Source of the DNA: Candidatus Hydrothermus pacificus
Lineage (GTDB): Bacteria > Hydrothermota > Hydrothermia > Hydrothermales > Hydrothermaceae
Length of the DNA: 64,000 bases
Assembly (NCBI GenBank): GCA_002011615.1
Contig: MTOH01000018.1
Span: 108,931 to 172,930, forward strand
Reading direction: 5' to 3'
Shown piece by piece: positions 1 through 64,000 of this stretch (positions within the stretch are counted from its first letter, which is position 1; every line of letters starts with the position of its first letter). The position numbers and the translations under genes are program-made. A model generated the notes under the pieces. That model saw only the letters and a program-made list of their open reading frames with translations. It was not told the DNA's origin and made no database searches.

Positions 1-666
1 GCTTATCTTCTCGCTGATATTGCCCATATTGCAGGTCTTATAGCAGCAAAAGTCCATCCAAACCCTTTCCCTTATGCAGACATTGTCACAGGGACAACTC
101 ATAAAACATTACGAGGACCAAGAGGAGGTTTTATACTCTGTAAAAAGGACCTTGCAAAAAAGATTGATAAGGCAGTGTTTCCGGGAATGCAGGGCGGACC
201 TTTAATGCATGTAATTGCTTCAAAGGCAGTGTGTTTCAAGCAGGCAATGACCGATGAATTTAAAAAGTATGCAGAACAGATAGTAAAAAATAGCAGGATT
301 TTGGCTGAGAAGCTTAAGGAGAAGGGAGCAAGGATAGTTTCAGGAGGAACCGACAATCATCTTTCTTTAATTGACTTAAGACCTCTCAACATAACAGGTA
401 AAGAAGCTGAAGATTTACTTGGAAAAGCAGGGATTGTTGTAAACAAAAATACCATACCCTTTGATGAACAGCCACCAGCCATAACAAGTGGAATAAGAGT
501 AGGCACACCCTGTGTTACAACAAGAGGAATGAAAGAAAAGGACATGGAGAAAATTGCCAGTTTTATATATGAAGTGATAAGCAAGAGAGATGAAAACACC
601 CTCAATAAAATAAGGGAAGAAACTCTTGATTTCCTGAAGGACTTTCCTCTTTATGAAACTGTTTAA
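1..666 (+). CDS. glyA: serine hydroxymethyltransferase, 5'-truncated by window edge
   Basis: The open frame enters at base 1, so only the C-terminal 221 residues are present (the family is usually about 410-430 aa). SHMT is a PLP enzyme that interconverts serine plus tetrahydrofolate with glycine plus 5,10-methylene-THF in the cytosol. The active-site signature [14 protein letters not shown] lies at fragment residues 31-43, with the PLP-binding lysine at fragment residue 35. The FPGMQGGP segment and a C-terminal region with [16 protein letters not shown] are also typical. The following lptE-like gene starts 14 nt before this stop, so the two are probably co-transcribed and translationally coupled. 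Identity is secure; only the true start is outside the window. Confidence 0.97.
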
Positions 667-1129
667 TTTGTTTTTAATTTTTCTATCCGGTTGTGTTTAT
701 TCATTTCGCGGGTTTTTCCCGAAAGAACTAAAAAAAGTGGGCGTTGAGACATTTGAAAACCATAGCACGAGATACGGTATAGAGATAAATGTGACGCAGA
801 ACTTTATAAAGGGTTTTGAGGAAGATGGTAGACTTGAAATAGTTGAACCTTCAAAGGCAAATCTGCTTATAAGGGGCAAAATCAAAAGCTTTTCTAAAAA
901 TCCTCATTCATTTGACCAGAGTGGTGCGGTTTCAGAATACAAAGTTACACTATCTGCAGATATTGAATTTATAAACAAACTAAAAGATGAAGAATTTCTA
1001 CCTGCAAAGAGTTTCAGTGGATGGGCTATATACAAAATTCCTGATGAGGATGAAGATACAGGAATTGAAAGGGCGTCAAAGGACCTGGCTGAAAAGGTAA
1101 TAACCTTTTTATTCTCATCATCATGGTGA
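653..1129 (+). CDS. lptE: LptE-like LPS-assembly lipoprotein
   Basis: This 158-residue protein has a very short hydrophobic leader ending in a lipobox L-S-G-C, with the lipidated cysteine at residue 14. A small alpha/beta domain follows ([12 protein letters not shown]...[10 protein letters not shown]...). In LptE-family proteins this layout of KKV/AV plus FEN plus VT..., followed by a 'ANLLIRGKI' strand, forms the outer-membrane lipoprotein that plugs LptD during LPS insertion. Size and architecture match the family, but LptE sequences are very divergent, so the call rests on layout rather than a strict motif. The start overlaps glyA by 14 nt and the end overlaps rlmD by 7 nt. Its presence implies an LPS-bearing outer membrane, in agreement with the polysaccharide locus downstream. 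Confidence 0.72.
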
Positions 1130-2457
1130 AGAAAAAATTATATGAGGTAGAAATTCAAAAAATTGTTCAAAAAGGATATGGAATTGGTTTTAAAAGTAAA
1201 AAAACTTTTTTTATACCTTATGTGATTCCAGGGGAAAGAGTTCTTGTTGAGCCTGTAAGGCAAAAAAAAGATGTTGTGTTCGGAAAGGTAAAAAAATTTT
1301 TAAGAACCAATGAAAAAAGAACAGAGCCACCCTGTCCCTATTTTGGAAAATGTGGTGGGTGCCATCTTCAGATGGTCAGCTATGACATGCAATTAAAATT
1401 AAAAGAAGAAATCTTGAAAGACGCTCTATCCCACATAGGCAATATAGAAAACATCCCTGTTGAACACATTGAACCTTCAACATATCCTTTTAACTATAGA
1501 ATAAAGGCACAATTACCTCTAAAAAGGCTCAAAGGAAAAGTATATATGGGATTTTACAAACCCGATTCTCACTACATAGTGGACATAGAAGAATGTCAGA
1601 TTCAGAAAAAAACAATAAGTGAAATGATTAAAAAACTGAAAGAGATTCTCCAGGAAGAGAGAATTACAGTATATGATGAAACTAAAAAAAGAGGCAGATT
1701 AAAGCACTGTGTTATAAGATGTGATGCAGAAGAAAAAAGTGTTCTTTTAATATTTGTAACCCATTTAAGAGGATTTCCCAAAATTCTTGCTCAGAGAATA
1801 TATGAAATTGACAAAGAAAAAATTAAAGGTATAGTTGAAAATTACAATCCTGAAGAAGGTAACAGGATTTTTGGTGAAGAAATAAGAACATTGATAGGTG
1901 ATGACCATCTTTTTTATAGAATAGGCAAATATACATTCAGAGTCTCGGCCATTTCTTTTTTCCAGCTAAACCCGGAAACCGCAAAAAAAATGCTTGACTT
2001 TATACTTTCAAATTTATCAGAATATAAAGAAGGTATTGATGCGTTTTCTGGAGTAGGTTTTTTTTCAATTCCCCTTGCTGAAAGGATGAAAAAAGTGATT
2101 TCCATAGAAATATCAAAATCTTCTTATAAAGACCTGGTAAGGAACGTAAAGATAAATGAGATGATGAATGTAGAATCGGTAAACGCAGATGCGAATAAAT
2201 ACTTAGAAGAGGTTGAGAATGCCAACTTAATTCTCCTTGACCCTCCAAGAAAAGGGCTTGAAAAAGAAATTTTTAAAAATATAAAAAGGATTTCTCCTGA
2301 AAAGATAGTATACGTTTCATGCAATCCTCAAACTATGGCAAAGGACATTGAAATATTTTATAAGGATTTAAATTATGATATAGAAGTTTTAAAACCCTTT
2401 GACTTTTTCCCTCAAACCCATCATATTGAAGTTTGCTCTATTTTGAAAAAAAGATGA
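1123..2457 (+). CDS. rlmD: 23S rRNA (uracil-5-)-methyltransferase, RlmD/RumA family
   Basis: This 444-residue enzyme belongs to the SAM-dependent RNA m5U methyltransferases. A TRAM domain occupies about residues 5-62. A 4Fe-4S ligand set follows: Cys71, Cys77 and Cys80 in PCPYFGKCGGC, and Cys158 in EECQ. The Rossmann SAM motif DAFSGVG is at 305-311, DPPRKG at 373-378, and the catalytic cysteine in YVSCNP is Cys400. The C-terminal QTHHIE near 431-436 is also diagnostic. RlmD, RlmC and TrmA-type members cannot be separated with certainty by eye; the complete Fe-S set favours the RlmD/RlmCD type. It overlaps the lptE-like gene by 7 nt, and its stop shares an ATGA with the recJ start. Confidence 0.9.
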   Translation: MVKKKLYEVEIQKIVQKGYGIGFKSKKTFFIPYVIPGERVLVEPVRQKKDVVFGKVKKFLRTNEKRTEPPCPYFGKCGGCHLQMVSYDMQLKLKEEILKDALSHIGNIENIPVEHIEPSTYPFNYRIKAQLPLKRLKGKVYMGFYKPDSHYIVDIEECQIQKKTISEMIKKLKEILQEERITVYDETKKRGRLKHCVIRCDAEEKSVLLIFVTHLRGFPKILAQRIYEIDKEKIKGIVENYNPEEGNRIFGEEIRTLIGDDHLFYRIGKYTFRVSAISFFQLNPETAKKMLDFILSNLSEYKEGIDAFSGVGFFSIPLAERMKKVISIEISKSSYKDLVRNVKINEMMNVESVNADANKYLEEVENANLILLDPPRKGLEKEIFKNIKRISPEKIVYVSCNPQTMAKDIEIFYKDLNYDIEVLKPFDFFPQTHHIEVCSILKKR

Positions 2458-4073
2458 GATGGGTTTTAAGAGAAAAGGACAAGCATAGAAATATACCTCT
2501 TTTAGAGAGAATACTGAGGGTAAGGGGTTTTGAAAGAAAAGAAATAGAAAGATTTTTAAACCCTTCTCTCTCCCATCTTTACTCTCCTTTCCTTTTTGAA
2601 GATATGCAAAAAGCAGTTAAAAGGATAATCAAAGAGATTGAAATCCGGGGGAAAATTGGTATTTTTGGAGATTATGATGCTGATGGAGTTTGCGCAAGTT
2701 CTTTTTTGTTCAGAAAATTCAGGGAGCTGGGAATAAAACCTGTTGCCTACATCCCATCAAGGTTAAAGGAAGGGTATGGGATTTCAAAAAAGGGACTTGA
2801 ACTTTTAAAGAAAAGAGGGGTTAATCTTGTAATATCTGTTGATTGTGGAATTTCTGCAATTGAAGAGGTCATGTATGCCAGAAAACTCGGTATGGATGTT
2901 ATAGTAACTGACCATCATGAACCAAAGAGAACATTTCCTCCTGCTTTTGCGATCATAAATCCCAAGAGTTCAAAGCATTATCCCTTTAAATATCTTTCTG
3001 GTGCAGGAGTAGCCTTTAAACTGATGGAGGCAATATACGAAAGGCTGAAATTTGATAAAAAGGAGCTCTACTGGGACCTTGATTTAATAGCCATAGGAAC
3101 AATTGCTGACCAGGTTCCTCTTGTTGAGGAAAACAGAGTATTCGCTCATTTCGGGTTAAGGGTTATTGAGAATACAAAAAAAGCAGGAATAAAGGCAATC
3201 AAAAAATCAAGCAGTATAAAAAACAGGGTTACTTCCTGGCATGTGAATTTTATAATTGCACCCAGGCTCAATGCTTCTGGCAGAATGGAACATGCCAGAA
3301 AATCTGCTGAACTCTTAATAACAAAGGATGGAGATATAGCTATGAACATTGCAGAATATCTTGAAGAAAAGAACAAATTGAGGCAGAATATTCAGGATAT
3401 GATATATTCAGAGGCCAGGAAATTAACAAAAGAAGATGACTCTGTCCATGTACTTGCAAGTAAAGAATGGCACGAAGGAGTTGTTGGAATAGTTGCATCA
3501 AAAATACTTGATAAAACAGGTAAACCAGCTTTTTTATTTGTAATAGAGGATGGAATTGCAAAAGGTTCTGCAAGGAGTATTCCTGAATTTGACTTAATAA
3601 AAGCTCTTGAAAAATGTGAGGACCTGTTCATAGAATACGGAGGACATAAACTCGCAGCAGGTGTAAAATTAAAGGAAAATAATCTGGAAAAATTTAGAAA
3701 AAGGATAAATGAAATAGCAGGGAAAATACTGAATGAAGAAAAGCTTGAAAGAAAAATATATATTGATGTAAAAACTGATCTGGATATTCTTCTTAAAGAG
3801 GGAAACGAAATTCTCGAAAAACTTTCTCCTTTTGGTGAAGGCAACCCGGAACCTGTTTTCTTGATAGAAAATTTAACAGTGCTTTCAAAGCCGGAAAAGA
3901 AAAATAAAAAAATAAATTTCTACACCGGTGATGAAAAATGTTTTATAAAAGGCTATTATGAAAATGATAATTCTTTGACACTACAGATTGGCGATAGAAT
4001 AGATGCTGTTTGTGAATTCCGTATAATAAAAGGAGAAAAAACTTTAAAAATTATTGATTTTAAAATAAGGTAA
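2454..4073 (+). CDS. recJ: single-stranded-DNA-specific 5'-3' exonuclease RecJ
   Basis: DHH-family nuclease that resects 5' ends in recombination and mismatch repair. I chose the ATG at 2454 (539 aa, MRWVLREKDK...) because it forms an ATGA overlap with the rlmD stop; an in-frame start at 2433 would add seven residues. Motif I GDYDADG is at 72-78, SVDCGIS near 128-134, the DHH triad at 153-155, and the DHHA1 signature GGHKLAAG starts at 395. A C-terminal OB-like region with PFGEGNPEP completes the usual RecJ order, and length is normal for the family. It is the last gene of the glyA-lptE-rlmD-recJ run and faces thiL across about 110 nt. Confidence 0.95.
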   Translation: MRWVLREKDKHRNIPLLERILRVRGFERKEIERFLNPSLSHLYSPFLFEDMQKAVKRIIKEIEIRGKIGIFGDYDADGVCASSFLFRKFRELGIKPVAYIPSRLKEGYGISKKGLELLKKRGVNLVISVDCGISAIEEVMYARKLGMDVIVTDHHEPKRTFPPAFAIINPKSSKHYPFKYLSGAGVAFKLMEAIYERLKFDKKELYWDLDLIAIGTIADQVPLVEENRVFAHFGLRVIENTKKAGIKAIKKSSSIKNRVTSWHVNFIIAPRLNASGRMEHARKSAELLITKDGDIAMNIAEYLEEKNKLRQNIQDMIYSEARKLTKEDDSVHVLASKEWHEGVVGIVASKILDKTGKPAFLFVIEDGIAKGSARSIPEFDLIKALEKCEDLFIEYGGHKLAAGVKLKENNLEKFRKRINEIAGKILNEEKLERKIYIDVKTDLDILLKEGNEILEKLSPFGEGNPEPVFLIENLTVLSKPEKKNKKINFYTGDEKCFIKGYYENDNSLTLQIGDRIDAVCEFRIIKGEKTLKIIDFKIR

Positions 4074-4184
4074 ACTTTTTATCAACCAATTGTCAACCAA
4101 TCTGAAGCAGACCTTAAAAAATATCTCCGGTCATAAATCTGCGTGAACATGAGGAATTAAATTAAAGGAGTTTTTATTATGAAT

Positions 4185-5165
4185 CTATTTTTTTTCGAAG
4201 TAATCATAGCCACCGGGCTTTAAAGGAGATAATCTCTGGTCAATTTTTTTTATATAAACACCTTCCCCATCTTCCACTTTTCCAATTACGGTGATCTTTA
4301 AATTTCTATAGTTTTTTATCCTCTCATACTCTTTCTCAGATAAGGTAAATATCAGTTCATACTCCTCACCCGAGTTAATCACATACTCGTAAACTTCTTT
4401 TATACCCGCATCAAATACTTCTTTTGCCGCAGGAACTTTTTCTTCCTCAATTACTATCTTCACACCACTTTCAACCGCTATATGCCTCAAATCTTTTGAA
4501 AGACCATCAGATAGGTCTATCATTGAATTTATCCTGGTTATCTCAAGAATCTCCCTGATCTCTTTCAGATGAATTTCAGGATTGTAAAATTTTTTAAGTG
4601 CCTTTCTCTTTACTTTTTCCTGAACATCTATCTTAGTCTCCAGTATATCCACAGCAAGCCTTGAAAGCCCGATTTCACCCGTCATGCAAACAAGGTCACC
4701 TTCTCTTGCTCCGCTCCTCAGTGTCAGGTATATTTTTTCCACTTCACCAAGAACAAAAACATCTACAATTGTTTTACCCTCATAAAGGGTCAAATCACCC
4801 CCTGATATCGCAAAGTTATATTTACTGGCAACTTCTTTAAGACCTTCATAAAAATCTTTCAAGTTTTTTTCGATATTTTCACCGGATATTTTTAGATTAA
4901 CATTTGCACATACAGGGTAACCACCGCAGGCAACCACATCGGATATTCCTCTCAAAAGAGCCTTTCTTGCAATTTCATAAGGGTTCATCCATCCTTTTCT
5001 GAAATGAATGTCCTCACATAAAGAATCAGAAGTTAAAAGGATATATTTATTTTCCAGAGGCAGAGCCACAGCAGAGTCATCTCCTATTCCTATTAAGATT
5101 CTCGGACTTTTAATCTCACCTTTTTTTAAAAATTTTATGAATTCAAATTCATTTTTCATTTTCAA
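4185..5165 (-). CDS. thiL: thiamine-monophosphate kinase
   Basis: ThiL phosphorylates thiamine monophosphate to thiamine diphosphate using ATP. The 326-residue protein has the PurM/ThiL-fold signatures: GIGDDSAV at 26-33, SDSLCEDIHF at 46-55, the ALLRGISDVVACGG helix from residue 69, an internal SGGDLT, and SMIDLSDGLSKDL in the second half. Length is normal for the family. The start overlaps the 3' end of the M28 peptidase gene by 17 nt, so it is the terminal gene of the hup-der-plsY operon. No other thiamine genes are in the window. Confidence 0.95.
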   Translation of the reverse strand: MKMKNEFEFIKFLKKGEIKSPRILIGIGDDSAVALPLENKYILLTSDSLCEDIHFRKGWMNPYEIARKALLRGISDVVACGGYPVCANVNLKISGENIEKNLKDFYEGLKEVASKYNFAISGGDLTLYEGKTIVDVFVLGEVEKIYLTLRSGAREGDLVCMTGEIGLSRLAVDILETKIDVQEKVKRKALKKFYNPEIHLKEIREILEITRINSMIDLSDGLSKDLRHIAVESGVKIVIEEEKVPAAKEVFDAGIKEVYEYVINSGEEYELIFTLSEKEYERIKNYRNLKITVIGKVEDGEGVYIKKIDQRLSPLKPGGYDYFEKK

Positions 5166-5916
5166 ACCATTTTAAAAATAAAAGAATTAATCTGCCCACT
5201 TCCTCAAGAGACTCCTTTGAACACTTATCAATATCATCCCCAGTTGTGTGCCAGAAAGGATAATCAAAATCTATTAAAAGGACTGTTCTGACTCCTTTTT
5301 TGTTCAGCGGAATGTGGTCATCAATAATTTCATACTTTGGAAAGAGAAAAAAACTCTTTAAATTATTAATATATGCAATCTCAAAAATTTTTCTTGTAAT
5401 ATAAGGGGCGTATTTTAAAGAATTGATCTCCTGATACACACCCAGGTGTTTATCTCCTATCATATCCACTACTATACCAAAGTAATACTCTGTCGGGTTC
5501 ATATGGTCAGAGAAGTATTTTGAACCATAAAGAGGTGCATTACCAAAATCCTCTCCATCAAAAAATACCACCTGGATTGCAAAGTTAAAAACCTTTAAAG
5601 AATCTAAAAGAGCCAGTAAAACAGCTGTGCCTGAACCAGAATCATTTGCACCGGGGATTCCCGGATAAGTATCGTAATGAGTACCAAGCAAAACTTTTTT
5701 CCCCTCCCCATAAGTTCCTATAATATTGAAAAACTCAGTATCCTCTTTTTTAAACTTCTGAATTTCTACATCAAAACCTTTGTTTTTTAGAACATTTTCT
5801 ATGTAATTTCTACACTTCTTATGTGCCTCTGTCCCCGGTTCTCTCGAACCAAATGAAGTAATTTTTTGCAATTGATAAAAGGCATTATCTCCCAAGGAGA
5901 TTATTATAAAAAACAC
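5149..5916 (-). CDS. M28-family metallopeptidase / glutaminyl-cyclase-like protein
   Basis: This 255-residue protein is a zinc aminopeptidase-fold hydrolase. Visible metal ligands are His80 (GTHYDT), Asp92 (GANDSGSG), the FFDGED pair at 122-123 with Glu122 as likely catalytic acid, Asp151 (VVDMIGD) and His223 (FWHTTGDD). The SREPGTEAH and DDHIPL segments resemble bacterial glutaminyl-peptide cyclotransferases, which share this fold, so peptidase and cyclase activities cannot be separated here. The start is a GTG at 5914-5916, 5 nt after the plsY stop. The hydrophobic N-terminus is only about eight residues, a very short or degenerate export signal. The end overlaps thiL by 17 nt. Confidence 0.85.
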   Translation of the reverse strand: MFFIIISLGDNAFYQLQKITSFGSREPGTEAHKKCRNYIENVLKNKGFDVEIQKFKKEDTEFFNIIGTYGEGKKVLLGTHYDTYPGIPGANDSGSGTAVLLALLDSLKVFNFAIQVVFFDGEDFGNAPLYGSKYFSDHMNPTEYYFGIVVDMIGDKHLGVYQEINSLKYAPYITRKIFEIAYINNLKSFFLFPKYEIIDDHIPLNKKGVRTVLLIDFDYPFWHTTGDDIDKCSKESLEEVGRLILLFLKWFENEK

Positions 5917-5921
5917 CAGAG

Positions 5922-6494
5922 CTAGCCCCTGAATTTGCTTTCCTCCCCTTTTAAAAGTCTCTTTATGTTTTCTCTATGCAGGAACACAATCAGAAAAAAC
6001 ACAAAAAGTGTAAGGATTTTAAAGTACAGAGGATATTTTAATATCCCTGTGACAATTACAAGGGCAAGAACAGCACTCATCGAGCCTACAGAGACTATTC
6101 TGGTAATTAGAATAACAAGGAAGAATGTTAAAAAAGAAATTAAAAAGGGGAAAGGAGTTAATATAATATAGGCTCCAAACATTGTTGATACACTTTTACC
6201 TCCCCTGAATTTTAAAAATGGTGTTGTCGCATGACCGAGAATCGCCATAAATCCTGTTAATGATGCAATTAAAAATCCGCAAAACTTAAGAGCGAAAAGA
6301 GTGGGTATTAAAGATTTTGAGACATCAAGAACCGCTGTGAGCAAACCAAGTTTTTTATTGAATCTGAAAACATTTGTCGCTCCTATATTCCCGCTTCCAA
6401 AATTTCTTATATCATTTCCCTTTGATTTCACAAAAATATAACCAAAGGGTATTGCTCCACATATATAGCCTATAACCGGAAATAAAAATTTCAT
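5922..6494 (-). CDS. plsY: glycerol-3-phosphate acyltransferase PlsY
   Basis: PlsY is an inner-membrane acyltransferase that makes lysophosphatidic acid from acyl-phosphate and glycerol-3-phosphate. The 190-residue protein has five or so hydrophobic segments and the family motifs SGNIGATN at 34-41 and KFRGGK at 95-100. It overlaps der by 4 nt and precedes the M28 gene by 5 nt. Acyl-phosphate comes either from PlsX, which is not in this window, or from fatty acid kinase. A FakB/FakA pair near 28-30 kb offers a possible local source. Confidence 0.96.
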   Translation of the reverse strand: MKFLFPVIGYICGAIPFGYIFVKSKGNDIRNFGSGNIGATNVFRFNKKLGLLTAVLDVSKSLIPTLFALKFCGFLIASLTGFMAILGHATTPFLKFRGGKSVSTMFGAYIILTPFPFLISFLTFFLVILITRIVSVGSMSAVLALVIVTGILKYPLYFKILTLFVFFLIVFLHRENIKRLLKGEESKFRG

Positions 6495-7759
6495 TTTCTC
6501 TTATATTTATTTATTATTTTAACAGGACATCCAAAAAGTAAAAATTTTTCTCTCAATTTGTTCATCAGAAAATTTATATATTCTACTCCAAGTTTCTCTT
6601 TTGTTTCAATTAAAAACCTGTGAGGGAATCTTCCTGCATGATAGAATCTATAAACAAATGTGGAGGGTGAGTTCAGTTTGAAAACTTCTTCAATAAACTC
6701 CTGAATTTCTTTCTTTTTAAATTCTCTTCTCATATTCTTATAAACATTTCTTACCACATCTTCCACCACTTCAATTCCTTCTCCTTTAAGAGCCGAAACG
6801 AGCAATCTGGGATAAAACCTCGCAGGTGGAAATACTCTGTCAAAATTTTCAAATAAAATTCTTTTTTCATCCTTCTTCAGCAGGTCTATTTTATTTATTA
6901 TTACCACAATACCTCTTCCTTCCTCTTCCAGCAATGAAAATATTTTCTTATCCATCTTTGTAAGTGGTTCACTGGCATCAATTAGTAACATGGCACAATC
7001 TGCCCATTTTATTGACCTGAAAGTCTTTAAATAGGAGTAATATTCTATTTCATCTTTATACTTTCTCTTTATTCCTGCGGTATCTATAAAAATAAAGTCT
7101 TCTTTTATCTTCTCTATAGCGTCTCTTGTTGTTCCTGGTAGAGGAGTAACTATTGACTTTTCCTCTCCAACAAGTAGATTAAAAAGAGATGATTTCCCAA
7201 CATTCGGTCTTCCTGCTATTATAACCTTGATTCTCGATTTTTCATCCTCTTTCAAGGCCACACCTGTTAAATCCACTATTCTCTCAATAAGAGCATCAAT
7301 TCCTCTTTTATGCTCAGCTGATATAAAAAATATCTCAGAAAGTCCTGCTCTGTAAAATTCCTCATAGGGATATCTTTTTAAAGAATCAATTTTGTTGACT
7401 ACTCCTATTACAGGTTTTCCTTCTTTTCTCAATTTTTCAAGAATTTCTTTGTCATAAGGAGTAAAACCTTCCTTTGCATCCATAACAAATAAGAACAAAT
7501 CCGCTCTTTTAAAAATCTCGTATACCTTTTTGTGCACTTCTTTTTTTAAAATATCTTCTGAAAAAAGCCCTCCTGTATCTGCTATTAAAAAGGTCTTTTC
7601 ATAATAGTTCACGGGCTTTTCAACTGTATCTCTTGTAATGCCCGGTCTCTGATCAACTATTGACAGGCTCTTTCTTACAATGCGATTAAAAAGAGTGGAT
7701 TTACCCACATTAACCCTGCCTACAAGAACAACAAGTGGAATCTTATCTTCTTTTTGCAT
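6491..7759 (-). CDS. der: ribosome-associated tandem GTPase Der (EngA)
   Basis: Essential GTPase of 50S subunit assembly with two G domains and a KH-like C-terminal domain. The first P-loop is GRVNVGKS at 14-21 and the second GRPNVGKS at 183-190. DTGG (61-64) and DTAG (226-229) are the G3 motifs, and NKID occurs in both domains (122-125 and again in domain 2). The KH-like domain fills roughly residues 345-422. The first P-loop has valine where the family nearly always has proline; this is a mild variation that keeps GKS. It overlaps the upstream membrane ORF by 17 nt and plsY by 4 nt. Confidence 0.97.
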   Translation of the reverse strand: MQKEDKIPLVVLVGRVNVGKSTLFNRIVRKSLSIVDQRPGITRDTVEKPVNYYEKTFLIADTGGLFSEDILKKEVHKKVYEIFKRADLFLFVMDAKEGFTPYDKEILEKLRKEGKPVIGVVNKIDSLKRYPYEEFYRAGLSEIFFISAEHKRGIDALIERIVDLTGVALKEDEKSRIKVIIAGRPNVGKSSLFNLLVGEEKSIVTPLPGTTRDAIEKIKEDFIFIDTAGIKRKYKDEIEYYSYLKTFRSIKWADCAMLLIDASEPLTKMDKKIFSLLEEEGRGIVVIINKIDLLKKDEKRILFENFDRVFPPARFYPRLLVSALKGEGIEVVEDVVRNVYKNMRREFKKKEIQEFIEEVFKLNSPSTFVYRFYHAGRFPHRFLIETKEKLGVEYINFLMNKLREKFLLFGCPVKIINKYKRK

Positions 7760-8111
7760 AAAAGGGGAATATTATCTCAAAAATATAAACAGGTAAAATA
7801 TAATATTTTAAATTATAAAGGGAAGTATTTAAAATTATAAAAATAATTGCGAGAAAGGATAGGCTGAAAACATGGAACAGATTTTTTATATCCTGTGATT
7901 CTCCGAGCAAATACATTATTTTTTCTCTTGTGGTATATAAAAATCCAGGATATAAATAGAACAAAAATAAAAGAATGAAGGATAGAAAAAATAGAACTGC
8001 CTGAACAACTCTTGAAAAATTAACTGTGTGAATAAAAAATATAAAAAGAAAAGTATAAAAAGAAACTGGAATTAAAAAAAATATCAAATAATAAATTAAA
8101 AATCTTTTCAT
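7743..8111 (-). CDS. small multi-pass membrane protein, unrecognised
   Basis: The 122-residue product is almost entirely hydrophobic, with four predicted membrane spans (about 5-27, 38-56, 80-97 and 101-117) and a positively charged ARKR-like tail (FYAKRR). I do not recognise a family. It lies between hup and der, overlapping der by 17 nt, which argues that it is a real, co-translated gene. Its ATG sits directly after a GC-rich palindrome (CCCCGGGG) found also in the hup 5' leader. There is no good Shine-Dalgarno sequence, since the palindrome occupies that position. Confidence 0.6.
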   Translation of the reverse strand: MKRFLIYYLIFFLIPVSFYTFLFIFFIHTVNFSRVVQAVLFFLSFILLFLFYLYPGFLYTTREKIMYLLGESQDIKNLFHVFSLSFLAIIFIILNTSLYNLKYYILPVYIFEIIFPFYAKRR

Positions 8112-8124
8112 TTGCCCCGGGGAT
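8111..8124. repeat. GC-rich palindrome, copy 2 of inverted repeat flanking hup
   Basis: On the plus strand the 14 bases read TTTGCCCCGGGGAT. On the transcribed (minus) strand the element falls 9-10 nt after the hup stop and ends at the start codon of the small membrane ORF. It is the inverse complement of the copy at 8441-8455 except for one extra G there. CCCCGGGG is itself palindromic. The repeat stands out strongly in DNA that is otherwise about two-thirds A+T. Confidence 0.6.
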
Positions 8125-8133
8125 TAAAAATCT

Positions 8134-8406
8134 TTAACCAACGAGTTTTCTGAGTTCTGAAGCAGGTCTGAATGCAGGAACTTTCTTGGAGGGAATCTTT
8201 ATAACTTCACCGGTTCTTGGATTTCTTCCCTTTCTTGCCTTTCTTTTTCTCACTGCAAAAGTTCCAAATCCAACCAGCCTTACATCCTTACCTTTTTTTA
8301 AAGATGCTTTAACAGCCCCTATAAATGCATCAAGGGCTGCTGCTGAATCTTTCTTTGTTAAACCTGTCTTTTTTGCAATTGCTTCAACGAGCTGTTGTTT
8401 GTTCAT
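8134..8406 (-). CDS. hup: HU-family DNA-binding protein
   Basis: This 90-residue histone-like protein is the length of classical HU. The dimer that bends and compacts DNA is recognisable from the helical N-terminus (MNKQQLVEAIAKKTGLTKKD), GFGTF at 46-50, and the DNA-binding arm GRNPRTGE at 60-67 with the intercalating proline. An excellent Shine-Dalgarno (AAAGGAGG) precedes the ATG. It is the first gene of the minus-strand run to thiL and has its own near-perfect promoter (see 8486-8514). The gene is bracketed by an inverted GC-rich repeat. Confidence 0.97.
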   Translation of the reverse strand: MNKQQLVEAIAKKTGLTKKDSAAALDAFIGAVKASLKKGKDVRLVGFGTFAVRKRKARKGRNPRTGEVIKIPSKKVPAFRPASELRKLVG

Positions 8407-8440
8407 AATTTACCTCCTTTTTAAATTCCTAAAATTTAAC

Positions 8441-8455
8441 CATCCCCCGGGGCAA
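8441..8455. repeat. GC-rich palindrome, copy 1, in hup 5' leader
   Basis: On the minus strand the leader reads TTTGCCCCGGGGGAT about 25-30 nt into the predicted transcript and about 35 nt before the hup start. It could form a short hairpin on its own. It could also pair with the copy at 8111-8124, enclosing the whole hup coding region. Function is not known. Confidence 0.6.
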
Positions 8456-8485
8456 ACTTGTATTTTCAAAGATTTTCTAATATAA

Positions 8486-8514
8486 ATTATATGGGATTTT
8501 CAGGAATTTGTCAA
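8486..8514 (-). promoter_or_regulatory. consensus sigma-70-type promoter of hup
   Basis: On the minus strand TTGACA (8514-8509) is followed by 17 nt and TATAAT (8491-8486). Both boxes match the consensus perfectly with optimal spacing. Predicted transcription start is near 8479, giving a leader of about 73 nt that contains the CCCCGGGG palindrome and the AAAGGAGG site. This is the strongest promoter in the window, as expected for an abundant nucleoid protein. Confidence 0.85.
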
Positions 8515-8719
8515 GGGGTATTTATTGTATATCAAGGCTTAAAGAAATTGTGTTTTTTGAATACCCCATCTGTCAAGCCATTAAACTTATACATATAAAA
8601 CAATTGTGCCACAAAGATTTTAAGATAAAACTTGATGAAATTCTTTAAAATTTCTAACGGGGCTGTTAAAATTAAATTTTTTGTTAAATAAATTGAACAA
8701 TATGTTAATTTTATTGAAT
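8515..8719. other. intergenic region without recognisable gene
   Basis: This AT-rich spacer lies between the hup promoter and the dprA stop. I see no open frame of credible length, tRNA-like fold or stable GC-rich hairpin followed by a T-run. The 3' end of the rsmD-dprA transcript must fall here, but no intrinsic terminator is obvious. Confidence 0.4.
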
Positions 8720-9712
8720 TTAAATAAGAGCAGTGTATTTACCGCCTGGTAGAGACTGGACAACCCCTTTTATCTGAAGAGAAAATATTATTGTATAAAG
8801 TAAAGGCAACGGTTTGCCTGTTATTTCAACAAGTTCTTCTATATCTTTTGGGTTTTTCAGAAACGCTAAAATACTTTCTTCTTCCTTTGTGAGTCTTATT
8901 TTTCTCCTATTAGTCTCTATACCATAAAAAGAAAGTATATCAGTGGGAGATATTACGCAGTGGGCACCTTCTTTTATAAGATAATTTGTTCCTTCACTCT
9001 GTTTGCTATCAACAGGTCCTGGTAGAGCGAAAATTTCTTTTCCCTGAGAAAGAGCCCAGTTTACTGTTGAAAATGTTCCCGACTTCATACTCGCCTCAAT
9101 AACCAGGACACCTTTTGAAATCGCTGAAATTAGTCTATTTCTGAAAGGAAAGTTATATTTAAAGGGTCTGGTATCAGGGGGAAATTCAGTAAGAATGGTT
9201 CCACCATTATCAACTATTTTGCCGAACAGGCTCCTATTTTCAGGAGGATAAAGATGTTTAAATCCACTACCCAGTATGCAAATTGTTCTACCCCTCACCT
9301 CAAGAACTCCTTTATGAATTTCTGTATCTATTCCCCTTGCACCTCCAGAAACTATACATAAACCACCTTCTGCAAGTTGCCTTGCAAAAATTCGTGCATT
9401 CTTTTTACCATAAACAGTTGGTTTTCTCGTTCCTATTATACCAAAATTAAAATCCCCGAATTTCTGATTTCCTATGCCAAAAAGAACAAAGGGTGGATTC
9501 TCTATTTTGAAGAAATCAGAGGGGAAATCTCTTTCAAATAGTGTTTTAACCCACCACCCTTTTTTTTCACATTCCTTTAAAACCTCTTCTGCTTTGTTAA
9601 GTAGCTGTTTTTCTAAAAGACTATCTTCCATACCTTTTTTTATAACTTCAAGAAACTTTTTAGGATTATAATCCTTTCTCAAACTCAGGGCTATTGCCCT
9701 TATTTTATCCAT
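8720..9712 (-). CDS. dprA: DNA-processing protein DprA
   Basis: DprA (Smf) loads RecA on incoming single-stranded DNA during natural transformation. The 330-residue protein has the Rossmann core: GTRKPTVYG at 94-102, SGGARGIDTEIH at 122-133, GSGFKHLYPPENR at 148-160, GGTILTEFPP and the FPFRNRLISA segment. A C-terminal winged-helix (DML1-like) domain of about 60 residues begins near 270. An N-terminal extension of about 85 residues looks helical. It is the last gene of the rsmD-coaD-obgE-dprA operon, overlapping obgE by 13 nt. Competence in the host is possible but not shown by this gene alone. Confidence 0.95.
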   Translation of the reverse strand: MDKIRAIALSLRKDYNPKKFLEVIKKGMEDSLLEKQLLNKAEEVLKECEKKGWWVKTLFERDFPSDFFKIENPPFVLFGIGNQKFGDFNFGIIGTRKPTVYGKKNARIFARQLAEGGLCIVSGGARGIDTEIHKGVLEVRGRTICILGSGFKHLYPPENRSLFGKIVDNGGTILTEFPPDTRPFKYNFPFRNRLISAISKGVLVIEASMKSGTFSTVNWALSQGKEIFALPGPVDSKQSEGTNYLIKEGAHCVISPTDILSFYGIETNRRKIRLTKEEESILAFLKNPKDIEELVEITGKPLPLLYTIIFSLQIKGVVQSLPGGKYTALI

Positions 9713-10686
9713 TTCCCGATTTCTCCCTTTAATTCCTCAATATTGGTTCCCTTAAGTGCAGAAATAAAAAAGACTTTTTCCTTTATTTTCAGGTTTCTCG
9801 CCTTAAAAGGGATTTCACCCACAAGGTCAATTTTATTAAACACAACAATCCTTTTTTTATGGAGCAGTTCAGGATTATACTCTCTCAGTTCTGAAATCAA
9901 CACCTCATAGTCATTTAACGGCTCTTCAGATGTAATATCAAGCAAAATTATAAAAAAGTTACATCTTTCAACATGTCTTAAAAATTTAAGTCCCAGTCCT
10001 TTACCCCTGTGAGCATCTTTTATTATACCGGGTATATCGCATATGGATATTCTTCTGAACTCGTCTGTTCGAATCACTCCAAGATTGGGCGTAAGGGTTG
10101 TAAAAGGATAAGGAGCAATTTCGGGGTGTGCGCCTGTGAGACTTTTAAGAAGTGTTGATTTTCCTGAATTTGGAAATCCTATTATACCTATATCAGAAAG
10201 CAGTTTCAATTCCAGAATTATATTCCTTTGCTCTCCTTTTTCTCCCTCCTCTCTTATTCTGGGTGCTCTGTTAAGGGATGTTGCAAAAGATTTATTGCCT
10301 CTCCCCCCTTTACCTCCTTTTGCCACAATCAGTCTTTCTCTTTCCTTTAAAATTTCTCCTATTTTTTCATCTTTATCTGCATCCCATATAATTGTGCCAA
10401 GGGGAACAGGAATAAGTAAATCTTTCCCATCTCTTCCTGTCATATTTTTACCCTTACCCTGTTTACCATTTTCTGCCTTTAGAACTCTTTTGTATTTAAA
10501 ATCAAGTAGTGTCCATAAATTTGGGTCGCCATAAAACACTACATCCCCGCCTTTCCCACCATCTCCACCATCAGGTCCTCCTCTGGGCACATATTTTTCT
10601 CTTCTAAAACTGATACATCCATCTCCCCCATCCCCTGCTTTAACCTTTATTTTAACTCTGTCTATAAATGGAACTTTTTTATCCAA
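9700..10686 (-). CDS. obgE: Obg-family ribosome-assembly GTPase
   Basis: This is a 328-residue ObgE/CgtA. Its N-terminal glycine-rich OBG fold (GDGGDGCISFRREKYVPRGG, GPDGGDGGKGGDV) covers about 1-158. The G domain has the P-loop GFPNSGKS at 170-177, DIPG at 217-220 and NKID near 287-290. The C-terminal OCT domain seen in some homologues is missing, which is common. It overlaps coaD by 8 nt and dprA by 13 nt. It acts in late 50S assembly and stress control. Confidence 0.97.
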   Translation of the reverse strand: MDKKVPFIDRVKIKVKAGDGGDGCISFRREKYVPRGGPDGGDGGKGGDVVFYGDPNLWTLLDFKYKRVLKAENGKQGKGKNMTGRDGKDLLIPVPLGTIIWDADKDEKIGEILKERERLIVAKGGKGGRGNKSFATSLNRAPRIREEGEKGEQRNIILELKLLSDIGIIGFPNSGKSTLLKSLTGAHPEIAPYPFTTLTPNLGVIRTDEFRRISICDIPGIIKDAHRGKGLGLKFLRHVERCNFFIILLDITSEEPLNDYEVLISELREYNPELLHKKRIVVFNKIDLVGEIPFKARNLKIKEKVFFISALKGTNIEELKGEIGKWIK

Positions 10687-11176
10687 TTTTTTTTCTGATC
10701 TTTTTTATTATGAAATCAGGCACAAGCCCTTTTAAATTGCCTTTTAAAAAGGCTATCTCTTTAACAAGGGAAGATGATAGATAGGCATATTTTTCTGAGG
10801 GTAAAAGGAATATCACCTCCACTTCAGGGTGGAGTTTTCTGTTCATCCATGCCATCTGAAATTCATATTCAAAATCAGAAACAGCTCTTATTCCTCTTAT
10901 TATGGCTTTTGCTCTCTTCTTCTTCACAAAATCCACAAGAAGACCATTAAGAATTTCCACTTCAATGTTTTTTTCATTCTTAAAAAAATTCTTTATTATT
11001 TTAACTCTTTCATCAACACTGAAAAGAAATTTCTTTGAGGACGGACTTCCAACAGCAACAATTACTTTGCCAAAAAGCTTTTTTGCCCTTTTTATTATAT
11101 CTATGTGCCCGAAAGTAAGAGGGTCAAAGCTTCCCGGATAGACGACAGGTGAAATAAGTGATTTTTGTTTGTCCAT
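10679..11176 (-). CDS. coaD: phosphopantetheine adenylyltransferase
   Basis: CoaD transfers AMP from ATP to 4'-phosphopantetheine in coenzyme A synthesis. The 165-residue protein carries the nucleotidyltransferase signature GSFDPLTFGH at 15-24 (T/HxGH type), RGIRAVSDFEYE in the middle and the YLSSSLVKEI segment near the end. The start at 11176 is supported by AAAGGAGG 6 nt upstream. It lies inside the 3' end of rsmD with an unusually long 53-nt overlap. Next gene obgE overlaps by 8 nt. Confidence 0.96.
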   Translation of the reverse strand: MDKQKSLISPVVYPGSFDPLTFGHIDIIKRAKKLFGKVIVAVGSPSSKKFLFSVDERVKIIKNFFKNEKNIEVEILNGLLVDFVKKKRAKAIIRGIRAVSDFEYEFQMAWMNRKLHPEVEVIFLLPSEKYAYLSSSLVKEIAFLKGNLKGLVPDFIIKKIRKKIG

Positions 11177-11663
11177 AAAAAACCTCCTTTAAAATAAATT
11201 TTTCAAGTTCCTCACCGAATTTTAACTTTTTTTGCGTTTCCATAATAAGAATACCCCTTTTTTTCAAAATTTTCAATATGTTTTTTATCTCTTCATCTTG
11301 CAAAATAATTCTGTAAGGAGGGTCTGTAAATATAATATCAAATTTTTCAGTATTTATATCAAGAAACTTTTTAAAGCTCATCTTTAAAATCTTGACTCTA
11401 TCTATTACAGAAAGTTTTTTTGCATTTTCCTCAATTATCTTTACACATTTTATATCCTTCTCTACAAAGGTGCATCTCCTGGCTCCTCTTGAAATTGCTT
11501 CAAAACCAAGACTTCCACTACCTGCAAAAATATCAAGAATATCTTTATCCCGGACATCACCTATGGTATCAAATATGGCTTTTCTTACCATGTTCTGAGC
11601 GGGTCTTATACCTCTCGGTGTTTTCAGAGTTATTCCTTTAAGTTCTCCACCTGTTATTTTCAT
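11124..11663 (-). CDS. rsmD: 16S rRNA (guanine(966)-N(2))-methyltransferase RsmD
   Basis: This 179-residue SAM methyltransferase has the usual RsmD features: GG(E)LKGITLKTPRG at the N-terminus, RPAQNMVRKAIFD, the SAM-binding DIFAGSGSLGFEAISRGA from residue 44, and catalytic DPPY at 114-117. It continues about ten residues past the typical end, overlapping coaD by 53 nt. The start codon has no Shine-Dalgarno but lies 6 nt downstream of a TTGATT-18-TAAAAT promoter, so the message is predicted to be leaderless. RsmD next to CoaD is a common arrangement across bacteria. Confidence 0.95.
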   Translation of the reverse strand: MKITGGELKGITLKTPRGIRPAQNMVRKAIFDTIGDVRDKDILDIFAGSGSLGFEAISRGARRCTFVEKDIKCVKIIEENAKKLSVIDRVKILKMSFKKFLDINTEKFDIIFTDPPYRIILQDEEIKNILKILKKRGILIMETQKKLKFGEELEKFILKEVFYGQTKITYFTCRLSGKL

Positions 11664-11669
11664 TTATAG

Positions 11670-11699
11670 ATTTTAAATTTTTAATTGAAAAAAAATCAA
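11670..11699 (-). promoter_or_regulatory. promoter of rsmD operon, predicted leaderless
   Basis: On the minus strand TTGATT (11699-11694), an 18-nt spacer and TAAAAT (11675-11670) end 6 nt before the rsmD ATG. Transcription would start at or next to the initiation codon. It overlaps the divergent promoter of the C25 gene at 11685-11714. Confidence 0.6.
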
Positions 11700-11714
11700 T
11701 CAGGATAATATAAT
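11685..11714 (+). promoter_or_regulatory. promoter of first C25 peptidase gene, predicted leaderless
   Basis: TTGAAA (11685-11690), an 18-nt spacer and TATAAT (11709-11714) end 6 nt before the ATG at 11721, with no Shine-Dalgarno in between. Transcription start is expected at the ATG. The -35 boxes of this and the divergent rsmD promoter lie within about 10 bp of each other, so the two may compete for polymerase. Confidence 0.6.
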
Positions 11715-11720
11715 TTATAG

Positions 11721-14700
11721 ATGCTATTAATAATTTTATTACTGTATTATCAAAGTGTAATAAAGATAGAAAATCCTGATTTTAAGGTTTATGATGCAGG
11801 GAATTTTGTATCCATTACTCTTGAATCAGGCAAGATAAGTTTTTCAGAGCCTGGTGAACCTGATATACCCTGGCAGATTATTCGCATCCCTCTTTTGCCT
11901 GAAGAAGATGCCGAAGCTGAGCTGAAAACAATCTCAAAAAGGGAATTGAACATAAGAAAAAATATAATACCTTTCCCCTATTTTAAAGAAGACCCTTTAT
12001 CAAGAAAATACAAAATTGACGAAAACAGTTATATAAAATATCCTGAGAATAATCTAAAAAACTTAGGAACAGGATATTTAAGAGGAAGAAAATGTCTTTT
12101 GCTTGCCTATACACCTTTTATTGTTGAAAAAGGTAAATTATTTGTAATAGATAACGCCGAAATCTTAATTAGAAAGAAAAAAACAAATAATAAACAGCCC
12201 CTGAGAAATCTGAAAGACTATAAAATATTTGATAAAAATTTTAAAGAAAAGGGTTCCTATATAATCTCAGGGGAAAGCCATGTTAATTTTTTTGAAAGAC
12301 CTTTCTGGATAAAGATAAAAGTAACTGAAGAAGGTGTCTACAGAATAACCTATGATGAACTTAAGACTCTGGGAATAGAACCTTCAATCTATCCTGCAGG
12401 TGAATTCGGCCTTTTTTCGCTTCTGGGTGAAAGACTAAAAACTTCCAGGGATAGCATGGCTCTCTTAAACCCCCTTCCCTATCCTGTTCCCTTTTTATTT
12501 AAAGATTCTGATAACGATGGATATTTCACTCATCAGGATACCCTGATTTTTTACTCACCGGGCTCAAAAAAAAGGAAATGGAATGGTGAAATCTTTGCTC
12601 TGGAGGAAAACCCCTTCACAGACACCGTGGTTTTCTGGTTAGCCCTTGAAGGTGGCTATGGAGTACTTATGGATAGTATTGATGCAACTCCGGTCAACTG
12701 GAATAAACAAAAGGACAGGTGTATTTCTTATATAAGGCACGAAAAAGATATTAAAAATCCGGGTAAGAGGGGATTTAAATGGGTGGGGGAAAACCTTTCA
12801 AAATTCAATACGGAATATAAAAAATACGCTTTCTCTTTTAATTTAAAAGGTCTGGCAGATACATCAGGAAAATTGATATGGTCTGTAATACACCTCAGAG
12901 GAAATCCTGATATAACCCATGTCAAATACATATTGAATTCTGACACCCTTGCAAACAGCGTTTATGCTCCTCCTTCTTACAACACAGCTTATATATTTAC
13001 CTCCTATCCAGATAATTTAAAAGAAAATAACACTTTTGAAATTCTTATAGGTAATGATGGAGACCCTGTTGATTATTTATTTCTTGATTACTTTGAAATT
13101 GAATATCAGAAATTTTTTACACGAGAGGGAGATATAAAAGCCCTTGATACAACCCGGGGCAGGGTTCTATATAAAATTCGGAGTGATAAAAGAGGATACT
13201 TATTTGATGTTACAGATTACAAAGTTCCTTTTTTAATTGTAAATTATGTTTTTCAAAGTGATAGCATTAAATTTGTTCTTGAAAATGACAGTATAAGAGA
13301 ATTTTATTTTGCAAAGAATTTGAAAAAGCCTTCTTTTATGTCAATTGTTCCATCGTTAACAAAACTAAGAGATACCCTTAATCAGGCTGATTATATAATA
13401 ATAACCCATAAGGATTTGCTTCCAGGACTGGGAAATTATATTTCATATAGAAAAAACAACCTCTACTTAGACGATTCTCTTATAAACAATGCAAACATAA
13501 AAGTGGTCACTGTTCAGGAGATTTATGATGAATTTGGATTCGGCTCGCCTGACTTTGTCGCAATAAGAAATTTCCTGGCCTATACATTTTACTTCTGGCA
13601 AACTCCCAAACCTCTCTATGTTATGCTTGCAGGAAACGGAAACTACGACTTTAAACATAATATTGGCTCCTTTAAAAACTTTGTCCCTTCCACAGAATGG
13701 GGCAATGTGCTTGATGAATTCCAGTGGGGTAATTACACCTATGACATATTTTATGTCCAGTTTGACCCTCCACCCTATGACCCGCCAGACATGATCATAG
13801 GAAGAGTCCCTGCAGAAAGTCCATCTGAACTGAGCAATTATTTAAAAAGAGTTAAGGAATATGAAAGTCAGGAATTCAATGGTCCATGGAGAAATAGAAT
13901 TCTGGGTGTTGCCGATGATAACCTTGAAAACGGATGGGAATTCATAGGTGAAGTGGGTGGAACACTGGATTCACTTCCTGAAAATATGGATTTCAAGGAC
14001 ATATACACTGCTCTTTATCCCTATAAAGATGGTGAAAGATTTGAGTGCAGACTTAATCTTTTTGAAGAATTTAAAAAGGGCTATTTCCTTGTATTTTTTT
14101 ACGGTCATGGTTCGGACCATCAGGTGTTTAATGAAAGAATATTAGCTGTGCCACCGGATGTCCCTCTTTTAAAATGTAAAAATGCCCTTCCCATATTCTT
14201 CTTTGGGATATGCAAACCCTCTTATTTTAACAAAATAGACAGGAGTCTTGGAGAAGAACTGATGATAAACCCGAACTCGGGCATAGCAACTATTGGTTCA
14301 TCCACCCTTGTTGGCGCTGGAACATATAAACCTATCCTTGAAGACCTTTTGAATGTGCTTTTTGATTATAAAATTCACACCCTTGGGGAAGCCTGTTTAA
14401 TATCAGAAATTCCAAGACATTATATACTGCTCGGTGACCCAACCCTGATATTACAATTACCCGAACCATCCATAAATCCCTTCTCCCAGGCTGAAACCTC
14501 ATATACCATTATGAAAGGAGGAATTGTAGAGTTCACAGATACAATAGATGGTGAAGGGAGAATCTATTTAGAGCTTTATGGGCAACCCGGGAAAAAATTA
14601 GGCACCACATTTCCTCCTGTAGTTCAAACAGATTCTTTTTATACAAGGCCAAATGATATATTCAGAGGAACCTTTACTCTCAACAACGGGATATACAATG

Positions 14701-15470
14701 CAGTTTTCCCGGTGGCAAAAACACTGGATTCTCTGGATAAGTTTGGTAAAATACTCGTATATTATCCCGGTGAAGGAAAAGGGCTTGCAGGTCATGTAGA
14801 TTTCATATATTTCAAGGAATTTGATGGTTCTGTAGTGGATACAACCGCTCCCAGAACAACTATATTTCACAAAGGAGAAGAGTTAAAAGACTCTGTAACT
14901 CTTGTCAAAGGGAGTGAAATTGAGATAATTATGGAAGATGAAAATGGGATACTTATATATGGAAGTGAAAAAATAAGCCTCGGATTTGGAGGAAAAATTT
15001 ATGACCTGACAGATTACTATATTTCTGATGAGAGTGACCCGAAAAGAGGAAGGGTCAGATGGATACTTCCGGAGGATGTAAATTCGGGACACCACATATT
15101 ATCTGTTAACTGTTATGATAACTTTGGCAATTCTGTAACTGAAACTAAAGTTATAAATGTCGCTGAAGAAATCAAAGGTGTAATAAGATGCCTGCCATAT
15201 CCAAACCCATCAAAAGGTAAAATATATTTTGGTATAGATGTAACAATACCCGGAAAAGTTGATTTAAATATATACACGCTCAGGGGAAGACTCATATACG
15301 AAAAAAAGGAAATATACCTAGAAGATGGTTTTAACAAAATACTCTGGAATGGAAAAGACAGAGACGGAAATTATGCAGGAAACGGCATTTATCTTTACAG
15401 AATAAAGTTTGAAAGTTTTGATAAAAGCTTTAAAAAGACTATAAAAGGAAAAATCGCTATTTTGAAATAG
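11721..15470 (+). CDS. gingipain-like C25 cysteine peptidase with FlgD-like C-terminal sorting domain (copy 1)
   Basis: This is a 1249-residue secreted protein with a short hydrophobic leader (MLLIILLLYYQSV). The N-terminal 450 residues or so are a beta-rich propeptide-like region. Peptidase family C25 follows: the catalytic His is in YGHG (His796) and the Cys in FFFGICKPSYF (Cys831). A 'LGDPTL' strand closes the caspase-like fold. Immunoglobulin-like segments (EFDGSVVDTT...) lead to a C-terminal LPYPNPSKG...LYRIKF domain. This has the PNP start, GR, W.G.D..G and GIYLYR pattern of FlgD-Ig/type-IX-type sorting domains. It is about half identical to the gene at 15695 overall, but its last 115 residues are almost identical. 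Substrate is unknown. Gingipain-type proteins are surface or secreted, and export by a T9SS-like route is inference. Confidence 0.88.
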   Translation: MLLIILLLYYQSVIKIENPDFKVYDAGNFVSITLESGKISFSEPGEPDIPWQIIRIPLLPEEDAEAELKTISKRELNIRKNIIPFPYFKEDPLSRKYKIDENSYIKYPENNLKNLGTGYLRGRKCLLLAYTPFIVEKGKLFVIDNAEILIRKKKTNNKQPLRNLKDYKIFDKNFKEKGSYIISGESHVNFFERPFWIKIKVTEEGVYRITYDELKTLGIEPSIYPAGEFGLFSLLGERLKTSRDSMALLNPLPYPVPFLFKDSDNDGYFTHQDTLIFYSPGSKKRKWNGEIFALEENPFTDTVVFWLALEGGYGVLMDSIDATPVNWNKQKDRCISYIRHEKDIKNPGKRGFKWVGENLSKFNTEYKKYAFSFNLKGLADTSGKLIWSVIHLRGNPDITHVKYILNSDTLANSVYAPPSYNTAYIFTSYPDNLKENNTFEILIGNDGDPVDYLFLDYFEIEYQKFFTREGDIKALDTTRGRVLYKIRSDKRGYLFDVTDYKVPFLIVNYVFQSDSIKFVLENDSIREFYFAKNLKKPSFMSIVPSLTKLRDTLNQADYIIITHKDLLPGLGNYISYRKNNLYLDDSLINNANIKVVTVQEIYDEFGFGSPDFVAIRNFLAYTFYFWQTPKPLYVMLAGNGNYDFKHNIGSFKNFVPSTEWGNVLDEFQWGNYTYDIFYVQFDPPPYDPPDMIIGRVPAESPSELSNYLKRVKEYESQEFNGPWRNRILGVADDNLENGWEFIGEVGGTLDSLPENMDFKDIYTALYPYKDGERFECRLNLFEEFKKGYFLVFFYGHGSDHQVFNERILAVPPDVPLLKCKNALPIFFFGICKPSYFNKIDRSLGEELMINPNSGIATIGSSTLVGAGTYKPILEDLLNVLFDYKIHTLGEACLISEIPRHYILLGDPTLILQLPEPSINPFSQAETSYTIMKGGIVEFTDTIDGEGRIYLELYGQPGKKLGTTFPPVVQTDSFYTRPNDIFRGTFTLNNGIYNAVFPVAKTLDSLDKFGKILVYYPGEGKGLAGHVDFIYFKEFDGSVVDTTAPRTTIFHKGEELKDSVTLVKGSEIEIIMEDENGILIYGSEKISLGFGGKIYDLTDYYISDESDPKRGRVRWILPEDVNSGHHILSVNCYDNFGNSVTETKVINVAEEIKGVIRCLPYPNPSKGKIYFGIDVTIPGKVDLNIYTLRGRLIYEKKEIYLEDGFNKILWNGKDRDGNYAGNGIYLYRIKFESFDKSFKKTIKGKIAILK

Positions 15471-15513
15471 ACTTTAAAAAATATTAAAATAAAAAACTTA
15501 AAGGAGTAAAAGT

Positions 15514-15708
15514 ATGGTACTTTCTGATGAAATTTTAGAGGTTTTATGTTGCCCCAGATGTAAAGGGGACTTAGAATATAAAAAAGAGAAAAACATCCTT
15601 ATATGCAAAAGCTGTAAACTTGCCTATAAAATTGAAGATGATATACCGGTAATGCTTGTTGAGGAAGCAATACCTTTGGAGGAGACCTGTAAAAATGAAT
15701 CTGATTAG
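15514..15708 (+). CDS. Trm112-like / UPF0434 zinc-ribbon protein
   Basis: This 64-residue protein matches the Trm112p/YcaR family. The pattern is an N-terminal LSDEILEVLCCPRCKGDL, a second Cys pair ICKSCKLAY, then the typical YKIEDDIPVML ending. Cys13/14-x-x-Cys17 and Cys33-x-x-Cys36 can bind zinc. In eukaryotes and archaea Trm112 activates methyltransferases; bacterial YcaR-type proteins are of unclear role. It has a clear AAAGGAG site and ends 14 nt inside the second C25 gene. Placement between two large surface peptidase genes is odd, and I see no functional link. Confidence 0.85.
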   Translation: MVLSDEILEVLCCPRCKGDLEYKKEKNILICKSCKLAYKIEDDIPVMLVEEAIPLEETCKNESD

Positions 15709-18700
15709 TATTATTAATATTTTAATTTGTTTTTACACCCTGAAGGGTAATACACTGATTGTTCAAAGTCCTGAATTTAAAGTAAAACAAACAGATAAAC
15801 ATATTGTGCTTTCCTTTGAAGGAGGTACTCATACCTTTTCCATGCCAGGAGAACCTGACATACCCTGGAAAATAATCAAGATACCACTTGCCCCTGATGA
15901 AACTGCTGAGGCTAAGATTGACATATTAAAATTCAGAGAAATAGAATCTACCAAACCCGTTGTTCCCTTTCCTCATTTCAGTGGAGACGGTCTCACCACC
16001 CATTACAAAATTGAACAAACGAGGTACGGTTCTTTTCCCGCACAAAATGTCAAAAATCTTGGCACAGGAACGGTCAGAGGAAGAAAGTGCCTTATAATAG
16101 CCTATACTCCATTTTTTATTAGAAACGGAAAAACCTATGTAATTGAAAAAGCAAACATAAATATAATAAAGAAAAAACACAGAACAAACAGAACTTACAG
16201 GAGAATAAATGATTATAAAGTTTTTGATAAACTTCTGGAAGGCAAAACCTCACCCTATATTCCTGTTCTGAATTCTAACCTGGATTTTTTTGAAAGGGCT
16301 TTCTGGATAAAAATAATTTTGAGTGATGAAGGTCTTTACAGAATCACCTATCAGGATATAAAGAATCTGGGAATTGAACCTTCTCTCTACAGTATAAACG
16401 AATTCGGGCTCTTCTCTCTATCAGGAGATAGACTCAGCACTTCAAGAGACAGTATAGATGATTTAAACCCGCTTCCCCATTCCATTTCTTTCCTGTTTAA
16501 AGATACTGATAACGATGGCTATTTTACAGAAAATGACACATTGATGTTTTACTCTCCTGGTTATTCAAAAAGGGAATGGAATGGTTCAACCTTTTCATAC
16601 TCAGAAAATCCATTCTCAAATCAGGTGGTCTACTGGCTTGCCCTTGATAAAGGTGGTGGAATCTTTATGGATACCATCTCTGTATACCCTTCTGTATGGG
16701 ATAAACAGAGAGATTATTCTATTTCCTATTACAGATATGAAAAAAATCTGATTAATCTGGGAAAGAGAGGATTCAGATGGGAAGGTGAAGATTTATCAAG
16801 AAGGTCAGCAAATCCTGAGTCAAGAGTTTTTGGCTTTAACCTTGACCATGTAAAAGACCCTGACGGCACAATGAGAAGTTATTTTGTGATTCTGGATAGT
16901 TCAGCAAATCCAGATCCTGTTCATGTAAATTATGAATTCAATGGGGATACAATATATTCTGCAATATATTCCCAAACAAATCAAAATACGCTTCGTTACT
17001 TCACCGCTACTCTGCAGAATATAACCCTATCAAATATCTTCAAAATTATCCTGGGAACTCCCGGAGACACGGCAGACTATCTTTACCTTGATTATTTTGA
17101 AGTTGAATACAAAAGACTGTTACATGTAGATGATGAAATCCATATTTATGACACAACTTCTGGAAGAGTTCTTTATAAAATATTCACAGACCAGAGAGGG
17201 CATCTATTAAATGTGAGTGATTATAAAAACCCTGTATTTTTGATTGACTGGACCTATGAAAATGACACCTTAAAATTTGTTGTGGAGAATACAGAGCCTG
17301 TGCAATTTTATTTTACAAAAAACTTAAAAAAACCTGCTGGTATAGCCCTTGTTCCAAGCCTTACAACTCTCAGAGATACCCTGAATCAGGCCGATTATAT
17401 AATAGTAACCCATAAGGACCTTGTATCCTCAATAACAGGGTATTTAAATTACAGAAGGAATAATCTGTACATAGGAGACTCACTCATCCAGAACCCGAGA
17501 ATTAAAATTGTAACTACTGACAAAATATTTGACCAGTTTGGATTTGGTTCACCCGATTTTGTCTCAATAAGAAATTTTCTTGCTTATACATTTTTGTTCT
17601 GGGAAACTCCGAAACCTCTTTATATTATGCTTCTCGGTGACGGAAGCTATGACTATAAGAACTACAGCGGTTCTGCAATCAACTATGTACCCACAACACA
17701 GTGGGGAGAAGTCTTTGACCCTGATGCAGGTGGAGCATTTACCTATGATATTTTTTATGTCCAGTTCGACCCACCTTCATCTGACCCGCCAGACATGATT
17801 ATAGGAAGAATCCCTGCAAAAAGCGGTGCAGAGGCACTTGGTTATATTGAAAAGGTAAAAGAATATGAAAAACAGGAAATTAATTCAACATGGAGAAATA
17901 GAGTTCTGGGGGTTGCTGATGACAATCGACCGGAATCCAGTCTCATCTTCACGGATGAGGTAATGAACTTCATGAAAGACCTGCCTGAAAATATGGATTT
18001 CCAGGCGATATACACCGCATTTTATCCCTATGACAACCCATCCAATACACGACCTTTAAGTAAAAAGGAATTTTACGAGCAGATTAAAAAAGGATATTTA
18101 ATTGTGTTTGTATGGGGTCATGGGAATCCCTATCAGATATTTCACGAAAAAATTGTGTTAATGCCGGGCGACCTTTCCCTTGTTAACATAGATTTCAAAA
18201 GGCCCCTTTTCTTTTTTGGCGCATGTAAACCTTCTTCCTTTGACAGGTTAGAGATTTCTGTGGGTGAAGGATTTATGATAGGACCGAAAACAGGAATAGC
18301 AACACTCGGACCTTCCTCCTTAATAGGATATGGAAATTATAACAGTGTATTAAGAGCAATAATGAATATCCTTTACGATTATAAAAATCACACTCTTGGT
18401 GAGATTTATATTGAAGCGGGTGTGCCCGATAAATATATTCTTCTTGGAGACCCTGCCCTTATATTTGCTCTTCCTGAACCATCAATAGACCTCACATATC
18501 AATCCCAATTCGTGGATACATTGATGAAGGGTGGGTATGGCGAATTTATTGACACAATAAACGGTGAAGGCAGGATTAAACTGGAATTTTTCGGACAACC
18601 AAGAGAAAAACTTGACACAACAGAAGCCTCTCCAAACAGACCTCCTGAACCTCATGTCATATATATAAGACCTGATAATATGTTTAAAGGATATTTCAGT

Positions 18701-19492
18701 TTAAGTAACAGTGTATATCATCCATTGTTTCCTGTTCCGAGATTTCTAAAACCAGGAGACACGCTCGGTAAAATAATTGTTTATTACCCTGGCAAAGGAA
18801 AAGGCGTTGTTGGGTACGTGGATTCCATATACCTTAAAGAATTTGATGGTTCTGTGGTGGATACGACCCCACCTGATATAAATCTGTTCTACAGAGGAGA
18901 AGAATTAAAAGATTCTGTAACTCTTGCCAAAGGGAGTGAAATTGAAATAGTTATGGAGGATGAAAACGGGATACTCATATATGGAAATGAAAGGATAAGA
19001 CTGGAAATTGCAGGAAATGTGTATGACCTGACTGATTCCTATATTGCTGATGAAAACAACCCGAATAGAGGAAGGGTCAAGTGGACTATTCCAGGAGGGA
19101 TAAGTTCTGGATATAACAATATGACTGTAACCTGTTATGACAACTTTGGCAATTCTGCAACTGAAACTAAAATTATAAATATCGCTGAAGAAATTAAAGG
19201 TGTAATAAGATGCCTGCCATACCCAAACCCATCAAAAGGTAAAATATACTTTGGTATAGATGTAACAATACCCGGAAAAGTTGATTTAAATATATACACA
19301 CTCAGGGGAAGACTTATATACGAGAAAAAGGAAATATACCTGGAAGATGGTTTTAACAAAATACTCTGGAATGGAAAAGACAGAGACGGAAATTATGCAG
19401 GAAATGGCATTTATCTTTACAGAATAAAGTTTGAAAGTTTTGATGAAAGTTTTAAAAAGACTATAAAAGGAAAAATCGCTATTTTGAAGTAA
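15695..19492 (+). CDS. gingipain-like C25 cysteine peptidase with FlgD-like C-terminal sorting domain (copy 2)
   Basis: Paralogue of the 11721 gene, 1265 aa from the ATG at 15695. I chose that start because it begins a proper signal peptide (MNLISIINILICFYTLKG) and follows GGAGGAG by about 10 nt; the open frame itself begins at 15656. The same domain order is present: beta-rich N-terminal half, C25 domain with His809 (WGHG) and Cys844 (FFFGACKPSSF), LLGDPAL, Ig-like segment, and the LPYPNPSKG...LYRIKF C-terminal domain. The active site is intact in both copies, so neither is an obvious pseudogene. It overlaps the Trm112-like gene by 14 nt and is followed 17 nt later by the acyl-CoA dehydrogenase gene. 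Confidence 0.88.
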   Translation: MNLISIINILICFYTLKGNTLIVQSPEFKVKQTDKHIVLSFEGGTHTFSMPGEPDIPWKIIKIPLAPDETAEAKIDILKFREIESTKPVVPFPHFSGDGLTTHYKIEQTRYGSFPAQNVKNLGTGTVRGRKCLIIAYTPFFIRNGKTYVIEKANINIIKKKHRTNRTYRRINDYKVFDKLLEGKTSPYIPVLNSNLDFFERAFWIKIILSDEGLYRITYQDIKNLGIEPSLYSINEFGLFSLSGDRLSTSRDSIDDLNPLPHSISFLFKDTDNDGYFTENDTLMFYSPGYSKREWNGSTFSYSENPFSNQVVYWLALDKGGGIFMDTISVYPSVWDKQRDYSISYYRYEKNLINLGKRGFRWEGEDLSRRSANPESRVFGFNLDHVKDPDGTMRSYFVILDSSANPDPVHVNYEFNGDTIYSAIYSQTNQNTLRYFTATLQNITLSNIFKIILGTPGDTADYLYLDYFEVEYKRLLHVDDEIHIYDTTSGRVLYKIFTDQRGHLLNVSDYKNPVFLIDWTYENDTLKFVVENTEPVQFYFTKNLKKPAGIALVPSLTTLRDTLNQADYIIVTHKDLVSSITGYLNYRRNNLYIGDSLIQNPRIKIVTTDKIFDQFGFGSPDFVSIRNFLAYTFLFWETPKPLYIMLLGDGSYDYKNYSGSAINYVPTTQWGEVFDPDAGGAFTYDIFYVQFDPPSSDPPDMIIGRIPAKSGAEALGYIEKVKEYEKQEINSTWRNRVLGVADDNRPESSLIFTDEVMNFMKDLPENMDFQAIYTAFYPYDNPSNTRPLSKKEFYEQIKKGYLIVFVWGHGNPYQIFHEKIVLMPGDLSLVNIDFKRPLFFFGACKPSSFDRLEISVGEGFMIGPKTGIATLGPSSLIGYGNYNSVLRAIMNILYDYKNHTLGEIYIEAGVPDKYILLGDPALIFALPEPSIDLTYQSQFVDTLMKGGYGEFIDTINGEGRIKLEFFGQPREKLDTTEASPNRPPEPHVIYIRPDNMFKGYFSLSNSVYHPLFPVPRFLKPGDTLGKIIVYYPGKGKGVVGYVDSIYLKEFDGSVVDTTPPDINLFYRGEELKDSVTLAKGSEIEIVMEDENGILIYGNERIRLEIAGNVYDLTDSYIADENNPNRGRVKWTIPGGISSGYNNMTVTCYDNFGNSATETKIINIAEEIKGVIRCLPYPNPSKGKIYFGIDVTIPGKVDLNIYTLRGRLIYEKKEIYLEDGFNKILWNGKDRDGNYAGNGIYLYRIKFESFDESFKKTIKGKIAILK

Positions 19493-19509
19493 CCTGAAAG
19501 GAGGTAAAA

Positions 19510-20670
19510 ATGCTCTATCCTCTCACAGAAGAAGAAAAAATGATAAAAGATATTGCAAGAAAGATCGCAAAGGAAAAAATAGTACCTGTAAGGGCAAAAT
19601 TTGATGAGACAGAAGAATTCCCATGGGACATAGTAAAGGTAATGGCAGATGCGGACCTTTTCAGGGTATTTATACCTGAAGAGTATGAAGGACTTGGGAT
19701 GGGTGTATTCGCAATGTGTCTTGCTGTGGAAGAGCTATCATGGGGATGTGCAGGAATAGCACTCTCCTACGCAGGAACAGCACTCGGAACCTTCCCGATT
19801 CTTCTCTATGGAAACGAAGAACAAAAAAAGAAGTACCTGCCCCAGATTGCAGGAGGGAAAATAGCTGCTTTCTGTATTACAGAGCCTCAAGCAGGAAGTG
19901 ACGCTTTGAGTATAAGGACAAGGGCAGAAAGAGACGGAGATGTATATGTATTAAATGGCTTAAAGCAGTTCATAACAAATGGAGGAGAGGCAGATATTTA
20001 CACAGTTATTGCTCTGACAGACCCCACAAAGGGTATAAGAGGAGCAAGTGCCTTTATAGTGGAGAAGGATATGCCCGGTTTAAAATTTGGTAAAAAGGAA
20101 AAAAAGCTGGGTATAAGGGCATCAGCAACAAGGGAAATAATTTTTGAGAATGTAAAGGTTCCAAAAGAAAATCTTATAGCAAGAGAGGGATTCGGACTTT
20201 TTGTCGCAATGAGAACATTTGATAATGCAAGACCAGGTGTCGCTGCTCAGGCACTCGGTATTGCCCAGTCTGCCTTTGATGCTGCAGTTGAATATGCAAT
20301 GGAGAGAAAACAATTCGGTCAACCAATAATATCCTTTCAGGCAATCCAGCATATTCTGGCAGATATGGCCATAAAAATAGAAGCGGCAAGGTCTTTAACC
20401 TATTCTGTAGCAAAGGCAATAGACAGAGGCAAAGGAGATTTTTCAAAAGAGAGTTCAATTGCAAAATGTTTTGCCTCTGATATTGCAATGGAAGTCACAG
20501 TTGATGCAGTTCAGATATTTGGTGGTTACGGTTATATAAAAGATTATCCTGTAGAAAAGATGATGAGAGACGCAAAAATAACCCAGATTTATGAGGGAAC
20601 AAATCAAATTCTGAGAAACACAATAGCCTCATGTATACTCAAAGAAAAAAGAAAGGCTATTGGAACTTAA
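19510..20670 (+). CDS. acyl-CoA dehydrogenase
   Basis: This 386-residue FAD flavoenzyme oxidises an acyl-CoA thioester to the 2-enoyl-CoA in the cytosol. Family features are the CITEPQAGSDA flavin-binding stretch, KQFITNGG, the ARPGVAAQALGIAQSAFD helix, RKQFGQPI, and the C-terminal QIFGGYGYIKDYPVEKMMRD followed by IYEGTNQILR. The catalytic glutamate of the short/medium-chain type is Glu362. Full family length (about 380) and complete motifs indicate an active enzyme, closest in look to butyryl-CoA dehydrogenases. The substrate chain length cannot be read from sequence. A perfect AAAGGAGGT site precedes the ATG. The CoA-transferase pair at 29.9-31.6 kb may belong to the same acyl-CoA metabolism. 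Confidence 0.93.
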   Translation: MLYPLTEEEKMIKDIARKIAKEKIVPVRAKFDETEEFPWDIVKVMADADLFRVFIPEEYEGLGMGVFAMCLAVEELSWGCAGIALSYAGTALGTFPILLYGNEEQKKKYLPQIAGGKIAAFCITEPQAGSDALSIRTRAERDGDVYVLNGLKQFITNGGEADIYTVIALTDPTKGIRGASAFIVEKDMPGLKFGKKEKKLGIRASATREIIFENVKVPKENLIAREGFGLFVAMRTFDNARPGVAAQALGIAQSAFDAAVEYAMERKQFGQPIISFQAIQHILADMAIKIEAARSLTYSVAKAIDRGKGDFSKESSIAKCFASDIAMEVTVDAVQIFGGYGYIKDYPVEKMMRDAKITQIYEGTNQILRNTIASCILKEKRKAIGT

Positions 20671-21292
20671 AAGATTAGAGAAAGAGCAGGAAAATCTAAA
20701 AAATAGAGTCAAAATAATCCCTTTTAAAAAGAAAGTGAATCTTGCAGGTGGATGTGATGTATCCTACAATAAAGACAGAGGAACAGGGGTATTTGTCGTA
20801 ATTGACAGAAATTTCAATGTTTTGGAAGAAAAATACTTCAGTGCAAAAGTTGATTTTCCCTATATACCCGGTTTTCTTTCATACAGAGAGATAAAATTTT
20901 TAATTGGGGCGTATAATAAATTAAAATTAAAACCCGATATAATATTCGTTGACGGAAACGGTATTCTGCATCCCAGAAAAATGGGTATTGCATCTCATCT
21001 TGGAATCTTACTCAAAAAAGCCACCATAGGTTGTGCAAAAAATTTACTTCTCGGAAAATTCAGAAAAATCAAATTCAAAAGGGGAAGTAAAAGTGCTATA
21101 AAGGTAAATTCAGAAATACTGGGCTACGCTCTTGTAACAAGGAACAACATAAAGCCTGTATTTGTGTCTCCTGGCAACCTCATAGATTTTGAATCCGCAA
21201 TAAAGTATACTCTTTTGTTTTCAAAGTTCAGAATCCCAGAGCCGGTAAGAATTGCCCATATAAAGGGTAAAAGGTATGTTGGGGAAAAATAA
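20660..21292 (+). CDS. nfi: endonuclease V (deoxyinosine 3'-endonuclease)
   Basis: This 210-residue repair nuclease cuts 3' to deoxyinosine (and inosine in RNA). Motifs are GGCDVSY with Asp33, the YIPGFLSYRE wedge and acid at 68-77 (Glu77), DGNGILHPRKMG with Asp98 and His104, and ASHLG at 111-115. All metal ligands are present. The start is a TTG at 20660 that overlaps the acyl-CoA dehydrogenase stop by 11 nt, so translation is probably coupled. The gene ends 8 nt before the convergent GT9 gene, leaving no room for a terminator. Confidence 0.93.
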   Translation: MELKRLEKEQENLKNRVKIIPFKKKVNLAGGCDVSYNKDRGTGVFVVIDRNFNVLEEKYFSAKVDFPYIPGFLSYREIKFLIGAYNKLKLKPDIIFVDGNGILHPRKMGIASHLGILLKKATIGCAKNLLLGKFRKIKFKRGSKSAIKVNSEILGYALVTRNNIKPVFVSPGNLIDFESAIKYTLLFSKFRIPEPVRIAHIKGKRYVGEK

Positions 21293-21300
21293 AATATTCT

Positions 21301-22242
21301 CTATAACTCTATCAGTTTTTTTGCAAGCTCAAAAACCTCTTCAGGTTTTATTGAGTAGAGGCATTCATACTTATTTTTATTGTAGATGCAATTTCTTTTA
21401 AAGCAGGGGCTACAGAAGATGGCTTTGTAAATGTATCTACCTTTTTTACCAAGAGGTCCTGTCCATACAGGTGAGGAAGAACCGTATATACCAATAGATT
21501 CTTTATCAAGGGCATTTGAAAGGTGAAATAGCCCTGAATCGTTACCTATGAATAAATCAGAATTTTTAATTAAATATGCAACCTCTATTAAACTCAGTTT
21601 TCCCACAAAATCTTCAAATTTTTTATCCCATTTATCAAATTTTCTTTTTTCCCCTTTGGCTCCCACAATAATCACCTTATATCCTTTTTTTTCAAAAATA
21701 TTACCAAGTTCTATGTAATGACTGTAAGACCATTCCTTTGAAGGACCATAATTTGCAAAGGGAGCAAAAACAACGTATTTTTTAAACAACTTTTTTGAAC
21801 CAGAAGCAGGCAATGGTAATTCGGGGCTGTATTTTTCTTCATAACTCAATCCCAGCAATTTTAAATAGGAATTTATTATGTGTTTTTTCCTGTAATCTTT
21901 TTTTATTTTAAAAGACTTTGTTAAAAATATGCCTCTTGCTTCTTTTGAATAACCGATTCTTTCAGGAATTCCATAGAGAAATGTAAAAAATGCCGAGGAA
22001 AAAGAAATGGGAAGTATATAACATATATCAAACTTTTCTTTTTTTATTTTTGAACATAGTTTTAACAAATCCCTTTTATTTTCAAAGGTGAAACAGGGGT
22101 AATCCCATACAAGTTCTTTTAAATTTTTCTTTATTAAAATATGGACTTTTGCTTCAGGGTATTTTTCAGCAAGAGCCTTTAGAAATCCTCTTGCAAAAAC
22201 TACATCTCCTAACCAGTTGGGAAATCTTACCAGAATTTTCAA
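21301..22242 (-). CDS. waaF: GT9-family heptosyltransferase (WaaF-like)
   Basis: This 313-residue glycosyltransferase has the ADP-heptose:LPS heptosyltransferase layout. The N-terminal KILVRFPNWLGDVVFARGFLKAL matches the WaaF type (I-I-R.PNW.GD). The C-terminal donor half has FIGNDSGLFHLSNAL and GIYGSSSPVWTGPLG. The final part carries a Cys-containing CSPCFKRNC stretch near residue 285, also seen in LPS heptosyltransferase II. It is predicted to add heptose to the inner core of LPS on the cytoplasmic face of the membrane. It is the last gene of the M23-alr-LysM-purQ-waaF run, 7 nt after purQ. Confidence 0.85.
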   Translation of the reverse strand: MKILVRFPNWLGDVVFARGFLKALAEKYPEAKVHILIKKNLKELVWDYPCFTFENKRDLLKLCSKIKKEKFDICYILPISFSSAFFTFLYGIPERIGYSKEARGIFLTKSFKIKKDYRKKHIINSYLKLLGLSYEEKYSPELPLPASGSKKLFKKYVVFAPFANYGPSKEWSYSHYIELGNIFEKKGYKVIIVGAKGEKRKFDKWDKKFEDFVGKLSLIEVAYLIKNSDLFIGNDSGLFHLSNALDKESIGIYGSSSPVWTGPLGKKGRYIYKAIFCSPCFKRNCIYNKNKYECLYSIKPEEVFELAKKLIEL

Positions 22243-22249
22243 GTTTTTC

Positions 22250-23014
22250 TTAAAACCTCTGCTTTATATACTCAAATACCCCTTTAAAAAAGCTTTTACC
22301 TGTATTTCTTATTGACACTGATTCAGGAAAATGATGCTCTTCAAAAGCCCTTTCTGGATGAGGCATAAGACCCAGCACCTGACCGTTTTTATCACATATC
22401 CCTGCAATTCCATTCAAAGAGCCATTTGGATTTACAGGATACTCATTTTTTATATTGCCCTTTTCATCACAGTATTTAAAAACAACAAGATTCTCCCTTT
22501 CAATTTTCTCAAGAGTTTCTCTTCCTGCTGTAAATCTTCCCTCTGCATGAGCAATCGGGATAGGTGAAATATCATTCATAAATTCGGTAAAGGGAGTTTT
22601 CCTTTCCTTTTTTAAAAATACCCATCTATCTTCAAATGCACCCCCTGAATTTAACTCAAGGCTTGCCCATTGCTTACCATCAAAAAACGGTAGTATTCCA
22701 GCCCTTACAAGAACCTGAAAGCCATTGCATATCCCGAGTATCAGTTTACCATCCTCATAAAATTTTTTCAATTCTTCAAAAAAGAAATTTTTAAGGTAAA
22801 GAGCAAGGACCTTGCCTGCCTTTATATCATCACCAAAGGAAAATCCACCTGGAATTACAAAAAGATGATAGTCATGAATTTTTTTAAAATTGTTTATAGC
22901 ATCTTTTAGAGGAACTATATCTGCAACAAATCCTGTTTGTTCAAGAGCATACCGGGTTTCCCTTTCACAGTTGGTTCCGGGTGCAAAAATTATATACGCT
23001 TTAAGAGAACTCAC
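22250..23014 (-). CDS. purQ: phosphoribosylformylglycinamidine synthase subunit PurQ
   Basis: The glutaminase subunit of the fourth step of purine synthesis, 254 aa. The class I amidotransferase triad is Cys96 (LGICNGFQ), His219 and Glu221 (LMPHPERAFE). PGGFSFGDD at 55-63 and AHAEGRF are typical of PurQ. It overlaps the LysM gene by 4 nt. PurL and PurS are not in the window, and PurQ embedded in a cell-wall operon is unusual but its catalytic residues are intact. Confidence 0.95.
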   Translation of the reverse strand: MSSLKAYIIFAPGTNCERETRYALEQTGFVADIVPLKDAINNFKKIHDYHLFVIPGGFSFGDDIKAGKVLALYLKNFFFEELKKFYEDGKLILGICNGFQVLVRAGILPFFDGKQWASLELNSGGAFEDRWVFLKKERKTPFTEFMNDISPIPIAHAEGRFTAGRETLEKIERENLVVFKYCDEKGNIKNEYPVNPNGSLNGIAGICDKNGQVLGLMPHPERAFEEHHFPESVSIRNTGKSFFKGVFEYIKQRF

Positions 23015-24033
23015 TTAGCCAGTTCACCTACAAGCCTTACATAATCTCCCACCTTTATGTCTTCTCTTGTTACGGCTCTTAAATATGCTGTGGACGCCTT
23101 GCCTTTAACATTTAAAACCTGCAGAGTTCCAAGAAACAGGTCCGGAAGTTTCACATCCTCTTTTGTCAATGGGTCTTTTCTGATTTTACCGGGTCTGTAT
23201 ATTTCAAACAGGTCTCCTATTTTGACTCCTTCCTCCTCACCCGCATCTATAATAACTATTTCATAGGGTTTTAAAATCTCATTTTTGGGTCTTGTTCTGA
23301 AAACTATCTGTGCGGTTATTTCTCTTTCAGAAGGAACAAGCCTAACATCATAGGGAATTTCAGGCAGAGAAACAGGCATTATGTAATCTTTTACATGAAT
23401 CAGGTCATAGGAAGGCAAAATTTCTGCAAGAGCACTTCTTTCCTCTAATTTCAATATTTTTATTTTCCCCAGAATTTTAAAGTAATTACCAAGATTTCCC
23501 TTTGTATTACTTTTAATTCCAGGACCTATTCTGTAAACCACAAAAACATCACCCTCTTTTAACCCATCAAGGGACCCTTTATTTATATACACTTTTTGAT
23601 AGTAGTAAAGATTTTTAATCCCCGGAGGTTCTGTTTGCATTATGATGCCAAAGGGTTTAACATTCTCCTCCATATCCACAAAGCCTGAAGAAAGAACCAG
23701 GTCAGGTGCAACACCGGGCAGAGGTGGTTTCACAATTGCTACTTCCCGGACAGAAGGTTTCTCCTTCACTTTGTAAACACCTCTGGGCATCTTTGCCATT
23801 TCTTCAGGCATAAGTTCCGGGATTACGAACACCTGTCCAGGATAAATCCAGTGAGGGTCTTTTATCTTTTCCATATTAGCTTTCCATATCGCAACCCACG
23901 CAAAAGGATTATTATAATAGAATCCTGCTATATCCCATAGGGTATCGCCTTTTTTAACCACATGTTCTCTTGCAGACCAGAGAATAAGAGGTATTGTTAC
24001 CAGCAGCACTACACCTATTATTTTTTTCTTCAT
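23011..24033 (-). CDS. exported LysM-domain protein
   Basis: This 340-residue protein has a signal peptide (KKKIIGVVLLVTIPLILWS, residues 2-20) and one LysM peptidoglycan-binding module at about 24-72 (HVVKKGDTLWDIAGFYYNN...IYPGQVFVIPE). The rest (about 95-340) has two similar beta-rich halves with 'KEGDVFVVYRIG' and 'KIGDLFEIYRPG' segments that look like repeated small barrel domains. No enzymatic domain is visible. It sits with alr and an M23 peptidase, so a periplasmic cell-wall role is likely. Confidence 0.85.
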   Translation of the reverse strand: MKKKIIGVVLLVTIPLILWSAREHVVKKGDTLWDIAGFYYNNPFAWVAIWKANMEKIKDPHWIYPGQVFVIPELMPEEMAKMPRGVYKVKEKPSVREVAIVKPPLPGVAPDLVLSSGFVDMEENVKPFGIIMQTEPPGIKNLYYYQKVYINKGSLDGLKEGDVFVVYRIGPGIKSNTKGNLGNYFKILGKIKILKLEERSALAEILPSYDLIHVKDYIMPVSLPEIPYDVRLVPSEREITAQIVFRTRPKNEILKPYEIVIIDAGEEEGVKIGDLFEIYRPGKIRKDPLTKEDVKLPDLFLGTLQVLNVKGKASTAYLRAVTREDIKVGDYVRLVGELAK

Positions 24034-24041
24034 TTCACCTC

Positions 24042-25154
24042 CTATTTAAAAATGTATTTTTTCTCCAAAGCATTCCCAAAATTTGTTAAAATTTCATAGG
24101 GAATTGTTCCAACAATTTTTGCAACTTCATTTATATCTATCCTCTCTCTGCCCTGCTTACCAATCAATACAACTTCATCACCCGGTTTAACTCCGGGAAT
24201 ACCCGTAACATCAATCACTGTTAAATCCATACAGACACTCCCTATTATTCTTGCTCTCTTACCCTTTACAAGAACCTTACCTTTATTTGTCAATTTCCTG
24301 AAAAGCCCCCAGCTATATCCGGTAGCAACGGTAGCAATTTTCATTCTTTGAGGAGCTTTAAAAGTTATACCATATCCAATTGTTGTTCCCTTTTTGACCT
24401 CCTGAACCCTTAAAATGACCGCTTTAACTTTTACCACATCATTTAACTTTACATTTATTGTCATATGATTTGTTTCTGGCATTATCCCATAAATTAAAAG
24501 ACCTATTCTTGAGGTATTAAAAGGTTTTCTCATCAGTTCCTTATAGGAAATAAATCCTGCACTGCTGGCTGCGTGTATGAGAGGAAAATTTGAAAAGTCA
24601 AAATTTGAAAGCACATTTAAAAACTTGGCAATTTGCTCTTTTGTAAAACCGGAATCCATATCAGGAGCTGAGAGATGAGTATAAATACCCATAAAATTTA
24701 TATTTCTTATACCAACTACATCTTTTATAAACTTAACTGCATCCCCATAGGGTACACCGCTTCTTCCCATACCTGTATCAATTTCAAGATGAATTCTGGG
24801 CTTTTTTCTGTTTCTGCTTTTTCGGAAAAGTTCTCTGAGGTCTTTTTTTGATTCTAAAGGAAAAATAAAACCCCTTTTTATGGCATCATTGTATTCTTTT
24901 GGTAACAGAGGATTCAAAATGAGAATTTCCTTTTTGATACCTGCATCTGCAATAGCGTGGGCCTCTTCAATATTACCCACTGCCAGAAAATCAGTTTCAT
25001 CAGACAGAGCTCTGGCAACCTCTTTAACACCGAGTCCATATCCATTGCTTTTAACGACAGGTATAATCTTTTTCTGGAATTTTTTTAATTCAACTAAATT
25101 TCTCTTCAAATTTCTTAAATTAACTTCCATATAACATTTACTTCCAATTTGCAT
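24042..25154 (-). CDS. alr: alanine racemase
   Basis: PLP enzyme making D-alanine for peptidoglycan, 370 aa. The PLP lysine is Lys35 (VVKSNGYGLG), and the second catalytic base Tyr261 lies in TTIGYGITF. IDTGMGRSGV at 125-133, GIYTHLSAPDM and SRIGLLIYG complete the family pattern. It starts 9 nt after the M23 peptidase gene and ends 8 nt before the LysM gene, forming one operon with cell-envelope genes. Confidence 0.96.
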   Translation of the reverse strand: MQIGSKCYMEVNLRNLKRNLVELKKFQKKIIPVVKSNGYGLGVKEVARALSDETDFLAVGNIEEAHAIADAGIKKEILILNPLLPKEYNDAIKRGFIFPLESKKDLRELFRKSRNRKKPRIHLEIDTGMGRSGVPYGDAVKFIKDVVGIRNINFMGIYTHLSAPDMDSGFTKEQIAKFLNVLSNFDFSNFPLIHAASSAGFISYKELMRKPFNTSRIGLLIYGIMPETNHMTINVKLNDVVKVKAVILRVQEVKKGTTIGYGITFKAPQRMKIATVATGYSWGLFRKLTNKGKVLVKGKRARIIGSVCMDLTVIDVTGIPGVKPGDEVVLIGKQGRERIDINEVAKIVGTIPYEILTNFGNALEKKYIFK

Positions 25155-25163
25155 AGCTTTATT

Positions 25164-26405
25164 TTAACTTATTTTATTTTTATTTTCAATGTGATTTAAA
25201 ATTTTTTCCACTTCCAGAATTCTACTCTTAAACTCTTTAAGTCTGTCGCCGCTTAAAATTTCCCTGGGGGGCGACTTAATTCTCAAAAAGTTCATAAATC
25301 TCCCGTTCTTCAAAATTTCAAAATGGAGATGCGGACCTGTTGCAAGCCCTGTCATACCAACCCATCCTATAACCTCTCCCTGTTTCACCCTCCTGCCCCT
25401 ATAAATACCTTTCCTTATTTTTTTCAGGTGCCCGTATCCTGTCTCATAGCCGTTGGCATGCTTTATTCTTATATAGTTTCCATACCCTCCTTTCCACCCA
25501 GCATAATTTACATAACCATCTGCTATTGCCTTAACAGGTGTCCCCACAGGTGCACCATAATCTATTCCATAATGGGGTCTTTTCTTTTTTAAAATCGGGT
25601 GCATCCTTCTGTATGAAAACTTTGAAGTTATTCTTGTAAAGGGTAAAGGGGATTTTAAAAACCCCTTTTTTAAGGACGCGCCTTTTCTATCATAGTAGAA
25701 TTCTCCTCCCTTTTCCTCAAATAAAAAACCTTCTTTAACCCCAAAATATTTCCCTTTAAACCTGGCATAAACTATATCTCCTGGTATCTCTTTTTGTTCC
25801 CCTTCAAAGGGAACTATGCTTTCATATAAAATTATCACTGAATCACCCTTTCTTATTTCCGAATTAAAATCTATTTCCCATGCAAAAATATCAGAAAGGA
25901 AGGATGCAAAATAATCTCCTTTATTAATGTCTTCAAAGGCTAAAAACAGGTTATCTTTTATTTCTTTTTTAATAAACCTGTATTCCCTTTTATAGGGTAT
26001 TTCAATTAAACTGCTCTTATAACCTGATGAGTCTTTGTAAATAACAACCTTTAAAAGGGGATTATCTTCTGGTCTATAAACAAATTCCTTTACCTCACCG
26101 TCATTCATTTTAAGTTCAATCAAATCTCCTTCTTTTATCTTCTTGGGATTCCACACATTTTTAAAGGAGTTAACCAGTTCATAACTTATTGAGGGTAAAA
26201 CATTAATTTTAAACATAAGCACATTTGAAAGCACATCATTTTTTTGAAATTCATATTTCACTATCTTTTCTTTATCAACACTTTTATTCAAAGAATTCTC
26301 TATAGTTTTTTCTTTAACATTCATTTCTCTTTTTTTATCTGAATATATGGAGGTGTACCAGAATGCGATGAAAACAATAGTAAAAACTTTTATTTTCTGA
26401 AACAT
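25164..26405 (-). CDS. M23-family peptidoglycan endopeptidase
   Basis: This 413-residue protein has a hydrophobic N-terminal signal or anchor (about 5-21), a region of about 230 residues resembling the OapA/inhibitory part of such proteins, and a C-terminal LytM domain at about 258-375. Zinc ligands are His278 and Asp282 (HYGID) and His361 (HLHFE); His326 in GYGHL is the second catalytic histidine. A full ligand set suggests an active cross-bridge hydrolase rather than an EnvC-like activator. The gene has no Shine-Dalgarno and follows a TATAAT by 6 nt, so its mRNA is probably leaderless. It heads the operon with alr. Confidence 0.93.
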   Translation of the reverse strand: MFQKIKVFTIVFIAFWYTSIYSDKKREMNVKEKTIENSLNKSVDKEKIVKYEFQKNDVLSNVLMFKINVLPSISYELVNSFKNVWNPKKIKEGDLIELKMNDGEVKEFVYRPEDNPLLKVVIYKDSSGYKSSLIEIPYKREYRFIKKEIKDNLFLAFEDINKGDYFASFLSDIFAWEIDFNSEIRKGDSVIILYESIVPFEGEQKEIPGDIVYARFKGKYFGVKEGFLFEEKGGEFYYDRKGASLKKGFLKSPLPFTRITSKFSYRRMHPILKKKRPHYGIDYGAPVGTPVKAIADGYVNYAGWKGGYGNYIRIKHANGYETGYGHLKKIRKGIYRGRRVKQGEVIGWVGMTGLATGPHLHFEILKNGRFMNFLRIKSPPREILSGDRLKEFKSRILEVEKILNHIENKNKIS

Positions 26406-26411
26406 CTTTAA

Positions 26412-26441
26412 ATTATAAAGGTAAAAGATTTGATTTTTAAA
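26412..26441 (-). promoter_or_regulatory. promoter of M23-alr operon, predicted leaderless
   Basis: On the minus strand TTTAAA (26441-26436), an 18-nt spacer and TATAAT (26417-26412) lie 6 nt before the ATG at 26405. The -35 box is only a fair match; the -10 box is perfect. Confidence 0.5.
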
Positions 26442-26554
26442 ATGGAGAGACAGTGTAGAAGTAACTAAAGGGATTTAAAGGTTGTTAAAGAAAAATAAAC
26501 TGTACAACGAATATTACATCTTTTAAAAAATGAGTTAAAATCAAAAAGGAGGTT

Positions 26555-26692
26555 TTGTCAACATTAAAACTTGTTAGGGGCAAACCTTTTAAAAAGATGT
26601 ACGACAGATGGAGTGAGGATAAAAGAAATGAGATTATACTTGAAATTGAATCTATTAAAAAAGATTTTGAAAATCTATATATAAGTAATTAA
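26555..26692 (+). CDS. possible 45-residue protein ahead of the FAD oxidase gene
   Basis: An open frame starting at a TTG runs for 45 codons to a TAA at 26690-26692, ending 12 nt before the next gene. The product is highly charged (K/E/R/D-rich with a RWSEDKRNEI stretch) and looks like a single helical segment. I recognise no family. An AAGGAGG at 26546-26552 is strong, but only about 2 nt from the TTG, too close for normal initiation. The start is therefore doubtful and the frame may be a remnant. This is the only candidate gene in the stretch 26406-26704. Confidence 0.3.
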   Translation: MSTLKLVRGKPFKKMYDRWSEDKRNEIILEIESIKKDFENLYISN

Positions 26693-26704
26693 AATAAATA
26701 TCTT

Positions 26705-28258
26705 ATGAAAGCCCTTTTAAAAGATTTAAAGAAAATTATCCCTGAAAAAAGGATTTTATACGATAAAAGAAAAATTGTTTATAACTACGATGCAACAGGT
26801 CTTTATGGAAAAAATTCCCTTGTTTTATTCCCTTTAAATGAAAAGGAAATTTCAAAAATTTTAAAATATTCAAAAAAATACAATATCCCTGTTTACCCGA
26901 GAGGTGCAGGCACGGGTAAATCAGGGAATTTTATACCTCTTTATAATGGAATTGTCATATGTACCCTTTTAATGGATAAAATAAAGGAAATAAATTTTAA
27001 GGAGAGAAGGATTAAATCTCAGGCTGGTATTATAACAGAGAAAATTAAAAAAATCCTTGAGGAAAATAAATTCTTTTATCCTCCTGACCCCCAGAGCTAT
27101 GAAATTTCAAGCATAGGTGGAAATGTTGCAACAAATGCAGGAGGACCAAATTCTGTAAAATACGGAACAACAAAGGATTATGTTCTCTCATTAAAATTTG
27201 TAACAGCGGATGGAGAGATAATTAAAGCAGAAAAACCAACCCATAAATTTGTTATGGGATACGGTTTAAAGGACCTGCTTTGCGGTTCTGAGGGAACTCT
27301 CGGAATTATAACCGAGATAGATTTAAAGTTTTTACCCCTGCCTGAAAAAGAAGTATTTTACATTACAGAGGATTCACCCTGTAAGATAACAGAGGTTTTT
27401 AAAAATGGAATAATCCCTTCAAAGGCAGAACTTTTTGATGATAAAATTTTAATAGGAATTGATGACAAATTCAAAGAAAGTGAAAAGGTTTTTAAAAAAA
27501 TTTTTAAAAGGATAAAAAGGTTGAATAAAAGGGAAAAGAAAAGATATGAAAAAATAAGAAAAGAAAAGTCGGTTTCAATATGGAAGGAAAAAGGAGGGAA
27601 AATAAGTGTTGATGTATGTATCCCTTTGAGCAAAACGGGTGATTTTCTTGAATTTATCAGAAAATTTAAAAACAGGGTTTATATTTACGGACATCTTGGA
27701 AGCGGGAATCTGCACACAAATATTCTTTTTAATCCTGAAAATTTAAAAGAAAGAGAAGAAATATGGAAAACAAGGGAGAATGTAATAAATTTTGTTTTGA
27801 AAATTGGTGGAACATGTTCCGGTGAACACGGAACAGGTATTTTATACTCAAAATATCTGGAAAAAGAACTGGGAAAGAAAAATTATGAAATTCAAAAAAG
27901 TATCAAAAAAATTTTTGACCCGGGAAGTATTTTAAACAGAGGAAAAATCTTTGATAAAGGGAAAAACTTTGAGAAATTAAAAGCCCTTTATTTTGAAAAA
28001 AAGTTAGAGATTATAAAATTATGCACTCTGTGTGCTATCTGCAACAAAATCTGCCCTCTATTTGAAAAATATAAAAGAGAGGAAATTTCTCCGAGGGGAT
28101 TTGTGTTTTTCTACAATGCAGGATGCAGGATACAGGGTAAAAATTATAAAAGATACTTTGATTTTTGTCTCAGGTGTAAAAAATGTTTTAAGATATGTCC
28201 GAACGGGGTTAAAATTGGCGAGGTTATAAAAAAATTAAGGAAGGTGTGTTTTCCTTAA
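26705..28258 (+). CDS. FAD-linked oxidase fused to short 2x[4Fe-4S] domain (GlcD/D-lactate dehydrogenase-like)
   Basis: This 517-residue protein starts with a PCMH-type FAD domain (YPRGAGTGKSG near 61-71, SSIGGNVATNAGGPNSVKYG, CGSEGTLGIITE). It continues with a shortened FAD-oxidase C-terminal domain (GHLGSGNLHTNI, CSGEHGTG), as in glycolate oxidase GlcD and Dld2-type lactate dehydrogenases. It ends with eight cysteines in two clusters: C440xxC443xxC446xxxC450P and C488xxC491xxC494xxxC498P. These are two 4Fe-4S sites that in GlcF are followed by CCG domains, which are missing here. The likely role is oxidation of a 2-hydroxyacid with electron exit through the clusters; the substrate is unknown. 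The 3' end overlaps the FakA fragment on the other strand by 24 nt. Confidence 0.85.
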   Translation: MKALLKDLKKIIPEKRILYDKRKIVYNYDATGLYGKNSLVLFPLNEKEISKILKYSKKYNIPVYPRGAGTGKSGNFIPLYNGIVICTLLMDKIKEINFKERRIKSQAGIITEKIKKILEENKFFYPPDPQSYEISSIGGNVATNAGGPNSVKYGTTKDYVLSLKFVTADGEIIKAEKPTHKFVMGYGLKDLLCGSEGTLGIITEIDLKFLPLPEKEVFYITEDSPCKITEVFKNGIIPSKAELFDDKILIGIDDKFKESEKVFKKIFKRIKRLNKREKKRYEKIRKEKSVSIWKEKGGKISVDVCIPLSKTGDFLEFIRKFKNRVYIYGHLGSGNLHTNILFNPENLKEREEIWKTRENVINFVLKIGGTCSGEHGTGILYSKYLEKELGKKNYEIQKSIKKIFDPGSILNRGKIFDKGKNFEKLKALYFEKKLEIIKLCTLCAICNKICPLFEKYKREEISPRGFVFFYNAGCRIQGKNYKRYFDFCLRCKKCFKICPNGVKIGEVIKKLRKVCFP

Positions 28259-28459
28259 ATTAATTATTTTACCCAGTTTTTCAATTTCTTGCATAACTTT
28301 TTTCTCTGAATAAGTATGGATATGAATCTTGTAATAATCACCCATCTCTCCTATAACAAGAGAATTACCAAGATTTTCAAGAATTCTTTTGATTTTCTCT
28401 TTTTTAAGACTTCCCTTTTCTATTATCGCCTCTATCTCCATATGTTTCATAGCATTCAA
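28235..28459 (-). pseudogene. detached C-terminal part of FakA-like (DAK2) protein
   Basis: The 74-residue frame starts at a TTG (28457-28459); an ATG lies at 28450. It contains LENLGNSLVIGEMGDYYKIHIHT, which matches the segment after the DAK2 domain in FakA/YloV proteins (LxxxGDSLVVxxD..VKVHVHT). It lies one base out of frame with the DAK2 gene and overlaps it by 56 nt. No Shine-Dalgarno precedes any of its starts. Either it is translated by re-initiation inside the upstream gene, or a one-base insertion has broken a single gene of about 265 codons. The FakA C-terminal (DegV-like) domain is not found. Confidence 0.6.
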
Positions 28460-29030
28460 CTATCCCCTTAAATATGTAATAAAATCCGTATGCTCCTGCA
28501 TCAGGAACATTTTTTTCCCTTAATTCTTGAAGCATCTCCTTTGTTCTCAAAACAGCCTCTTCACCGTTCTTTAAAGAGAACTTCAGAGTATCAACAAATC
28601 CATCTCCCTTTGAGAGAGATTTTTTAAGAGCTTTTTCTGTTTCCTTTATTGCGGTTAAAATTGTCCCTTCAAGTGGCTTGCTAACAGCATCATAAGCTCT
28701 TTTTCTTCCTGTTTCAAAGGCCTTTACAAATATTTCAGGGTCAATCTTGTTTTTACCATCCAGTTCTCCAAGAAAACCTGAAAAAAATTGTGATATTATA
28801 AGACCCGAGTTTCCTCTTGCAGTAAAGAATGTTTTTTCAGCAAATTTCTTTAAAAAATGGGGAGATGTATCTTTTATCTCCTTGATTGCCTGATTTAATG
28901 TTTCAAAAAGATTATCACCGGTATCGTTATCCTCTACAGGAAAAACATTTATATTATCAAGAAATTTCTTTTTCTCCCTTAAATACTTTACTGCCCTTTT
29001 TATCCCCGTTATAAGAACATCGCTATTCAT
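28404..29030 (-). CDS. fakA: DAK2-domain protein, fatty-acid kinase FakA N-terminal part
   Basis: This 208-residue product carries the DhaL/DAK2 ATP-binding domain: NINVFPVEDNDTGDNLFETL (the usual NVFPVPDGDTGTNM, with GD changed to ND), ARGNSGLIISQFFSGF, KPLEGTILTAIKE and DAGAYGFYYIFKGIVE. In FakA the acidic residues of the DTG loop hold ATP-Mg. The reading frame ends with a hydrophilic tail (DRGDNRKGKS) that looks like out-of-frame sequence, and the expected continuation is in the adjacent frame (28235-28459). It overlaps the DegV/FakB gene by 8 nt. FakA phosphorylates the fatty acid bound to FakB. Confidence 0.8.
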   Translation of the reverse strand: MNSDVLITGIKRAVKYLREKKKFLDNINVFPVEDNDTGDNLFETLNQAIKEIKDTSPHFLKKFAEKTFFTARGNSGLIISQFFSGFLGELDGKNKIDPEIFVKAFETGRKRAYDAVSKPLEGTILTAIKETEKALKKSLSKGDGFVDTLKFSLKNGEEAVLRTKEMLQELREKNVPDAGAYGFYYIFKGIVECYETYGDRGDNRKGKS

Positions 29031-29874
29031 CTATATAAAAGGAAAATCCAAAGGCATACCTGCCAACCGCTGAAAGGGTAACAGGTGTCATCCTTGCAAT
29101 CCACTTATTTTTAATTTCAAAATCATTTTCTATTAATTCCTCAAGGTCATAAATAAACCTCTTTTCTGTTGAGTAAAAATACATTATGCTTATTCTTTTA
29201 TTTTTTGTTTTTTCTTTTAAAAAGTTAATCATGTATTCTAATGCCTTACTTTTTTCCCTTGCAAATTCTATTATATGAATTCCTTCTCCTATTAACGCAA
29301 GGACAGGAAACCCTCCTCTTGATCTCAAGAATTTTACAAAGTAATCAGGATTTTTAAAAAATCTTTTAAGTCCTTCTATTGGTCTTATCTTTATTAATCT
29401 ATGGCTTTCCGGGACAGCCATTACAGCATAACTTTTTTGAGCAGATTCAGCAATTACCTTTGCCACTTTTTGAATTGTTGTTCTCTTTTTGCTCTCATAA
29501 TATCTTATTCCCCTCATAATTCCTATCCCGCAGGCAGGTCCTGCACTTTTTGAATCAACAACAACAACATCTATTCCTTCCTTCCTGGCCATTTTTGAAG
29601 CAGTTATTGCAGAATTTATAACCCCTGAAATTTTGGAGGAAACATGAACAGAAATCACTTTATCATTCTTATATTTCCTGTAAACTTCAAGAAAAATTGC
29701 AGGAGAAGGCATTCCTGTCTTAAAATATTTGCCTTCCTCTATTGCCCTTAAAATTTCATTATGGCCCGCACCTGTATAATCCCTTTTACCGCAGGTAAGC
29801 CTCAACGGGATAATTTCTACATATTCAGAAAATTCTTCTGGAATTATAGTGCTTTCATCAGTTACAATTTTCAT
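29023..29874 (-). CDS. fakB: DegV-family fatty-acid-binding protein (FakB)
   Basis: This 283-residue DegV-fold protein starts with KIVTDESTIIPEEF and has the DYTGAGHNEI...FKTGMPSPAIF segment and SVHVSSKISGVINSA (the fatty-acid carboxylate loop, usually ISSKLSGTY.SA). DAK2/FakA follows with an 8-nt overlap, the classical FakB-FakA pairing. FakB presents a fatty acid to FakA for conversion to acyl-phosphate, the substrate of PlsY (present at 5922-6494). The final residues (PVTLSAVGRYAFGFSFY) match the family ending with 'GPGALGVGFY'. Confidence 0.88.
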   Translation of the reverse strand: MKIVTDESTIIPEEFSEYVEIIPLRLTCGKRDYTGAGHNEILRAIEEGKYFKTGMPSPAIFLEVYRKYKNDKVISVHVSSKISGVINSAITASKMARKEGIDVVVVDSKSAGPACGIGIMRGIRYYESKKRTTIQKVAKVIAESAQKSYAVMAVPESHRLIKIRPIEGLKRFFKNPDYFVKFLRSRGGFPVLALIGEGIHIIEFAREKSKALEYMINFLKEKTKNKRISIMYFYSTEKRFIYDLEELIENDFEIKNKWIARMTPVTLSAVGRYAFGFSFYIDE

Positions 29875-30635
29875 TTTTTAATGTAATACCCTTCTTTATC
29901 AACCTCCTCTCTTAAAATTATAAGTTCCTCTTCTGTAGGATGTTTTGTTTCCTCCAAGGGTTCCTTAATCAAGAGTTCAAAACCTGTATTTTTAAGCACA
30001 TCTTCAAGCTTAACACCGGGATGAAGGGAAATCAGCCTCATTTTCTTCGTTTTTTCATCAAAGTCTAAAACAGCAAGGTCTGTAACCACTCTGTAAGGAC
30101 CCGTCTCCTCAGGGAGACCTGCTTTCTCTCTTGCATCAGGCCCTGTTAAATAGCCCGGAGTTGTTATAAAATCGACTTTCGGGAGAAACCTTTTTTTCTC
30201 ATGCTTCATTATAATAATGGTTCTCCAGCAAAGAGAGCCAACATCATTACCCCCTCCACTTCCCGGGAGCCTGACTTTGGGCTTTTTATGTTCTCCGATA
30301 ACTGTTGTATTTAAATTTCCATATGGGTCAATCTGGGCACCGCCCAGGAATCCATAATCTATAAATCCTCTCTGAGCGGTTTCCATTATATCACATATTC
30401 CTGTGGCACAAAGTGCTTTATAAAAGGTTCTTGCTTCTCCAACCGCTCTTGGCAATTTTTCAAGTATTGCTCCTATGCCTCCAAATTCAAAAATAGGAAT
30501 TAAATTTGGTGCATGGGTTTTTTGGGCAAGGGAGGCTGCAAGCATGGGAATACCCGTTCCTATAAAACATGTTGAATAATCCTCCATAAGTCTTGACGCA
30601 ACACATATCATAAGTTCTGTCTTTGAATATTCCAT
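29871..30635 (-). CDS. CoA-transferase subunit B (GctB-like)
   Basis: This 254-residue subunit of a family-I CoA-transferase resembles glutaconate CoA-transferase subunit B. EFGGIGA at about 50-56 carries the likely catalytic glutamate (Glu50). FLGGAQIDPYGNLNTTVIG and LPGSGGGNDVGS are the usual nucleotide-loop features. It overlaps fakB by 4 nt downstream and follows subunit A after 2 nt. Acid and CoA donor cannot be deduced. The run CoA-transferase-FakB-FakA may be one transcript and suggests acid activation or lipid salvage as a theme. Confidence 0.88.
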   Translation of the reverse strand: MEYSKTELMICVASRLMEDYSTCFIGTGIPMLAASLAQKTHAPNLIPIFEFGGIGAILEKLPRAVGEARTFYKALCATGICDIMETAQRGFIDYGFLGGAQIDPYGNLNTTVIGEHKKPKVRLPGSGGGNDVGSLCWRTIIIMKHEKKRFLPKVDFITTPGYLTGPDAREKAGLPEETGPYRVVTDLAVLDFDEKTKKMRLISLHPGVKLEDVLKNTGFELLIKEPLEETKHPTEEELIILREEVDKEGYYIKK

Positions 30636-30637
30636 TT

Positions 30638-31609
30638 CTACCTCCCTGTTTTTTGTTTTATCAGCTCCATCAATCTTTTTGTTCCCACTTTTTCAAGATA
30701 ATCCTCATGATTTTTACAGGAATATATCCATTCATCAAGGTATTCCTTTGTTCCTTCTTCTGTTTTGAACTTCTGGAGCATCGTTTTAAGATGTTCTTCA
30801 TCCCTTTCATATAAATAAGCCATTTCACCGGGATGCGAGCCGAAGGGAGCATGCACAACAGCATCCACGAGAAAATAGGGAATACACGTTCTTTCTGGAT
30901 ATCTTCTTATTTCCTCTGCTGGAACTATCTCCTCTGCCGAAACAATTAACCTTTTTGAAGCCCTTGCCATCTCAATTGCAAATCCTGAAATTCCCTCAAT
31001 TACACAGTTCCCGTATTCATCAGCCTTATGCACATGTATAATACCCACATCAAGTATCAGAGCGGGTAAAAGACATACCTTCATTCCTGTAAAGGGACAT
31101 TTAACAACCTTTGCAGCAGAGTAGTTGAATGTATCTGTTCCGAGCATGCTCCTCACAGGTATAAACGGAACACCCATTGCAGTCGCTTTAAATCTCCATG
31201 ACATACCTGCATTTGACCATTCTGAGACACGAACTCTTCCTGATTCGCATGTTCTTCTCAAAACAGGAGATAGGCCGAGAACTTCGTATCCCACATAGGT
31301 AATATCAAGAGTATCAACAAGGTCTGCTGCAAGAAGAAAATCTATCTCCATAAGTCCTTGCCCTGCAAGTCTTAAATTCTTTTTCCCCTGTCTTACTATC
31401 TCCCTTACAATTGACATAGGAGCTCTTACAGTGCCATAAAGTTCAAACCCTATATAATCTCCATCTTTGATGAACTTCTCAACTGCTTCTTTTTCACCCA
31501 TGAGTTTCGGGGAAAAAGCCCTGTTTTTTTTATCCCTTACAAATTTTCTGAACTCTTCAATATCAGGTTTCTGAAAGAGTTCACCCTTTCCTTCAAAAAC
31601 AATTTCCAT
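30638..31609 (-). CDS. CoA-transferase subunit A (GctA-like)
   Basis: This 323-residue partner of the preceding subunit B has the GctA length and layout: an N-terminal strand-rich segment ending DGDYIGFELYGTVRAPMS, GQGLMEIDFLLAADLVD, IHVHKADEYGNCVIEG, and a C-terminal HAPFGSHPGEM. In this family subunit A helps bind CoA, while the glutamate nucleophile is on subunit B. An AAAGGGGG site is about 5 nt before the ATG, and a TTGAAT-18-TATAAT promoter lies upstream at 31632-31661. Confidence 0.88.
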   Translation of the reverse strand: MEIVFEGKGELFQKPDIEEFRKFVRDKKNRAFSPKLMGEKEAVEKFIKDGDYIGFELYGTVRAPMSIVREIVRQGKKNLRLAGQGLMEIDFLLAADLVDTLDITYVGYEVLGLSPVLRRTCESGRVRVSEWSNAGMSWRFKATAMGVPFIPVRSMLGTDTFNYSAAKVVKCPFTGMKVCLLPALILDVGIIHVHKADEYGNCVIEGISGFAIEMARASKRLIVSAEEIVPAEEIRRYPERTCIPYFLVDAVVHAPFGSHPGEMAYLYERDEEHLKTMLQKFKTEEGTKEYLDEWIYSCKNHEDYLEKVGTKRLMELIKQKTGR

Positions 31610-31631
31610 AAAACCCCCTTTTGATGTTTTA

Positions 31632-31661
31632 ATTATAAATCAATTAGAGGTTGAAATTCAA
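31632..31661 (-). promoter_or_regulatory. promoter of CoA-transferase operon
   Basis: On the minus strand TTGAAT (31661-31656), 18 nt and TATAAT (31637-31632). The predicted transcript has a leader of about 17 nt with a good ribosome site. It overlaps the divergent acylphosphatase promoter at 31651-31680, so the two -35 boxes share bases. Confidence 0.65.
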
Positions 31662-31680
31662 TGAATTTTTATGTTAAAAT
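31651..31680 (+). promoter_or_regulatory. promoter of acylphosphatase gene, predicted leaderless
   Basis: TTGAAA (31651-31656), 18 nt, and TAAAAT (31675-31680), 7 nt before the ATG at 31688. No Shine-Dalgarno precedes that ATG. An upstream in-frame ATG at 31661 lies between the promoter boxes and could not be on the mRNA, which favours the start at 31688. Confidence 0.6.
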
Positions 31681-31687
31681 TTTTAAA

Positions 31688-31966
31688 ATGAAAAAGAAAG
31701 TTCATGTCTATATTTCAGGAAGGGTTCAGGGTGTGTTTTTCAGGGCTTTTACCCAGGAAAGGGCAGAGTTCTATGGAATAACGGGCTGGGTAAAAAATCT
31801 CCCTGATGGAAGGGTTGAGGCGGTTGCTGAAGGAGATGAAGAGGTTTTAAAGGAATGGATAAAGGATTTATGGAAAGGACCACCTGCTGCAAGGGTTGAT
31901 AATGTGGAAGAAATATGGGAAGAGCATAAAGGAGAGTTTAAAAGGTTTGAGATAAGATACTGGTAA
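31688..31966 (+). CDS. acyP: acylphosphatase
   Basis: This 92-residue enzyme hydrolyses acyl-phosphates. The phosphate loop SGRVQGVFFR at 10-19 contains the catalytic Arg19, and Asn37 lies in GWVKN; both active residues are present. GRVEAVAEG and the C-terminal FEIRYW are standard. I start at 31688 rather than 31661 because family members begin just before the first strand (KKVHVYISG) and because the promoter lies over the longer start. It is interesting next to FakA/FakB, whose product is an acyl-phosphate, although acylphosphatase specificity is broad. Confidence 0.95.
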   Translation: MKKKVHVYISGRVQGVFFRAFTQERAEFYGITGWVKNLPDGRVEAVAEGDEEVLKEWIKDLWKGPPAARVDNVEEIWEEHKGEFKRFEIRYW

Positions 31967-32009
31967 TCTCACCTCCTTTTCCCCATCGACCAATTTACTC
32001 ATTTCTCCA

Positions 32010-32039
32010 TTGACTTTCTCATGCATTATGGTCTATAAT
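32010..32039 (+). promoter_or_regulatory. promoter upstream of membrane protein-regulator pair
   Basis: TTGACT (32010-32015), 18 nt and TATAAT (32034-32039). Predicted start is near 32046, so the transcript includes the short frame from ATG 32073 and the in-frame amber codon at 32121. Confidence 0.65.
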
Positions 32040-32072
32040 ATAAACCAGTTTTCAATATAAACAAGAGGGAAT

Positions 32073-32123
32073 ATGGAACAAAAAGTAGAAAAGATGATAA
32101 AAAATAAGTGGTTTGTTACCTAG
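32073..32123 (+). other. short open frame ending in an amber codon, in frame with the membrane-protein gene
   Basis: ATG at 32073 opens a 16-codon frame (MEQKVEKMIKNKWFVT) ended by TAG at 32121-32123. The same frame continues uninterrupted into the membrane protein starting at GTG 32145, so only this one stop separates them. The charged N-terminal helix would be a natural beginning for the membrane protein. It may be a nonsense-mutated N-terminus, a leader peptide, or a readthrough site. The AGGAGG overlapping the TAG (32122-32127) could serve re-initiation. Confidence 0.45.
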
Positions 32124-32144
32124 GAGGACGGTATAAGTGACCTT

Positions 32145-32687
32145 GTGATATCCTTCTTCTTTTTCATTTATTCAATCCTGTATTTCCTTCTTCATTCAGA
32201 AAAAATAATGTCAAACACTCTTTTAAATGCCCTTTTTATCTTTATATTTTTCTTAACTTTTCTGTTTCAGATTTTCTATTCAAAAAGATTGATAGACTTT
32301 TTGAGGAAGGGATTTGTATTCCCGAAAACAGGATATTACGAGCCCATAGAGAGCCCTTTTGTTTATGGGATAGTTATTTTACTGGCAGTTTTACTTTCCA
32401 TGGGTTTACTGGTTTTTCACAAAATAAATTTAAGTCTCCCTGTTATTCTAATCATAGACATTGCCGTCATTTTAAGAGGAATATCAACAAGAAACCTATA
32501 TTTGCTGTGGATAATACCCTTCTCCCTGGTCCCCGTGTTCATAAGAACAGATATGGATACAAAACTCTCAGTTGTATTTTTAATCTTCGCCACGCTCTTT
32601 TTAATTGAAGGTCTTTTTCTTTACTCAAAGAATATAAAGGGAATCAAAAATGGAAAATATAAAAAAGATAAACAGAATAATTCATGA
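32145..32687 (+). CDS. small multi-pass membrane protein paired with a winged-helix regulator
   Basis: This 180-residue product has about five or six membrane spans and a basic tail (KYKKDKQNNS). I recognise no family. The start is uncertain. The GTG at 32145 is 17 nt from AGGAGG; a GTG at 32137 is well spaced from it but gives only GTG-ACC-TTG-TGA, which stops in overlap with 32145. Upstream the same frame is open to ATG 32073 except for one TAG. The next gene overlaps by 38 nt. A membrane protein followed by a small HTH protein suggests a co-regulated pair. Confidence 0.6.
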   Translation: MISFFFFIYSILYFLLHSEKIMSNTLLNALFIFIFFLTFLFQIFYSKRLIDFLRKGFVFPKTGYYEPIESPFVYGIVILLAVLLSMGLLVFHKINLSLPVILIIDIAVILRGISTRNLYLLWIIPFSLVPVFIRTDMDTKLSVVFLIFATLFLIEGLFLYSKNIKGIKNGKYKKDKQNNS

Positions 32688-32964
32688 GCCATCAAGACTT
32701 TTAATAATGGCTGTCCTGATAAGCGTGAAAGAAGCTGATTTTAAATATCTTCTATTAAAAACAGGGCTTACAAAGGGAAACCTATCAGTTCATTCAGAAA
32801 AACTTGAAAGGGCAGGATTTATAAAGATAGAGAAAAAATTTGATGGGAAAAAACCTAAAACAATTTACAGGATAACTGATAAGGGTATGGACGTTCTTAA
32901 AAAATACTTAAGATTAACAAAAGATTTTATAAAGAATTTAGAGGAGAAAAAAGGTATGATTTAA
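32650..32964 (+). CDS. winged-helix transcriptional regulator (HTH_34/ArsR-MarR-like)
   Basis: This 104-residue DNA-binding protein has the pattern RIIHEPSRLLIMAVLI, LLLKTGLTKGNLSVHSEKLERAGFIKIEKKF (recognition helix region about 41-62), and KTIYRITDKGMDVLKKY (wing and C-terminal helix). This is typical of the small winged-helix family that regulates an adjacent membrane protein gene. No metal-binding cysteines are seen, so a metal-sensing ArsR role is unlikely. It overlaps the upstream membrane gene by 38 nt and is probably translated from the same mRNA. The ligand is unknown. Confidence 0.85.
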   Translation: MENIKKINRIIHEPSRLLIMAVLISVKEADFKYLLLKTGLTKGNLSVHSEKLERAGFIKIEKKFDGKKPKTIYRITDKGMDVLKKYLRLTKDFIKNLEEKKGMI

Positions 32965-33007
32965 CTAAATTTTATCTTAAAAAACCTGAAATTTTTTTAA
33001 ATCCTGT

Positions 33008-33037
33008 TTGACTTTTATTTTTTTAAATTCATAAAAT
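33008..33037 (+). promoter_or_regulatory. promoter of first polysaccharide-locus glycosyltransferase
   Basis: TTGACT (33008-33013), 18 nt and TAAAAT (33032-33037). Predicted leader is about 17 nt and holds AGGGG about 8 nt before the ATG at 33061. Confidence 0.6.
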
Positions 33038-33060
33038 AAAAACATCAACAGGGGTGCTTA

Positions 33061-34302
33061 ATGAGGATACTTTTTATATGCAATCAATTTCCCTATCCTC
33101 CACTCTCAGGTATGAGAAGAAAAATTTTAACCTTTGCAAAGTATTTAAAAAAAGGGGGAGATGAAATCTATCTTTTCAGTCTCACACCTCCTGAGAGAGA
33201 TTTTGAAAATCATCTTTTTAAAGAAATAATTATTGCAAAAACACAGGGATGTATCAGCAAATCAAAACATGTGCTCAGGTATTTTTTAAAAAAACCCATT
33301 CAGATTTCCATGTATATTGCCCCGGAGAATATAAGGATGTTGAAAAGGTATATAAATAGAATAAAACCTGATGCAGTTTTTATAGACTATATAAGGTCAG
33401 GCGATTTTGGAATAAACATAAATTTACCCAAAATAATAAATTATGATGACCCGCAATCCTTGAAATTCAGCAGAATGAAAGAATTTCTGAGTGAAATAAA
33501 AAATCCCTTTGGAGAGGGAATAAATTTCATACCAGAGGTCTTAAAGAAATTGTTGTGCTTAAAACCATGCAAAAAATTAATCTTAAGTTATGAGATAAAC
33601 ACTTTGAGAAAATATGAAACAAGAATTTCTAAACACTACCCTGTGATACTTACCAATTCCATCGAAGATGCCAGATATCTCAGGAAAAACGGTGTAAAAA
33701 ACATAGACTTTTTACCCCCTCTCATAGACAGAGAATATTATCTTCCAAAATTAAAAGCACAGAAAGAAAATATAATAACCTTTATAGGTAAAATGGACTA
33801 TCCACCAAACCCTCACGCGGTCGAGCATTTCACCAATAAAATATTACCTGAAATTAAAAAATACCAGAAAAATAGCCTTGAATTCAGGATAATAGGAGCA
33901 AATACACCATCATGGCTTCATAATATATGCAATTCCTGTGAAGATATAAAAATTATAGGCGAGGTTGAGGATATAAGACCCTATCTTCAGGAAAGCACTG
34001 TTTTTGTGGCACCTTTAAAGTTTGGAACAGGAATAAAAGTAAAAATAATAGAAGCAATGGCATCAGAAGTCCCTGTTGTGACAACAAGTGTGGGCATTCA
34101 GGGAATGAGAGTAAAAAACGGGGTTCATGCCATTGTTGAAGATGAGCCTGAAAAATTTGCAAGGGGTGTGATAAAATTACTTAACAACAGGGATTTAAGG
34201 AAAAAAATCGCAAGAGTTGCTAAAAAGTATGTTTTTGAAGAGTTTAACGCTGAAAAATATGTAAAAAACATAAGAGAGTATCTAAAGGACAATCAAAAAT
34301 AA
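33061..34302 (+). CDS. GT4-family glycosyltransferase
   Basis: This 413-residue retaining glycosyltransferase has the GT-B fold. The N-terminal acceptor half begins ILFICNQFPYPPLSGMRRK. The donor half has FIGKMDYPPNPHAVEHF, RIIGANTPSW, APLKFGTGIKVKIIEAMASEVPVVTT and GVHAIVEDEPEKF; the E(x7)E-type region is KIIEAMA. This 'DYPPN...' type is common in exopolysaccharide loci. It ends 10 nt inside the convergent 34293 gene. Closely similar in design to the gene at 53130. Confidence 0.85.
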   Translation: MRILFICNQFPYPPLSGMRRKILTFAKYLKKGGDEIYLFSLTPPERDFENHLFKEIIIAKTQGCISKSKHVLRYFLKKPIQISMYIAPENIRMLKRYINRIKPDAVFIDYIRSGDFGININLPKIINYDDPQSLKFSRMKEFLSEIKNPFGEGINFIPEVLKKLLCLKPCKKLILSYEINTLRKYETRISKHYPVILTNSIEDARYLRKNGVKNIDFLPPLIDREYYLPKLKAQKENIITFIGKMDYPPNPHAVEHFTNKILPEIKKYQKNSLEFRIIGANTPSWLHNICNSCEDIKIIGEVEDIRPYLQESTVFVAPLKFGTGIKVKIIEAMASEVPVVTTSVGIQGMRVKNGVHAIVEDEPEKFARGVIKLLNNRDLRKKIARVAKKYVFEEFNAEKYVKNIREYLKDNQK

Positions 34303-36398
34303 CCTTTAAAGCATCCAATAATATTTTTGCCCTGTTCCAGCTCAAGTAAATATTCCCCTGGCTTTAATTCGGGTAACCTTATTTCTCTTTCAAAACTTTC
34401 TCCCTTTAAAAGAAAAGGATGGTTTTCAGGGTTTATAGAAATATCCCGGGTGTAAATAAGTTTTCCTCTGTCCAGGTATCTAATGCGTATCTTATTCACA
34501 TAGAGTAATATACATGGGCTTTCCTCATCATACACGAAAATCAGTTTACCACTCTTTTTATCTTTCATTTTAAAATACACACTAAACTTATAATCTTTTA
34601 TATAAGTTCTTTCAGGGTCAAACTTTTCATTTCTCACAACAATCTCATAAACAACTGATATATCATCCTCAAACACCTTTACCAGTTCCTGGTTGTATTC
34701 ATTCTCAATTATAGAAACAATATTTTCAAGCATGTTCTTATGAAATACATGGAGATTCTCTTTATAAACATCTTTATGGATTATTAAATATTTTATATTT
34801 ATTGCTTTTGCAAGTTCAATCTGTCTTTTTAAATCAAGAGCCTTGGCACGATTATAAAGCGGTGCTATGTATCCACTGTATCCGTTAAACAATTTTTTGT
34901 TATGATAGGCTGAAAAATAGGTGTAAAAAAAGCCTTTATCCTGACCATAGGGAACATCCCACCACCTTGCTTCCTCTAAGGGCAGTTCCATTATTGCAAA
35001 TTTTTCTTTTTTCTCACCAAGCCATTTATAAACTTCTGGAATTCCACCTTTATAAGGCATCTCAGAAACACGCACATAATAGGGAACAAACTCTATAAGA
35101 ATTAATATTTCTAAGATAATCAGAGTCTTTTTTCTGAAATATAAAGAATAAAAATGGGAGAGTAAAACCGCAGAGGAAAATAAAAACATTATAAAAAACC
35201 TGGAGGGAACTCTCAATCCCTCAAAACCTGGAAAAAAGTAATAAAATAAATAGTAAACTGGATTTGGAAGATATTTTATTCTAAAAAATAAAGGACCTGC
35301 AAGCAATATAAAACTCAAGAGCAAAATCACAAGATATAATACGGAGAAATCCGGGGGTGTTATTTTTATCTTTTCTAAATGAGGTAAATATAAAGTTTTT
35401 GAATTAGAAACCTCTTTTTTAAGTTTAAACAATATAACATTTTTCTTTATGATAAAAAAGCAAATAAATATAATTGACAGAACAGGAATAATTCCCATAT
35501 AAAGGGTATTCTCCCATGCAAGCGGAGGATTTATAAACTTCGTCAAAATTTTGCCTGTAAGGGTAAAGGGATAGGCTGTTAAAAAAGCCCTTACATCAGG
35601 AGAATAGCGAATACACTCTCTTATGGACCTTTTAAATCCATAAAGTTCTTCTACTGTAAGATAATGATAATAAACAGGGATAAGAATTGCTCCTGAGACA
35701 ATTATGAAAATTAAAAAACCTGTTAAATATTTTTTAATAAAATACTTATCTCTCAGAATATAAAACAGGAAAATAACAGGAATAAAAGGTGAGATTATAA
35801 CCATATAATTTGCACAACCGAGTGAATGCATGATGAAAAACAATGACGAGAGCAAGGCAAATCGGTATTTTTTCTCCTCAAAAAATCTATGGAGAAATAA
35901 AAATATAAGAGGAAGCCACATGGTGGTCAAAATATGAAGATGACCTGAATGAGAAAATTTAAAAGGTGCAAAGGAAAATATTGTCCCTGCTATAAGGGAT
36001 GCAAAAAAGTTTTTTGTAAAGTGGTAGCAGAGCAAATACATAAAAAAACCTGAAAGCACAAAATTGGCAATAACAAATATGTTGTAGGAAACAACAATGT
36101 TTTTTAAAACGAGATAAACTGGCAATAAAGATATGGAAGAAGATATAAGGTTTTCAGAGAATGCAAGGGTCAATTTACAGGGATAGAATATGTTTGCATC
36201 AAAAAAATTCTTAAAATTGAAAGTTAAAATTCTATCTATGTTGTGTTTTAAAATATAAAGATTTAAAAGAGGGTCTCCTAAATCACCTATGATGTTTTTC
36301 CTCAATGATACTTTAAGAAGACCTTTAAATATATAAAGGGTTAAAAAAAGGAAAAAGTTAAAAGAAATAAAATCTTTAATTATTCTTTTATCTTTCAT
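34293..36398 (-). CDS. large membrane protein, GT-C/YfhO-like
   Basis: This 701-residue protein has about 12 membrane spans over residues 10-440, followed by a soluble C-terminal region of about 260 residues with beta-rich character. The sequence GDLGDPLLNLYILKHN and DANIFYPCKLTLAFSENL in the first periplasmic loop are found in GT-C-fold and YfhO-like sugar transferases, which use polyprenyl-phosphate sugars. The aspartates in this loop could be the catalytic pair. It shares a 4-nt overlap with the ILEI-like gene and forms the end of the 38802-34293 minus-strand run. The transferred sugar is unknown. Confidence 0.65.
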   Translation of the reverse strand: MKDKRIIKDFISFNFFLFLTLYIFKGLLKVSLRKNIIGDLGDPLLNLYILKHNIDRILTFNFKNFFDANIFYPCKLTLAFSENLISSSISLLPVYLVLKNIVVSYNIFVIANFVLSGFFMYLLCYHFTKNFFASLIAGTIFSFAPFKFSHSGHLHILTTMWLPLIFLFLHRFFEEKKYRFALLSSLFFIMHSLGCANYMVIISPFIPVIFLFYILRDKYFIKKYLTGFLIFIIVSGAILIPVYYHYLTVEELYGFKRSIRECIRYSPDVRAFLTAYPFTLTGKILTKFINPPLAWENTLYMGIIPVLSIIFICFFIIKKNVILFKLKKEVSNSKTLYLPHLEKIKITPPDFSVLYLVILLLSFILLAGPLFFRIKYLPNPVYYLFYYFFPGFEGLRVPSRFFIMFLFSSAVLLSHFYSLYFRKKTLIILEILILIEFVPYYVRVSEMPYKGGIPEVYKWLGEKKEKFAIMELPLEEARWWDVPYGQDKGFFYTYFSAYHNKKLFNGYSGYIAPLYNRAKALDLKRQIELAKAINIKYLIIHKDVYKENLHVFHKNMLENIVSIIENEYNQELVKVFEDDISVVYEIVVRNEKFDPERTYIKDYKFSVYFKMKDKKSGKLIFVYDEESPCILLYVNKIRIRYLDRGKLIYTRDISINPENHPFLLKGESFEREIRLPELKPGEYLLELEQGKNIIGCFKGYF

Positions 36399-37033
36399 GG
36401 CTTTATCTTTAAATCAACAAAAAGTATTTTTCTATCTGAAAAGACCTCTTTAACAGGGCTGAAGTTTTTACCCTCTTTTTTTGTAATCATTATATAACTA
36501 CATCCTTCTCTGGCTTTTTTATAATTTCCTGCACCTATTTTTTTAAAAACATGACCCAGATTGATATTCTCTTTATTAAAAATAAAACCTGAAAAACTCA
36601 GAACAATTAAAGAACTATCAGGAATTTCATTTTCTATGTAATGGATAAATTCCAGGTCATCTTCATTCAGGTTAAAACTTTTTACTCTAAAATATGCAGG
36701 ATTCTCATCTGGAATAGAAACAACATATAACCCATTTTCATAATTCTGAATCTTGCATTTTTCTGCTATAAAAATAAAATAGGAATAATAGGGGTCAATT
36801 GCTTTAGACCCAAAAGAGAAGATTTTAAAGTTATAGCCGTTTTCGTCAACAACAAATTTTTTTCTGATTATCTTGTTCTTTATTCTGCATTCTTTTAAAT
36901 AACTTTCCATAGCTTTTTTAAATCTATTTATTGAATTTAATGGATAGGGAGAAAATATAAAATGTATTATAAAAATTAAAAATCCCTGTAAAAATAAAAA
37001 GTTTCTCATAAAATTCATTTTACCCATAAACAA
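36395..37033 (-). CDS. membrane-anchored protein with ILEI/FAM3-like domain (copy 1)
   Basis: The 212-residue product has one hydrophobic N-terminal span (about 10-28) and a soluble domain. The order GLYVVSIPDENPAYFRVKSFNLNEDD...FIHYIENEIPDSSLIVLSFSG...FKKIGAG...GCSYIMITKK matches the ILEI/FAM3 fold: strand, 'FdT' loop, E.....I..LPdgsiVvi..kde, then '.l.slGs....yrdSyvfIg'. The conservation is weaker than in the second copy at 50007. It begins 19 nt inside the upstream GT-C gene (37015), and alternative ATGs lie a few codons on. In the animal enzyme POMGnT1 a related domain binds glycans, so a glycan-binding role beside glycosyltransferases is possible, by inference only. Confidence 0.6.
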   Translation of the reverse strand: MFMGKMNFMRNFLFLQGFLIFIIHFIFSPYPLNSINRFKKAMESYLKECRIKNKIIRKKFVVDENGYNFKIFSFGSKAIDPYYSYFIFIAEKCKIQNYENGLYVVSIPDENPAYFRVKSFNLNEDDLEFIHYIENEIPDSSLIVLSFSGFIFNKENINLGHVFKKIGAGNYKKAREGCSYIMITKKEGKNFSPVKEVFSDRKILFVDLKIKP

Positions 37034-38802
37034 AGGTTTTTATCTTTATAAACCTGTGTGTAATTTTCAATCAAAGTATTAGGTGAGGTTATAATCTTAG
37101 AGTAATTTTTTAAATTCTCTTCTTTCTGAATAGCATTTAAAGAAATTAAAAAGTTGTTCCTTAAAACCAGACCCATGAGATTTCGTGGATTTTCAGAAAG
37201 GGACCAATCTTTTGTCCAAACTCCAATTCTATCATTCTCTTTTAAATAAAAACTTAGTTTAGAATAACTTTCTTTTATCTCTTCAGGTATATAAAAAATT
37301 TCAAAGGTATTATCCTTATAAGAGTTTAAACCTGAATAAGGAGAGAGAATAATTCTGTCATGTATTCCCTGTATTAGAGAAAGGAAAGTAAGCATAATAA
37401 TCAACCCCTTCAAATTCTTTTGCTTTAATCTCTCCCAGATGTATATTGTTCCAATGAAAGCAATAAAAGGCAGGTAAACATGGAATCTTGCCCACCAGCG
37501 ATAAGGGACTGTCAGAAAAATCAGTAATGAGAAAAAAACAATCTTTAGAAAAGTCTTTTCTTTGTTTTTAATAGATAAAAACACGGCAATTATAAATGGA
37601 ATTATCCCAAAGGAAATAAAAAGATGACCAAAACCTCCTCCATGATTGTCTGAAACATAATATTTTATATAGTCATATCCAAATTCCAATAGACGGGGAA
37701 TAATAATAAACGGGTTGTATGTAAAAATGGGCATATTACCGATTGATGAAGGTATATCTATCCCTTTAAATATTTCTATTCCAAAAATCTTTACAATATA
37801 GGGATAAAGAGGGTTCCCTGTTAAAAAGAAATTGTAAATGTAGTAGTGAAAAGAAGTAACCAGACATAAAAAAAGAGAAAGTAAAATTAAACCATATTTT
37901 CTTCTCATTGATAATTTTATTACGCTAAATAAAATAAAAATCCCGAACATCGTCAAAAAGCTCCATTTTGTTCCTGCCCCTATGGACAATGAAATTATTA
38001 AAAATACAATGTTATAGGGAAATTTCAAAAATAAAAGGTTTAAAAAAATCAGGAAAACGCAGGCAACTTCAATATCTACAAAAGCAAATCCTGCAAGATT
38101 TGGAATAATGGGTATTGAAAGACAGGAAAAAATATAAAGAGACTTCTCATTAGGTATATTTAATTTCCTTAAGATAGAATAGGTTGAAAGGGCTCCAAAA
38201 ATCAAAAAGGGAATATGAATTATAAGAATGCCCTTATCTGTACCCATAAACATATAATAATAAGCAAACAAAACTTCTACATTATTAGAGAAATACATAT
38301 TTGGATTTAAATCCAGAAACTCGCGAGGAGGAAAACCTTTTTCAATAACCATTCTTGAAGCAAGGGGTAAATGATATGTATAACTATCCCATCCCTGAGG
38401 GGGATATAAAAATGTAAATCTTGTAATTATAAGAAATTCCAGAAAAATTAAAATAAATAAAATTAAAAGCAAGGGGTCCTTTTTTAGATAGAGAAAAAAC
38501 CTTTTAAATAAATTCCTGAGTTCATAATAAGAGCTTAAAAAACTTTCTTTTGCTTTACCTTTGAAAATACAAAAGAATAATGCTAAAGCTATAATGAGAA
38601 TTGTAACTGTTTTAGATTCATAAATATGAAAATATCCTGAAATCGCTGGAATTCCAAGAATAACTGTTAAATATATTAAAAAACTCAATATCAACCTGTC
38701 AACAGAACTGATTTTATCTTTCCAGAAATAAAAAAACCTGAATATCGAAAAGTAAAGTGCTGAGTTCAGGAGCAGAAAACCGAATAATTTTACGAGAAAC
38801 AT
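37015..38802 (-). CDS. GT-C-fold membrane glycosyltransferase-like protein
   Basis: This 595-residue protein has about 12-14 membrane spans and a short soluble C-terminus of about 110 residues. The loop PPQGWDSYTYHLPLASRMV near residues 132-150 is the hallmark 'D(S/A)xxYHLP' motif of GT-C enzymes related to ArnT and RgtA-D, with the aspartate as candidate catalytic base. Other sugar-binding residues are in MYFSNNVEVLF and TGNPLYPY. Its C-terminal 215 residues are similar to the separate gene at 49261. It probably transfers a sugar from a polyprenyl carrier on the periplasmic side. The start at 38802 lacks a Shine-Dalgarno and follows a TATAAT by 8 nt. Confidence 0.7.
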   Translation of the reverse strand: MFLVKLFGFLLLNSALYFSIFRFFYFWKDKISSVDRLILSFLIYLTVILGIPAISGYFHIYESKTVTILIIALALFFCIFKGKAKESFLSSYYELRNLFKRFFLYLKKDPLLLILFILIFLEFLIITRFTFLYPPQGWDSYTYHLPLASRMVIEKGFPPREFLDLNPNMYFSNNVEVLFAYYYMFMGTDKGILIIHIPFLIFGALSTYSILRKLNIPNEKSLYIFSCLSIPIIPNLAGFAFVDIEVACVFLIFLNLLFLKFPYNIVFLIISLSIGAGTKWSFLTMFGIFILFSVIKLSMRRKYGLILLSLFLCLVTSFHYYIYNFFLTGNPLYPYIVKIFGIEIFKGIDIPSSIGNMPIFTYNPFIIIPRLLEFGYDYIKYYVSDNHGGGFGHLFISFGIIPFIIAVFLSIKNKEKTFLKIVFFSLLIFLTVPYRWWARFHVYLPFIAFIGTIYIWERLKQKNLKGLIIMLTFLSLIQGIHDRIILSPYSGLNSYKDNTFEIFYIPEEIKESYSKLSFYLKENDRIGVWTKDWSLSENPRNLMGLVLRNNFLISLNAIQKEENLKNYSKIITSPNTLIENYTQVYKDKNLCLWVK

Positions 38803-38882
38803 AATATATTATTATAAAGAATTGAATTTAAAATAAGAAATTGACTTTTTCCATTGAAATGGATTATTTTTAATTTCTCTAA

Positions 38883-40418
38883 ATGAAAGAAAGCCAGAAC
38901 TTAGAAAAATACCTTGAAAAATACATAGAAAATCTTTTTCAGGGTTCTATCCTGAATTTTACAGGTGAGGTGGCAAAAAGACTTGGTGGATATATATACC
39001 AGGTTGCAATAGTGAGGCTTCTTGGAACATTCATATACGGAATATATACCCTTTCGTACACTCTTATAAATGTTGTTTTAAGAATCTCTCAGCTCGGGCT
39101 TGATAGAGGTGGCATAAGATACATTGCAATCTTAAAGGAAGAAAAAAAATTCGACCTGATAAAAAAACTTGTAATTTTCCTGCTTTTACTATCAATCAGT
39201 TCAGGTCTTTTATGGGGATTAATAACCTTTTTATCCTCTTCATTCCTGGCTAATATTTACAAAAAACCCGCGCTTAAAAATGGATTGATTTATTTCAGTA
39301 TTGTACTTCCCTTTTACACGTCTTTGCTTGTTATGGCCTACAGCTCAAGAGGATTTAACAAAATGCAATATTATGTTGTAACAGAAAACTTTATGCGTCC
39401 TTTTTTACAGTTCTTATTCCTGTTTATACTATTTTACTGGTTTGGAAAAACAATACCCACTGCAATCTTGCCATGGGCATTTTCGTCTTTTCTTGCACTG
39501 ATTACAATAGTTTTATTTTTTAAAAAAGAACTAAAGAATAAAAGAAATGGACCATCAAATGGTTTTGGATACAGAGAAGTTATTACCTTTTCCCTGCCGG
39601 TCACATTGATATCAATCCTGTATTTTATTTTTGCATGGACAGACCTGATAATACTCGGATTTTTTAGACCCGCAGAAAAAATCGGGATTTATAACGGAGT
39701 TGCAAGAACCGCGGAGATGACAAATTTGTTCTTGCTTTCAATAAATGAGGTTTTTTCACCCCTTGTTTCTCAGTTAAGTCATAAAAAGGATTTTAATTCA
39801 CTTAAAAGAATTTTCAGGGTGATAATAAGGTGGTCTCTTTACTTTTCCTTACCCCTTTATATATTTTTCATATTTTCAGGTAAATATTTTTTAGGTTCTG
39901 TATTTGGAAAAGAATTTATAACAGGCTATATTCCCATGGTGATACTGCTGTCAGGTCTTATATTTCAGAACATAACCGGTCCTGTGGCAATGACCCTTAC
40001 AATGAGTGGGTATCAAAAGGAGTGGGCATTTATAAATTTTATAGGTCTATTTATAAATATCTCCCTTGCTCTTTTATTTATACCAAAACTGGGAATACTT
40101 GGAGCCTCTGTTTCCACCTGCTTATCACTGGTTATCCTGAGAAGCATTGGAATAATAGGAGTTAAAAAATTCTTAAAATTTAAAACCCATGATATAAAAG
40201 TTATAAAACCCTTATTACAAGGCACAATAACCCTGTTAATTATAGGAGCCTTAAATTTATTCCTTTTGGTAAGGACTCCTTTAAATCCTTTAATAAAAAT
40301 TCTTGTAAATTTCTCTCTTTCTTATTTGATATACTTTTTGCTATTTATCTTTATAAAACCTGAAAATGAGGAAATATTTTTATTAAACAAACTAAAAGGT
40401 TTTCTCAAAAAAAATTAG
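38883..40418 (+). CDS. Wzx-type polysaccharide flippase (copy 1)
   Basis: This 511-residue MATE/MOP-superfamily protein has about 14 membrane spans. Indicators are the amphipathic N-terminus, the KRLGGYIYQVAIVRLLGTFIYGIYTL first helix with 'lG...yGiyt', repeated hydrophobic pairs, and the C-terminal LALLFIPKLGILGASVSTCLS ('P.yGi.Gaa.at..s') motif. Such flippases move lipid-linked repeat units across the inner membrane. There is no good Shine-Dalgarno. A TTGACT (38841) sits at promoter distance. The gene overlaps the convergent GT gene by 27 nt. Confidence 0.85.
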   Translation: MKESQNLEKYLEKYIENLFQGSILNFTGEVAKRLGGYIYQVAIVRLLGTFIYGIYTLSYTLINVVLRISQLGLDRGGIRYIAILKEEKKFDLIKKLVIFLLLLSISSGLLWGLITFLSSSFLANIYKKPALKNGLIYFSIVLPFYTSLLVMAYSSRGFNKMQYYVVTENFMRPFLQFLFLFILFYWFGKTIPTAILPWAFSSFLALITIVLFFKKELKNKRNGPSNGFGYREVITFSLPVTLISILYFIFAWTDLIILGFFRPAEKIGIYNGVARTAEMTNLFLLSINEVFSPLVSQLSHKKDFNSLKRIFRVIIRWSLYFSLPLYIFFIFSGKYFLGSVFGKEFITGYIPMVILLSGLIFQNITGPVAMTLTMSGYQKEWAFINFIGLFINISLALLFIPKLGILGASVSTCLSLVILRSIGIIGVKKFLKFKTHDIKVIKPLLQGTITLLIIGALNLFLLVRTPLNPLIKILVNFSLSYLIYFLLFIFIKPENEEIFLLNKLKGFLKKN

Positions 40419-41375
40419 TCTTTCTTTTAAATCTTTTATTTCCTTTTCCCACATCCTGATATAAGATTTTTTAAATTCTCTCATTTTTTTCAAATACCAT
40501 TCATAATTTTTCAAGAGTTTCTCAATCCCCTTTCTTATTGAGTCTGGTTCATTATCAACATAAATTGCATTTTCTTTAAAGAACTCTCTTAGTGTTTTTT
40601 TATTACTCACTATCAAGGGTTTTTCAAAACTCACTGCCTCAAAACCAGCAAACAAAAGGGTATAATCCCAGTTTGTAAGAGCTATTATCCCCTTGGAACT
40701 TTTTAAAAGAGAATAAAATTGCTCCTGGGGCAAAAAACCTGTGAATTTAACATTTTCTGGAATATTCAAAAAAACTTTTTTTAAAGCCCCTGTAATAAAA
40801 AAATCTATATCAGGATAAAAAACTGCACCTTTAATAACTTCTTTTATGGGCTCATCAGTATCGCCTGAACATGGAAAAACAAAATAATCTTTTTTATTTT
40901 GAAATTTCTGTATATCTTTAATATTTAATGGCGGGTCGTGAACAACAATTACCTTTTTTCCCCCCTTGCAGGGCAATTTCTCATATATGGTTTTTTCATG
41001 AATTATTATCAAATTGGACTTTTTCAAAATAAAATATGTAAGGGTTTTTAAAAATGCCCATTTCCTGGAAACTAAAGGACCTGAGTGAAGGTCTATAATA
41101 AGAGGTTTTTTAAAAATAATTTTATATAAAAGAGAGGTTAAACCTATGATGGGTTGAACCATCTCAACAATAATTATATCAGGTTTTATCTTCATTAAAT
41201 AAAAAAGGGTAACAATTATTTGGACAGGAAATTTTAAAGGAGCAAGAAAAATTTTTCTTGTAAATAAAGGAAACCTGAAAATCTCAAATCCAATACATTT
41301 TGCCAGAAACTTTGTTCTTGAAGACCCTTTTGATTCAGGAATCCATGAAACAAATAATTTTTTAATTTTGTTCAT
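40392..41375 (-). CDS. GT4-like glycosyltransferase
   Basis: This 327-residue protein has a GT-B pattern: KKLFVSWIPESKGSSRT at the start, KPLIIDLHSGPLVSRKW, KVIVVHDPPLN, FTGFLPQEQFYSLLKSSKGIIALTNWDYTLLFAGFEAVSFEKPLIVS and a C-terminal amphipathic helix. The donor-binding glutamate would be in GFEAVSF. It is shorter than average GT4 enzymes (360-400). The 3' end overlaps the flippase by 27 nt, tail to tail. Start and end are well placed, but substrate cannot be read from sequence. Confidence 0.75.
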   Translation of the reverse strand: MNKIKKLFVSWIPESKGSSRTKFLAKCIGFEIFRFPLFTRKIFLAPLKFPVQIIVTLFYLMKIKPDIIIVEMVQPIIGLTSLLYKIIFKKPLIIDLHSGPLVSRKWAFLKTLTYFILKKSNLIIIHEKTIYEKLPCKGGKKVIVVHDPPLNIKDIQKFQNKKDYFVFPCSGDTDEPIKEVIKGAVFYPDIDFFITGALKKVFLNIPENVKFTGFLPQEQFYSLLKSSKGIIALTNWDYTLLFAGFEAVSFEKPLIVSNKKTLREFFKENAIYVDNEPDSIRKGIEKLLKNYEWYLKKMREFKKSYIRMWEKEIKDLKERLIFFEKTF

Positions 41376-41416
41376 ATTGAATTATAATTATAGTATAAAA
41401 AAGCAGGGTTTTGAAA

Positions 41417-42538
41417 ATGAGAATAGGAATAAGCGGTTTATCACTTCATGGATACTCAAAAAGAGGAGGATTCTGGGAATACTTTAAAACCCTTTTAAAA
41501 ATAATAGAGAAAGTGGTTCAAAGAGAAAAAATATTTATATTTGTTCAAAAGGAGCTGGAAAAAGATTTTAAGGAAATAAATAAGAAGAATTTCCATTTCA
41601 TAGAGGTAAAAATTCCTGAAAAAGGTTCTCATTATACAGAATTCATTTTTTTACCTTATTATTTAAAAAAATATAAAATAGAACTATTACATTTTCCCAC
41701 ATTTGCAGTTCCCTTATTTTTAAAAACTCCCTATATTGTTACCGTCCATGACCTTGCATTTTTAAAATTTGAAAAAAATTTGAAAAGGAGGGATGTCTTT
41801 TACTGGAAATATGTTTTTAAATTGTCGGTGAAAAGAGCAAAAATGATTATAAGTGATTCTCATAATACAAAAGAGGATTTAAATCATTACTGGAAAATCC
41901 CCTTACAAAGGATAAAGGTAATACCTCCATTTTCTTCTTTACTTTTTTCAAAATCTCCCTTGATAAAAGACGAAATAGTTCGGAAATATGGAATAAAAAA
42001 ACCCTATTATCTTTTTATAGGAACCTTAGAACCGAGAAAAAATTTAAAAAGGGTGATAGATGCCTTTTTAAAACTTTCCCGGGAAATTGAAGAAGTTGTT
42101 CTTTTAATAATAGGGCAGAAGGGATGGGAGGGGTCAGAACTGTTCAGAAAGATTGAAGAGAATAAACAAAGAATAATCTGGCTTAATAATATTACTTCAG
42201 AGGAACTTCCTTCATTTTATAAAAATGCCATAGCACTTTTATACCCCTCACTTTATGAAGGCTTTGGATTACCCATTTTAGAAGCATATAAGTTTAAAGT
42301 ACCGGTAATAACTTCCAATGTTTCTTCCTTGCCCGAGGTTGCGGGAAAAGGAGCAATTTTTGTAAATCCCGAAGATGAGGGGGAAATTAAAAGAGCCATG
42401 TTAGAGATTTATCATAACAAAGATTTGAGAAATCGTTTATTGAAAGCACAGGAAAGGGAAATAAAAAAATATGACTATAAAAAAATAGGGGAAGAAATTC
42501 TTTCAATCTATGAGGAAGTTTTTTTAAACTCTCTATAA
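41417..42538 (+). CDS. GT4-family glycosyltransferase (mannosyltransferase-like)
   Basis: This 373-residue protein runs from ATG 41417 (MRIGISGLSLHGYSKRGGFWEY); an in-frame TTG lies two codons earlier. The donor half has YLFIGTLEPRKNLKRVIDAF, LLIIGQKGWEG, ALLYPSLYEGFGLPILEAYKFKVPVITSNVSSLPEVAG and the E-x7-E signature (EGFGLPILE). These are the standard marks of WbaZ/mannosyltransferase-type GT4 proteins, as is the HFPTFAVPLFLKTPYIVTVHDLAF acceptor side. It is similar in design to the gene at 50633. The end overlaps the convergent O-antigen ligase by 31 nt. Confidence 0.9.
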   Translation: MRIGISGLSLHGYSKRGGFWEYFKTLLKIIEKVVQREKIFIFVQKELEKDFKEINKKNFHFIEVKIPEKGSHYTEFIFLPYYLKKYKIELLHFPTFAVPLFLKTPYIVTVHDLAFLKFEKNLKRRDVFYWKYVFKLSVKRAKMIISDSHNTKEDLNHYWKIPLQRIKVIPPFSSLLFSKSPLIKDEIVRKYGIKKPYYLFIGTLEPRKNLKRVIDAFLKLSREIEEVVLLIIGQKGWEGSELFRKIEENKQRIIWLNNITSEELPSFYKNAIALLYPSLYEGFGLPILEAYKFKVPVITSNVSSLPEVAGKGAIFVNPEDEGEIKRAMLEIYHNKDLRNRLLKAQEREIKKYDYKKIGEEILSIYEEVFLNSL

Positions 42539-43956
42539 ATAAATGCGGAAAGGGTTATCAAGATAAAAAGGACTTTCATCTCTTCGTTGTGATTAATGGT
42601 TGTCCAGGAACTATCAAGGAAATTGTGGCTTAAAAAGGTAACCCAGGAACCAACAAGTCCCATTACCATCCAGGAATAACCCTTATCTTCTTTAATCTTC
42701 ACACAGGCAAACAGAGATTTCAAAACATACCCTATAAACATGAAAAAGGTAATAAACCCTAAAATCCCTGTTTCGAGTAAAAGCTGAATATACAGGTTAT
42801 GGGGAATTAAAACCAGAAATGCATAGGGCATATATATAAACTGGCTTATCCCTACACCAAGAACAGGGTTTTCAAAAAATGTTTTTAATGAATTTTTCCA
42901 GTAATGGAGTCTTACCTGAAAACTTAAATCTTTATAGGGGCTGAATATTGATACCACTCTCTCATACACATTTTCAAATAAAAATTTTGATATAATAACT
43001 GCAATCAGAATAAAGATAAAAACAACAAACCCGTATCTCAGAAAAATTCTCAACCTCTTTATCTTCCAGGAATACACAAAAATTACGGCTAAAACTCCCA
43101 AAAATGCAGAGATAAGACTGTTTCTTGAATAGGTAAAGAAAAGGGCGCCGAGTAAAAATATAAAAAATGAGAAATACAAAAACTTTACCAAAATCCTTCT
43201 TTTTTTTAAATAGTCGCTGAAATAAAAGGATGCATATACCGGTATTGTGAGCGCGATTATTCCTCCGAGTGAATTTCCATGCACAAATACTCCTCTTATT
43301 CTCCTCATCTCCATAGTATAAATCTCCATAAATCCCTTCCCGAATAAAGGAATATAACCGATAACCAGCTGGAAGACACCTATGATTATATTAAAACTCA
43401 AAAACACCAAATATGCCCATAAAAACATCCTTAAATTGGATTCCCTTTTTTCCAGATTATCAAGCAAAAACCTGTAAATAATATAACCATTAAAGAACAT
43501 CAAAATATGGAATAGGGAAAAGAATTTGTCAAAGGAAGGTATAAGGGATAAAAATAGTGAGCCAAAAAATAAACCAAAAAATCTGAAATAAGGGTCCTTT
43601 GTACAACTCTTAGAGGAGATGTATTGTATCAGAATATAAAATAAGAGGGCAAAGGCAATAAAATCGGTTATATGGAGAAAAAGGGGGGTAGAAGGAGGAG
43701 TTCTCTTTATCAAAAATTTATGGATAAACACATATCTTATGCCTGTACAGAGAAATATAGGGAAAAAAATTGCAAGATATTCAAAGGGTCTTCTCGTAAG
43801 CAATAAAAAGGGAATAATTACCAGACTCAGCAAAATTTTGAAAAAACTCTTTAAATGGAATGCCCCTTGAATATAATATAGTAAAATAATAAATAAAAAT
43901 ACAAAAAAAAGTAAAACCTGAAAAATTATATAATCCCTTTTCAATTCCAGATTCAA
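42508..43956 (-). CDS. O-antigen ligase/polymerase family protein (copy 1)
   Basis: This 482-residue protein has about 12 membrane spans and the large periplasmic Wzy_C-type loop. Marks are IRGVFVHGNSLGGIIALTIP, FFTYSRNSLISAFLG, HYWKNSLKTFFENPVLGVGISQF and PHNLYIQLLLETGILG (the 'HN.yl.ll.e.GilG' motif). It polymerises or attaches undecaprenyl-linked glycan on the outer face of the inner membrane. Waal and Wzy cannot be told apart by eye. It overlaps the phosphoglycosyltransferase gene by 4 nt, an operon with initiation and ligation enzymes together. Confidence 0.87.
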   Translation of the reverse strand: MNLELKRDYIIFQVLLFFVFLFIILLYYIQGAFHLKSFFKILLSLVIIPFLLLTRRPFEYLAIFFPIFLCTGIRYVFIHKFLIKRTPPSTPLFLHITDFIAFALLFYILIQYISSKSCTKDPYFRFFGLFFGSLFLSLIPSFDKFFSLFHILMFFNGYIIYRFLLDNLEKRESNLRMFLWAYLVFLSFNIIIGVFQLVIGYIPLFGKGFMEIYTMEMRRIRGVFVHGNSLGGIIALTIPVYASFYFSDYLKKRRILVKFLYFSFFIFLLGALFFTYSRNSLISAFLGVLAVIFVYSWKIKRLRIFLRYGFVVFIFILIAVIISKFLFENVYERVVSIFSPYKDLSFQVRLHYWKNSLKTFFENPVLGVGISQFIYMPYAFLVLIPHNLYIQLLLETGILGFITFFMFIGYVLKSLFACVKIKEDKGYSWMVMGLVGSWVTFLSHNFLDSSWTTINHNEEMKVLFILITLSAFIYREFKKTSS

Positions 43957-45305
43957 TATGCGTGCTTCTGGGAAAAAAATGTAAGGGCTGTTTTTAATAT
44001 AATCTTTATATCAAACCAGAGTGACCAGTTATTTATATAATAAAGGTCATACCTTACCCTTTCATCTATGGGTGTATCCCCTCTGAGTCCGTTTACCTGT
44101 GCCCAGCCTGTAATGCCAGATTTAAACCTGTGTCTTTCATAATATCTGGGTATTTCCTTTGAGAATTTTTCAACAAAATATGGTCTTTCTGGCCTTGGAC
44201 CAACAATACTCATATCTCCCTTTAAAACATTGAAAAACTGAGGAAACTCATCAATGGAAAACTTTCTTAAAAATCTTCCTATTTTTGTAACTCTCGGGTC
44301 ATCAGGTGTTGTAAATTTTGGTCTTTTTTCCTTATCAGCACCAACTATCATTGTTCTGAACTTAATAAGTTTAAATATTTTTCCATCCTGTCCCACTCTT
44401 TCCTGAAGATAAAATACAGGTCCTCTATCCTGAAGCTTAATAATCAATGCTATTATTCCAATAAAGGGTAAAATAAAAATAATCACAATGAGAGAAAACA
44501 CAATATCAAAGGCTCTCTTTAAAAAAGACTGAAAAAGAGTCAGGCTTGGCTCTTTAATTGCAACAAGAGGCATACCTGCAATCTGATAAACACCCGCACC
44601 TGATGTCATAAGCTGATATATATCAGGCACTATTCTAACAGGTATTTCAAAATTTTCACACTTTTTCACAATATCTTTTAATAAATGTTGTTTTTCAAGG
44701 GGGAGTGCAACTAAAATAAAATCAGCAGAAATACCATTCAACTCTTTTTCTAAAAATTTCTCTGCATTTAAAACGCCTTCAATAGCATATCCCAGGAACT
44801 TATCATTTTCTATCCTTTCCTTTATCCATTCTCCTATCTCTCCTTCTCCAACAAGTAAAATTCTTTGAACGCCTTTTCCTCTTTTAACAAGTTCCCTTTT
44901 TATAACCCTTATTGTTCCCCTGAAAATCAGCATTAAAAAGAATGTAAACATAAAGAAAAAACCAACCACAAGACGGGAATATAAAATCTTCCTATAAAAG
45001 AATGAAATAGCGGTTGTGATAATCGCAAGCACGATAAGGGCTTTTAAAATCTCAAAAATCTCATCAAGAAAAGAAAGCCCCCTTTCCTCTATTTTCCACA
45101 GATTCATAAAATAGAATACAAACAGGGCTATAAAAAATATAATTAAAAAGGCATAGAAGTATTTTTCAAACTCAGGAATAGGGAAGTGAAAAACAGGGAT
45201 TACATTTCCATAAAACCTGAACCAGTAGGCGAAAATAAATCCCAGAACAAGAGAAACAATATCTGTTATGATTCCTGAAATTTTAAATATCAATACTCTT
45301 TTCAT
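43953..45305 (-). CDS. undecaprenyl-phosphate sugar phosphotransferase (WbaP/WcaJ-type)
   Basis: This 450-residue polyisoprenyl-phosphate hexose-1-phosphate transferase starts surface glycan assembly by loading the first sugar phosphate onto undecaprenyl-P. About five N-terminal spans (8-130) are followed by a CoA-binding-like domain (140-250) and a PGT catalytic domain from about residue 262. Key motifs are KRAFDIVFSLIVIIFILP, KFRTM, KFSIDEFPQFFNVLKGDMSIVGPRPERP with the catalytic Asp-Glu pair, and the C-terminal RHRFKSGITGWAQVNGLRG. It is the only initiating enzyme of the locus. The start lies 200 nt from the divergent flippase gene. Confidence 0.95.
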   Translation of the reverse strand: MKRVLIFKISGIITDIVSLVLGFIFAYWFRFYGNVIPVFHFPIPEFEKYFYAFLIIFFIALFVFYFMNLWKIEERGLSFLDEIFEILKALIVLAIITTAISFFYRKILYSRLVVGFFFMFTFFLMLIFRGTIRVIKRELVKRGKGVQRILLVGEGEIGEWIKERIENDKFLGYAIEGVLNAEKFLEKELNGISADFILVALPLEKQHLLKDIVKKCENFEIPVRIVPDIYQLMTSGAGVYQIAGMPLVAIKEPSLTLFQSFLKRAFDIVFSLIVIIFILPFIGIIALIIKLQDRGPVFYLQERVGQDGKIFKLIKFRTMIVGADKEKRPKFTTPDDPRVTKIGRFLRKFSIDEFPQFFNVLKGDMSIVGPRPERPYFVEKFSKEIPRYYERHRFKSGITGWAQVNGLRGDTPIDERVRYDLYYINNWSLWFDIKIILKTALTFFSQKHAY

Positions 45306-45503
45306 TTAAGTGTCAGATATTTAGTTTTTAAATATAATGAATTAAAAGACTAAAATCAATTATAAAGAATATTTAAATAATTTTAAAATTTCTCATATTT
45401 ACGAGTTTTGCATGGAAATTTTTAAAGAATTGAATGAAAACACTATAATTATAATCAAATAATGAACATTACTTTTGCTTAACTATGAAAAAAAACCTTT
45501 TCC
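45306..45503. other. divergent intergenic region between the two halves of the polysaccharide locus
   Basis: About 200 nt of very AT-rich sequence lie between the divergent phosphoglycosyltransferase and flippase genes. TATAATTATAAT-like runs near 45445-45462 could serve rightward transcription, but no clear -35 box is at the right distance. No gene, hairpin or repeat is seen. The gene order on either side is roughly mirrored. Confidence 0.35.
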
Positions 45504-46754
45504 ATGAATAAATTTATCAGACTAAAAGATATCTTAAAAGATATAGGTATAGTCACAACGAGTAGAGGACTTTCATTTCTATTTGCTTTTGTAATCAGTA
45601 TTTTAATCTCAAGATTAACCGGTCCGGAAGGAAGAGGTGTTTATTCCCTGGTATCAGTGAGTATACTTTTTTTAAGTCTCGTTCTATCATGCGGTATGGA
45701 AGAAGCATTCCCTTATTATATTTCAAGGAAGGATATAAAACCTTCCCATCTACTACCTTTAGGATTGCCGTATCTACATACAGTAGTGCTTTCTATTTTA
45801 CTAATCCTATTTTTCATACCTCTGAGCTGGAAAAGAAGTGTTTTGCCTTCTCTATCAGCCCTGGCTTTTAATCTAATATTACTGGGGACCTTATTCCGAA
45901 TACAGGGGAGAATAATTGGAAATTCTTTTCTGGGAGTCAGAAATTTCTGGCTTTTTGGTTATCATCTCTTTTCTTATCCTCTATATGGTCTTTTAATAAT
46001 ACCTGTTCTCCATTTTTCCCGTCTTTTATCTGTGGAAAGTGTAATGTGGGTCCCTTTTTTATCTTCTGTGCTCCAGGGCATCACTTTTACCATTATCATT
46101 ATATTTATGTTTCCTCCTGATTTTCACGAAGCATTCACTTCATTCAGCTCAGTTGTGAAAAAATATAAAAAAATTCTCGGTTATGGGCTTTTTGCACAAA
46201 CAGGAGTAATACTTAATTTCTTTAACTTGAGATTAGATTTTTATTTTATAAATTACTTCAAGGGGGTTAAAGAACTGGGATTATACAGCATTGCGACTGC
46301 TGTAGGGGAGTCTTTATATTTGATTCCTTATGCTATAGGTAGAATGTGGTTTCCGCGGGTAGCAAAAAATCAGGCAGGTAAAAAAGAAAAAACCTTTCAG
46401 ATCTTACTGGTAACTTTTATAATCTCCTCACTGACAGGAATAATTTTAATTGCCACAGGAAAACTGCTGCTGACATTTATGTTTGGAGAAAAATTTGAAG
46501 GTTCTTATATTCCTTTAATTATTCTAATTCCTGGAATAATAAGCCTGGGTTTATCTTCTGTCATTGCAAGTTATTTCCATGGGATAGGAAAACCTCAGTG
46601 GGGTACATTGATGAGTGTTATTTCTATATCTTTCACTATAATACTTGACTTTCTATTAATTCCGGTGTATGGAATAAAAGGTGCAGCAATTGCATCTTCA
46701 ATAGCCTATACAATATCATTTTTAACAGGTTTTTTTACGATTTTTAGGGTTTGA
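45504..46754 (+). CDS. Wzx-type polysaccharide flippase (copy 2)
   Basis: This 416-residue MOP-superfamily protein has about 12 spans. RGLSFLFAFVISILISRLTGPEGRGVYSLVS is the typical first-helix pattern and LLIPVYGIKGAAIASSIAYTISF the typical last one. It is about 100 residues shorter than the flippase at 38883 and not closely similar. There is no Shine-Dalgarno. It is followed after 7 nt by a glycosyltransferase gene, so 45504-50603 looks like one transcription unit. Confidence 0.83.
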   Translation: MNKFIRLKDILKDIGIVTTSRGLSFLFAFVISILISRLTGPEGRGVYSLVSVSILFLSLVLSCGMEEAFPYYISRKDIKPSHLLPLGLPYLHTVVLSILLILFFIPLSWKRSVLPSLSALAFNLILLGTLFRIQGRIIGNSFLGVRNFWLFGYHLFSYPLYGLLIIPVLHFSRLLSVESVMWVPFLSSVLQGITFTIIIIFMFPPDFHEAFTSFSSVVKKYKKILGYGLFAQTGVILNFFNLRLDFYFINYFKGVKELGLYSIATAVGESLYLIPYAIGRMWFPRVAKNQAGKKEKTFQILLVTFIISSLTGIILIATGKLLLTFMFGEKFEGSYIPLIILIPGIISLGLSSVIASYFHGIGKPQWGTLMSVISISFTIILDFLLIPVYGIKGAAIASSIAYTISFLTGFFTIFRV

Positions 46755-46761
46755 GAATGGA

Positions 46762-47790
46762 ATGAAAGCACCTAAAATTTGCCTGATTTGCAGTCTACAT
46801 CATCCAGGTATCAAAACTCATTTTTGGCATCTTTCAAAAAACATAAATGCGTCTTTATTCTTTGTAGAGAACCTATACCACCCCATTTTTTTAAAACTTG
46901 CTAAATTTTTAAAAATTCCTCTACCCTCAATATTAAGTCTAAAAGAATATGATATAATAATATTAGGGGGATGGCGTGCCTCGTATCTAAGCATTATAAA
47001 AAATTTAAAAAAGGAAAACAAAAAAGTAGGCATCTATTGGACAAGCTCGATAGGACAATCAGAGATGACTGAAAAACATGTGGAAATATATCACCTTAAC
47101 CATATATTGAATCTTTTAAAAGAGGATGTTATAGATTTTATCATGGTTCCTGAAAGAACATATGAAGCAATGGGAAAATTGAAAAAAGTTTTCCTTCTAC
47201 CTTACACATTTAACTTTTCTCAGATTAAATTTTCTGAAAGAAAAAATATTGTTAAAAGAACTGATATTTTTCTGTCTGTCAGGCATGGTAAGAATATACT
47301 AACCCAATTTATAGGAGTGCATCTGGCAGATCCTGATATAGAAATTTATACTAATATAAAGAATAAAGAATTTTTAAATTTTTTACAATTACTTGAAATA
47401 CCTTTTAGATACATAGAATGGATACCAAATTACGAGGAATATCTGAAGTTCATTTCCAAAATGGGGTTTTCTCTCCAGATTACATATACTGAAACCTTTA
47501 ATTATGCTGTAGCAGAAAGGATGGCAATGGGAATACCTGTTTTTGCATCAGGGAATATATTTTTAATAACACAGGATGAATTTTTGAAAAAATATTTATA
47601 CGTAGAAGCACCAGATTCTCCTTTAGAAATATCTAAAAAAATACGATTTTTACTTAAAAATTCTACCCTATACCATGAAATAAATATTCATATAAGAAAA
47701 TTCCTTGAAAAATTTTTAAAATCTAAGGAAGAAAAGTTTCAAGAATGTTTCTCTAAATTTTTGAAATTTATTCAAAACAGTTTGTTATGA
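46762..47790 (+). CDS. glycosyltransferase-like protein (GT-B type)
   Basis: This 342-residue protein has no perfect signature but a GT-B look. The N-terminal half has ICLICSLHHPGIKTHFWHLS and DIIILGGWRASYLSI. The C-terminal half has FRYIEWIPNYEEYLKFISKMGFSLQITYTETFNYAVAERMAMGIPVFASG, where 'ETF..a.aE.mamGiPV' is the donor-binding loop of GT4-like enzymes. It overlaps the ligase gene by 4 nt. I cannot assign sugar or acceptor. Confidence 0.65.
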   Translation: MKAPKICLICSLHHPGIKTHFWHLSKNINASLFFVENLYHPIFLKLAKFLKIPLPSILSLKEYDIIILGGWRASYLSIIKNLKKENKKVGIYWTSSIGQSEMTEKHVEIYHLNHILNLLKEDVIDFIMVPERTYEAMGKLKKVFLLPYTFNFSQIKFSERKNIVKRTDIFLSVRHGKNILTQFIGVHLADPDIEIYTNIKNKEFLNFLQLLEIPFRYIEWIPNYEEYLKFISKMGFSLQITYTETFNYAVAERMAMGIPVFASGNIFLITQDEFLKKYLYVEAPDSPLEISKKIRFLLKNSTLYHEINIHIRKFLEKFLKSKEEKFQECFSKFLKFIQNSLL

Positions 47791-49181
47791 AAAATGGAAG
47801 TAAATGGAAAATAATTGTAAGTGAGAGTTTTTTTTTGATAATTGCAATTCTGATATTCTTTGTTTTTATAAATCTTTCAGTTAAATGGACGATAAGGTAT
47901 CTAATTTTAATTCTCTATATCTTAATGGGGTTTTTAACTTCTCGTTTTTTAAAAACATGGGTGTTATTTTCACCCATTCTAATTACATTGAACATCAGAT
48001 GGTTTATAAATTTTGAAACTTTTTCTTTCCCTTTTTCCGCAATAGATATATTGGGTTTTATCTATATTATATTCTTATTTTATAGATTCAAAAATTTTAA
48101 AAAAATGGATGAATTTAACATCCCCTTATTCATTTTACTGATAAGTATCTTACTTTCTTCTATAAACTCATTCAAACCTCATTTTACTCTTTTTACCACA
48201 GCTTTTTTTATGTTAGGTTATTCTTATTACAAGTTGCTTGTTGATGAGATAGAAAACCAAAAGGAACTGAAAATATTTATCTACTTGCTTTTCTTCTGCT
48301 TTCTTATGAATTCAGTAGTGGCAATTTTTCAATATCGTGGTGGGTTCTTCCTCTTTGGAGAAGAAGTATCTCCGACTTATGAAAAAGGAACTTTGTTCCC
48401 GGGTGGAAGAGTTAAGGGTTTATTTATTCATGCAAACTCTTTTGCTGGAATATTGGCTATTTTTAGTCCTTTTATGCTCTCTTTTTCTCTTTCTAATAAA
48501 ATAAGCAAAAAATACAGGTTTTATTCCCTATTTACATTTATTATAGTATCTATTTCTATATTTTTCAGTTTTTCAAGAAATGGCTACCTTACATATTTAA
48601 TTTCATGCATAACTTTACTACTGTTATTTGTTTACAAACAAAAACGTAAAACATTTTTTTACATTATAGGTGTATTATTGGTTATAGTGATAATAAATTT
48701 TTCCATATTCATGCTATTTCCTAATATATATGAACGAATTCTATCAATATTTTCCTATGAATACGACCCTGCAACAAGAATCAGATTTTTCATGTGGAAA
48801 AAATCTCTTGCCAAATTCGCACAGTCCTTTCTTACAGGAATAGGATGGGGTAATTTTGTATTTGAGTCATATTCCTTTGGGCTTTTAATACCTCATAATT
48901 TGTATATTAACATTCTGCTGGAATTAGGTCTATTAGGAGCAATAGCATTCATTTATTTCATATATATATTGTTTAAAAAGTTGTTTCAACTGTTTTATTT
49001 GTCAAATTCAAAAAATCTATATCTGACCCTTCCTATTATATCTGCATGGATAGGTTTTTTTATAAATAATATTGCTGACTCAATTTTCACTTCTCCTACC
49101 CACACAATTGAAAATAAGTTTTTCTGGATATTATTAGCACTAACAAGTTTATCATATCGCTTTTCGTTACAAAGAGAATAG
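47787..49181 (+). CDS. O-antigen ligase/polymerase family protein (copy 2)
   Basis: This 464-residue membrane protein with about 12 spans has the same motif set as the 42508 gene: RVKGLFIHANSFAGILAIF, FFSFSRNGYLTYLI, RFFMWKKSLAKFAQSFLTGIGWGNF and IPHNLYINILLELGLLGA. It overlaps the glycosyltransferase by 4 nt. Two such ligases in one locus suggest either two glycans or a duplication. After its stop a degenerate remnant of a GT-C gene follows. Confidence 0.86.
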   Translation: MKNGSKWKIIVSESFFLIIAILIFFVFINLSVKWTIRYLILILYILMGFLTSRFLKTWVLFSPILITLNIRWFINFETFSFPFSAIDILGFIYIIFLFYRFKNFKKMDEFNIPLFILLISILLSSINSFKPHFTLFTTAFFMLGYSYYKLLVDEIENQKELKIFIYLLFFCFLMNSVVAIFQYRGGFFLFGEEVSPTYEKGTLFPGGRVKGLFIHANSFAGILAIFSPFMLSFSLSNKISKKYRFYSLFTFIIVSISIFFSFSRNGYLTYLISCITLLLLFVYKQKRKTFFYIIGVLLVIVIINFSIFMLFPNIYERILSIFSYEYDPATRIRFFMWKKSLAKFAQSFLTGIGWGNFVFESYSFGLLIPHNLYINILLELGLLGAIAFIYFIYILFKKLFQLFYLSNSKNLYLTLPIISAWIGFFINNIADSIFTSPTHTIENKFFWILLALTSLSYRFSLQRE

Positions 49182-49260
49182 TAACTCCAACTATACATCT
49201 TAAAATTATTTCTCCATACAAAAATTTCAGATTTGAACTTATAAAATACAGATAGGTAAA

Positions 49261-50022
49261 TTGAAAATACTAAAAGGCAAATACTCTGTAGAAGTAGAAA
49301 AGAGAAGTATTCTGGGCTCTCTCTTTGAAATTCCATCTACACAAGAAAAAACTTATGGGTATTATAATTATGCTACCAGGGTAGGAGGATTTGGACCTCT
49401 TTTCACCGTTCTTTTTCTACCTTCTTTATTTTTTGCTTTTTTAATCGGCCTTTTAAAAAGGGACAAGAATGTTTTACTTCTATTCATGATATACTTCTTT
49501 ATATATATGGTATTACCTTATAAATGGTGGACAAGATTTCATATTTACATTATGGGAATTTCCATAACTTCATTTTCTTATATTCTATTTCATTTATCTT
49601 CCTCATTTTATATATTAGGAATTATCTTCAGTACACTCTCATTCATTTCTGCTCATAGAAATATTCCCAAATTTCATATCCAGAATTATTTCCCTTATAA
49701 ATGGAGGAAATTATACTTTTCAGAACGAAGTTATTTATTAAAAGATGCAAAGAATATAATTTTTCCTTATTTAGAAAAAGGTGACACTATTGGTTTATAT
49801 TATTCTCCTGAGGCTTCTGAAAAATACAATTTCCTTCTGAAGCTCTCATATATTTTCATACCACATGACTACGAAATAAACATAAAATATATTTTCCCAC
49901 CGTTAAAAAACATGCCTCCCAGCGCCAAATTTATAATAACACCTTCCTTTTTTAAATCTTTTAATGAAAATTATACTTTAGTATATCACAACAGGGATTT
50001 TGAGATATGGAGAAGAAAATAA
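49261..50022 (+). CDS. C-terminal fragment of GT-C membrane protein (5'-truncated paralogue of the 37015 gene)
   Basis: This 253-residue frame starts at a TTG with no ribosome site. It begins in the middle of the homologous protein. GGFGPLF...YKWWTRFHIYIMGI matches GGFGHLF...YRWWARFHVYLPFI of the 595-residue protein, and the endings NENYTLVYHNRDFEIW and IENYTQVYKDKNLCLW also match. The N-terminal half with the YHLP catalytic loop is missing. Bases 49186-49257 in another frame read PTIHLKI..., possibly a decayed piece of the NPLYPYIVKI segment. It is most likely a decayed gene whose tail stays open. The next gene, an ILEI-domain gene, starts 16 nt before its stop, as in the intact copy. Confidence 0.6.
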   Translation: MKILKGKYSVEVEKRSILGSLFEIPSTQEKTYGYYNYATRVGGFGPLFTVLFLPSLFFAFLIGLLKRDKNVLLLFMIYFFIYMVLPYKWWTRFHIYIMGISITSFSYILFHLSSSFYILGIIFSTLSFISAHRNIPKFHIQNYFPYKWRKLYFSERSYLLKDAKNIIFPYLEKGDTIGLYYSPEASEKYNFLLKLSYIFIPHDYEINIKYIFPPLKNMPPSAKFIITPSFFKSFNENYTLVYHNRDFEIWRRK

Positions 50023-50603
50023 TCTTTTTAAAGTATATGTATATAACCATAATTTCTTTTATACTTCCCCTCTATCTCACTTATTCAATGTTTATTGAAA
50101 ATCTAAAAGACTCATTAAATGTTTTTTCTACTTTTTCTCCTATTTCAAAGATTGAAAGGATAGAAATAGTTTATAACAAAAAGGGAGAATGGTGGTATTT
50201 ATTAAGCGGAGGGTTTAATACAGGAAATTATGGATATGTATCCTCTAAAAACCTTTTTGTAAAAGGGAAAAGAGGATTTAATATTATTTTATTTAGCAAT
50301 AAAGGAATAGAAATTAAAACTTTTGACACTCATAAATTTCAAGAAGAGAGTCAAAAGATGGTTGAATTTATTCAAAAATTACCTGATTCTTGCGTTGGCA
50401 TTATATACGTAAAAGATGAAGCAAGCAACAATTTAACCCCTTCTCTTCAAAATGTTCTGAATTCCTTAGGCGCAGATATTTCCTTAAAGAATAAATATAG
50501 ATGGAGTTATGTATTTATATTTGAAAAAAGAAAAAAATATTTCCATAAAATATTTGAAGCCACTTCACCTGATAAAGCATTCTTAATAAAATTAAAAGTT
50601 TAG
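50007..50603 (+). CDS. membrane-anchored protein with ILEI/FAM3-like domain (copy 2)
   Basis: This 198-residue protein has one N-terminal membrane span (about 11-28) and a domain of about 130 residues. Its signature is unmistakably ILEI/FAM3-like: GFNIILFSNKGIEIKTFDTHKF, EESQKMVEFIQKLPDS...GIIYVKDEASNNLTPSLQNVLNSLGAD and YRWSYVFIFEK. Animal FAM3/ILEI cytokines and the glycan-binding stem domain of POMGnT1 share this fold; bacterial members are uncharacterised as far as I know. It overlaps the preceding GT-C fragment by 16 nt and ends the 45504-50603 unit. The role is unknown, with glycan binding the simplest idea. Confidence 0.72.
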   Translation: MEKKIIFLKYMYITIISFILPLYLTYSMFIENLKDSLNVFSTFSPISKIERIEIVYNKKGEWWYLLSGGFNTGNYGYVSSKNLFVKGKRGFNIILFSNKGIEIKTFDTHKFQEESQKMVEFIQKLPDSCVGIIYVKDEASNNLTPSLQNVLNSLGADISLKNKYRWSYVFIFEKRKKYFHKIFEATSPDKAFLIKLKV

Positions 50604-50632
50604 TCAAAGTAAGGCAGTAAATCGCGTTTTTT

Positions 50633-51727
50633 TTAAAGTAATATACTTTTACAAACCCGGTAAACTTCAAAAGCAGCTTTTTGCCAGGTATATTGAGAGG
50701 AGACTTCTAATCCTTTTTTAATCAAATTTTCCTTTAACTTCTTCTGAGTCAAAATTGAATATATCTTATTGGCAATTTCTTTGTAATTTAATGGGTTTAC
50801 AATTACCGCATTACCCTTTGTTACTTCCACAAGCGCCTTATCGTTTGAAATTACCACAGGAATACCACACCTCATCGCCTCAAGAACAGGGAAACCAAAA
50901 CCTTCATAAAAAGAGGGAAAAAGAAAAACATCAGCATTCTGGTATATTTTAACAATTTCTTCTCTTTCTACATAGCCTTTATGAATTATAAAATCTTTAT
51001 AGAAATGGCTCTTTATCTCCTTATATATATCTTTCCATCCGGGTCCTTTCTTACCTATCAGGACTAAATAATGAGGCACTTTATAATCTTTTTTAAGTAT
51101 ATAAAAACTTTTGAGAATTCCTATTATGTTTTTTCTCTTCATCAAGGCACCCACATATAAAATATAGGGATTTTCTTTTCCCTCTTTCTTCTTAAGGGGG
51201 CGGAATAATTCATCCACACCATGATAAATATAAAAAACTTTCTCCTTTACCTGAGGAAAATAATTTTCAACTTCCTCTTTTATACTTCGGGTAGGAGTAA
51301 TAACAGCATCAGCTTTTTGTATGGATTTAGTCAAAAAGAATTTAAAATATGGAGGATACAGTTTGGGAAAAACTTCTGGAAAATGAAAAGGAGCAAGGTC
51401 ATGAACAACAATGACAAGTTTACTTTTAAAGAAAAGCGGAGTAAAAAAATTAGGGCAATATAGTATATCAAAATTATATTTTTTTAGATGCATCGGGAGA
51501 TAGAAGTTAAACCACAAAGGGGAGAGTAATCTTGAGTAAAATGGCATTTTTAGCTCACAAATTTTTAATCGAGGATTATCAATGCTTTCAGATGGCTTCT
51601 TATGAAGAAAAAGGATAAACTCAATGTCTTCATTAACTTTTAACATTCCTTCTATTAAATTCTTAATATAATATCCTATTCCTCTTTTTTTGCCTGCGAG
51701 ATGACGGGCATCAACTCCTATAATCAT
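50633..51727 (-). CDS. GT4-family glycosyltransferase (mannosyltransferase-like)
   Basis: This 364-residue protein starts MIIGVDARHLAGKKRGIGYYIKNLIEGM, the 'GiGrY..nLi' opening of WbaZ-like GT4 enzymes. VVHDLAPFHFPEVFPK, PYILYVGALMKRKNIIGILKSF, LVLIGKKGPGW and DVFLFPSFYEGFGFPVLEAMRCGIPVVIS with the E-x7-E (EGFGFPVLE) are all present. It is followed (on its strand preceded) 8 nt away by the sulfatase-like gene, so the two form a short operon. Substrate unknown. Confidence 0.9.
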   Translation of the reverse strand: MIIGVDARHLAGKKRGIGYYIKNLIEGMLKVNEDIEFILFLHKKPSESIDNPRLKICELKMPFYSRLLSPLWFNFYLPMHLKKYNFDILYCPNFFTPLFFKSKLVIVVHDLAPFHFPEVFPKLYPPYFKFFLTKSIQKADAVITPTRSIKEEVENYFPQVKEKVFYIYHGVDELFRPLKKKEGKENPYILYVGALMKRKNIIGILKSFYILKKDYKVPHYLVLIGKKGPGWKDIYKEIKSHFYKDFIIHKGYVEREEIVKIYQNADVFLFPSFYEGFGFPVLEAMRCGIPVVISNDKALVEVTKGNAVIVNPLNYKEIANKIYSILTQKKLKENLIKKGLEVSSQYTWQKAAFEVYRVCKSILL

Positions 51728-51735
51728 AACAATTA

Positions 51736-53040
51736 TTAAAAATACCCAAGGTCTTTCAACCTTCTCATTACTTCTTCATCAATTTCAGGTTCTTTTTTAA
51801 AATCTTTGCTTTCCTTTTTTTCAAAAGAATAATATTTCCTCAATATTTTTCTTAATTCCATTACTTTTTCTTTATTTACTTCATATAAATTGTCTTTTTC
51901 CTGAGGGTCTTTTTCAACATTGTAAAGCTCATATTTTTTTATGTTTTCATTGATTATAAGTTTCCATTTATCTGTTCTTATACATACATGAGGATATTTA
52001 TCATCAAGAGTTGTATCTGCTATTATAAAATTTCGCTTTTTTTTGCCCTTTTTTCTGATTAATGGCAAAAGTGATTCTCCGTCAGAGTCGTATTTAGTCT
52101 CTATTTTTAGCATACCAAGCAATGTTGGAGCCACATCCACAAGCCCTACTATTTCATTTATTTCCATATGGGGAAAATCGGGATGTTTTATTATTAAAGG
52201 GACGTGGAGTAATTCGTCATATAAAAACCTTTCGTGGCGATAAAACTCATGTTCATAAAATGCGTCCCCATGATCAGAGCAGAAAACTATTATTGTATCA
52301 TTTATCAATTCTTTTACCTTTAAAAAATTTAAAATTTCACCAAAATACTTATCAAAATAAAAAATTTCTTCTTTATACCATTTTATTAAATCATTCTTTT
52401 CCTTTGAGGTAAGTGAGTGAGGAGATTTCACTGCTTTACGCCATAAAATTTCACCTTTAATTTTGCTTATATAAGAAAACCCTTTTTTAGATTGATAGGG
52501 TCCATGAACATCCATATAATGAACCCATAGAAAAAAGGGGAACGAAATTTTATCAATACATTTAAAAATTTTTTCATTTATCTCTTTTGCTGAAAGGTAA
52601 GGTCGCGTTTTTACTAACCTAAAAATTTTACTCAGGAATAAATGGATCTTCTTAGGCAACATATCGGATTTCCATGGATATATGCTATCTTCTAAGACCT
52701 CAAAGCCTTTTGTATATCCGAATGGACGGGAAAGAAAGGGATTTGAATGTATCCCAATAGTGGTAAATCCTTCATCTCTTAAGATCTCTGCGATAGTTTT
52801 GTAATTATCTTTCAAAATGGGATAAGTATCACTTGAGGGGTATTTAGAAGTAAAAAGAGAAGCAAAAGAGCAACGGGTATGGGACGAATGAGAAAAAGCA
52901 TTTTTGAACACAATACTATCCTTTCCAAATTTGTCAATTTCAGGGGTGACCTCTTTAAATTCCTTATTCCATATGCCTATAAAATCGGCTCTTAAGGAGT
53001 CCACTGTAATCAATATAACATTCTTTCTCTTTTTTCTCAT
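51736..53040 (-). CDS. sulfatase-superfamily hydrolase/transferase
   Basis: This 434-residue alkaline-phosphatase-fold enzyme has the first metal site in LITVDSLRAD (Asp14), the nucleophile region SSHTRCSFASLF near 52-63, later metal residues in VFCSDHGDAFYEHE, and the C-terminal RRLKDLGYF ending common in sulfatases. The C/S-x-P-S/A-R motif is altered to S-S-H-T-R (residues 52-56): the first position is serine and proline is replaced by histidine. It lacks signal peptide and membrane spans. It may act on a sulfated or phosphorylated glycan, or add a group to it; the cytosolic placement is odd for a sulfatase. The start has no Shine-Dalgarno; a TTGAAA-18-TATACT promoter lies upstream. Confidence 0.75.
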   Translation of the reverse strand: MRKKRKNVILITVDSLRADFIGIWNKEFKEVTPEIDKFGKDSIVFKNAFSHSSHTRCSFASLFTSKYPSSDTYPILKDNYKTIAEILRDEGFTTIGIHSNPFLSRPFGYTKGFEVLEDSIYPWKSDMLPKKIHLFLSKIFRLVKTRPYLSAKEINEKIFKCIDKISFPFFLWVHYMDVHGPYQSKKGFSYISKIKGEILWRKAVKSPHSLTSKEKNDLIKWYKEEIFYFDKYFGEILNFLKVKELINDTIIVFCSDHGDAFYEHEFYRHERFLYDELLHVPLIIKHPDFPHMEINEIVGLVDVAPTLLGMLKIETKYDSDGESLLPLIRKKGKKKRNFIIADTTLDDKYPHVCIRTDKWKLIINENIKKYELYNVEKDPQEKDNLYEVNKEKVMELRKILRKYYSFEKKESKDFKKEPEIDEEVMRRLKDLGYF

Positions 53041-53059
53041 ATTATAATAAAAGTCTAAA

Positions 53060-53089
53060 AGTATAATGTTGATTTTTTAACTTTTTCAA
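53060..53089 (-). promoter_or_regulatory. promoter of sulfatase-GT4 operon
   Basis: On the minus strand TTGAAA (53089-53084), 18 nt, TATACT (53065-53060). Predicted leader is about 13 nt without a Shine-Dalgarno. It is back to back with the promoter at 53093-53122. Confidence 0.5.
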
Positions 53090-53092
53090 TGA

Positions 53093-53122
53093 TTGATTTA
53101 ATATAAAATAAATCAATATAAT
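53093..53122 (+). promoter_or_regulatory. promoter of GT4 gene at 53130, predicted leaderless
   Basis: TTGATT (53093-53098), 18 nt and TATAAT (53117-53122), 7 nt before the ATG at 53130. No Shine-Dalgarno is present. Confidence 0.6.
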
Positions 53123-53129
53123 TTATAAG

Positions 53130-54296
53130 ATGTTAAAAATACTTTATGTATCACCTTATTTTCCTTATTACAGCAAGGGGGGTGGTGGTGCCCTTTCTTT
53201 CAATAGAATTAAAAGTCTTTCAAAATTTGCAAAGGTGGATTTACTTTTTTTAACAAACGAAAAAAACTTTGACAGATACGAAAAAGAATTAAAAAACATT
53301 GTCAGAGAGTTTGATTATGTTATTAATAAAAACTCTGATTCAATTAAAAATATATTTTTATATTTTCCATTCAAGTCATTAAAAGAATCTTTTGTTTTCT
53401 CAAAAAAATTTGTAAAAATTTTAAAAGAAAAAATTTCTCAAAATAAATATGATATAATATGGTTTAATCACGAAAGAACATTTCAATACTCCAATTATAT
53501 AAAACCAGCTAAAAAAATAGTGGAACTTCATGACGCAACTTCAGAAAGGCACAAAAAGATATTCTTAAAAACCAGGAATCCTTTTTTAAAGATAATTCAT
53601 ATATACGAGTTCTTCAAACTAAAAAATATTGAAAGAAAAATAATCAGGTTCTCGAACGGAGTTATTGTAACTACAGAGGAAGAAAAACAAAAATTACATA
53701 ACAAAAGAAAGGTGTATGCTTTCGCATTCTGCCCTGATATAAAACACCCAGACCCTGATTCCAGAAAAGAAAAAATCATTCTTTACATGGGTGATTTAAG
53801 TTATTTCCCCAATGTGGATGCGCTTTTTTACTTCGTCAATAATATATTTCCACATATTAAAGAAAAAATTAGAGATATTAAGTTCTGGATCGCAGGAGTT
53901 TCAGAAAATGAAAAAATAAGAAGACTGCATGATGGTAAAAATATATTTTTTAAAGGATTTATACCATCCCTTGATGAATTGCATTCAAAGGTGAAAGTTC
54001 TTGTGGTTCCTCTCAGACTCGGAACAGGAATTAGAATAAAAATTCTTGAAGCAATGGCAAGAAGGATTCCTGTGGTCTCAACAAAAATTGGATGCGAAGG
54101 AATAAAGGGTTTAAAAAACAGAGTCAACATAATGCTAGCAGATGAGCCATTGGAATTTGCGAAATCAACAGTGGAATTACTGAGAAACGATGAACTTGCT
54201 CAAAAAATATCAGAAGGTGGGTTTGATATTATAAAAAAATATTATTCAGAAGAAAAATTACAAGAAATAGTAAAAGATATACTCAATTCAAATTGA
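53130..54296 (+). CDS. GT4-family glycosyltransferase
   Basis: This 388-residue protein starts KILYVSPYFPYYSKGGGGALSF and has ILYMGDLSYFPNVDALFYFVNNI, KFWIAGVSENEKI, FKGFIPSLDELHSKVKVLVVPLRLGTGIRIKILEAMARRIPVVSTKIG. The arrangement and the LGTGIRIKILEAMA donor loop are the same as in the gene at 33061, so these are paralogues. It overlaps the next GT4 gene by 4 nt. Sugar unknown. Confidence 0.87.
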   Translation: MLKILYVSPYFPYYSKGGGGALSFNRIKSLSKFAKVDLLFLTNEKNFDRYEKELKNIVREFDYVINKNSDSIKNIFLYFPFKSLKESFVFSKKFVKILKEKISQNKYDIIWFNHERTFQYSNYIKPAKKIVELHDATSERHKKIFLKTRNPFLKIIHIYEFFKLKNIERKIIRFSNGVIVTTEEEKQKLHNKRKVYAFAFCPDIKHPDPDSRKEKIILYMGDLSYFPNVDALFYFVNNIFPHIKEKIRDIKFWIAGVSENEKIRRLHDGKNIFFKGFIPSLDELHSKVKVLVVPLRLGTGIRIKILEAMARRIPVVSTKIGCEGIKGLKNRVNIMLADEPLEFAKSTVELLRNDELAQKISEGGFDIIKKYYSEEKLQEIVKDILNSN

Positions 54297-55474
54297 AAAA
54301 ACTGAACCTTCTATCCATCTCCTTCTCTTATGAAGAAGGAGGAGCCGAAAAATCCCTAAAAAATCTTGTCACAGAGTTAAAAAAGAAAGGAATAAATATT
54401 TTCCTTTTCACCTCGCCATCTTTAAAGGATTTTTATAAAGAGAAAAATATAAATATTTATTTAATCCCCTTTTCCCCTTCAATGAATTTTTTTATAAAGA
54501 TTGGAAAAATAAAATTATTGAATATCCATTCTTTTCTGAGAAGGTTTTTTGTTGTCATAAATTATTCATGGCAAATAAGTATATTCTGTAAAAAAAGGAA
54601 AATTGACATTATACACATAAACGACTTTAAAGGCGGTATTTTTATACCTTTGTTAAAACTTTTAACCCATTCGAAAATAGTCTGGCATATAAGAGATTTA
54701 TTTGCATGGGAATCAAAAATTAAAAAATATTATTACAAAGTTCTCGGCAGTTTTACAGACCTTTTAATAACCATTTCTCCTCTTACACAAAAAATGGTAA
54801 AAGATATGGGGTTTAATAATGCAAAATTGATATACAATATAATAGAGATAAAACCCTTAGATATAAGCAAAAAAAAGGCAAGGAAAATTCTAAAAATACC
54901 CGAGGATAAATTTGTAATAGCTTATATAGGAAGGATTTCAAAAGAAAAAGAAATCGAAAATTTGATAGAAGCCATCCGGATTGTAAAAGAAAAAATTAAA
55001 AATTTGCTTTGTTTAATAGTTGGAGAAGATTTTAAGGGGGGTGGAGAAAAAGAAAGACTTTTTAAAATTGTTGAAAAAAAAGGCTTAAAAGATTATGTAA
55101 AATTTACAGGATGGCAGAAAAATATTGAATATTATTATTCTGCTCTGGATCTTTTTGTTCATCCAAGAGAAAAAACTTATGAACCCTTAGGAAGAACATT
55201 TATTGAAGCAATGTTCTATGGCACACCCATTCTTGGAACAAATATTTTATCCTGGCTTATAAAGGACAGAGAAAACGGATTTATTGGAGAAGAAGGTTAT
55301 AAAGGTCTTGCAAGTAAAATAATAGAGTTATATGAAAAAAAAGAATTATTAAAAACAGTATCTGAAAACGCAAAAAAATTTGCTGAAGAAAATTTTAAAA
55401 AAGAAAATTTATTAAAAGAATTTCAAACAACATTTGAAAAATTAAAAAGAAAAAACTTAAAATTAACATCATGA
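54293..55474 (+). CDS. GT4-family glycosyltransferase
   Basis: This 393-residue protein starts with KKLNLLSISFSYEEGGAEKSLKNL and has FVIAYIGRISKEKEIENLIEAI, LIVGEDFKGGGEKERLF, YVKFTGWQKNIEYYYSALDLFVHPREKTYEPLGRTFIEAMFYGTPILGTN, with the E-x7-E as EPLGRTFIE. It is a normal GT4 of about 390 residues. The initiation codon appears to be a TTG (54293-54295) in a 4-nt overlap with the upstream gene. It overlaps the OPT transporter gene by 4 nt, marking the end of the polysaccharide genes. Confidence 0.87.
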   Translation: MKKLNLLSISFSYEEGGAEKSLKNLVTELKKKGINIFLFTSPSLKDFYKEKNINIYLIPFSPSMNFFIKIGKIKLLNIHSFLRRFFVVINYSWQISIFCKKRKIDIIHINDFKGGIFIPLLKLLTHSKIVWHIRDLFAWESKIKKYYYKVLGSFTDLLITISPLTQKMVKDMGFNNAKLIYNIIEIKPLDISKKKARKILKIPEDKFVIAYIGRISKEKEIENLIEAIRIVKEKIKNLLCLIVGEDFKGGGEKERLFKIVEKKGLKDYVKFTGWQKNIEYYYSALDLFVHPREKTYEPLGRTFIEAMFYGTPILGTNILSWLIKDRENGFIGEEGYKGLASKIIELYEKKELLKTVSENAKKFAEENFKKENLLKEFQTTFEKLKRKNLKLTS

Positions 55475-57189
55475 AAGAATTTACGGTTAAAGCAATTATT
55501 CTGGGTGTTTTTCTCGCAATCGTTTTCGGTGCCGCGAATGCATATCTGGGTCTTAAAATGGGAATGACCGTATCTGCATCAATACCCGCAGCAGTTATCT
55601 CAATGGCAATCTTAAGGGGAATTTTAAGAAGGGGAAATATTTTAGAAAACAATATTGTCCAGACAATTGCATCAGCAGGTGAATCCCTTGCAGCAGGAGT
55701 TATATTCACAGTGCCTGCCCTTATAATGCTCGGTTTGAATGTCAATATATTTTATATATTCCTCGTATCCCTTACAGGCGGAGTTCTCGGGGTTTTGCTC
55801 ATGATTCTTGTAAGGAAAAGGTTCATTGAAGACGAAGATAAAATTTTACCATATCCAGAAGGAAGGGCATGTGCAGAGGTCTTAAGGGCTGGTGATGAGG
55901 GTGGTGAAAAGGCAAAAAATGTTTTTATAGGGATAATTCTGGGATTTTTATACAAATTCTTCGCCTTAGGATTTCACTTTTTTAAAGATGTTATTGACTT
56001 TTTATTTAAAATAAAATCAAGACTTCAACTATCCTTTGACAACTCACCGGCACTTTTAGGAGTTGGATTTATACTGGGCTTGAGAATTTCCTTTCTGGTT
56101 ATGGCAGGTGGACTTCTCGGCTGGTTCGGAATAATGCCCTTGATACAGACATTTTTGCCCCAGGCAAAGGATTTAATGCCTATTGAAATATGGGATAAAT
56201 ATATAAGATACATAGGAGCAGGAGGTGTTCTTGCAGGAGGTATAATAAGTTTTGCAAGGTCAATGATTTCTCTGTTCTCAAAAGGCAAAATATCCTTAAA
56301 GGGGATTGTAACCCCAAAAGACCTGCCATTAAGTTTTGTTCTGATAGGCACTTTGATAGTTTATGTATTTATTTCTCTAATGCCCCAGTTCAAACAGAAT
56401 TTTATCTCAGGCATTTTCATAATAATTTTTGCATTTTTATTTGTAATAGTTTCTTCAAGAATAGTGGGAATAGTGGGCTCTTCCTCAAATCCAGTATCAG
56501 GAATGACAATAGCAACCCTTTTAATAATAAGTTTAATATTTGTGAAGATGGGGATGAAAGGAACAGCGGGTATAATAGCAGCACTTACAACAGGAGCAAT
56601 CGTATGTATTTCAGCAGCAATTGCGGGTGATACATCACAGGATTTGAAAACAGGATTTTTAGTAGGAGCAACCCCGAGACTTCAGCAAACAGGCGAATTC
56701 ATAGGGGTTTTTTTCTCTGCAGTTTTTATAGGATGGACATTATTTTTGCTCCACAAGGCATATACAATTGGCTCACAGGCACTTTCAGCACCACAGGCAA
56801 CCTTGATGAAACTCGTTGTGGAAGGGGTTTTTAAAGGGGGTATGCCCTGGGAACTCATAATTGCGGGAATAGCAATTGCTGTATCGGTTGAGCTCCTTGG
56901 AGTTCCTGCACTTCCCTTTGCTGTTGGTCTTTATCTTCCTCTGAGTCTATCAACAACAATAGGAGCTGGAGGTTTTATTTCCCATTTTATAAAGAAAAAA
57001 GATAAGGGAGTCCTTTTATCCTCAGGGCTTGTTGCAGGAGATGCACTTGCAGGAATTTTCATAGCAATTTTAATCGTTGCAGGTGTTGCAATACCTCATT
57101 TAAAATTGCCCTTTTTATCTGAATCACCATTTTTTGCATCGCTTTTTTTGATTTTACTTTCCCTTTTCCTCTTTTTCAGAAGTAAATAA
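55471..57189 (+). CDS. OPT-family oligopeptide/metal-chelate transporter
   Basis: This 572-residue membrane protein has 14-16 spans and the OPT-family N-terminus FTVKAIILGVFLAIVFGAANAYLGLKMGMTVSASIPAAV. NIVQTIASAGESLAAGV and the AGDTSQDLKTGFLVGATPRLQQTGEFIGV loop are also family-typical. OPT transporters take up peptides or metal-chelates. It overlaps the last glycosyltransferase by 4 nt and the lamin-tail gene by 1 nt, so it is in the same transcript. A functional link to the glycan genes is unproven. Confidence 0.93.
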   Translation: MKEFTVKAIILGVFLAIVFGAANAYLGLKMGMTVSASIPAAVISMAILRGILRRGNILENNIVQTIASAGESLAAGVIFTVPALIMLGLNVNIFYIFLVSLTGGVLGVLLMILVRKRFIEDEDKILPYPEGRACAEVLRAGDEGGEKAKNVFIGIILGFLYKFFALGFHFFKDVIDFLFKIKSRLQLSFDNSPALLGVGFILGLRISFLVMAGGLLGWFGIMPLIQTFLPQAKDLMPIEIWDKYIRYIGAGGVLAGGIISFARSMISLFSKGKISLKGIVTPKDLPLSFVLIGTLIVYVFISLMPQFKQNFISGIFIIIFAFLFVIVSSRIVGIVGSSSNPVSGMTIATLLIISLIFVKMGMKGTAGIIAALTTGAIVCISAAIAGDTSQDLKTGFLVGATPRLQQTGEFIGVFFSAVFIGWTLFLLHKAYTIGSQALSAPQATLMKLVVEGVFKGGMPWELIIAGIAIAVSVELLGVPALPFAVGLYLPLSLSTTIGAGGFISHFIKKKDKGVLLSSGLVAGDALAGIFIAILIVAGVAIPHLKLPFLSESPFFASLFLILLSLFLFFRSK

Positions 57190-58886
57190 TGCTTTTTGTC
57201 TTTCTGATTTCCCTGCCAGTAATTTCAGAGGTTATGTCAAATGTTAAGGGTTCTGATTCTCAGTCAGGTGGTGCTCCAGGAGACAGAAATGAATTCATAG
57301 AAATCTTCAACCCTTCAGACGATACAGTTGACCTTTCAGAATATAAAATTACGGATTTTGATGCAACCGATGATATAGTTCCATGGACAGATGACTCAAT
57401 ATTTTTATATTATCCTGATGTTAAGACAAACACAACAAAAATTCCCCCAAAAAGTTTTGCCCTGATTTTAGACCCTGAATATCTTGAAGAAGGCGACGGA
57501 ACATATGTGCGGGTTTATGATTTTCCTGAAGGAACGGTTATTTTAACCGTGGGAAATACAACAATAGGTGATGGACTTTCAACAAGCGACCCCATAGCCT
57601 TAATCTCTCCGTCAAATGACACGGTAAGCACATACGGAACACCCTTTAATCCTGATGATTCACTTCCTTTATCACCTGATGATGGTATTTCTGTTGAAAG
57701 ATTAAACCTTGAAGGACCTGATTCATTATTCAACTGGGCTTTTTCAGAGGATTCAACAGGTTCAACCCCCGGAAGGGAAAACTCGGTTAAATTTTTACCC
57801 GACCTTTTAATAAACTCAAAAAGCATAGTCATAACACCTGCTTTTCCAGAGGAAAACAAAAACTTTGAGATATTTGTAAAATTCTATAACAGTGGATTTG
57901 ACACCTTAAAGGATATAAAAATTTATCTTGAAATAGAAAACTTTTATGAAGATTCCGTATATTTTCCTGGAATTTTAATTTATAAGGATTCTGGAATTGT
58001 TGAGTTTGAAATTCCTGGACTTTCAAAGGGCACTTATAGGGGGTTCGCTTACGGAAAATCAATTTATGATACCGATACATCAAACAATTCTGCAAGATTT
58101 AACATATTTGTCTCCTTAAAACCACTTTTCATAACAGAAATAATGTATAATTCTGAATACGAATGGATTGAGATATACAATGCATATAATGACACACTCG
58201 ATATAAGTAATTTCGGTATATCCGATGAAAATAAAGTAATAAAAAGATGGGATAATTTTAAAATAAATCCCTATGAATATGCCGTTATAATAAAAAAATG
58301 GGCTGATACCTTATATCTTTTCCCAAAATTCGGGAGATTTAAGTGTATTGCACCAGGAGAAGAGTTTTACTCCTTAAACAATTTAGAGGATATCGTATTT
58401 CTCTATGACTCAAAGAAAAATGTAATTGATTCTGTTCCCTATGAGAATATATGGGGAGGAGGAGTTGATACATCCCTTGAGAGAAAAGGAATTGATTTTC
58501 CATCGGATGAAAGATTTTCATGGAGTTCTTCAATTTCAGAAAATGGTGCAACACCGGGTAAAGAAAATTCAATAACAGAAAAAATATTTCCTGAAAAAAG
58601 ATATGTTTATCTTTCCGGCAAGATATTCCGCCCTGAAAATGACTTAAAATTATATATAAATCCTCCGTATAACCTCACAGAACTCACTATATTCCTCTTT
58701 GACGCAAAGGGAAGATTAAGGGAAAAAATATTTGATAATTATATAATTTCAGCAAAAAGGGTTTATAATTTATCACAGATTATAAAGGAAAGAAAAGCAG
58801 GACTTTATATAATTTATGTTGAGATGAAGGAAAAAGATGGTAAAAGAAAAGAGATTAAAAAACTTCCCTTTGCGATATGGAGGTGA
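57189..58886 (+). CDS. secreted lamin-tail-domain (LTD) protein
   Basis: This 565-residue exoprotein has a signal peptide of about 12-14 residues (MLFVFLISLPVIS). The first LTD is at about 13-200 (SEVMSNVKGSDS...EFIEIFNPSDDTVDLSEYKI...). A CARDB-like beta segment follows at about 200-310 (PDLLINSKSI...FVKFYNSGFDTLKDI...DTDTSNNSARF). A second LTD is at about 314-455 (ITEIMYNSEYEWIEIYNAYNDTLDISNFGI...). The C-terminal 100 residues resemble a weakened FlgD-like sorting domain, without its PNP and GIYLYR parts. LTDs are common on cell-surface proteins of this kind of bacterium. Role unknown. Confidence 0.82.
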   Translation: MLFVFLISLPVISEVMSNVKGSDSQSGGAPGDRNEFIEIFNPSDDTVDLSEYKITDFDATDDIVPWTDDSIFLYYPDVKTNTTKIPPKSFALILDPEYLEEGDGTYVRVYDFPEGTVILTVGNTTIGDGLSTSDPIALISPSNDTVSTYGTPFNPDDSLPLSPDDGISVERLNLEGPDSLFNWAFSEDSTGSTPGRENSVKFLPDLLINSKSIVITPAFPEENKNFEIFVKFYNSGFDTLKDIKIYLEIENFYEDSVYFPGILIYKDSGIVEFEIPGLSKGTYRGFAYGKSIYDTDTSNNSARFNIFVSLKPLFITEIMYNSEYEWIEIYNAYNDTLDISNFGISDENKVIKRWDNFKINPYEYAVIIKKWADTLYLFPKFGRFKCIAPGEEFYSLNNLEDIVFLYDSKKNVIDSVPYENIWGGGVDTSLERKGIDFPSDERFSWSSSISENGATPGKENSITEKIFPEKRYVYLSGKIFRPENDLKLYINPPYNLTELTIFLFDAKGRLREKIFDNYIISAKRVYNLSQIIKERKAGLYIIYVEMKEKDGKRKEIKKLPFAIWR

Positions 58887-58937
58887 ATTCACATTTTATT
58901 GCGTAAACATAGATAAAAAATTTAACTCATATTTAAA

Positions 58938-58967
58938 TTGACATACCCCCCCTCGATTCTTTATAAT
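58938..58967 (+). promoter_or_regulatory. strong promoter of the lipoprotein gene at 59 kb
   Basis: TTGACA (58938-58943), 18 nt including a C7 run, and TATAAT (58962-58967). Both boxes are perfect. The leader of about 24 nt contains AGGAGGG (58986-58992), 5 nt before an ATG at 58998. Confidence 0.75.
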
Positions 58968-58997
58968 TAATTTTGAAAAATCTATAGGAGGGTTAAA

Positions 58998-59015
58998 ATG
59001 AGGGATAAAAAATGA
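58998..59015 (+). other. five-codon leader frame overlapping the lipoprotein start
   Basis: ATG 58998, ideally spaced from AGGAGGG, opens MRDKK and ends at TGA 59013-59015, overlapping the ATG at 59012 (ATGA). The frame shift occurs in a run of six A. With seven A the leader would join the next frame as MRDKKMIIVGIIIVTGC, a classic lipoprotein signal with a basic N-terminus. It may be a translational-coupling leader, a slippage site, a mutation or a sequencing error. Confidence 0.5.
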
Positions 59016-60589
59016 TAATAGTGGGGATAATCATTGTAACAGGATGTAAAAAAGTGGGTAGACTGGAGAATCTCTTTACTCACGCGATAAATAAACCTCA
59101 GCGCTATATTCTTTCAAAAAATGGGTATAACTTTCATTACCTCACATTTATTGAGAAAGAAACTCAAAGCGGAAATTGTTATTTTGGAAAAGATGTTTCT
59201 CTTCTAACTTTATCTACCATAAAAAGATGGGCAAATCAGGGATTCGGAAATTTCACACCTCCTCCGAGAAGAAATGCATTTATAAACAAAATTGAAGCAG
59301 TGATAAACCAGATTGAAAAGGGTGCATATAACGCTGCAGGGAATAAGATGGCAAATGATATAATTCCTTTTATGGAATTAAGTGTGACAGGCCCTTTCAG
59401 AAATACCTTTGGACTTTTACTGGAAAGTTCACTCATTGGTATGATACAGGCAGAAGATACAATAGAAGTTGATATTTCTTATGAGAGTCTTTTTAATGCA
59501 AATCCTTACAGTTTGCAGGAAATTCACGCGATAATTTGTAAACCCGGTGCTTTTGTATGTGAAGTAATTGTACCAATGCCCTCTCTTGAAGATTCTCTCC
59601 AGACACTCTCATGCGCTCTTGCTATGGGACTGGAGGATAGAGAGAACAGGGAAATCCTCCATAAATATCTCACAAATTCTCCATATAATGAACACAAAAT
59701 CTTTCTTAAAGATTATATAAATGAAATAAGGAGTGATGGTAACCCAATAGTTACCACAATGTCCATTTCATCAGGATATACTACCGATTATTTGGAAGGT
59801 CTCACTCAAAATCATCCGGAAATTGCGATTCATTTTCCTGATACTTCTCATTATGTAGAATGGACAAATAGTTATAAAACTTGTGTACCATGGGTCACAT
59901 ATGTTCCTCCATTTATGAGTGATACAGAAGTAACCCGGCTCACCGGGTTTGTTTATAACGGTGAAAATACTTTTATAGATGGGAAAACTCCACCGGATTA
60001 TCCTGTACTCATAATCACACCTGAGCCACCAGAAAGTATCTCTGAGACAGAAATACCAGCAGAATTACCTGAAGTATCGGGAGAAAGAGGAAATTCTAGA
60101 ATTTTAGTAAGAGTGATGCATATTTACAAAAAATGTGAACCTTGGTGGTTAGGAGCTATGGAAATCTATACGGCAGTTTTTCATGAAAATATATATTGGT
60201 CAAATGTCGTACCTTATTATAACCAACACAAAGAACTTCGAGGTTGTCCTGGAGTCACAACAAAAGATTTGAGGGGAGTGGATAAAAGGTGTAAAAGATA
60301 TAGAATCTATGGAAAACCTTCCCCAACCTGTGGAAACCCTGATAAAAGAGGCAAATCTGCTTATAATTATTATATTCCACCGTCAGGATTAGGTAGATAC
60401 GATATGGTGGTTTTAGAAGACGATGGCTGGGGAGATGAGGATGACTGGTTAGGTCGTGTTTCAATTACAAAAGTATGGTATGGTGGTGGCTGTTCATCCT
60501 GCAATCCTGCACCTTGTCTTCCACTTATTACCGAACCGGGGGGAAGGTATAAGACAAAAGTTTATTACTATTATAACTGGGTTCCTTAA
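59012..60589 (+). CDS. unrecognised lipoprotein with cysteine-rich C-terminus
   Basis: This 525-residue protein has a hydrophobic leader and lipobox-like VTGC (Cys13 from this start). I do not recognise a family. The N-terminal half (about 30-330) looks globular. A proline/glutamate-rich linker (TPEPPESISETEIPAELPE) follows near 345-365. The C-terminal 155 residues contain paired tryptophans and many cysteines, including RGCPGVT, CKRY, PSPTCGN and GGGCSSCNPAPC, with an acidic DDGWGDEDDWLG loop that could bind calcium. It is followed 12 nt later by a barrel-like protein, suggesting an outer-surface partner pair. The true N-terminus is uncertain (see 58998). Confidence 0.65.
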   Translation: MIIVGIIIVTGCKKVGRLENLFTHAINKPQRYILSKNGYNFHYLTFIEKETQSGNCYFGKDVSLLTLSTIKRWANQGFGNFTPPPRRNAFINKIEAVINQIEKGAYNAAGNKMANDIIPFMELSVTGPFRNTFGLLLESSLIGMIQAEDTIEVDISYESLFNANPYSLQEIHAIICKPGAFVCEVIVPMPSLEDSLQTLSCALAMGLEDRENREILHKYLTNSPYNEHKIFLKDYINEIRSDGNPIVTTMSISSGYTTDYLEGLTQNHPEIAIHFPDTSHYVEWTNSYKTCVPWVTYVPPFMSDTEVTRLTGFVYNGENTFIDGKTPPDYPVLIITPEPPESISETEIPAELPEVSGERGNSRILVRVMHIYKKCEPWWLGAMEIYTAVFHENIYWSNVVPYYNQHKELRGCPGVTTKDLRGVDKRCKRYRIYGKPSPTCGNPDKRGKSAYNYYIPPSGLGRYDMVVLEDDGWGDEDDWLGRVSITKVWYGGGCSSCNPAPCLPLITEPGGRYKTKVYYYYNWVP

Positions 60590-60601
60590 AAAGGTGGGAA
60601 G

Positions 60602-61114
60602 ATGATTGTACTTTTTCTTTTTTCTTTAAGCATAAATTATTTTTATGGATGGAAATGGTATGATTATGCACAGGAACTTTCCTACTCTTCCTACATTAAA
60701 CACGAAATAGAAATAAAATTTGCGGGGATTTCTTCTGAATTGAAATGGGAGTACATGAATGTGAAGGATGGACTCGGAGATACACCTCCTTTTGTATGGG
60801 GAGGGCATGAGCATATATTTACCACAGGGGTGTGTAGGTCTTTTGAATTTAGAGGAATTCAATTTGAACCGGGTTTAAATTTTGGAAGTTTTACTTTGAG
60901 TTTTAACAGTTATCTCCCACTTGTAGATACTGACTATTTTATTTCTCTTATTCTTTCCCCCTCCCTTCAGATTAGGAAAGAAATTCCTAAAACCAATTTA
61001 ATAGCGGGACTTACTTTTTCCTTTTATCTCCCGATTGCTTTGTTTAAAAAAGACCTTTATCAAAACCATCTTTTTACATTATATTTTGACCTCGGTTTTA
61101 AGGTAAAGAAATAA
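60602..61114 (+). CDS. predicted outer-membrane beta-barrel protein
   Basis: This 170-residue product starts with a hydrophobic leader (MIVLFLFSLSINYFYG). Alternating-residue strands follow (IEIKFAGISSELKWEYMN, FRGIQFEPGLNFGSFTLSFNSYL, YFISLILSPSLQI, NLIAGLTFSFYLPI, LFTLYFDLGFKVKK). Small 8-stranded barrels have this size and a strand-ending aromatic pattern, though the final residues are KK rather than the usual aromatic. It lies 12 nt after the lipoprotein gene and is probably co-expressed. No family assigned. Confidence 0.55.
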   Translation: MIVLFLFSLSINYFYGWKWYDYAQELSYSSYIKHEIEIKFAGISSELKWEYMNVKDGLGDTPPFVWGGHEHIFTTGVCRSFEFRGIQFEPGLNFGSFTLSFNSYLPLVDTDYFISLILSPSLQIRKEIPKTNLIAGLTFSFYLPIALFKKDLYQNHLFTLYFDLGFKVKK

Positions 61115-61407
61115 AACATTCCGTAAATATCTTATTCATTCATAAAATTCATCATCACCTCTTTTACCTATCCACGAGATTCTGAACATCCATACTTTAT
61201 AAATATATTCTTAAGAAAAAAGGAAGCTCCCTGTAGGCTTATATAAAAATCCAGCTTTGGTTAGAAAAAATAAAAAAATACTCTCCTCTCAGGGTAAGTT
61301 GGGATTAAATCTATTTTGGGTTAGATTTTTGATGAGACAACTCGTAAATTTCAAAATAACGAATAATTACTTTATAATAAAAAATAAATTTTAAGAAGGA
61401 AAGTTGT
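61115..61407. other. intergenic region, no gene recognised
   Basis: This stretch of 293 nt is AT-rich, with no credible open frame, tRNA-like fold or clear terminator. A TATAAT at 61373-61378 and AGAAGGA just before 61408 may serve the hicB gene, but no -35 box is evident. Short imperfect repeats (GGGATTAAATCTATTTTGGG and similar) occur near 61309-61330 without a clear structure. Confidence 0.4.
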
Positions 61408-61641
61408 ATGCCAAAGCATGTTATAAAAGCATTTGTTTATAAAGGAGAAAAGTATTATGTAGCGGAGTGTCTTGAAATCCCTGTAGTTACTCAAGGAAAA
61501 ACTCTGGAGGAAGTATTAAGAAACCTCCAAGAAGCGGTGAGTTTACATATAGAGGGGAAAGACCTTAGAGAATATGACCTTGTAGAAAAACCTTTTATTC
61601 TGGTAACAATAGAACTCGAGACCTTAGATGTCAAAACTTAA
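61408..61641 (+). CDS. hicB: HicB-family antitoxin
   Basis: This 77-residue protein has the partial RNase-H-like HicB fold: IKAFVYKGEKYYVAECLEIPVVTQGKTLEEVLRNLQEAVSLHIEG. This is the standard 'YVAECLE.pV.TQG.TleEal.Nl.EA...y.e' pattern. In intact systems hicB overlaps a hicA toxin gene just downstream; here hicA is reduced to 19 codons. The N-terminal fold binds the toxin and DNA binding is usually in a C-terminal part; this short type lacks one. With its partner gone it is likely a relic or an orphan antitoxin. Confidence 0.9.
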   Translation: MPKHVIKAFVYKGEKYYVAECLEIPVVTQGKTLEEVLRNLQEAVSLHIEGKDLREYDLVEKPFILVTIELETLDVKT

Positions 61642-61687
61642 GAGACTATCCGGAGAAAAGGTTATCAACATACTAAGGGAACAATGA
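61628..61687 (+). pseudogene. hicA: hicA toxin remnant (19 codons)
   Basis: ATG 61628 lies 14 nt before the hicB stop, the typical hicB-hicA overlap. The codons read MSKLKRLSGEKVINILREQ, then TGA 61685-61687. This matches the conserved start of HicA (MSKLKRLSGkeVikiLek.GF...). The rest of the dsRNA-binding fold, including the catalytic histidine in the QrGSH segment, is missing. The murA ATG (61684) lies in the last codon, so a deletion ran from hicA codon 19 or 20 into the murA upstream region. The AAGGGA that serves murA is inside the remnant. Confidence 0.75.
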
Positions 61688-62937
61688 AATACCTTATAAA
61701 AGGTGGTAAAAGACTTAAAGGAGAGGTAAAGGTAGAAGGAGCAAAAAATGCTGCACTTCCTGTTATTGCGAGTACCATACTTTTAAATGAAAAAGTTGTT
61801 CTGGAGAATATTCCGGATGTTGATGATGTAAATACAATGCTTTCCCTCCTTCAGACACTCGGAGCAGAAGTTAAAAAAATCGGGAAAAACAAATTTGAGA
61901 TAGACCCTTCAAAAATAAGCTCATGGGAAGCGCCCTATGAGGCAGTGAGAAAGATGAGGGCATCAATATATGTTTTAGGACCTTTACTTGCAAGGTTCGG
62001 AAAAGCAAAGGTCGCATTTCCAGGAGGATGCAGTTTCGGACCAAGACCCATAAATTATCATCTGGAAGGGCTTACAAAAATGGGAGCAAGCATAGAGATA
62101 GATAGGGGATTTATAATTGCAAAGTGCAGAAAGTTAAAAGGAAGTGAAATCTATTTTGATCAGAAATCCGTTGGGGCAACAGCCCATCTCGCAATGGCAG
62201 CGAGTTTAGCAAAGGGAAAAACAGTTATTTTAAACTCTTCAAAGGAGCCTGAAGTCGCTGACCTCTTAAATTTTTTGAAAAAATGTGGTGCAAAAATCAA
62301 GGGTGAGGGTGAAGATATTGTTGAAATCCAGGGAATTCGTGAATTAAAATCTCCATTGAAATACAAAATAATTGATGATAGAATAGAGGCAGGAACATTT
62401 TTAATTGCAGGAAGAATAACAAGAGGCGAGGTTAAAGTCAAAGGTAAAAGTGGTAAATTTCTTGAAAATATAGTTGAAAAATTAAAAGAATCAGGTGCAG
62501 AAGTTGAAATAAAAAGGGATGGAATATATTTAAAAGGAGAAAAAGAGATTTTACCTTTAAAAATAGAAACAGCCCCTTATCCCGGTTTTCCAACAGACCT
62601 TCAACCCCAGTTTGTTGCAATGCTATCAATTGCAAAAGGAACATCGGTTATAATTGAGGGTATATATCCTGAAAGATTTGGATACACCGGTGAGCTTATG
62701 AGGATGGGAGCAAATATCAAGGTTGAAAAGGGAATGTGTATTGTTGAAGGAGTTTCAAAATTAAAGGGAACCCATCTGATTGCACCTGATATAAGAGCTG
62801 GTGCAGCCCTTGTTCTTGCCTCACTTTCAGCAGAAGGTGAAAGTATAATTGAGGGAATAAATCATATAAAAAGGGGATATAAAAATTTTCACGAAAAATT
62901 AAAAAAAATTGGTGCCAGAATAGAAGTCGTGGAATAA
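61684..62937 (+). CDS. murA: UDP-N-acetylglucosamine 1-carboxyvinyltransferase
   Basis: MurA catalyses the first committed step of peptidoglycan synthesis, adding enolpyruvyl to UDP-GlcNAc. The 417-residue protein has Lys21-Asn22 (EGAKNAALP), RKMRASIYVLGPLLARFG, and the catalytic Cys116 in PGGCSFGPRP, the residue attacked by fosfomycin. GYPTDLQPQF-type and RGYxNFHEKL endings are in place. The start ATG overlaps the hicA remnant stop (ATGA), so translation may be coupled to hicB-hicA. Length is normal for the family. Confidence 0.97.
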   Translation: MKYLIKGGKRLKGEVKVEGAKNAALPVIASTILLNEKVVLENIPDVDDVNTMLSLLQTLGAEVKKIGKNKFEIDPSKISSWEAPYEAVRKMRASIYVLGPLLARFGKAKVAFPGGCSFGPRPINYHLEGLTKMGASIEIDRGFIIAKCRKLKGSEIYFDQKSVGATAHLAMAASLAKGKTVILNSSKEPEVADLLNFLKKCGAKIKGEGEDIVEIQGIRELKSPLKYKIIDDRIEAGTFLIAGRITRGEVKVKGKSGKFLENIVEKLKESGAEVEIKRDGIYLKGEKEILPLKIETAPYPGFPTDLQPQFVAMLSIAKGTSVIIEGIYPERFGYTGELMRMGANIKVEKGMCIVEGVSKLKGTHLIAPDIRAGAALVLASLSAEGESIIEGINHIKRGYKNFHEKLKKIGARIEVVE

Positions 62938-63041
62938 GGGATAAAACTTTTTCAGAGCATTATCAACATCATTTTAAATTTTTTAATAGCTTTTAATATA
63001 TCAGCGTAAATATAAAACAAATAAGAAAATTAAATGGTCAC

Positions 63042-64000
63042 TTATTTTTCTCTTATATCAAATCCCTTAAACATACCCAGAGTTAAATTTATTCCCAAAT
63101 AAAATGAAGAGTTTGACTTATTTTCATAGGAGTATGAATAAAAACCTGCTTCTGCCCCGAGAATTATCCATTGAATCCCCACCCCTGCTTTAAAATATTT
63201 ACAGGAATAGGTGCGAGATTCCAGAAAAGACGATTTTTCAGTATAAGATGCACCCCATGGATTAAAAGAGATAAAGGAATAAATTGCACCTTCTGACCAT
63301 CCGCTTCCTCTCCATTTAATGTGGGGGACATAATAAAGATAAAGTGGTAATTCACTTTGTATTTGACCATCATTTTCAAAAACAAGCTCAATTGCTGAGA
63401 CCCCGATTCCAAATCCATAAGGTGGTGAAAATCCTGCAACGATTTTCAGGACATTCGCATGCAAACTCAGAGGGACTGCCAGAGCACCTTCTCCTATGCT
63501 ACCGTATACCCACCACCTTGCTTTATACTCCTTTGTTTTAACGGGTTTTGAGACAGGAGTTACAGTTCTAGGTTTAATTTCAGGTTTAATCTTTATAGGG
63601 GCTTGAGATTCCCCAAACCCTTTCCAGAGCCCCAGATTAAATGCTATCTGTCCATAAAAGCTGGAGTTTGAAAGAATTTTAGATGAATAGGAATAAAAAC
63701 CTGCCTCAACACCAAAGACTATCCAGTTAATCCCTGCCCCGATTCTGAAAGTTCTTGCTGAATAATATTTTGTCTCACCTGTGTATGTTTCTTCTTTATT
63801 AAAAGCTGACCATAAGTTTAAAGAGATATAAGAATAGAATTCACCCAGGCCAAGTCCACCTTTAGTCCATTTTATATAAGGCACATAATAAATATAGAGT
63901 GGTAGAAAACCCATTACAAAATCCTTTTCGTCCCATGTTCCCTCAAATAATGATGTTCCTATTCCCAGTCCATAAGGCAGTTGAAATCCATTAACAAACT
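63042..64000 (-). CDS. duplicated barrel-like domain protein, 5'-truncated by window edge
   Basis: The frame is open to base 64000, so at least 318 residues are coded and the start is outside. Two similar halves are joined by a linker with repeating K-P/V-T residues (IKIKPEIKPRTVTPVSKPV). Each half contains a PYGxGIGxS segment, LPLYxYYVPxIKW, Y(S/I)xISxNxW, IxWIxxGxEAGFYSYS and a closing LGxxKGF. Each half has the alternating pattern of a beta-barrel or beta-sandwich and ends with aromatic-rich strands. The order suggests tandem duplication of one barrel unit. Family unrecognised. Confidence 0.6.
   Translation of the reverse strand, partial: FVNGFQLPYGLGIGTSLFEGTWDEKDFVMGFLPLYIYYVPYIKWTKGGLGLGEFYSYISLNLWSAFNKEETYTGETKYYSARTFRIGAGINWIVFGVEAGFYSYSSKILSNSSFYGQIAFNLGLWKGFGESQAPIKIKPEIKPRTVTPVSKPVKTKEYKARWWVYGSIGEGALAVPLSLHANVLKIVAGFSPPYGFGIGVSAIELVFENDGQIQSELPLYLYYVPHIKWRGSGWSEGAIYSFISFNPWGASYTEKSSFLESRTYSCKYFKAGVGIQWIILGAEAGFYSYSYENKSNSSFYLGINLTLGMFKGFDIREK

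Follow-up and report, generated by a model that had tools for sequence, protein, structure and literature searches.

Two gene pairs within a glycan locus of Candidatus Hydrothermus pacificus, a little-studied bacterium from a deep branch, raise the question of whether a glycosyltransferase of the GT-C type can work together with a separate glycan-binding protein. In large GT-Cs (AftD and possibly S. aureus YfhO), the enzyme itself has extracellular domains that bind sugar; for smaller GT-Cs, a review predicts that a second, separate protein may be needed to bind the acceptor (PMC8035078). In the stretch of 64,000 nucleotides analysed here (the window), an earlier note had described a conserved "two-gene module present twice", in which a GT-C-like membrane protein is followed by a protein with an ILEI/FAM3-like domain. 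We asked how much of this description stands and what the pairing might mean.

Both pairs are located in a glycan locus (33061-55474) that includes several GT4-type glycosyltransferases. The locus also contains two Wzx-like flippases (38883-40418 and 45504-46754), two Wzy/ligase-like proteins (42508-43956 and 47787-49181), a phosphoglycosyl transferase (43953-45305) and a sulfatase-family protein (51736-53040). That the flippases and the Wzy/ligase-like proteins both come in twos suggests that the locus either serves two polysaccharide pathways or is a composite. Three proteins of 525, 170 and 342 aa in the window (59012-60589, 60602-61114 and 46762-47790) had no Pfam match at E<=0.001.

Pair A is encoded on the minus strand and begins with a GT-C-like polytopic membrane protein of 595 aa (GT-C A; 38802-37015), whose open reading frame is intact. 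It is followed by ILEI-A (37033-36395), a protein of 212 aa with an N-terminal transmembrane (TM) anchor and a diverged ILEI/FAM3-like domain (aa 101-186). Counted from the TTG at 37033, the two genes overlap by 19 nt; the next in-frame ATG (37027) would give an overlap of 13 nt. The third gene of the run encodes a second GT-C/YfhO-like membrane protein of 701 aa (36398-34293, minus strand) and overlaps ILEI-A by 4 nt. By blastp, this 701-aa protein is a homologue of the membrane part of ILEI-fused proteins found elsewhere (E=2.5e-21 for G233, 1.5e-10 for G400 and 1.4e-9 for G572). In the relatives of the order, no 701-like gene adjoins the pair.

Pair B is encoded on the plus strand. Here, an open frame of 253 aa (49261-50022) corresponds to the C-terminal part of a GT-C protein and overlaps by 16 nt with ILEI-B (50007-50603), a protein of 198 aa with an N-terminal TM anchor (aa ~4-22) and an ILEI/FAM3-like domain at aa 89-174. 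The genes and their order in both pairs, as well as the ILEI starts 16-19 nt inside the GT-C ends, are thus as the earlier note had described them. GT-C A and GT-C B are homologous across the C-terminal part (blastp, 26% identity, E=2e-13), and so are ILEI-A and ILEI-B (blastp, E=2e-5). The GT-C homology extends 5' of the open frame, across an in-frame TGA, to about position 49204, so that the remnant spans 49204-50022 and family residues ~324-591. Because the homology stops there, immediately after the end of the Wzy-like gene at 49181, about 320 N-terminal residues of GT-C B are gone, and with them the putative active-site loop. This rules out pair B as a second working copy. An assembly join is an unlikely source of the truncation, since the open frame is preceded by homologous sequence that has decayed and contains a stop codon.

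GT-C A has 11 TM segments by hydropathy, and its 'PPQGWDSYTYHLP' loop holds W138-D139 within the conserved sequence PPQGWDSYxYHLP. Homologues in other phyla measure about 620-730 aa and share the motifs WD..YHLP (or D..YH), D(I/L), G.K and NP.YP or similar; the W138-D139 region is conserved, with the aspartate present in every aligned homologue. This loop is likely the extracytoplasmic catalytic loop. In its predicted topology, GT-C A thus combines the many TM helices and the acidic residue in the first large external loop that characterise the GT-C superfamily, and fragment B lacks the external acidic loop. One homologue (G161) scored 25.4 bits against PMT_2, just under the cut-off of 26.1. 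GT-C A itself had no match in Pfam, NCBIfam or the PDB, and its predicted structure (pLDDT 42) was too poor for fold comparison. Profile alignment by hhalign with the fused GT-C families described below gave support neither way, the profiles being very shallow. Given the motifs and the near-PMT_2 homologue on the one hand, and the missing profile match and unusable model on the other, the label "GT-C-like" appears sound but indirect.

The ILEI assignment is more direct for ILEI-B, which matched the Pfam ILEI family (PF15711) with 59.2 bits (E=5.7e-16; cut-off 27). ILEI-A was borderline, with 26.6 bits in hmmscan (E=8.9e-6) and 27.5 bits in a profile search of the whole genome (2.06 Mb, 19 contigs), in which the two proteins were the sole ILEI matches. 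Searched against the PDB as a single sequence, ILEI-B found FAM3B and TMEM2 (4e-4) and POMGnT1 (7e-3); for ILEI-A as a single query, no ILEI protein was among the matches. A profile built from five ILEI sequences retrieved FAM3B (1.2e-9), FAM3A (3.9e-9), FAM3C and POMGnT1 (4.8e-4). The FAM3A/B/C matches were the best (E=1.2e-9 to 6e-4) and reached over the N-terminal strand region. We also predicted the structure of ILEI-B with AlphaFold2 (pLDDT 70) and compared it with the PDB using Foldseek. All 21 matches below 1e-3 were the POMGnT1 stem, FAM3A/B/C or TMEM2, and the next-best match had an E-value of 0.09. At the level of the predicted model and the profile, this confirms the beta-beta-alpha ILEI fold for ILEI-B and, with it, the proposed likeness to FAM3 and the POMGnT1 stem. 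Fold and profile evidence together exclude a chance similarity, and the ILEI domains of both copies are real.

FAM3 proteins are secreted animal signalling proteins with disulphides. ILEI-B, by contrast, has a single cysteine and an N-terminal TM segment, and is hence not a secreted, disulphide-bonded globular protein of the FAM3 cytokine-like kind. Basic residues ahead of the anchor would, by the positive-inside rule, place the ILEI domain outside. A tblastn search of plasmids and phages with ILEI-B and a scan of viral contigs returned no match.

In POMGnT1, residues R129, D179 and R207 contact beta-GlcNAc, and FAM3C, FAM3A and Fam3L2 likewise bind sugars (PMC9802357). We mapped this triad through the RG, DE and (Y/W)R positions of the HMMER alignment, which correspond to positions 43, 93 and 121 of the 5ggj chain at a constant offset of 86. 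R89, D137 and R165 of ILEI-B are the equivalents of the POMGnT1 residues, and the full triad is also present in G001, G003 and G004, the three relatives in the order with an open ILEI gene. ILEI-A has lost all three (N100, G149 and G177 instead). In the fused ILEI domains of other phyla, the first two triad positions are often conserved and the third is variable.

The loss in ILEI-A is accompanied by comparatively fast change. Unique changes in each protein of pair A were counted against those in G003, with G004 as the outgroup, and gave ratios of 38:23 for ILEI-A and 38:66 for GT-C A (Fisher p=0.002); ILEI-A has therefore changed faster than its partner GT-C predicts. The ratio dN/dS between G001 and G003 was 0.36 for ILEI and 0.29-0.82 for segments of the GT-C, which does not set ILEI apart at so small a divergence. 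Read from their sequences, the two copies show opposite patterns of decay: A retains an intact GT-C beside an ILEI devoid of the triad, and B an intact triad beside a GT-C devoid of its putative active-site loop. What remains of a module present twice is therefore two real adjacencies of ILEI and GT-C, each with one damaged member. The opposite decay also leads to the attractive idea that GT-C A may use ILEI-B in trans.

An adjacent GT-C/ILEI pair was found in five of five genomes analysed from the WOR-3 order, amounting to six pairs in total. The GT-C is damaged in four of them (G001, G002, G004 and pair B), and in three of these four the ILEI gene is open. G001 shows several breaks in the GT-C and G004 a single frameshift, both next to an open ILEI; in G002, GT-C and ILEI have both decayed, with an assembly N run between them. 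Both genes are intact in G003, and the fully open GT-C A is 61% identical to the GT-C of this genome. The gene surroundings differ between G001/G003, G004 and the window loci, yet the overlap and the gene order of the pair are conserved. Elsewhere in the phylum, one more genome out of 147 has ILEI, inside a 1660-aa protein. No two-gene form was found outside the WOR-3 order among the genomes surveyed, and the loci of GT-C A homologues in other phyla gave no ILEI match.

Beyond the phylum, ILEI is joined to GT-C-like proteins in a different manner. A broad survey covered 390 genomes, and ILEI was present in 15 that lie outside the phylum. Seven of the proteins carry the domain after at least six TM segments, and two more resemble broken versions. 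The fused domain sits C-terminal to 5-15 TM segments in YfhO-, PMT_2- or unclassified GT-C-like proteins, and the Pfam families YfhO and PMT_2 recur in several fusions from several phyla. When only this sample's proteins with 500 aa or more from outside the phylum were compared, 7 of the 14 ILEI proteins had six or more TM segments, as did 9 of the 50 flanking proteins (Fisher p=0.03), a modest enrichment. Two further surveys were centred on genomes already known for the fusion. The first gave ILEI in 10 of 400 genomes and the second in 9 of 14; nearly all of these were fusions in long membrane proteins (one, in G391, is cut by the contig end). A PMT_2 GT-C protein (L054:308-2779) has two tandem C-terminal ILEI domains, and in proteins of the G289 phylum, too, a pair of ILEI copies follows the membrane part.

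GT-C-like proteins are, however, not the only hosts. In the G191 phylum, 54 of 82 genomes had ILEI, generally with two copies in a protein of ~1900 aa, and the hosts at the loci listed have essentially no TM segments. Where scanned, hosts of the non-GT-C type were C25 peptidases (gingipain family) with CARDB and FlgD-type domains, or a CotH/LTD protein. Such surface proteins refute ILEI as a GT-C-only domain and, being devoid of multiple TM segments, point to a general extracellular module; in bacteria, ILEI has at least two main settings, one of which is GT-C. The pairing thus recurs, both across the order and as GT-C-ILEI fusions in several phyla, and like the ILEI fold of copy B it passes the check that the earlier note had set for it. 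Among the genomes surveyed, the two-gene form was seen in this order alone, and ILEI is not exclusive to GT-C proteins.

Some further observations concern these other hosts. One C25 peptidase gene (L050:5653-11352, from the G191 phylum, as are loci L150-L178) lies among genes for glycosyltransferase-like and polytopic membrane proteins, and owing to these neighbours, ILEI may bind a surface glycan in the G191 phylum too. Two genomes of one family encode related single-span ILEI proteins of ~475 aa (L061:5364-6788 and L058:6141-7568), one of them with a weak TPR match. The window itself encodes two adjoining large Peptidase_C25 (gingipain/PorU-like) proteins (11721-15470 and 15656-19492). A weak Por_Secre_tail match in one of them hints at type IX-like secretion in the lineage. 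Unlike the C25 proteins of the other phylum, neither contains ILEI.

On balance, we lean towards ILEI being an extracytoplasmic glycan-binding accessory subunit of a GT-C glycosyltransferase. The single N-terminal helix would anchor ILEI in the membrane and the domain would face outwards, where GT-C enzymes act. There, it could hold the glycan that the surrounding Wzx/Wzy locus produces (a capsule or O-antigen-like polymer, still growing or already complete) and present it to the GT-C, which would take a sugar from a polyprenyl-phosphate donor and add it. One polypeptide would combine both functions in other phyla. The ILEI-B fold and triad, the pairing in differing surroundings, the fusions and the locus with its phosphoglycosyl transferase, Wzx, Wzy and glycosyltransferase genes all argue for this role. 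Against it count the triad-less ILEI-A that is still paired with an intact GT-C A, the broken GT-Cs beside open ILEI genes, the non-GT-C hosts and the loci of GT-C A homologues that have no ILEI. A fuller version, which we put forward tentatively and hold to be possible rather than probable, is a two-component GT-C made of a catalytic membrane subunit and a separate membrane-anchored, acceptor-binding ILEI, with the oppositely damaged copies cooperating in trans, so that GT-C A would now draw on ILEI-B.

Open ILEI genes beside broken GT-Cs (G001, G004 and pair B), together with ILEI in proteins without GT-C, would also fit an ILEI protein that acts on its own, binding glycan or retaining completed polysaccharide at the surface, and that neighbours the GT-C only through a shared set of surface-glycan genes. 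We regard this as unlikely, as overlap and order are conserved in different surroundings and ILEI is fused to GT-C-like membrane domains in several phyla. ILEI might instead serve another membrane enzyme, namely the 701-aa YfhO-like GT-C in cluster A and the Wzy/ligase-like neighbour in cluster B. The homology of the 701-aa protein to the membrane part of ILEI fusions (E=2.5e-21 for G233) and its 4-nt overlap with ILEI-A favour such an association, but ILEI-A has lost the sugar-contacting triad, and in the relatives ILEI follows the GT-C A homologue with no 701-like neighbour, which makes it improbable. The least probable reading is that of a module in decay, with most of its copies in this lineage no longer functional. 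Damage to the GT-C in four of six pairs and the faster change of ILEI-A relative to GT-C A (38:23 against 38:66, p=0.002) are consistent with decay, whereas the fully open GT-C A with 61% identity to its G003 counterpart, the intact G003 pair and the open ILEI-B with its complete triad speak against it.

Known systems offer partial parallels to the accessory-subunit role. The stem of human POMGnT1 (O-mannose beta-1,2-GlcNAc transferase 1) has the fold of ILEI-B (Foldseek E=1.1e-6) and the same three sugar-contacting residues, and there too a sugar-binding domain serves a glycosyltransferase. POMGnT1, however, spans the membrane once, resides in the Golgi and carries ILEI in its own chain, whereas here ILEI has its own gene, next to that of a polytopic GT-C-like enzyme. 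In the three-component YfhO/GtlB systems, an extracytoplasmic GT-C transfers a sugar from polyprenyl-phosphate to an envelope polymer (PMC8035078). Several ILEI fusions are YfhO proteins, but GT-C A has no YfhO or PMT_2 match, and no adjoining GT-A/GtrA pair was identified. The arabinosyltransferases AftD and EmbC (PMC8035078; for EmbC, through PMC11127046) are GT-Cs with a carbohydrate-binding domain outside the membrane; this domain is fused in one chain, and the likeness noted here is one of arrangement. The Tal CBM_1 of phage TP-778L (PMC9437275) differs in being part of a phage adhesion device, not of a biosynthetic enzyme.

The fold is a known sugar-binding fold and the enzyme is of a known type, but in the papers searched we found no description of the split, overlapping two-gene form or of any bacterial GT-C-ILEI pairing. 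The pairing links the sugar-binding fold of animal FAM3 and POMGnT1 to bacterial envelope glycan enzymes and bears on how extracytoplasmic GT-C enzymes recognise the polymer that they decorate. The split pair, together with the fused versions, makes the predicted acceptor-binding partner testable with one small soluble domain. If true, the two-component GT-C would represent the kind of second, acceptor-recognising protein that has so far only been predicted (PMC8035078).
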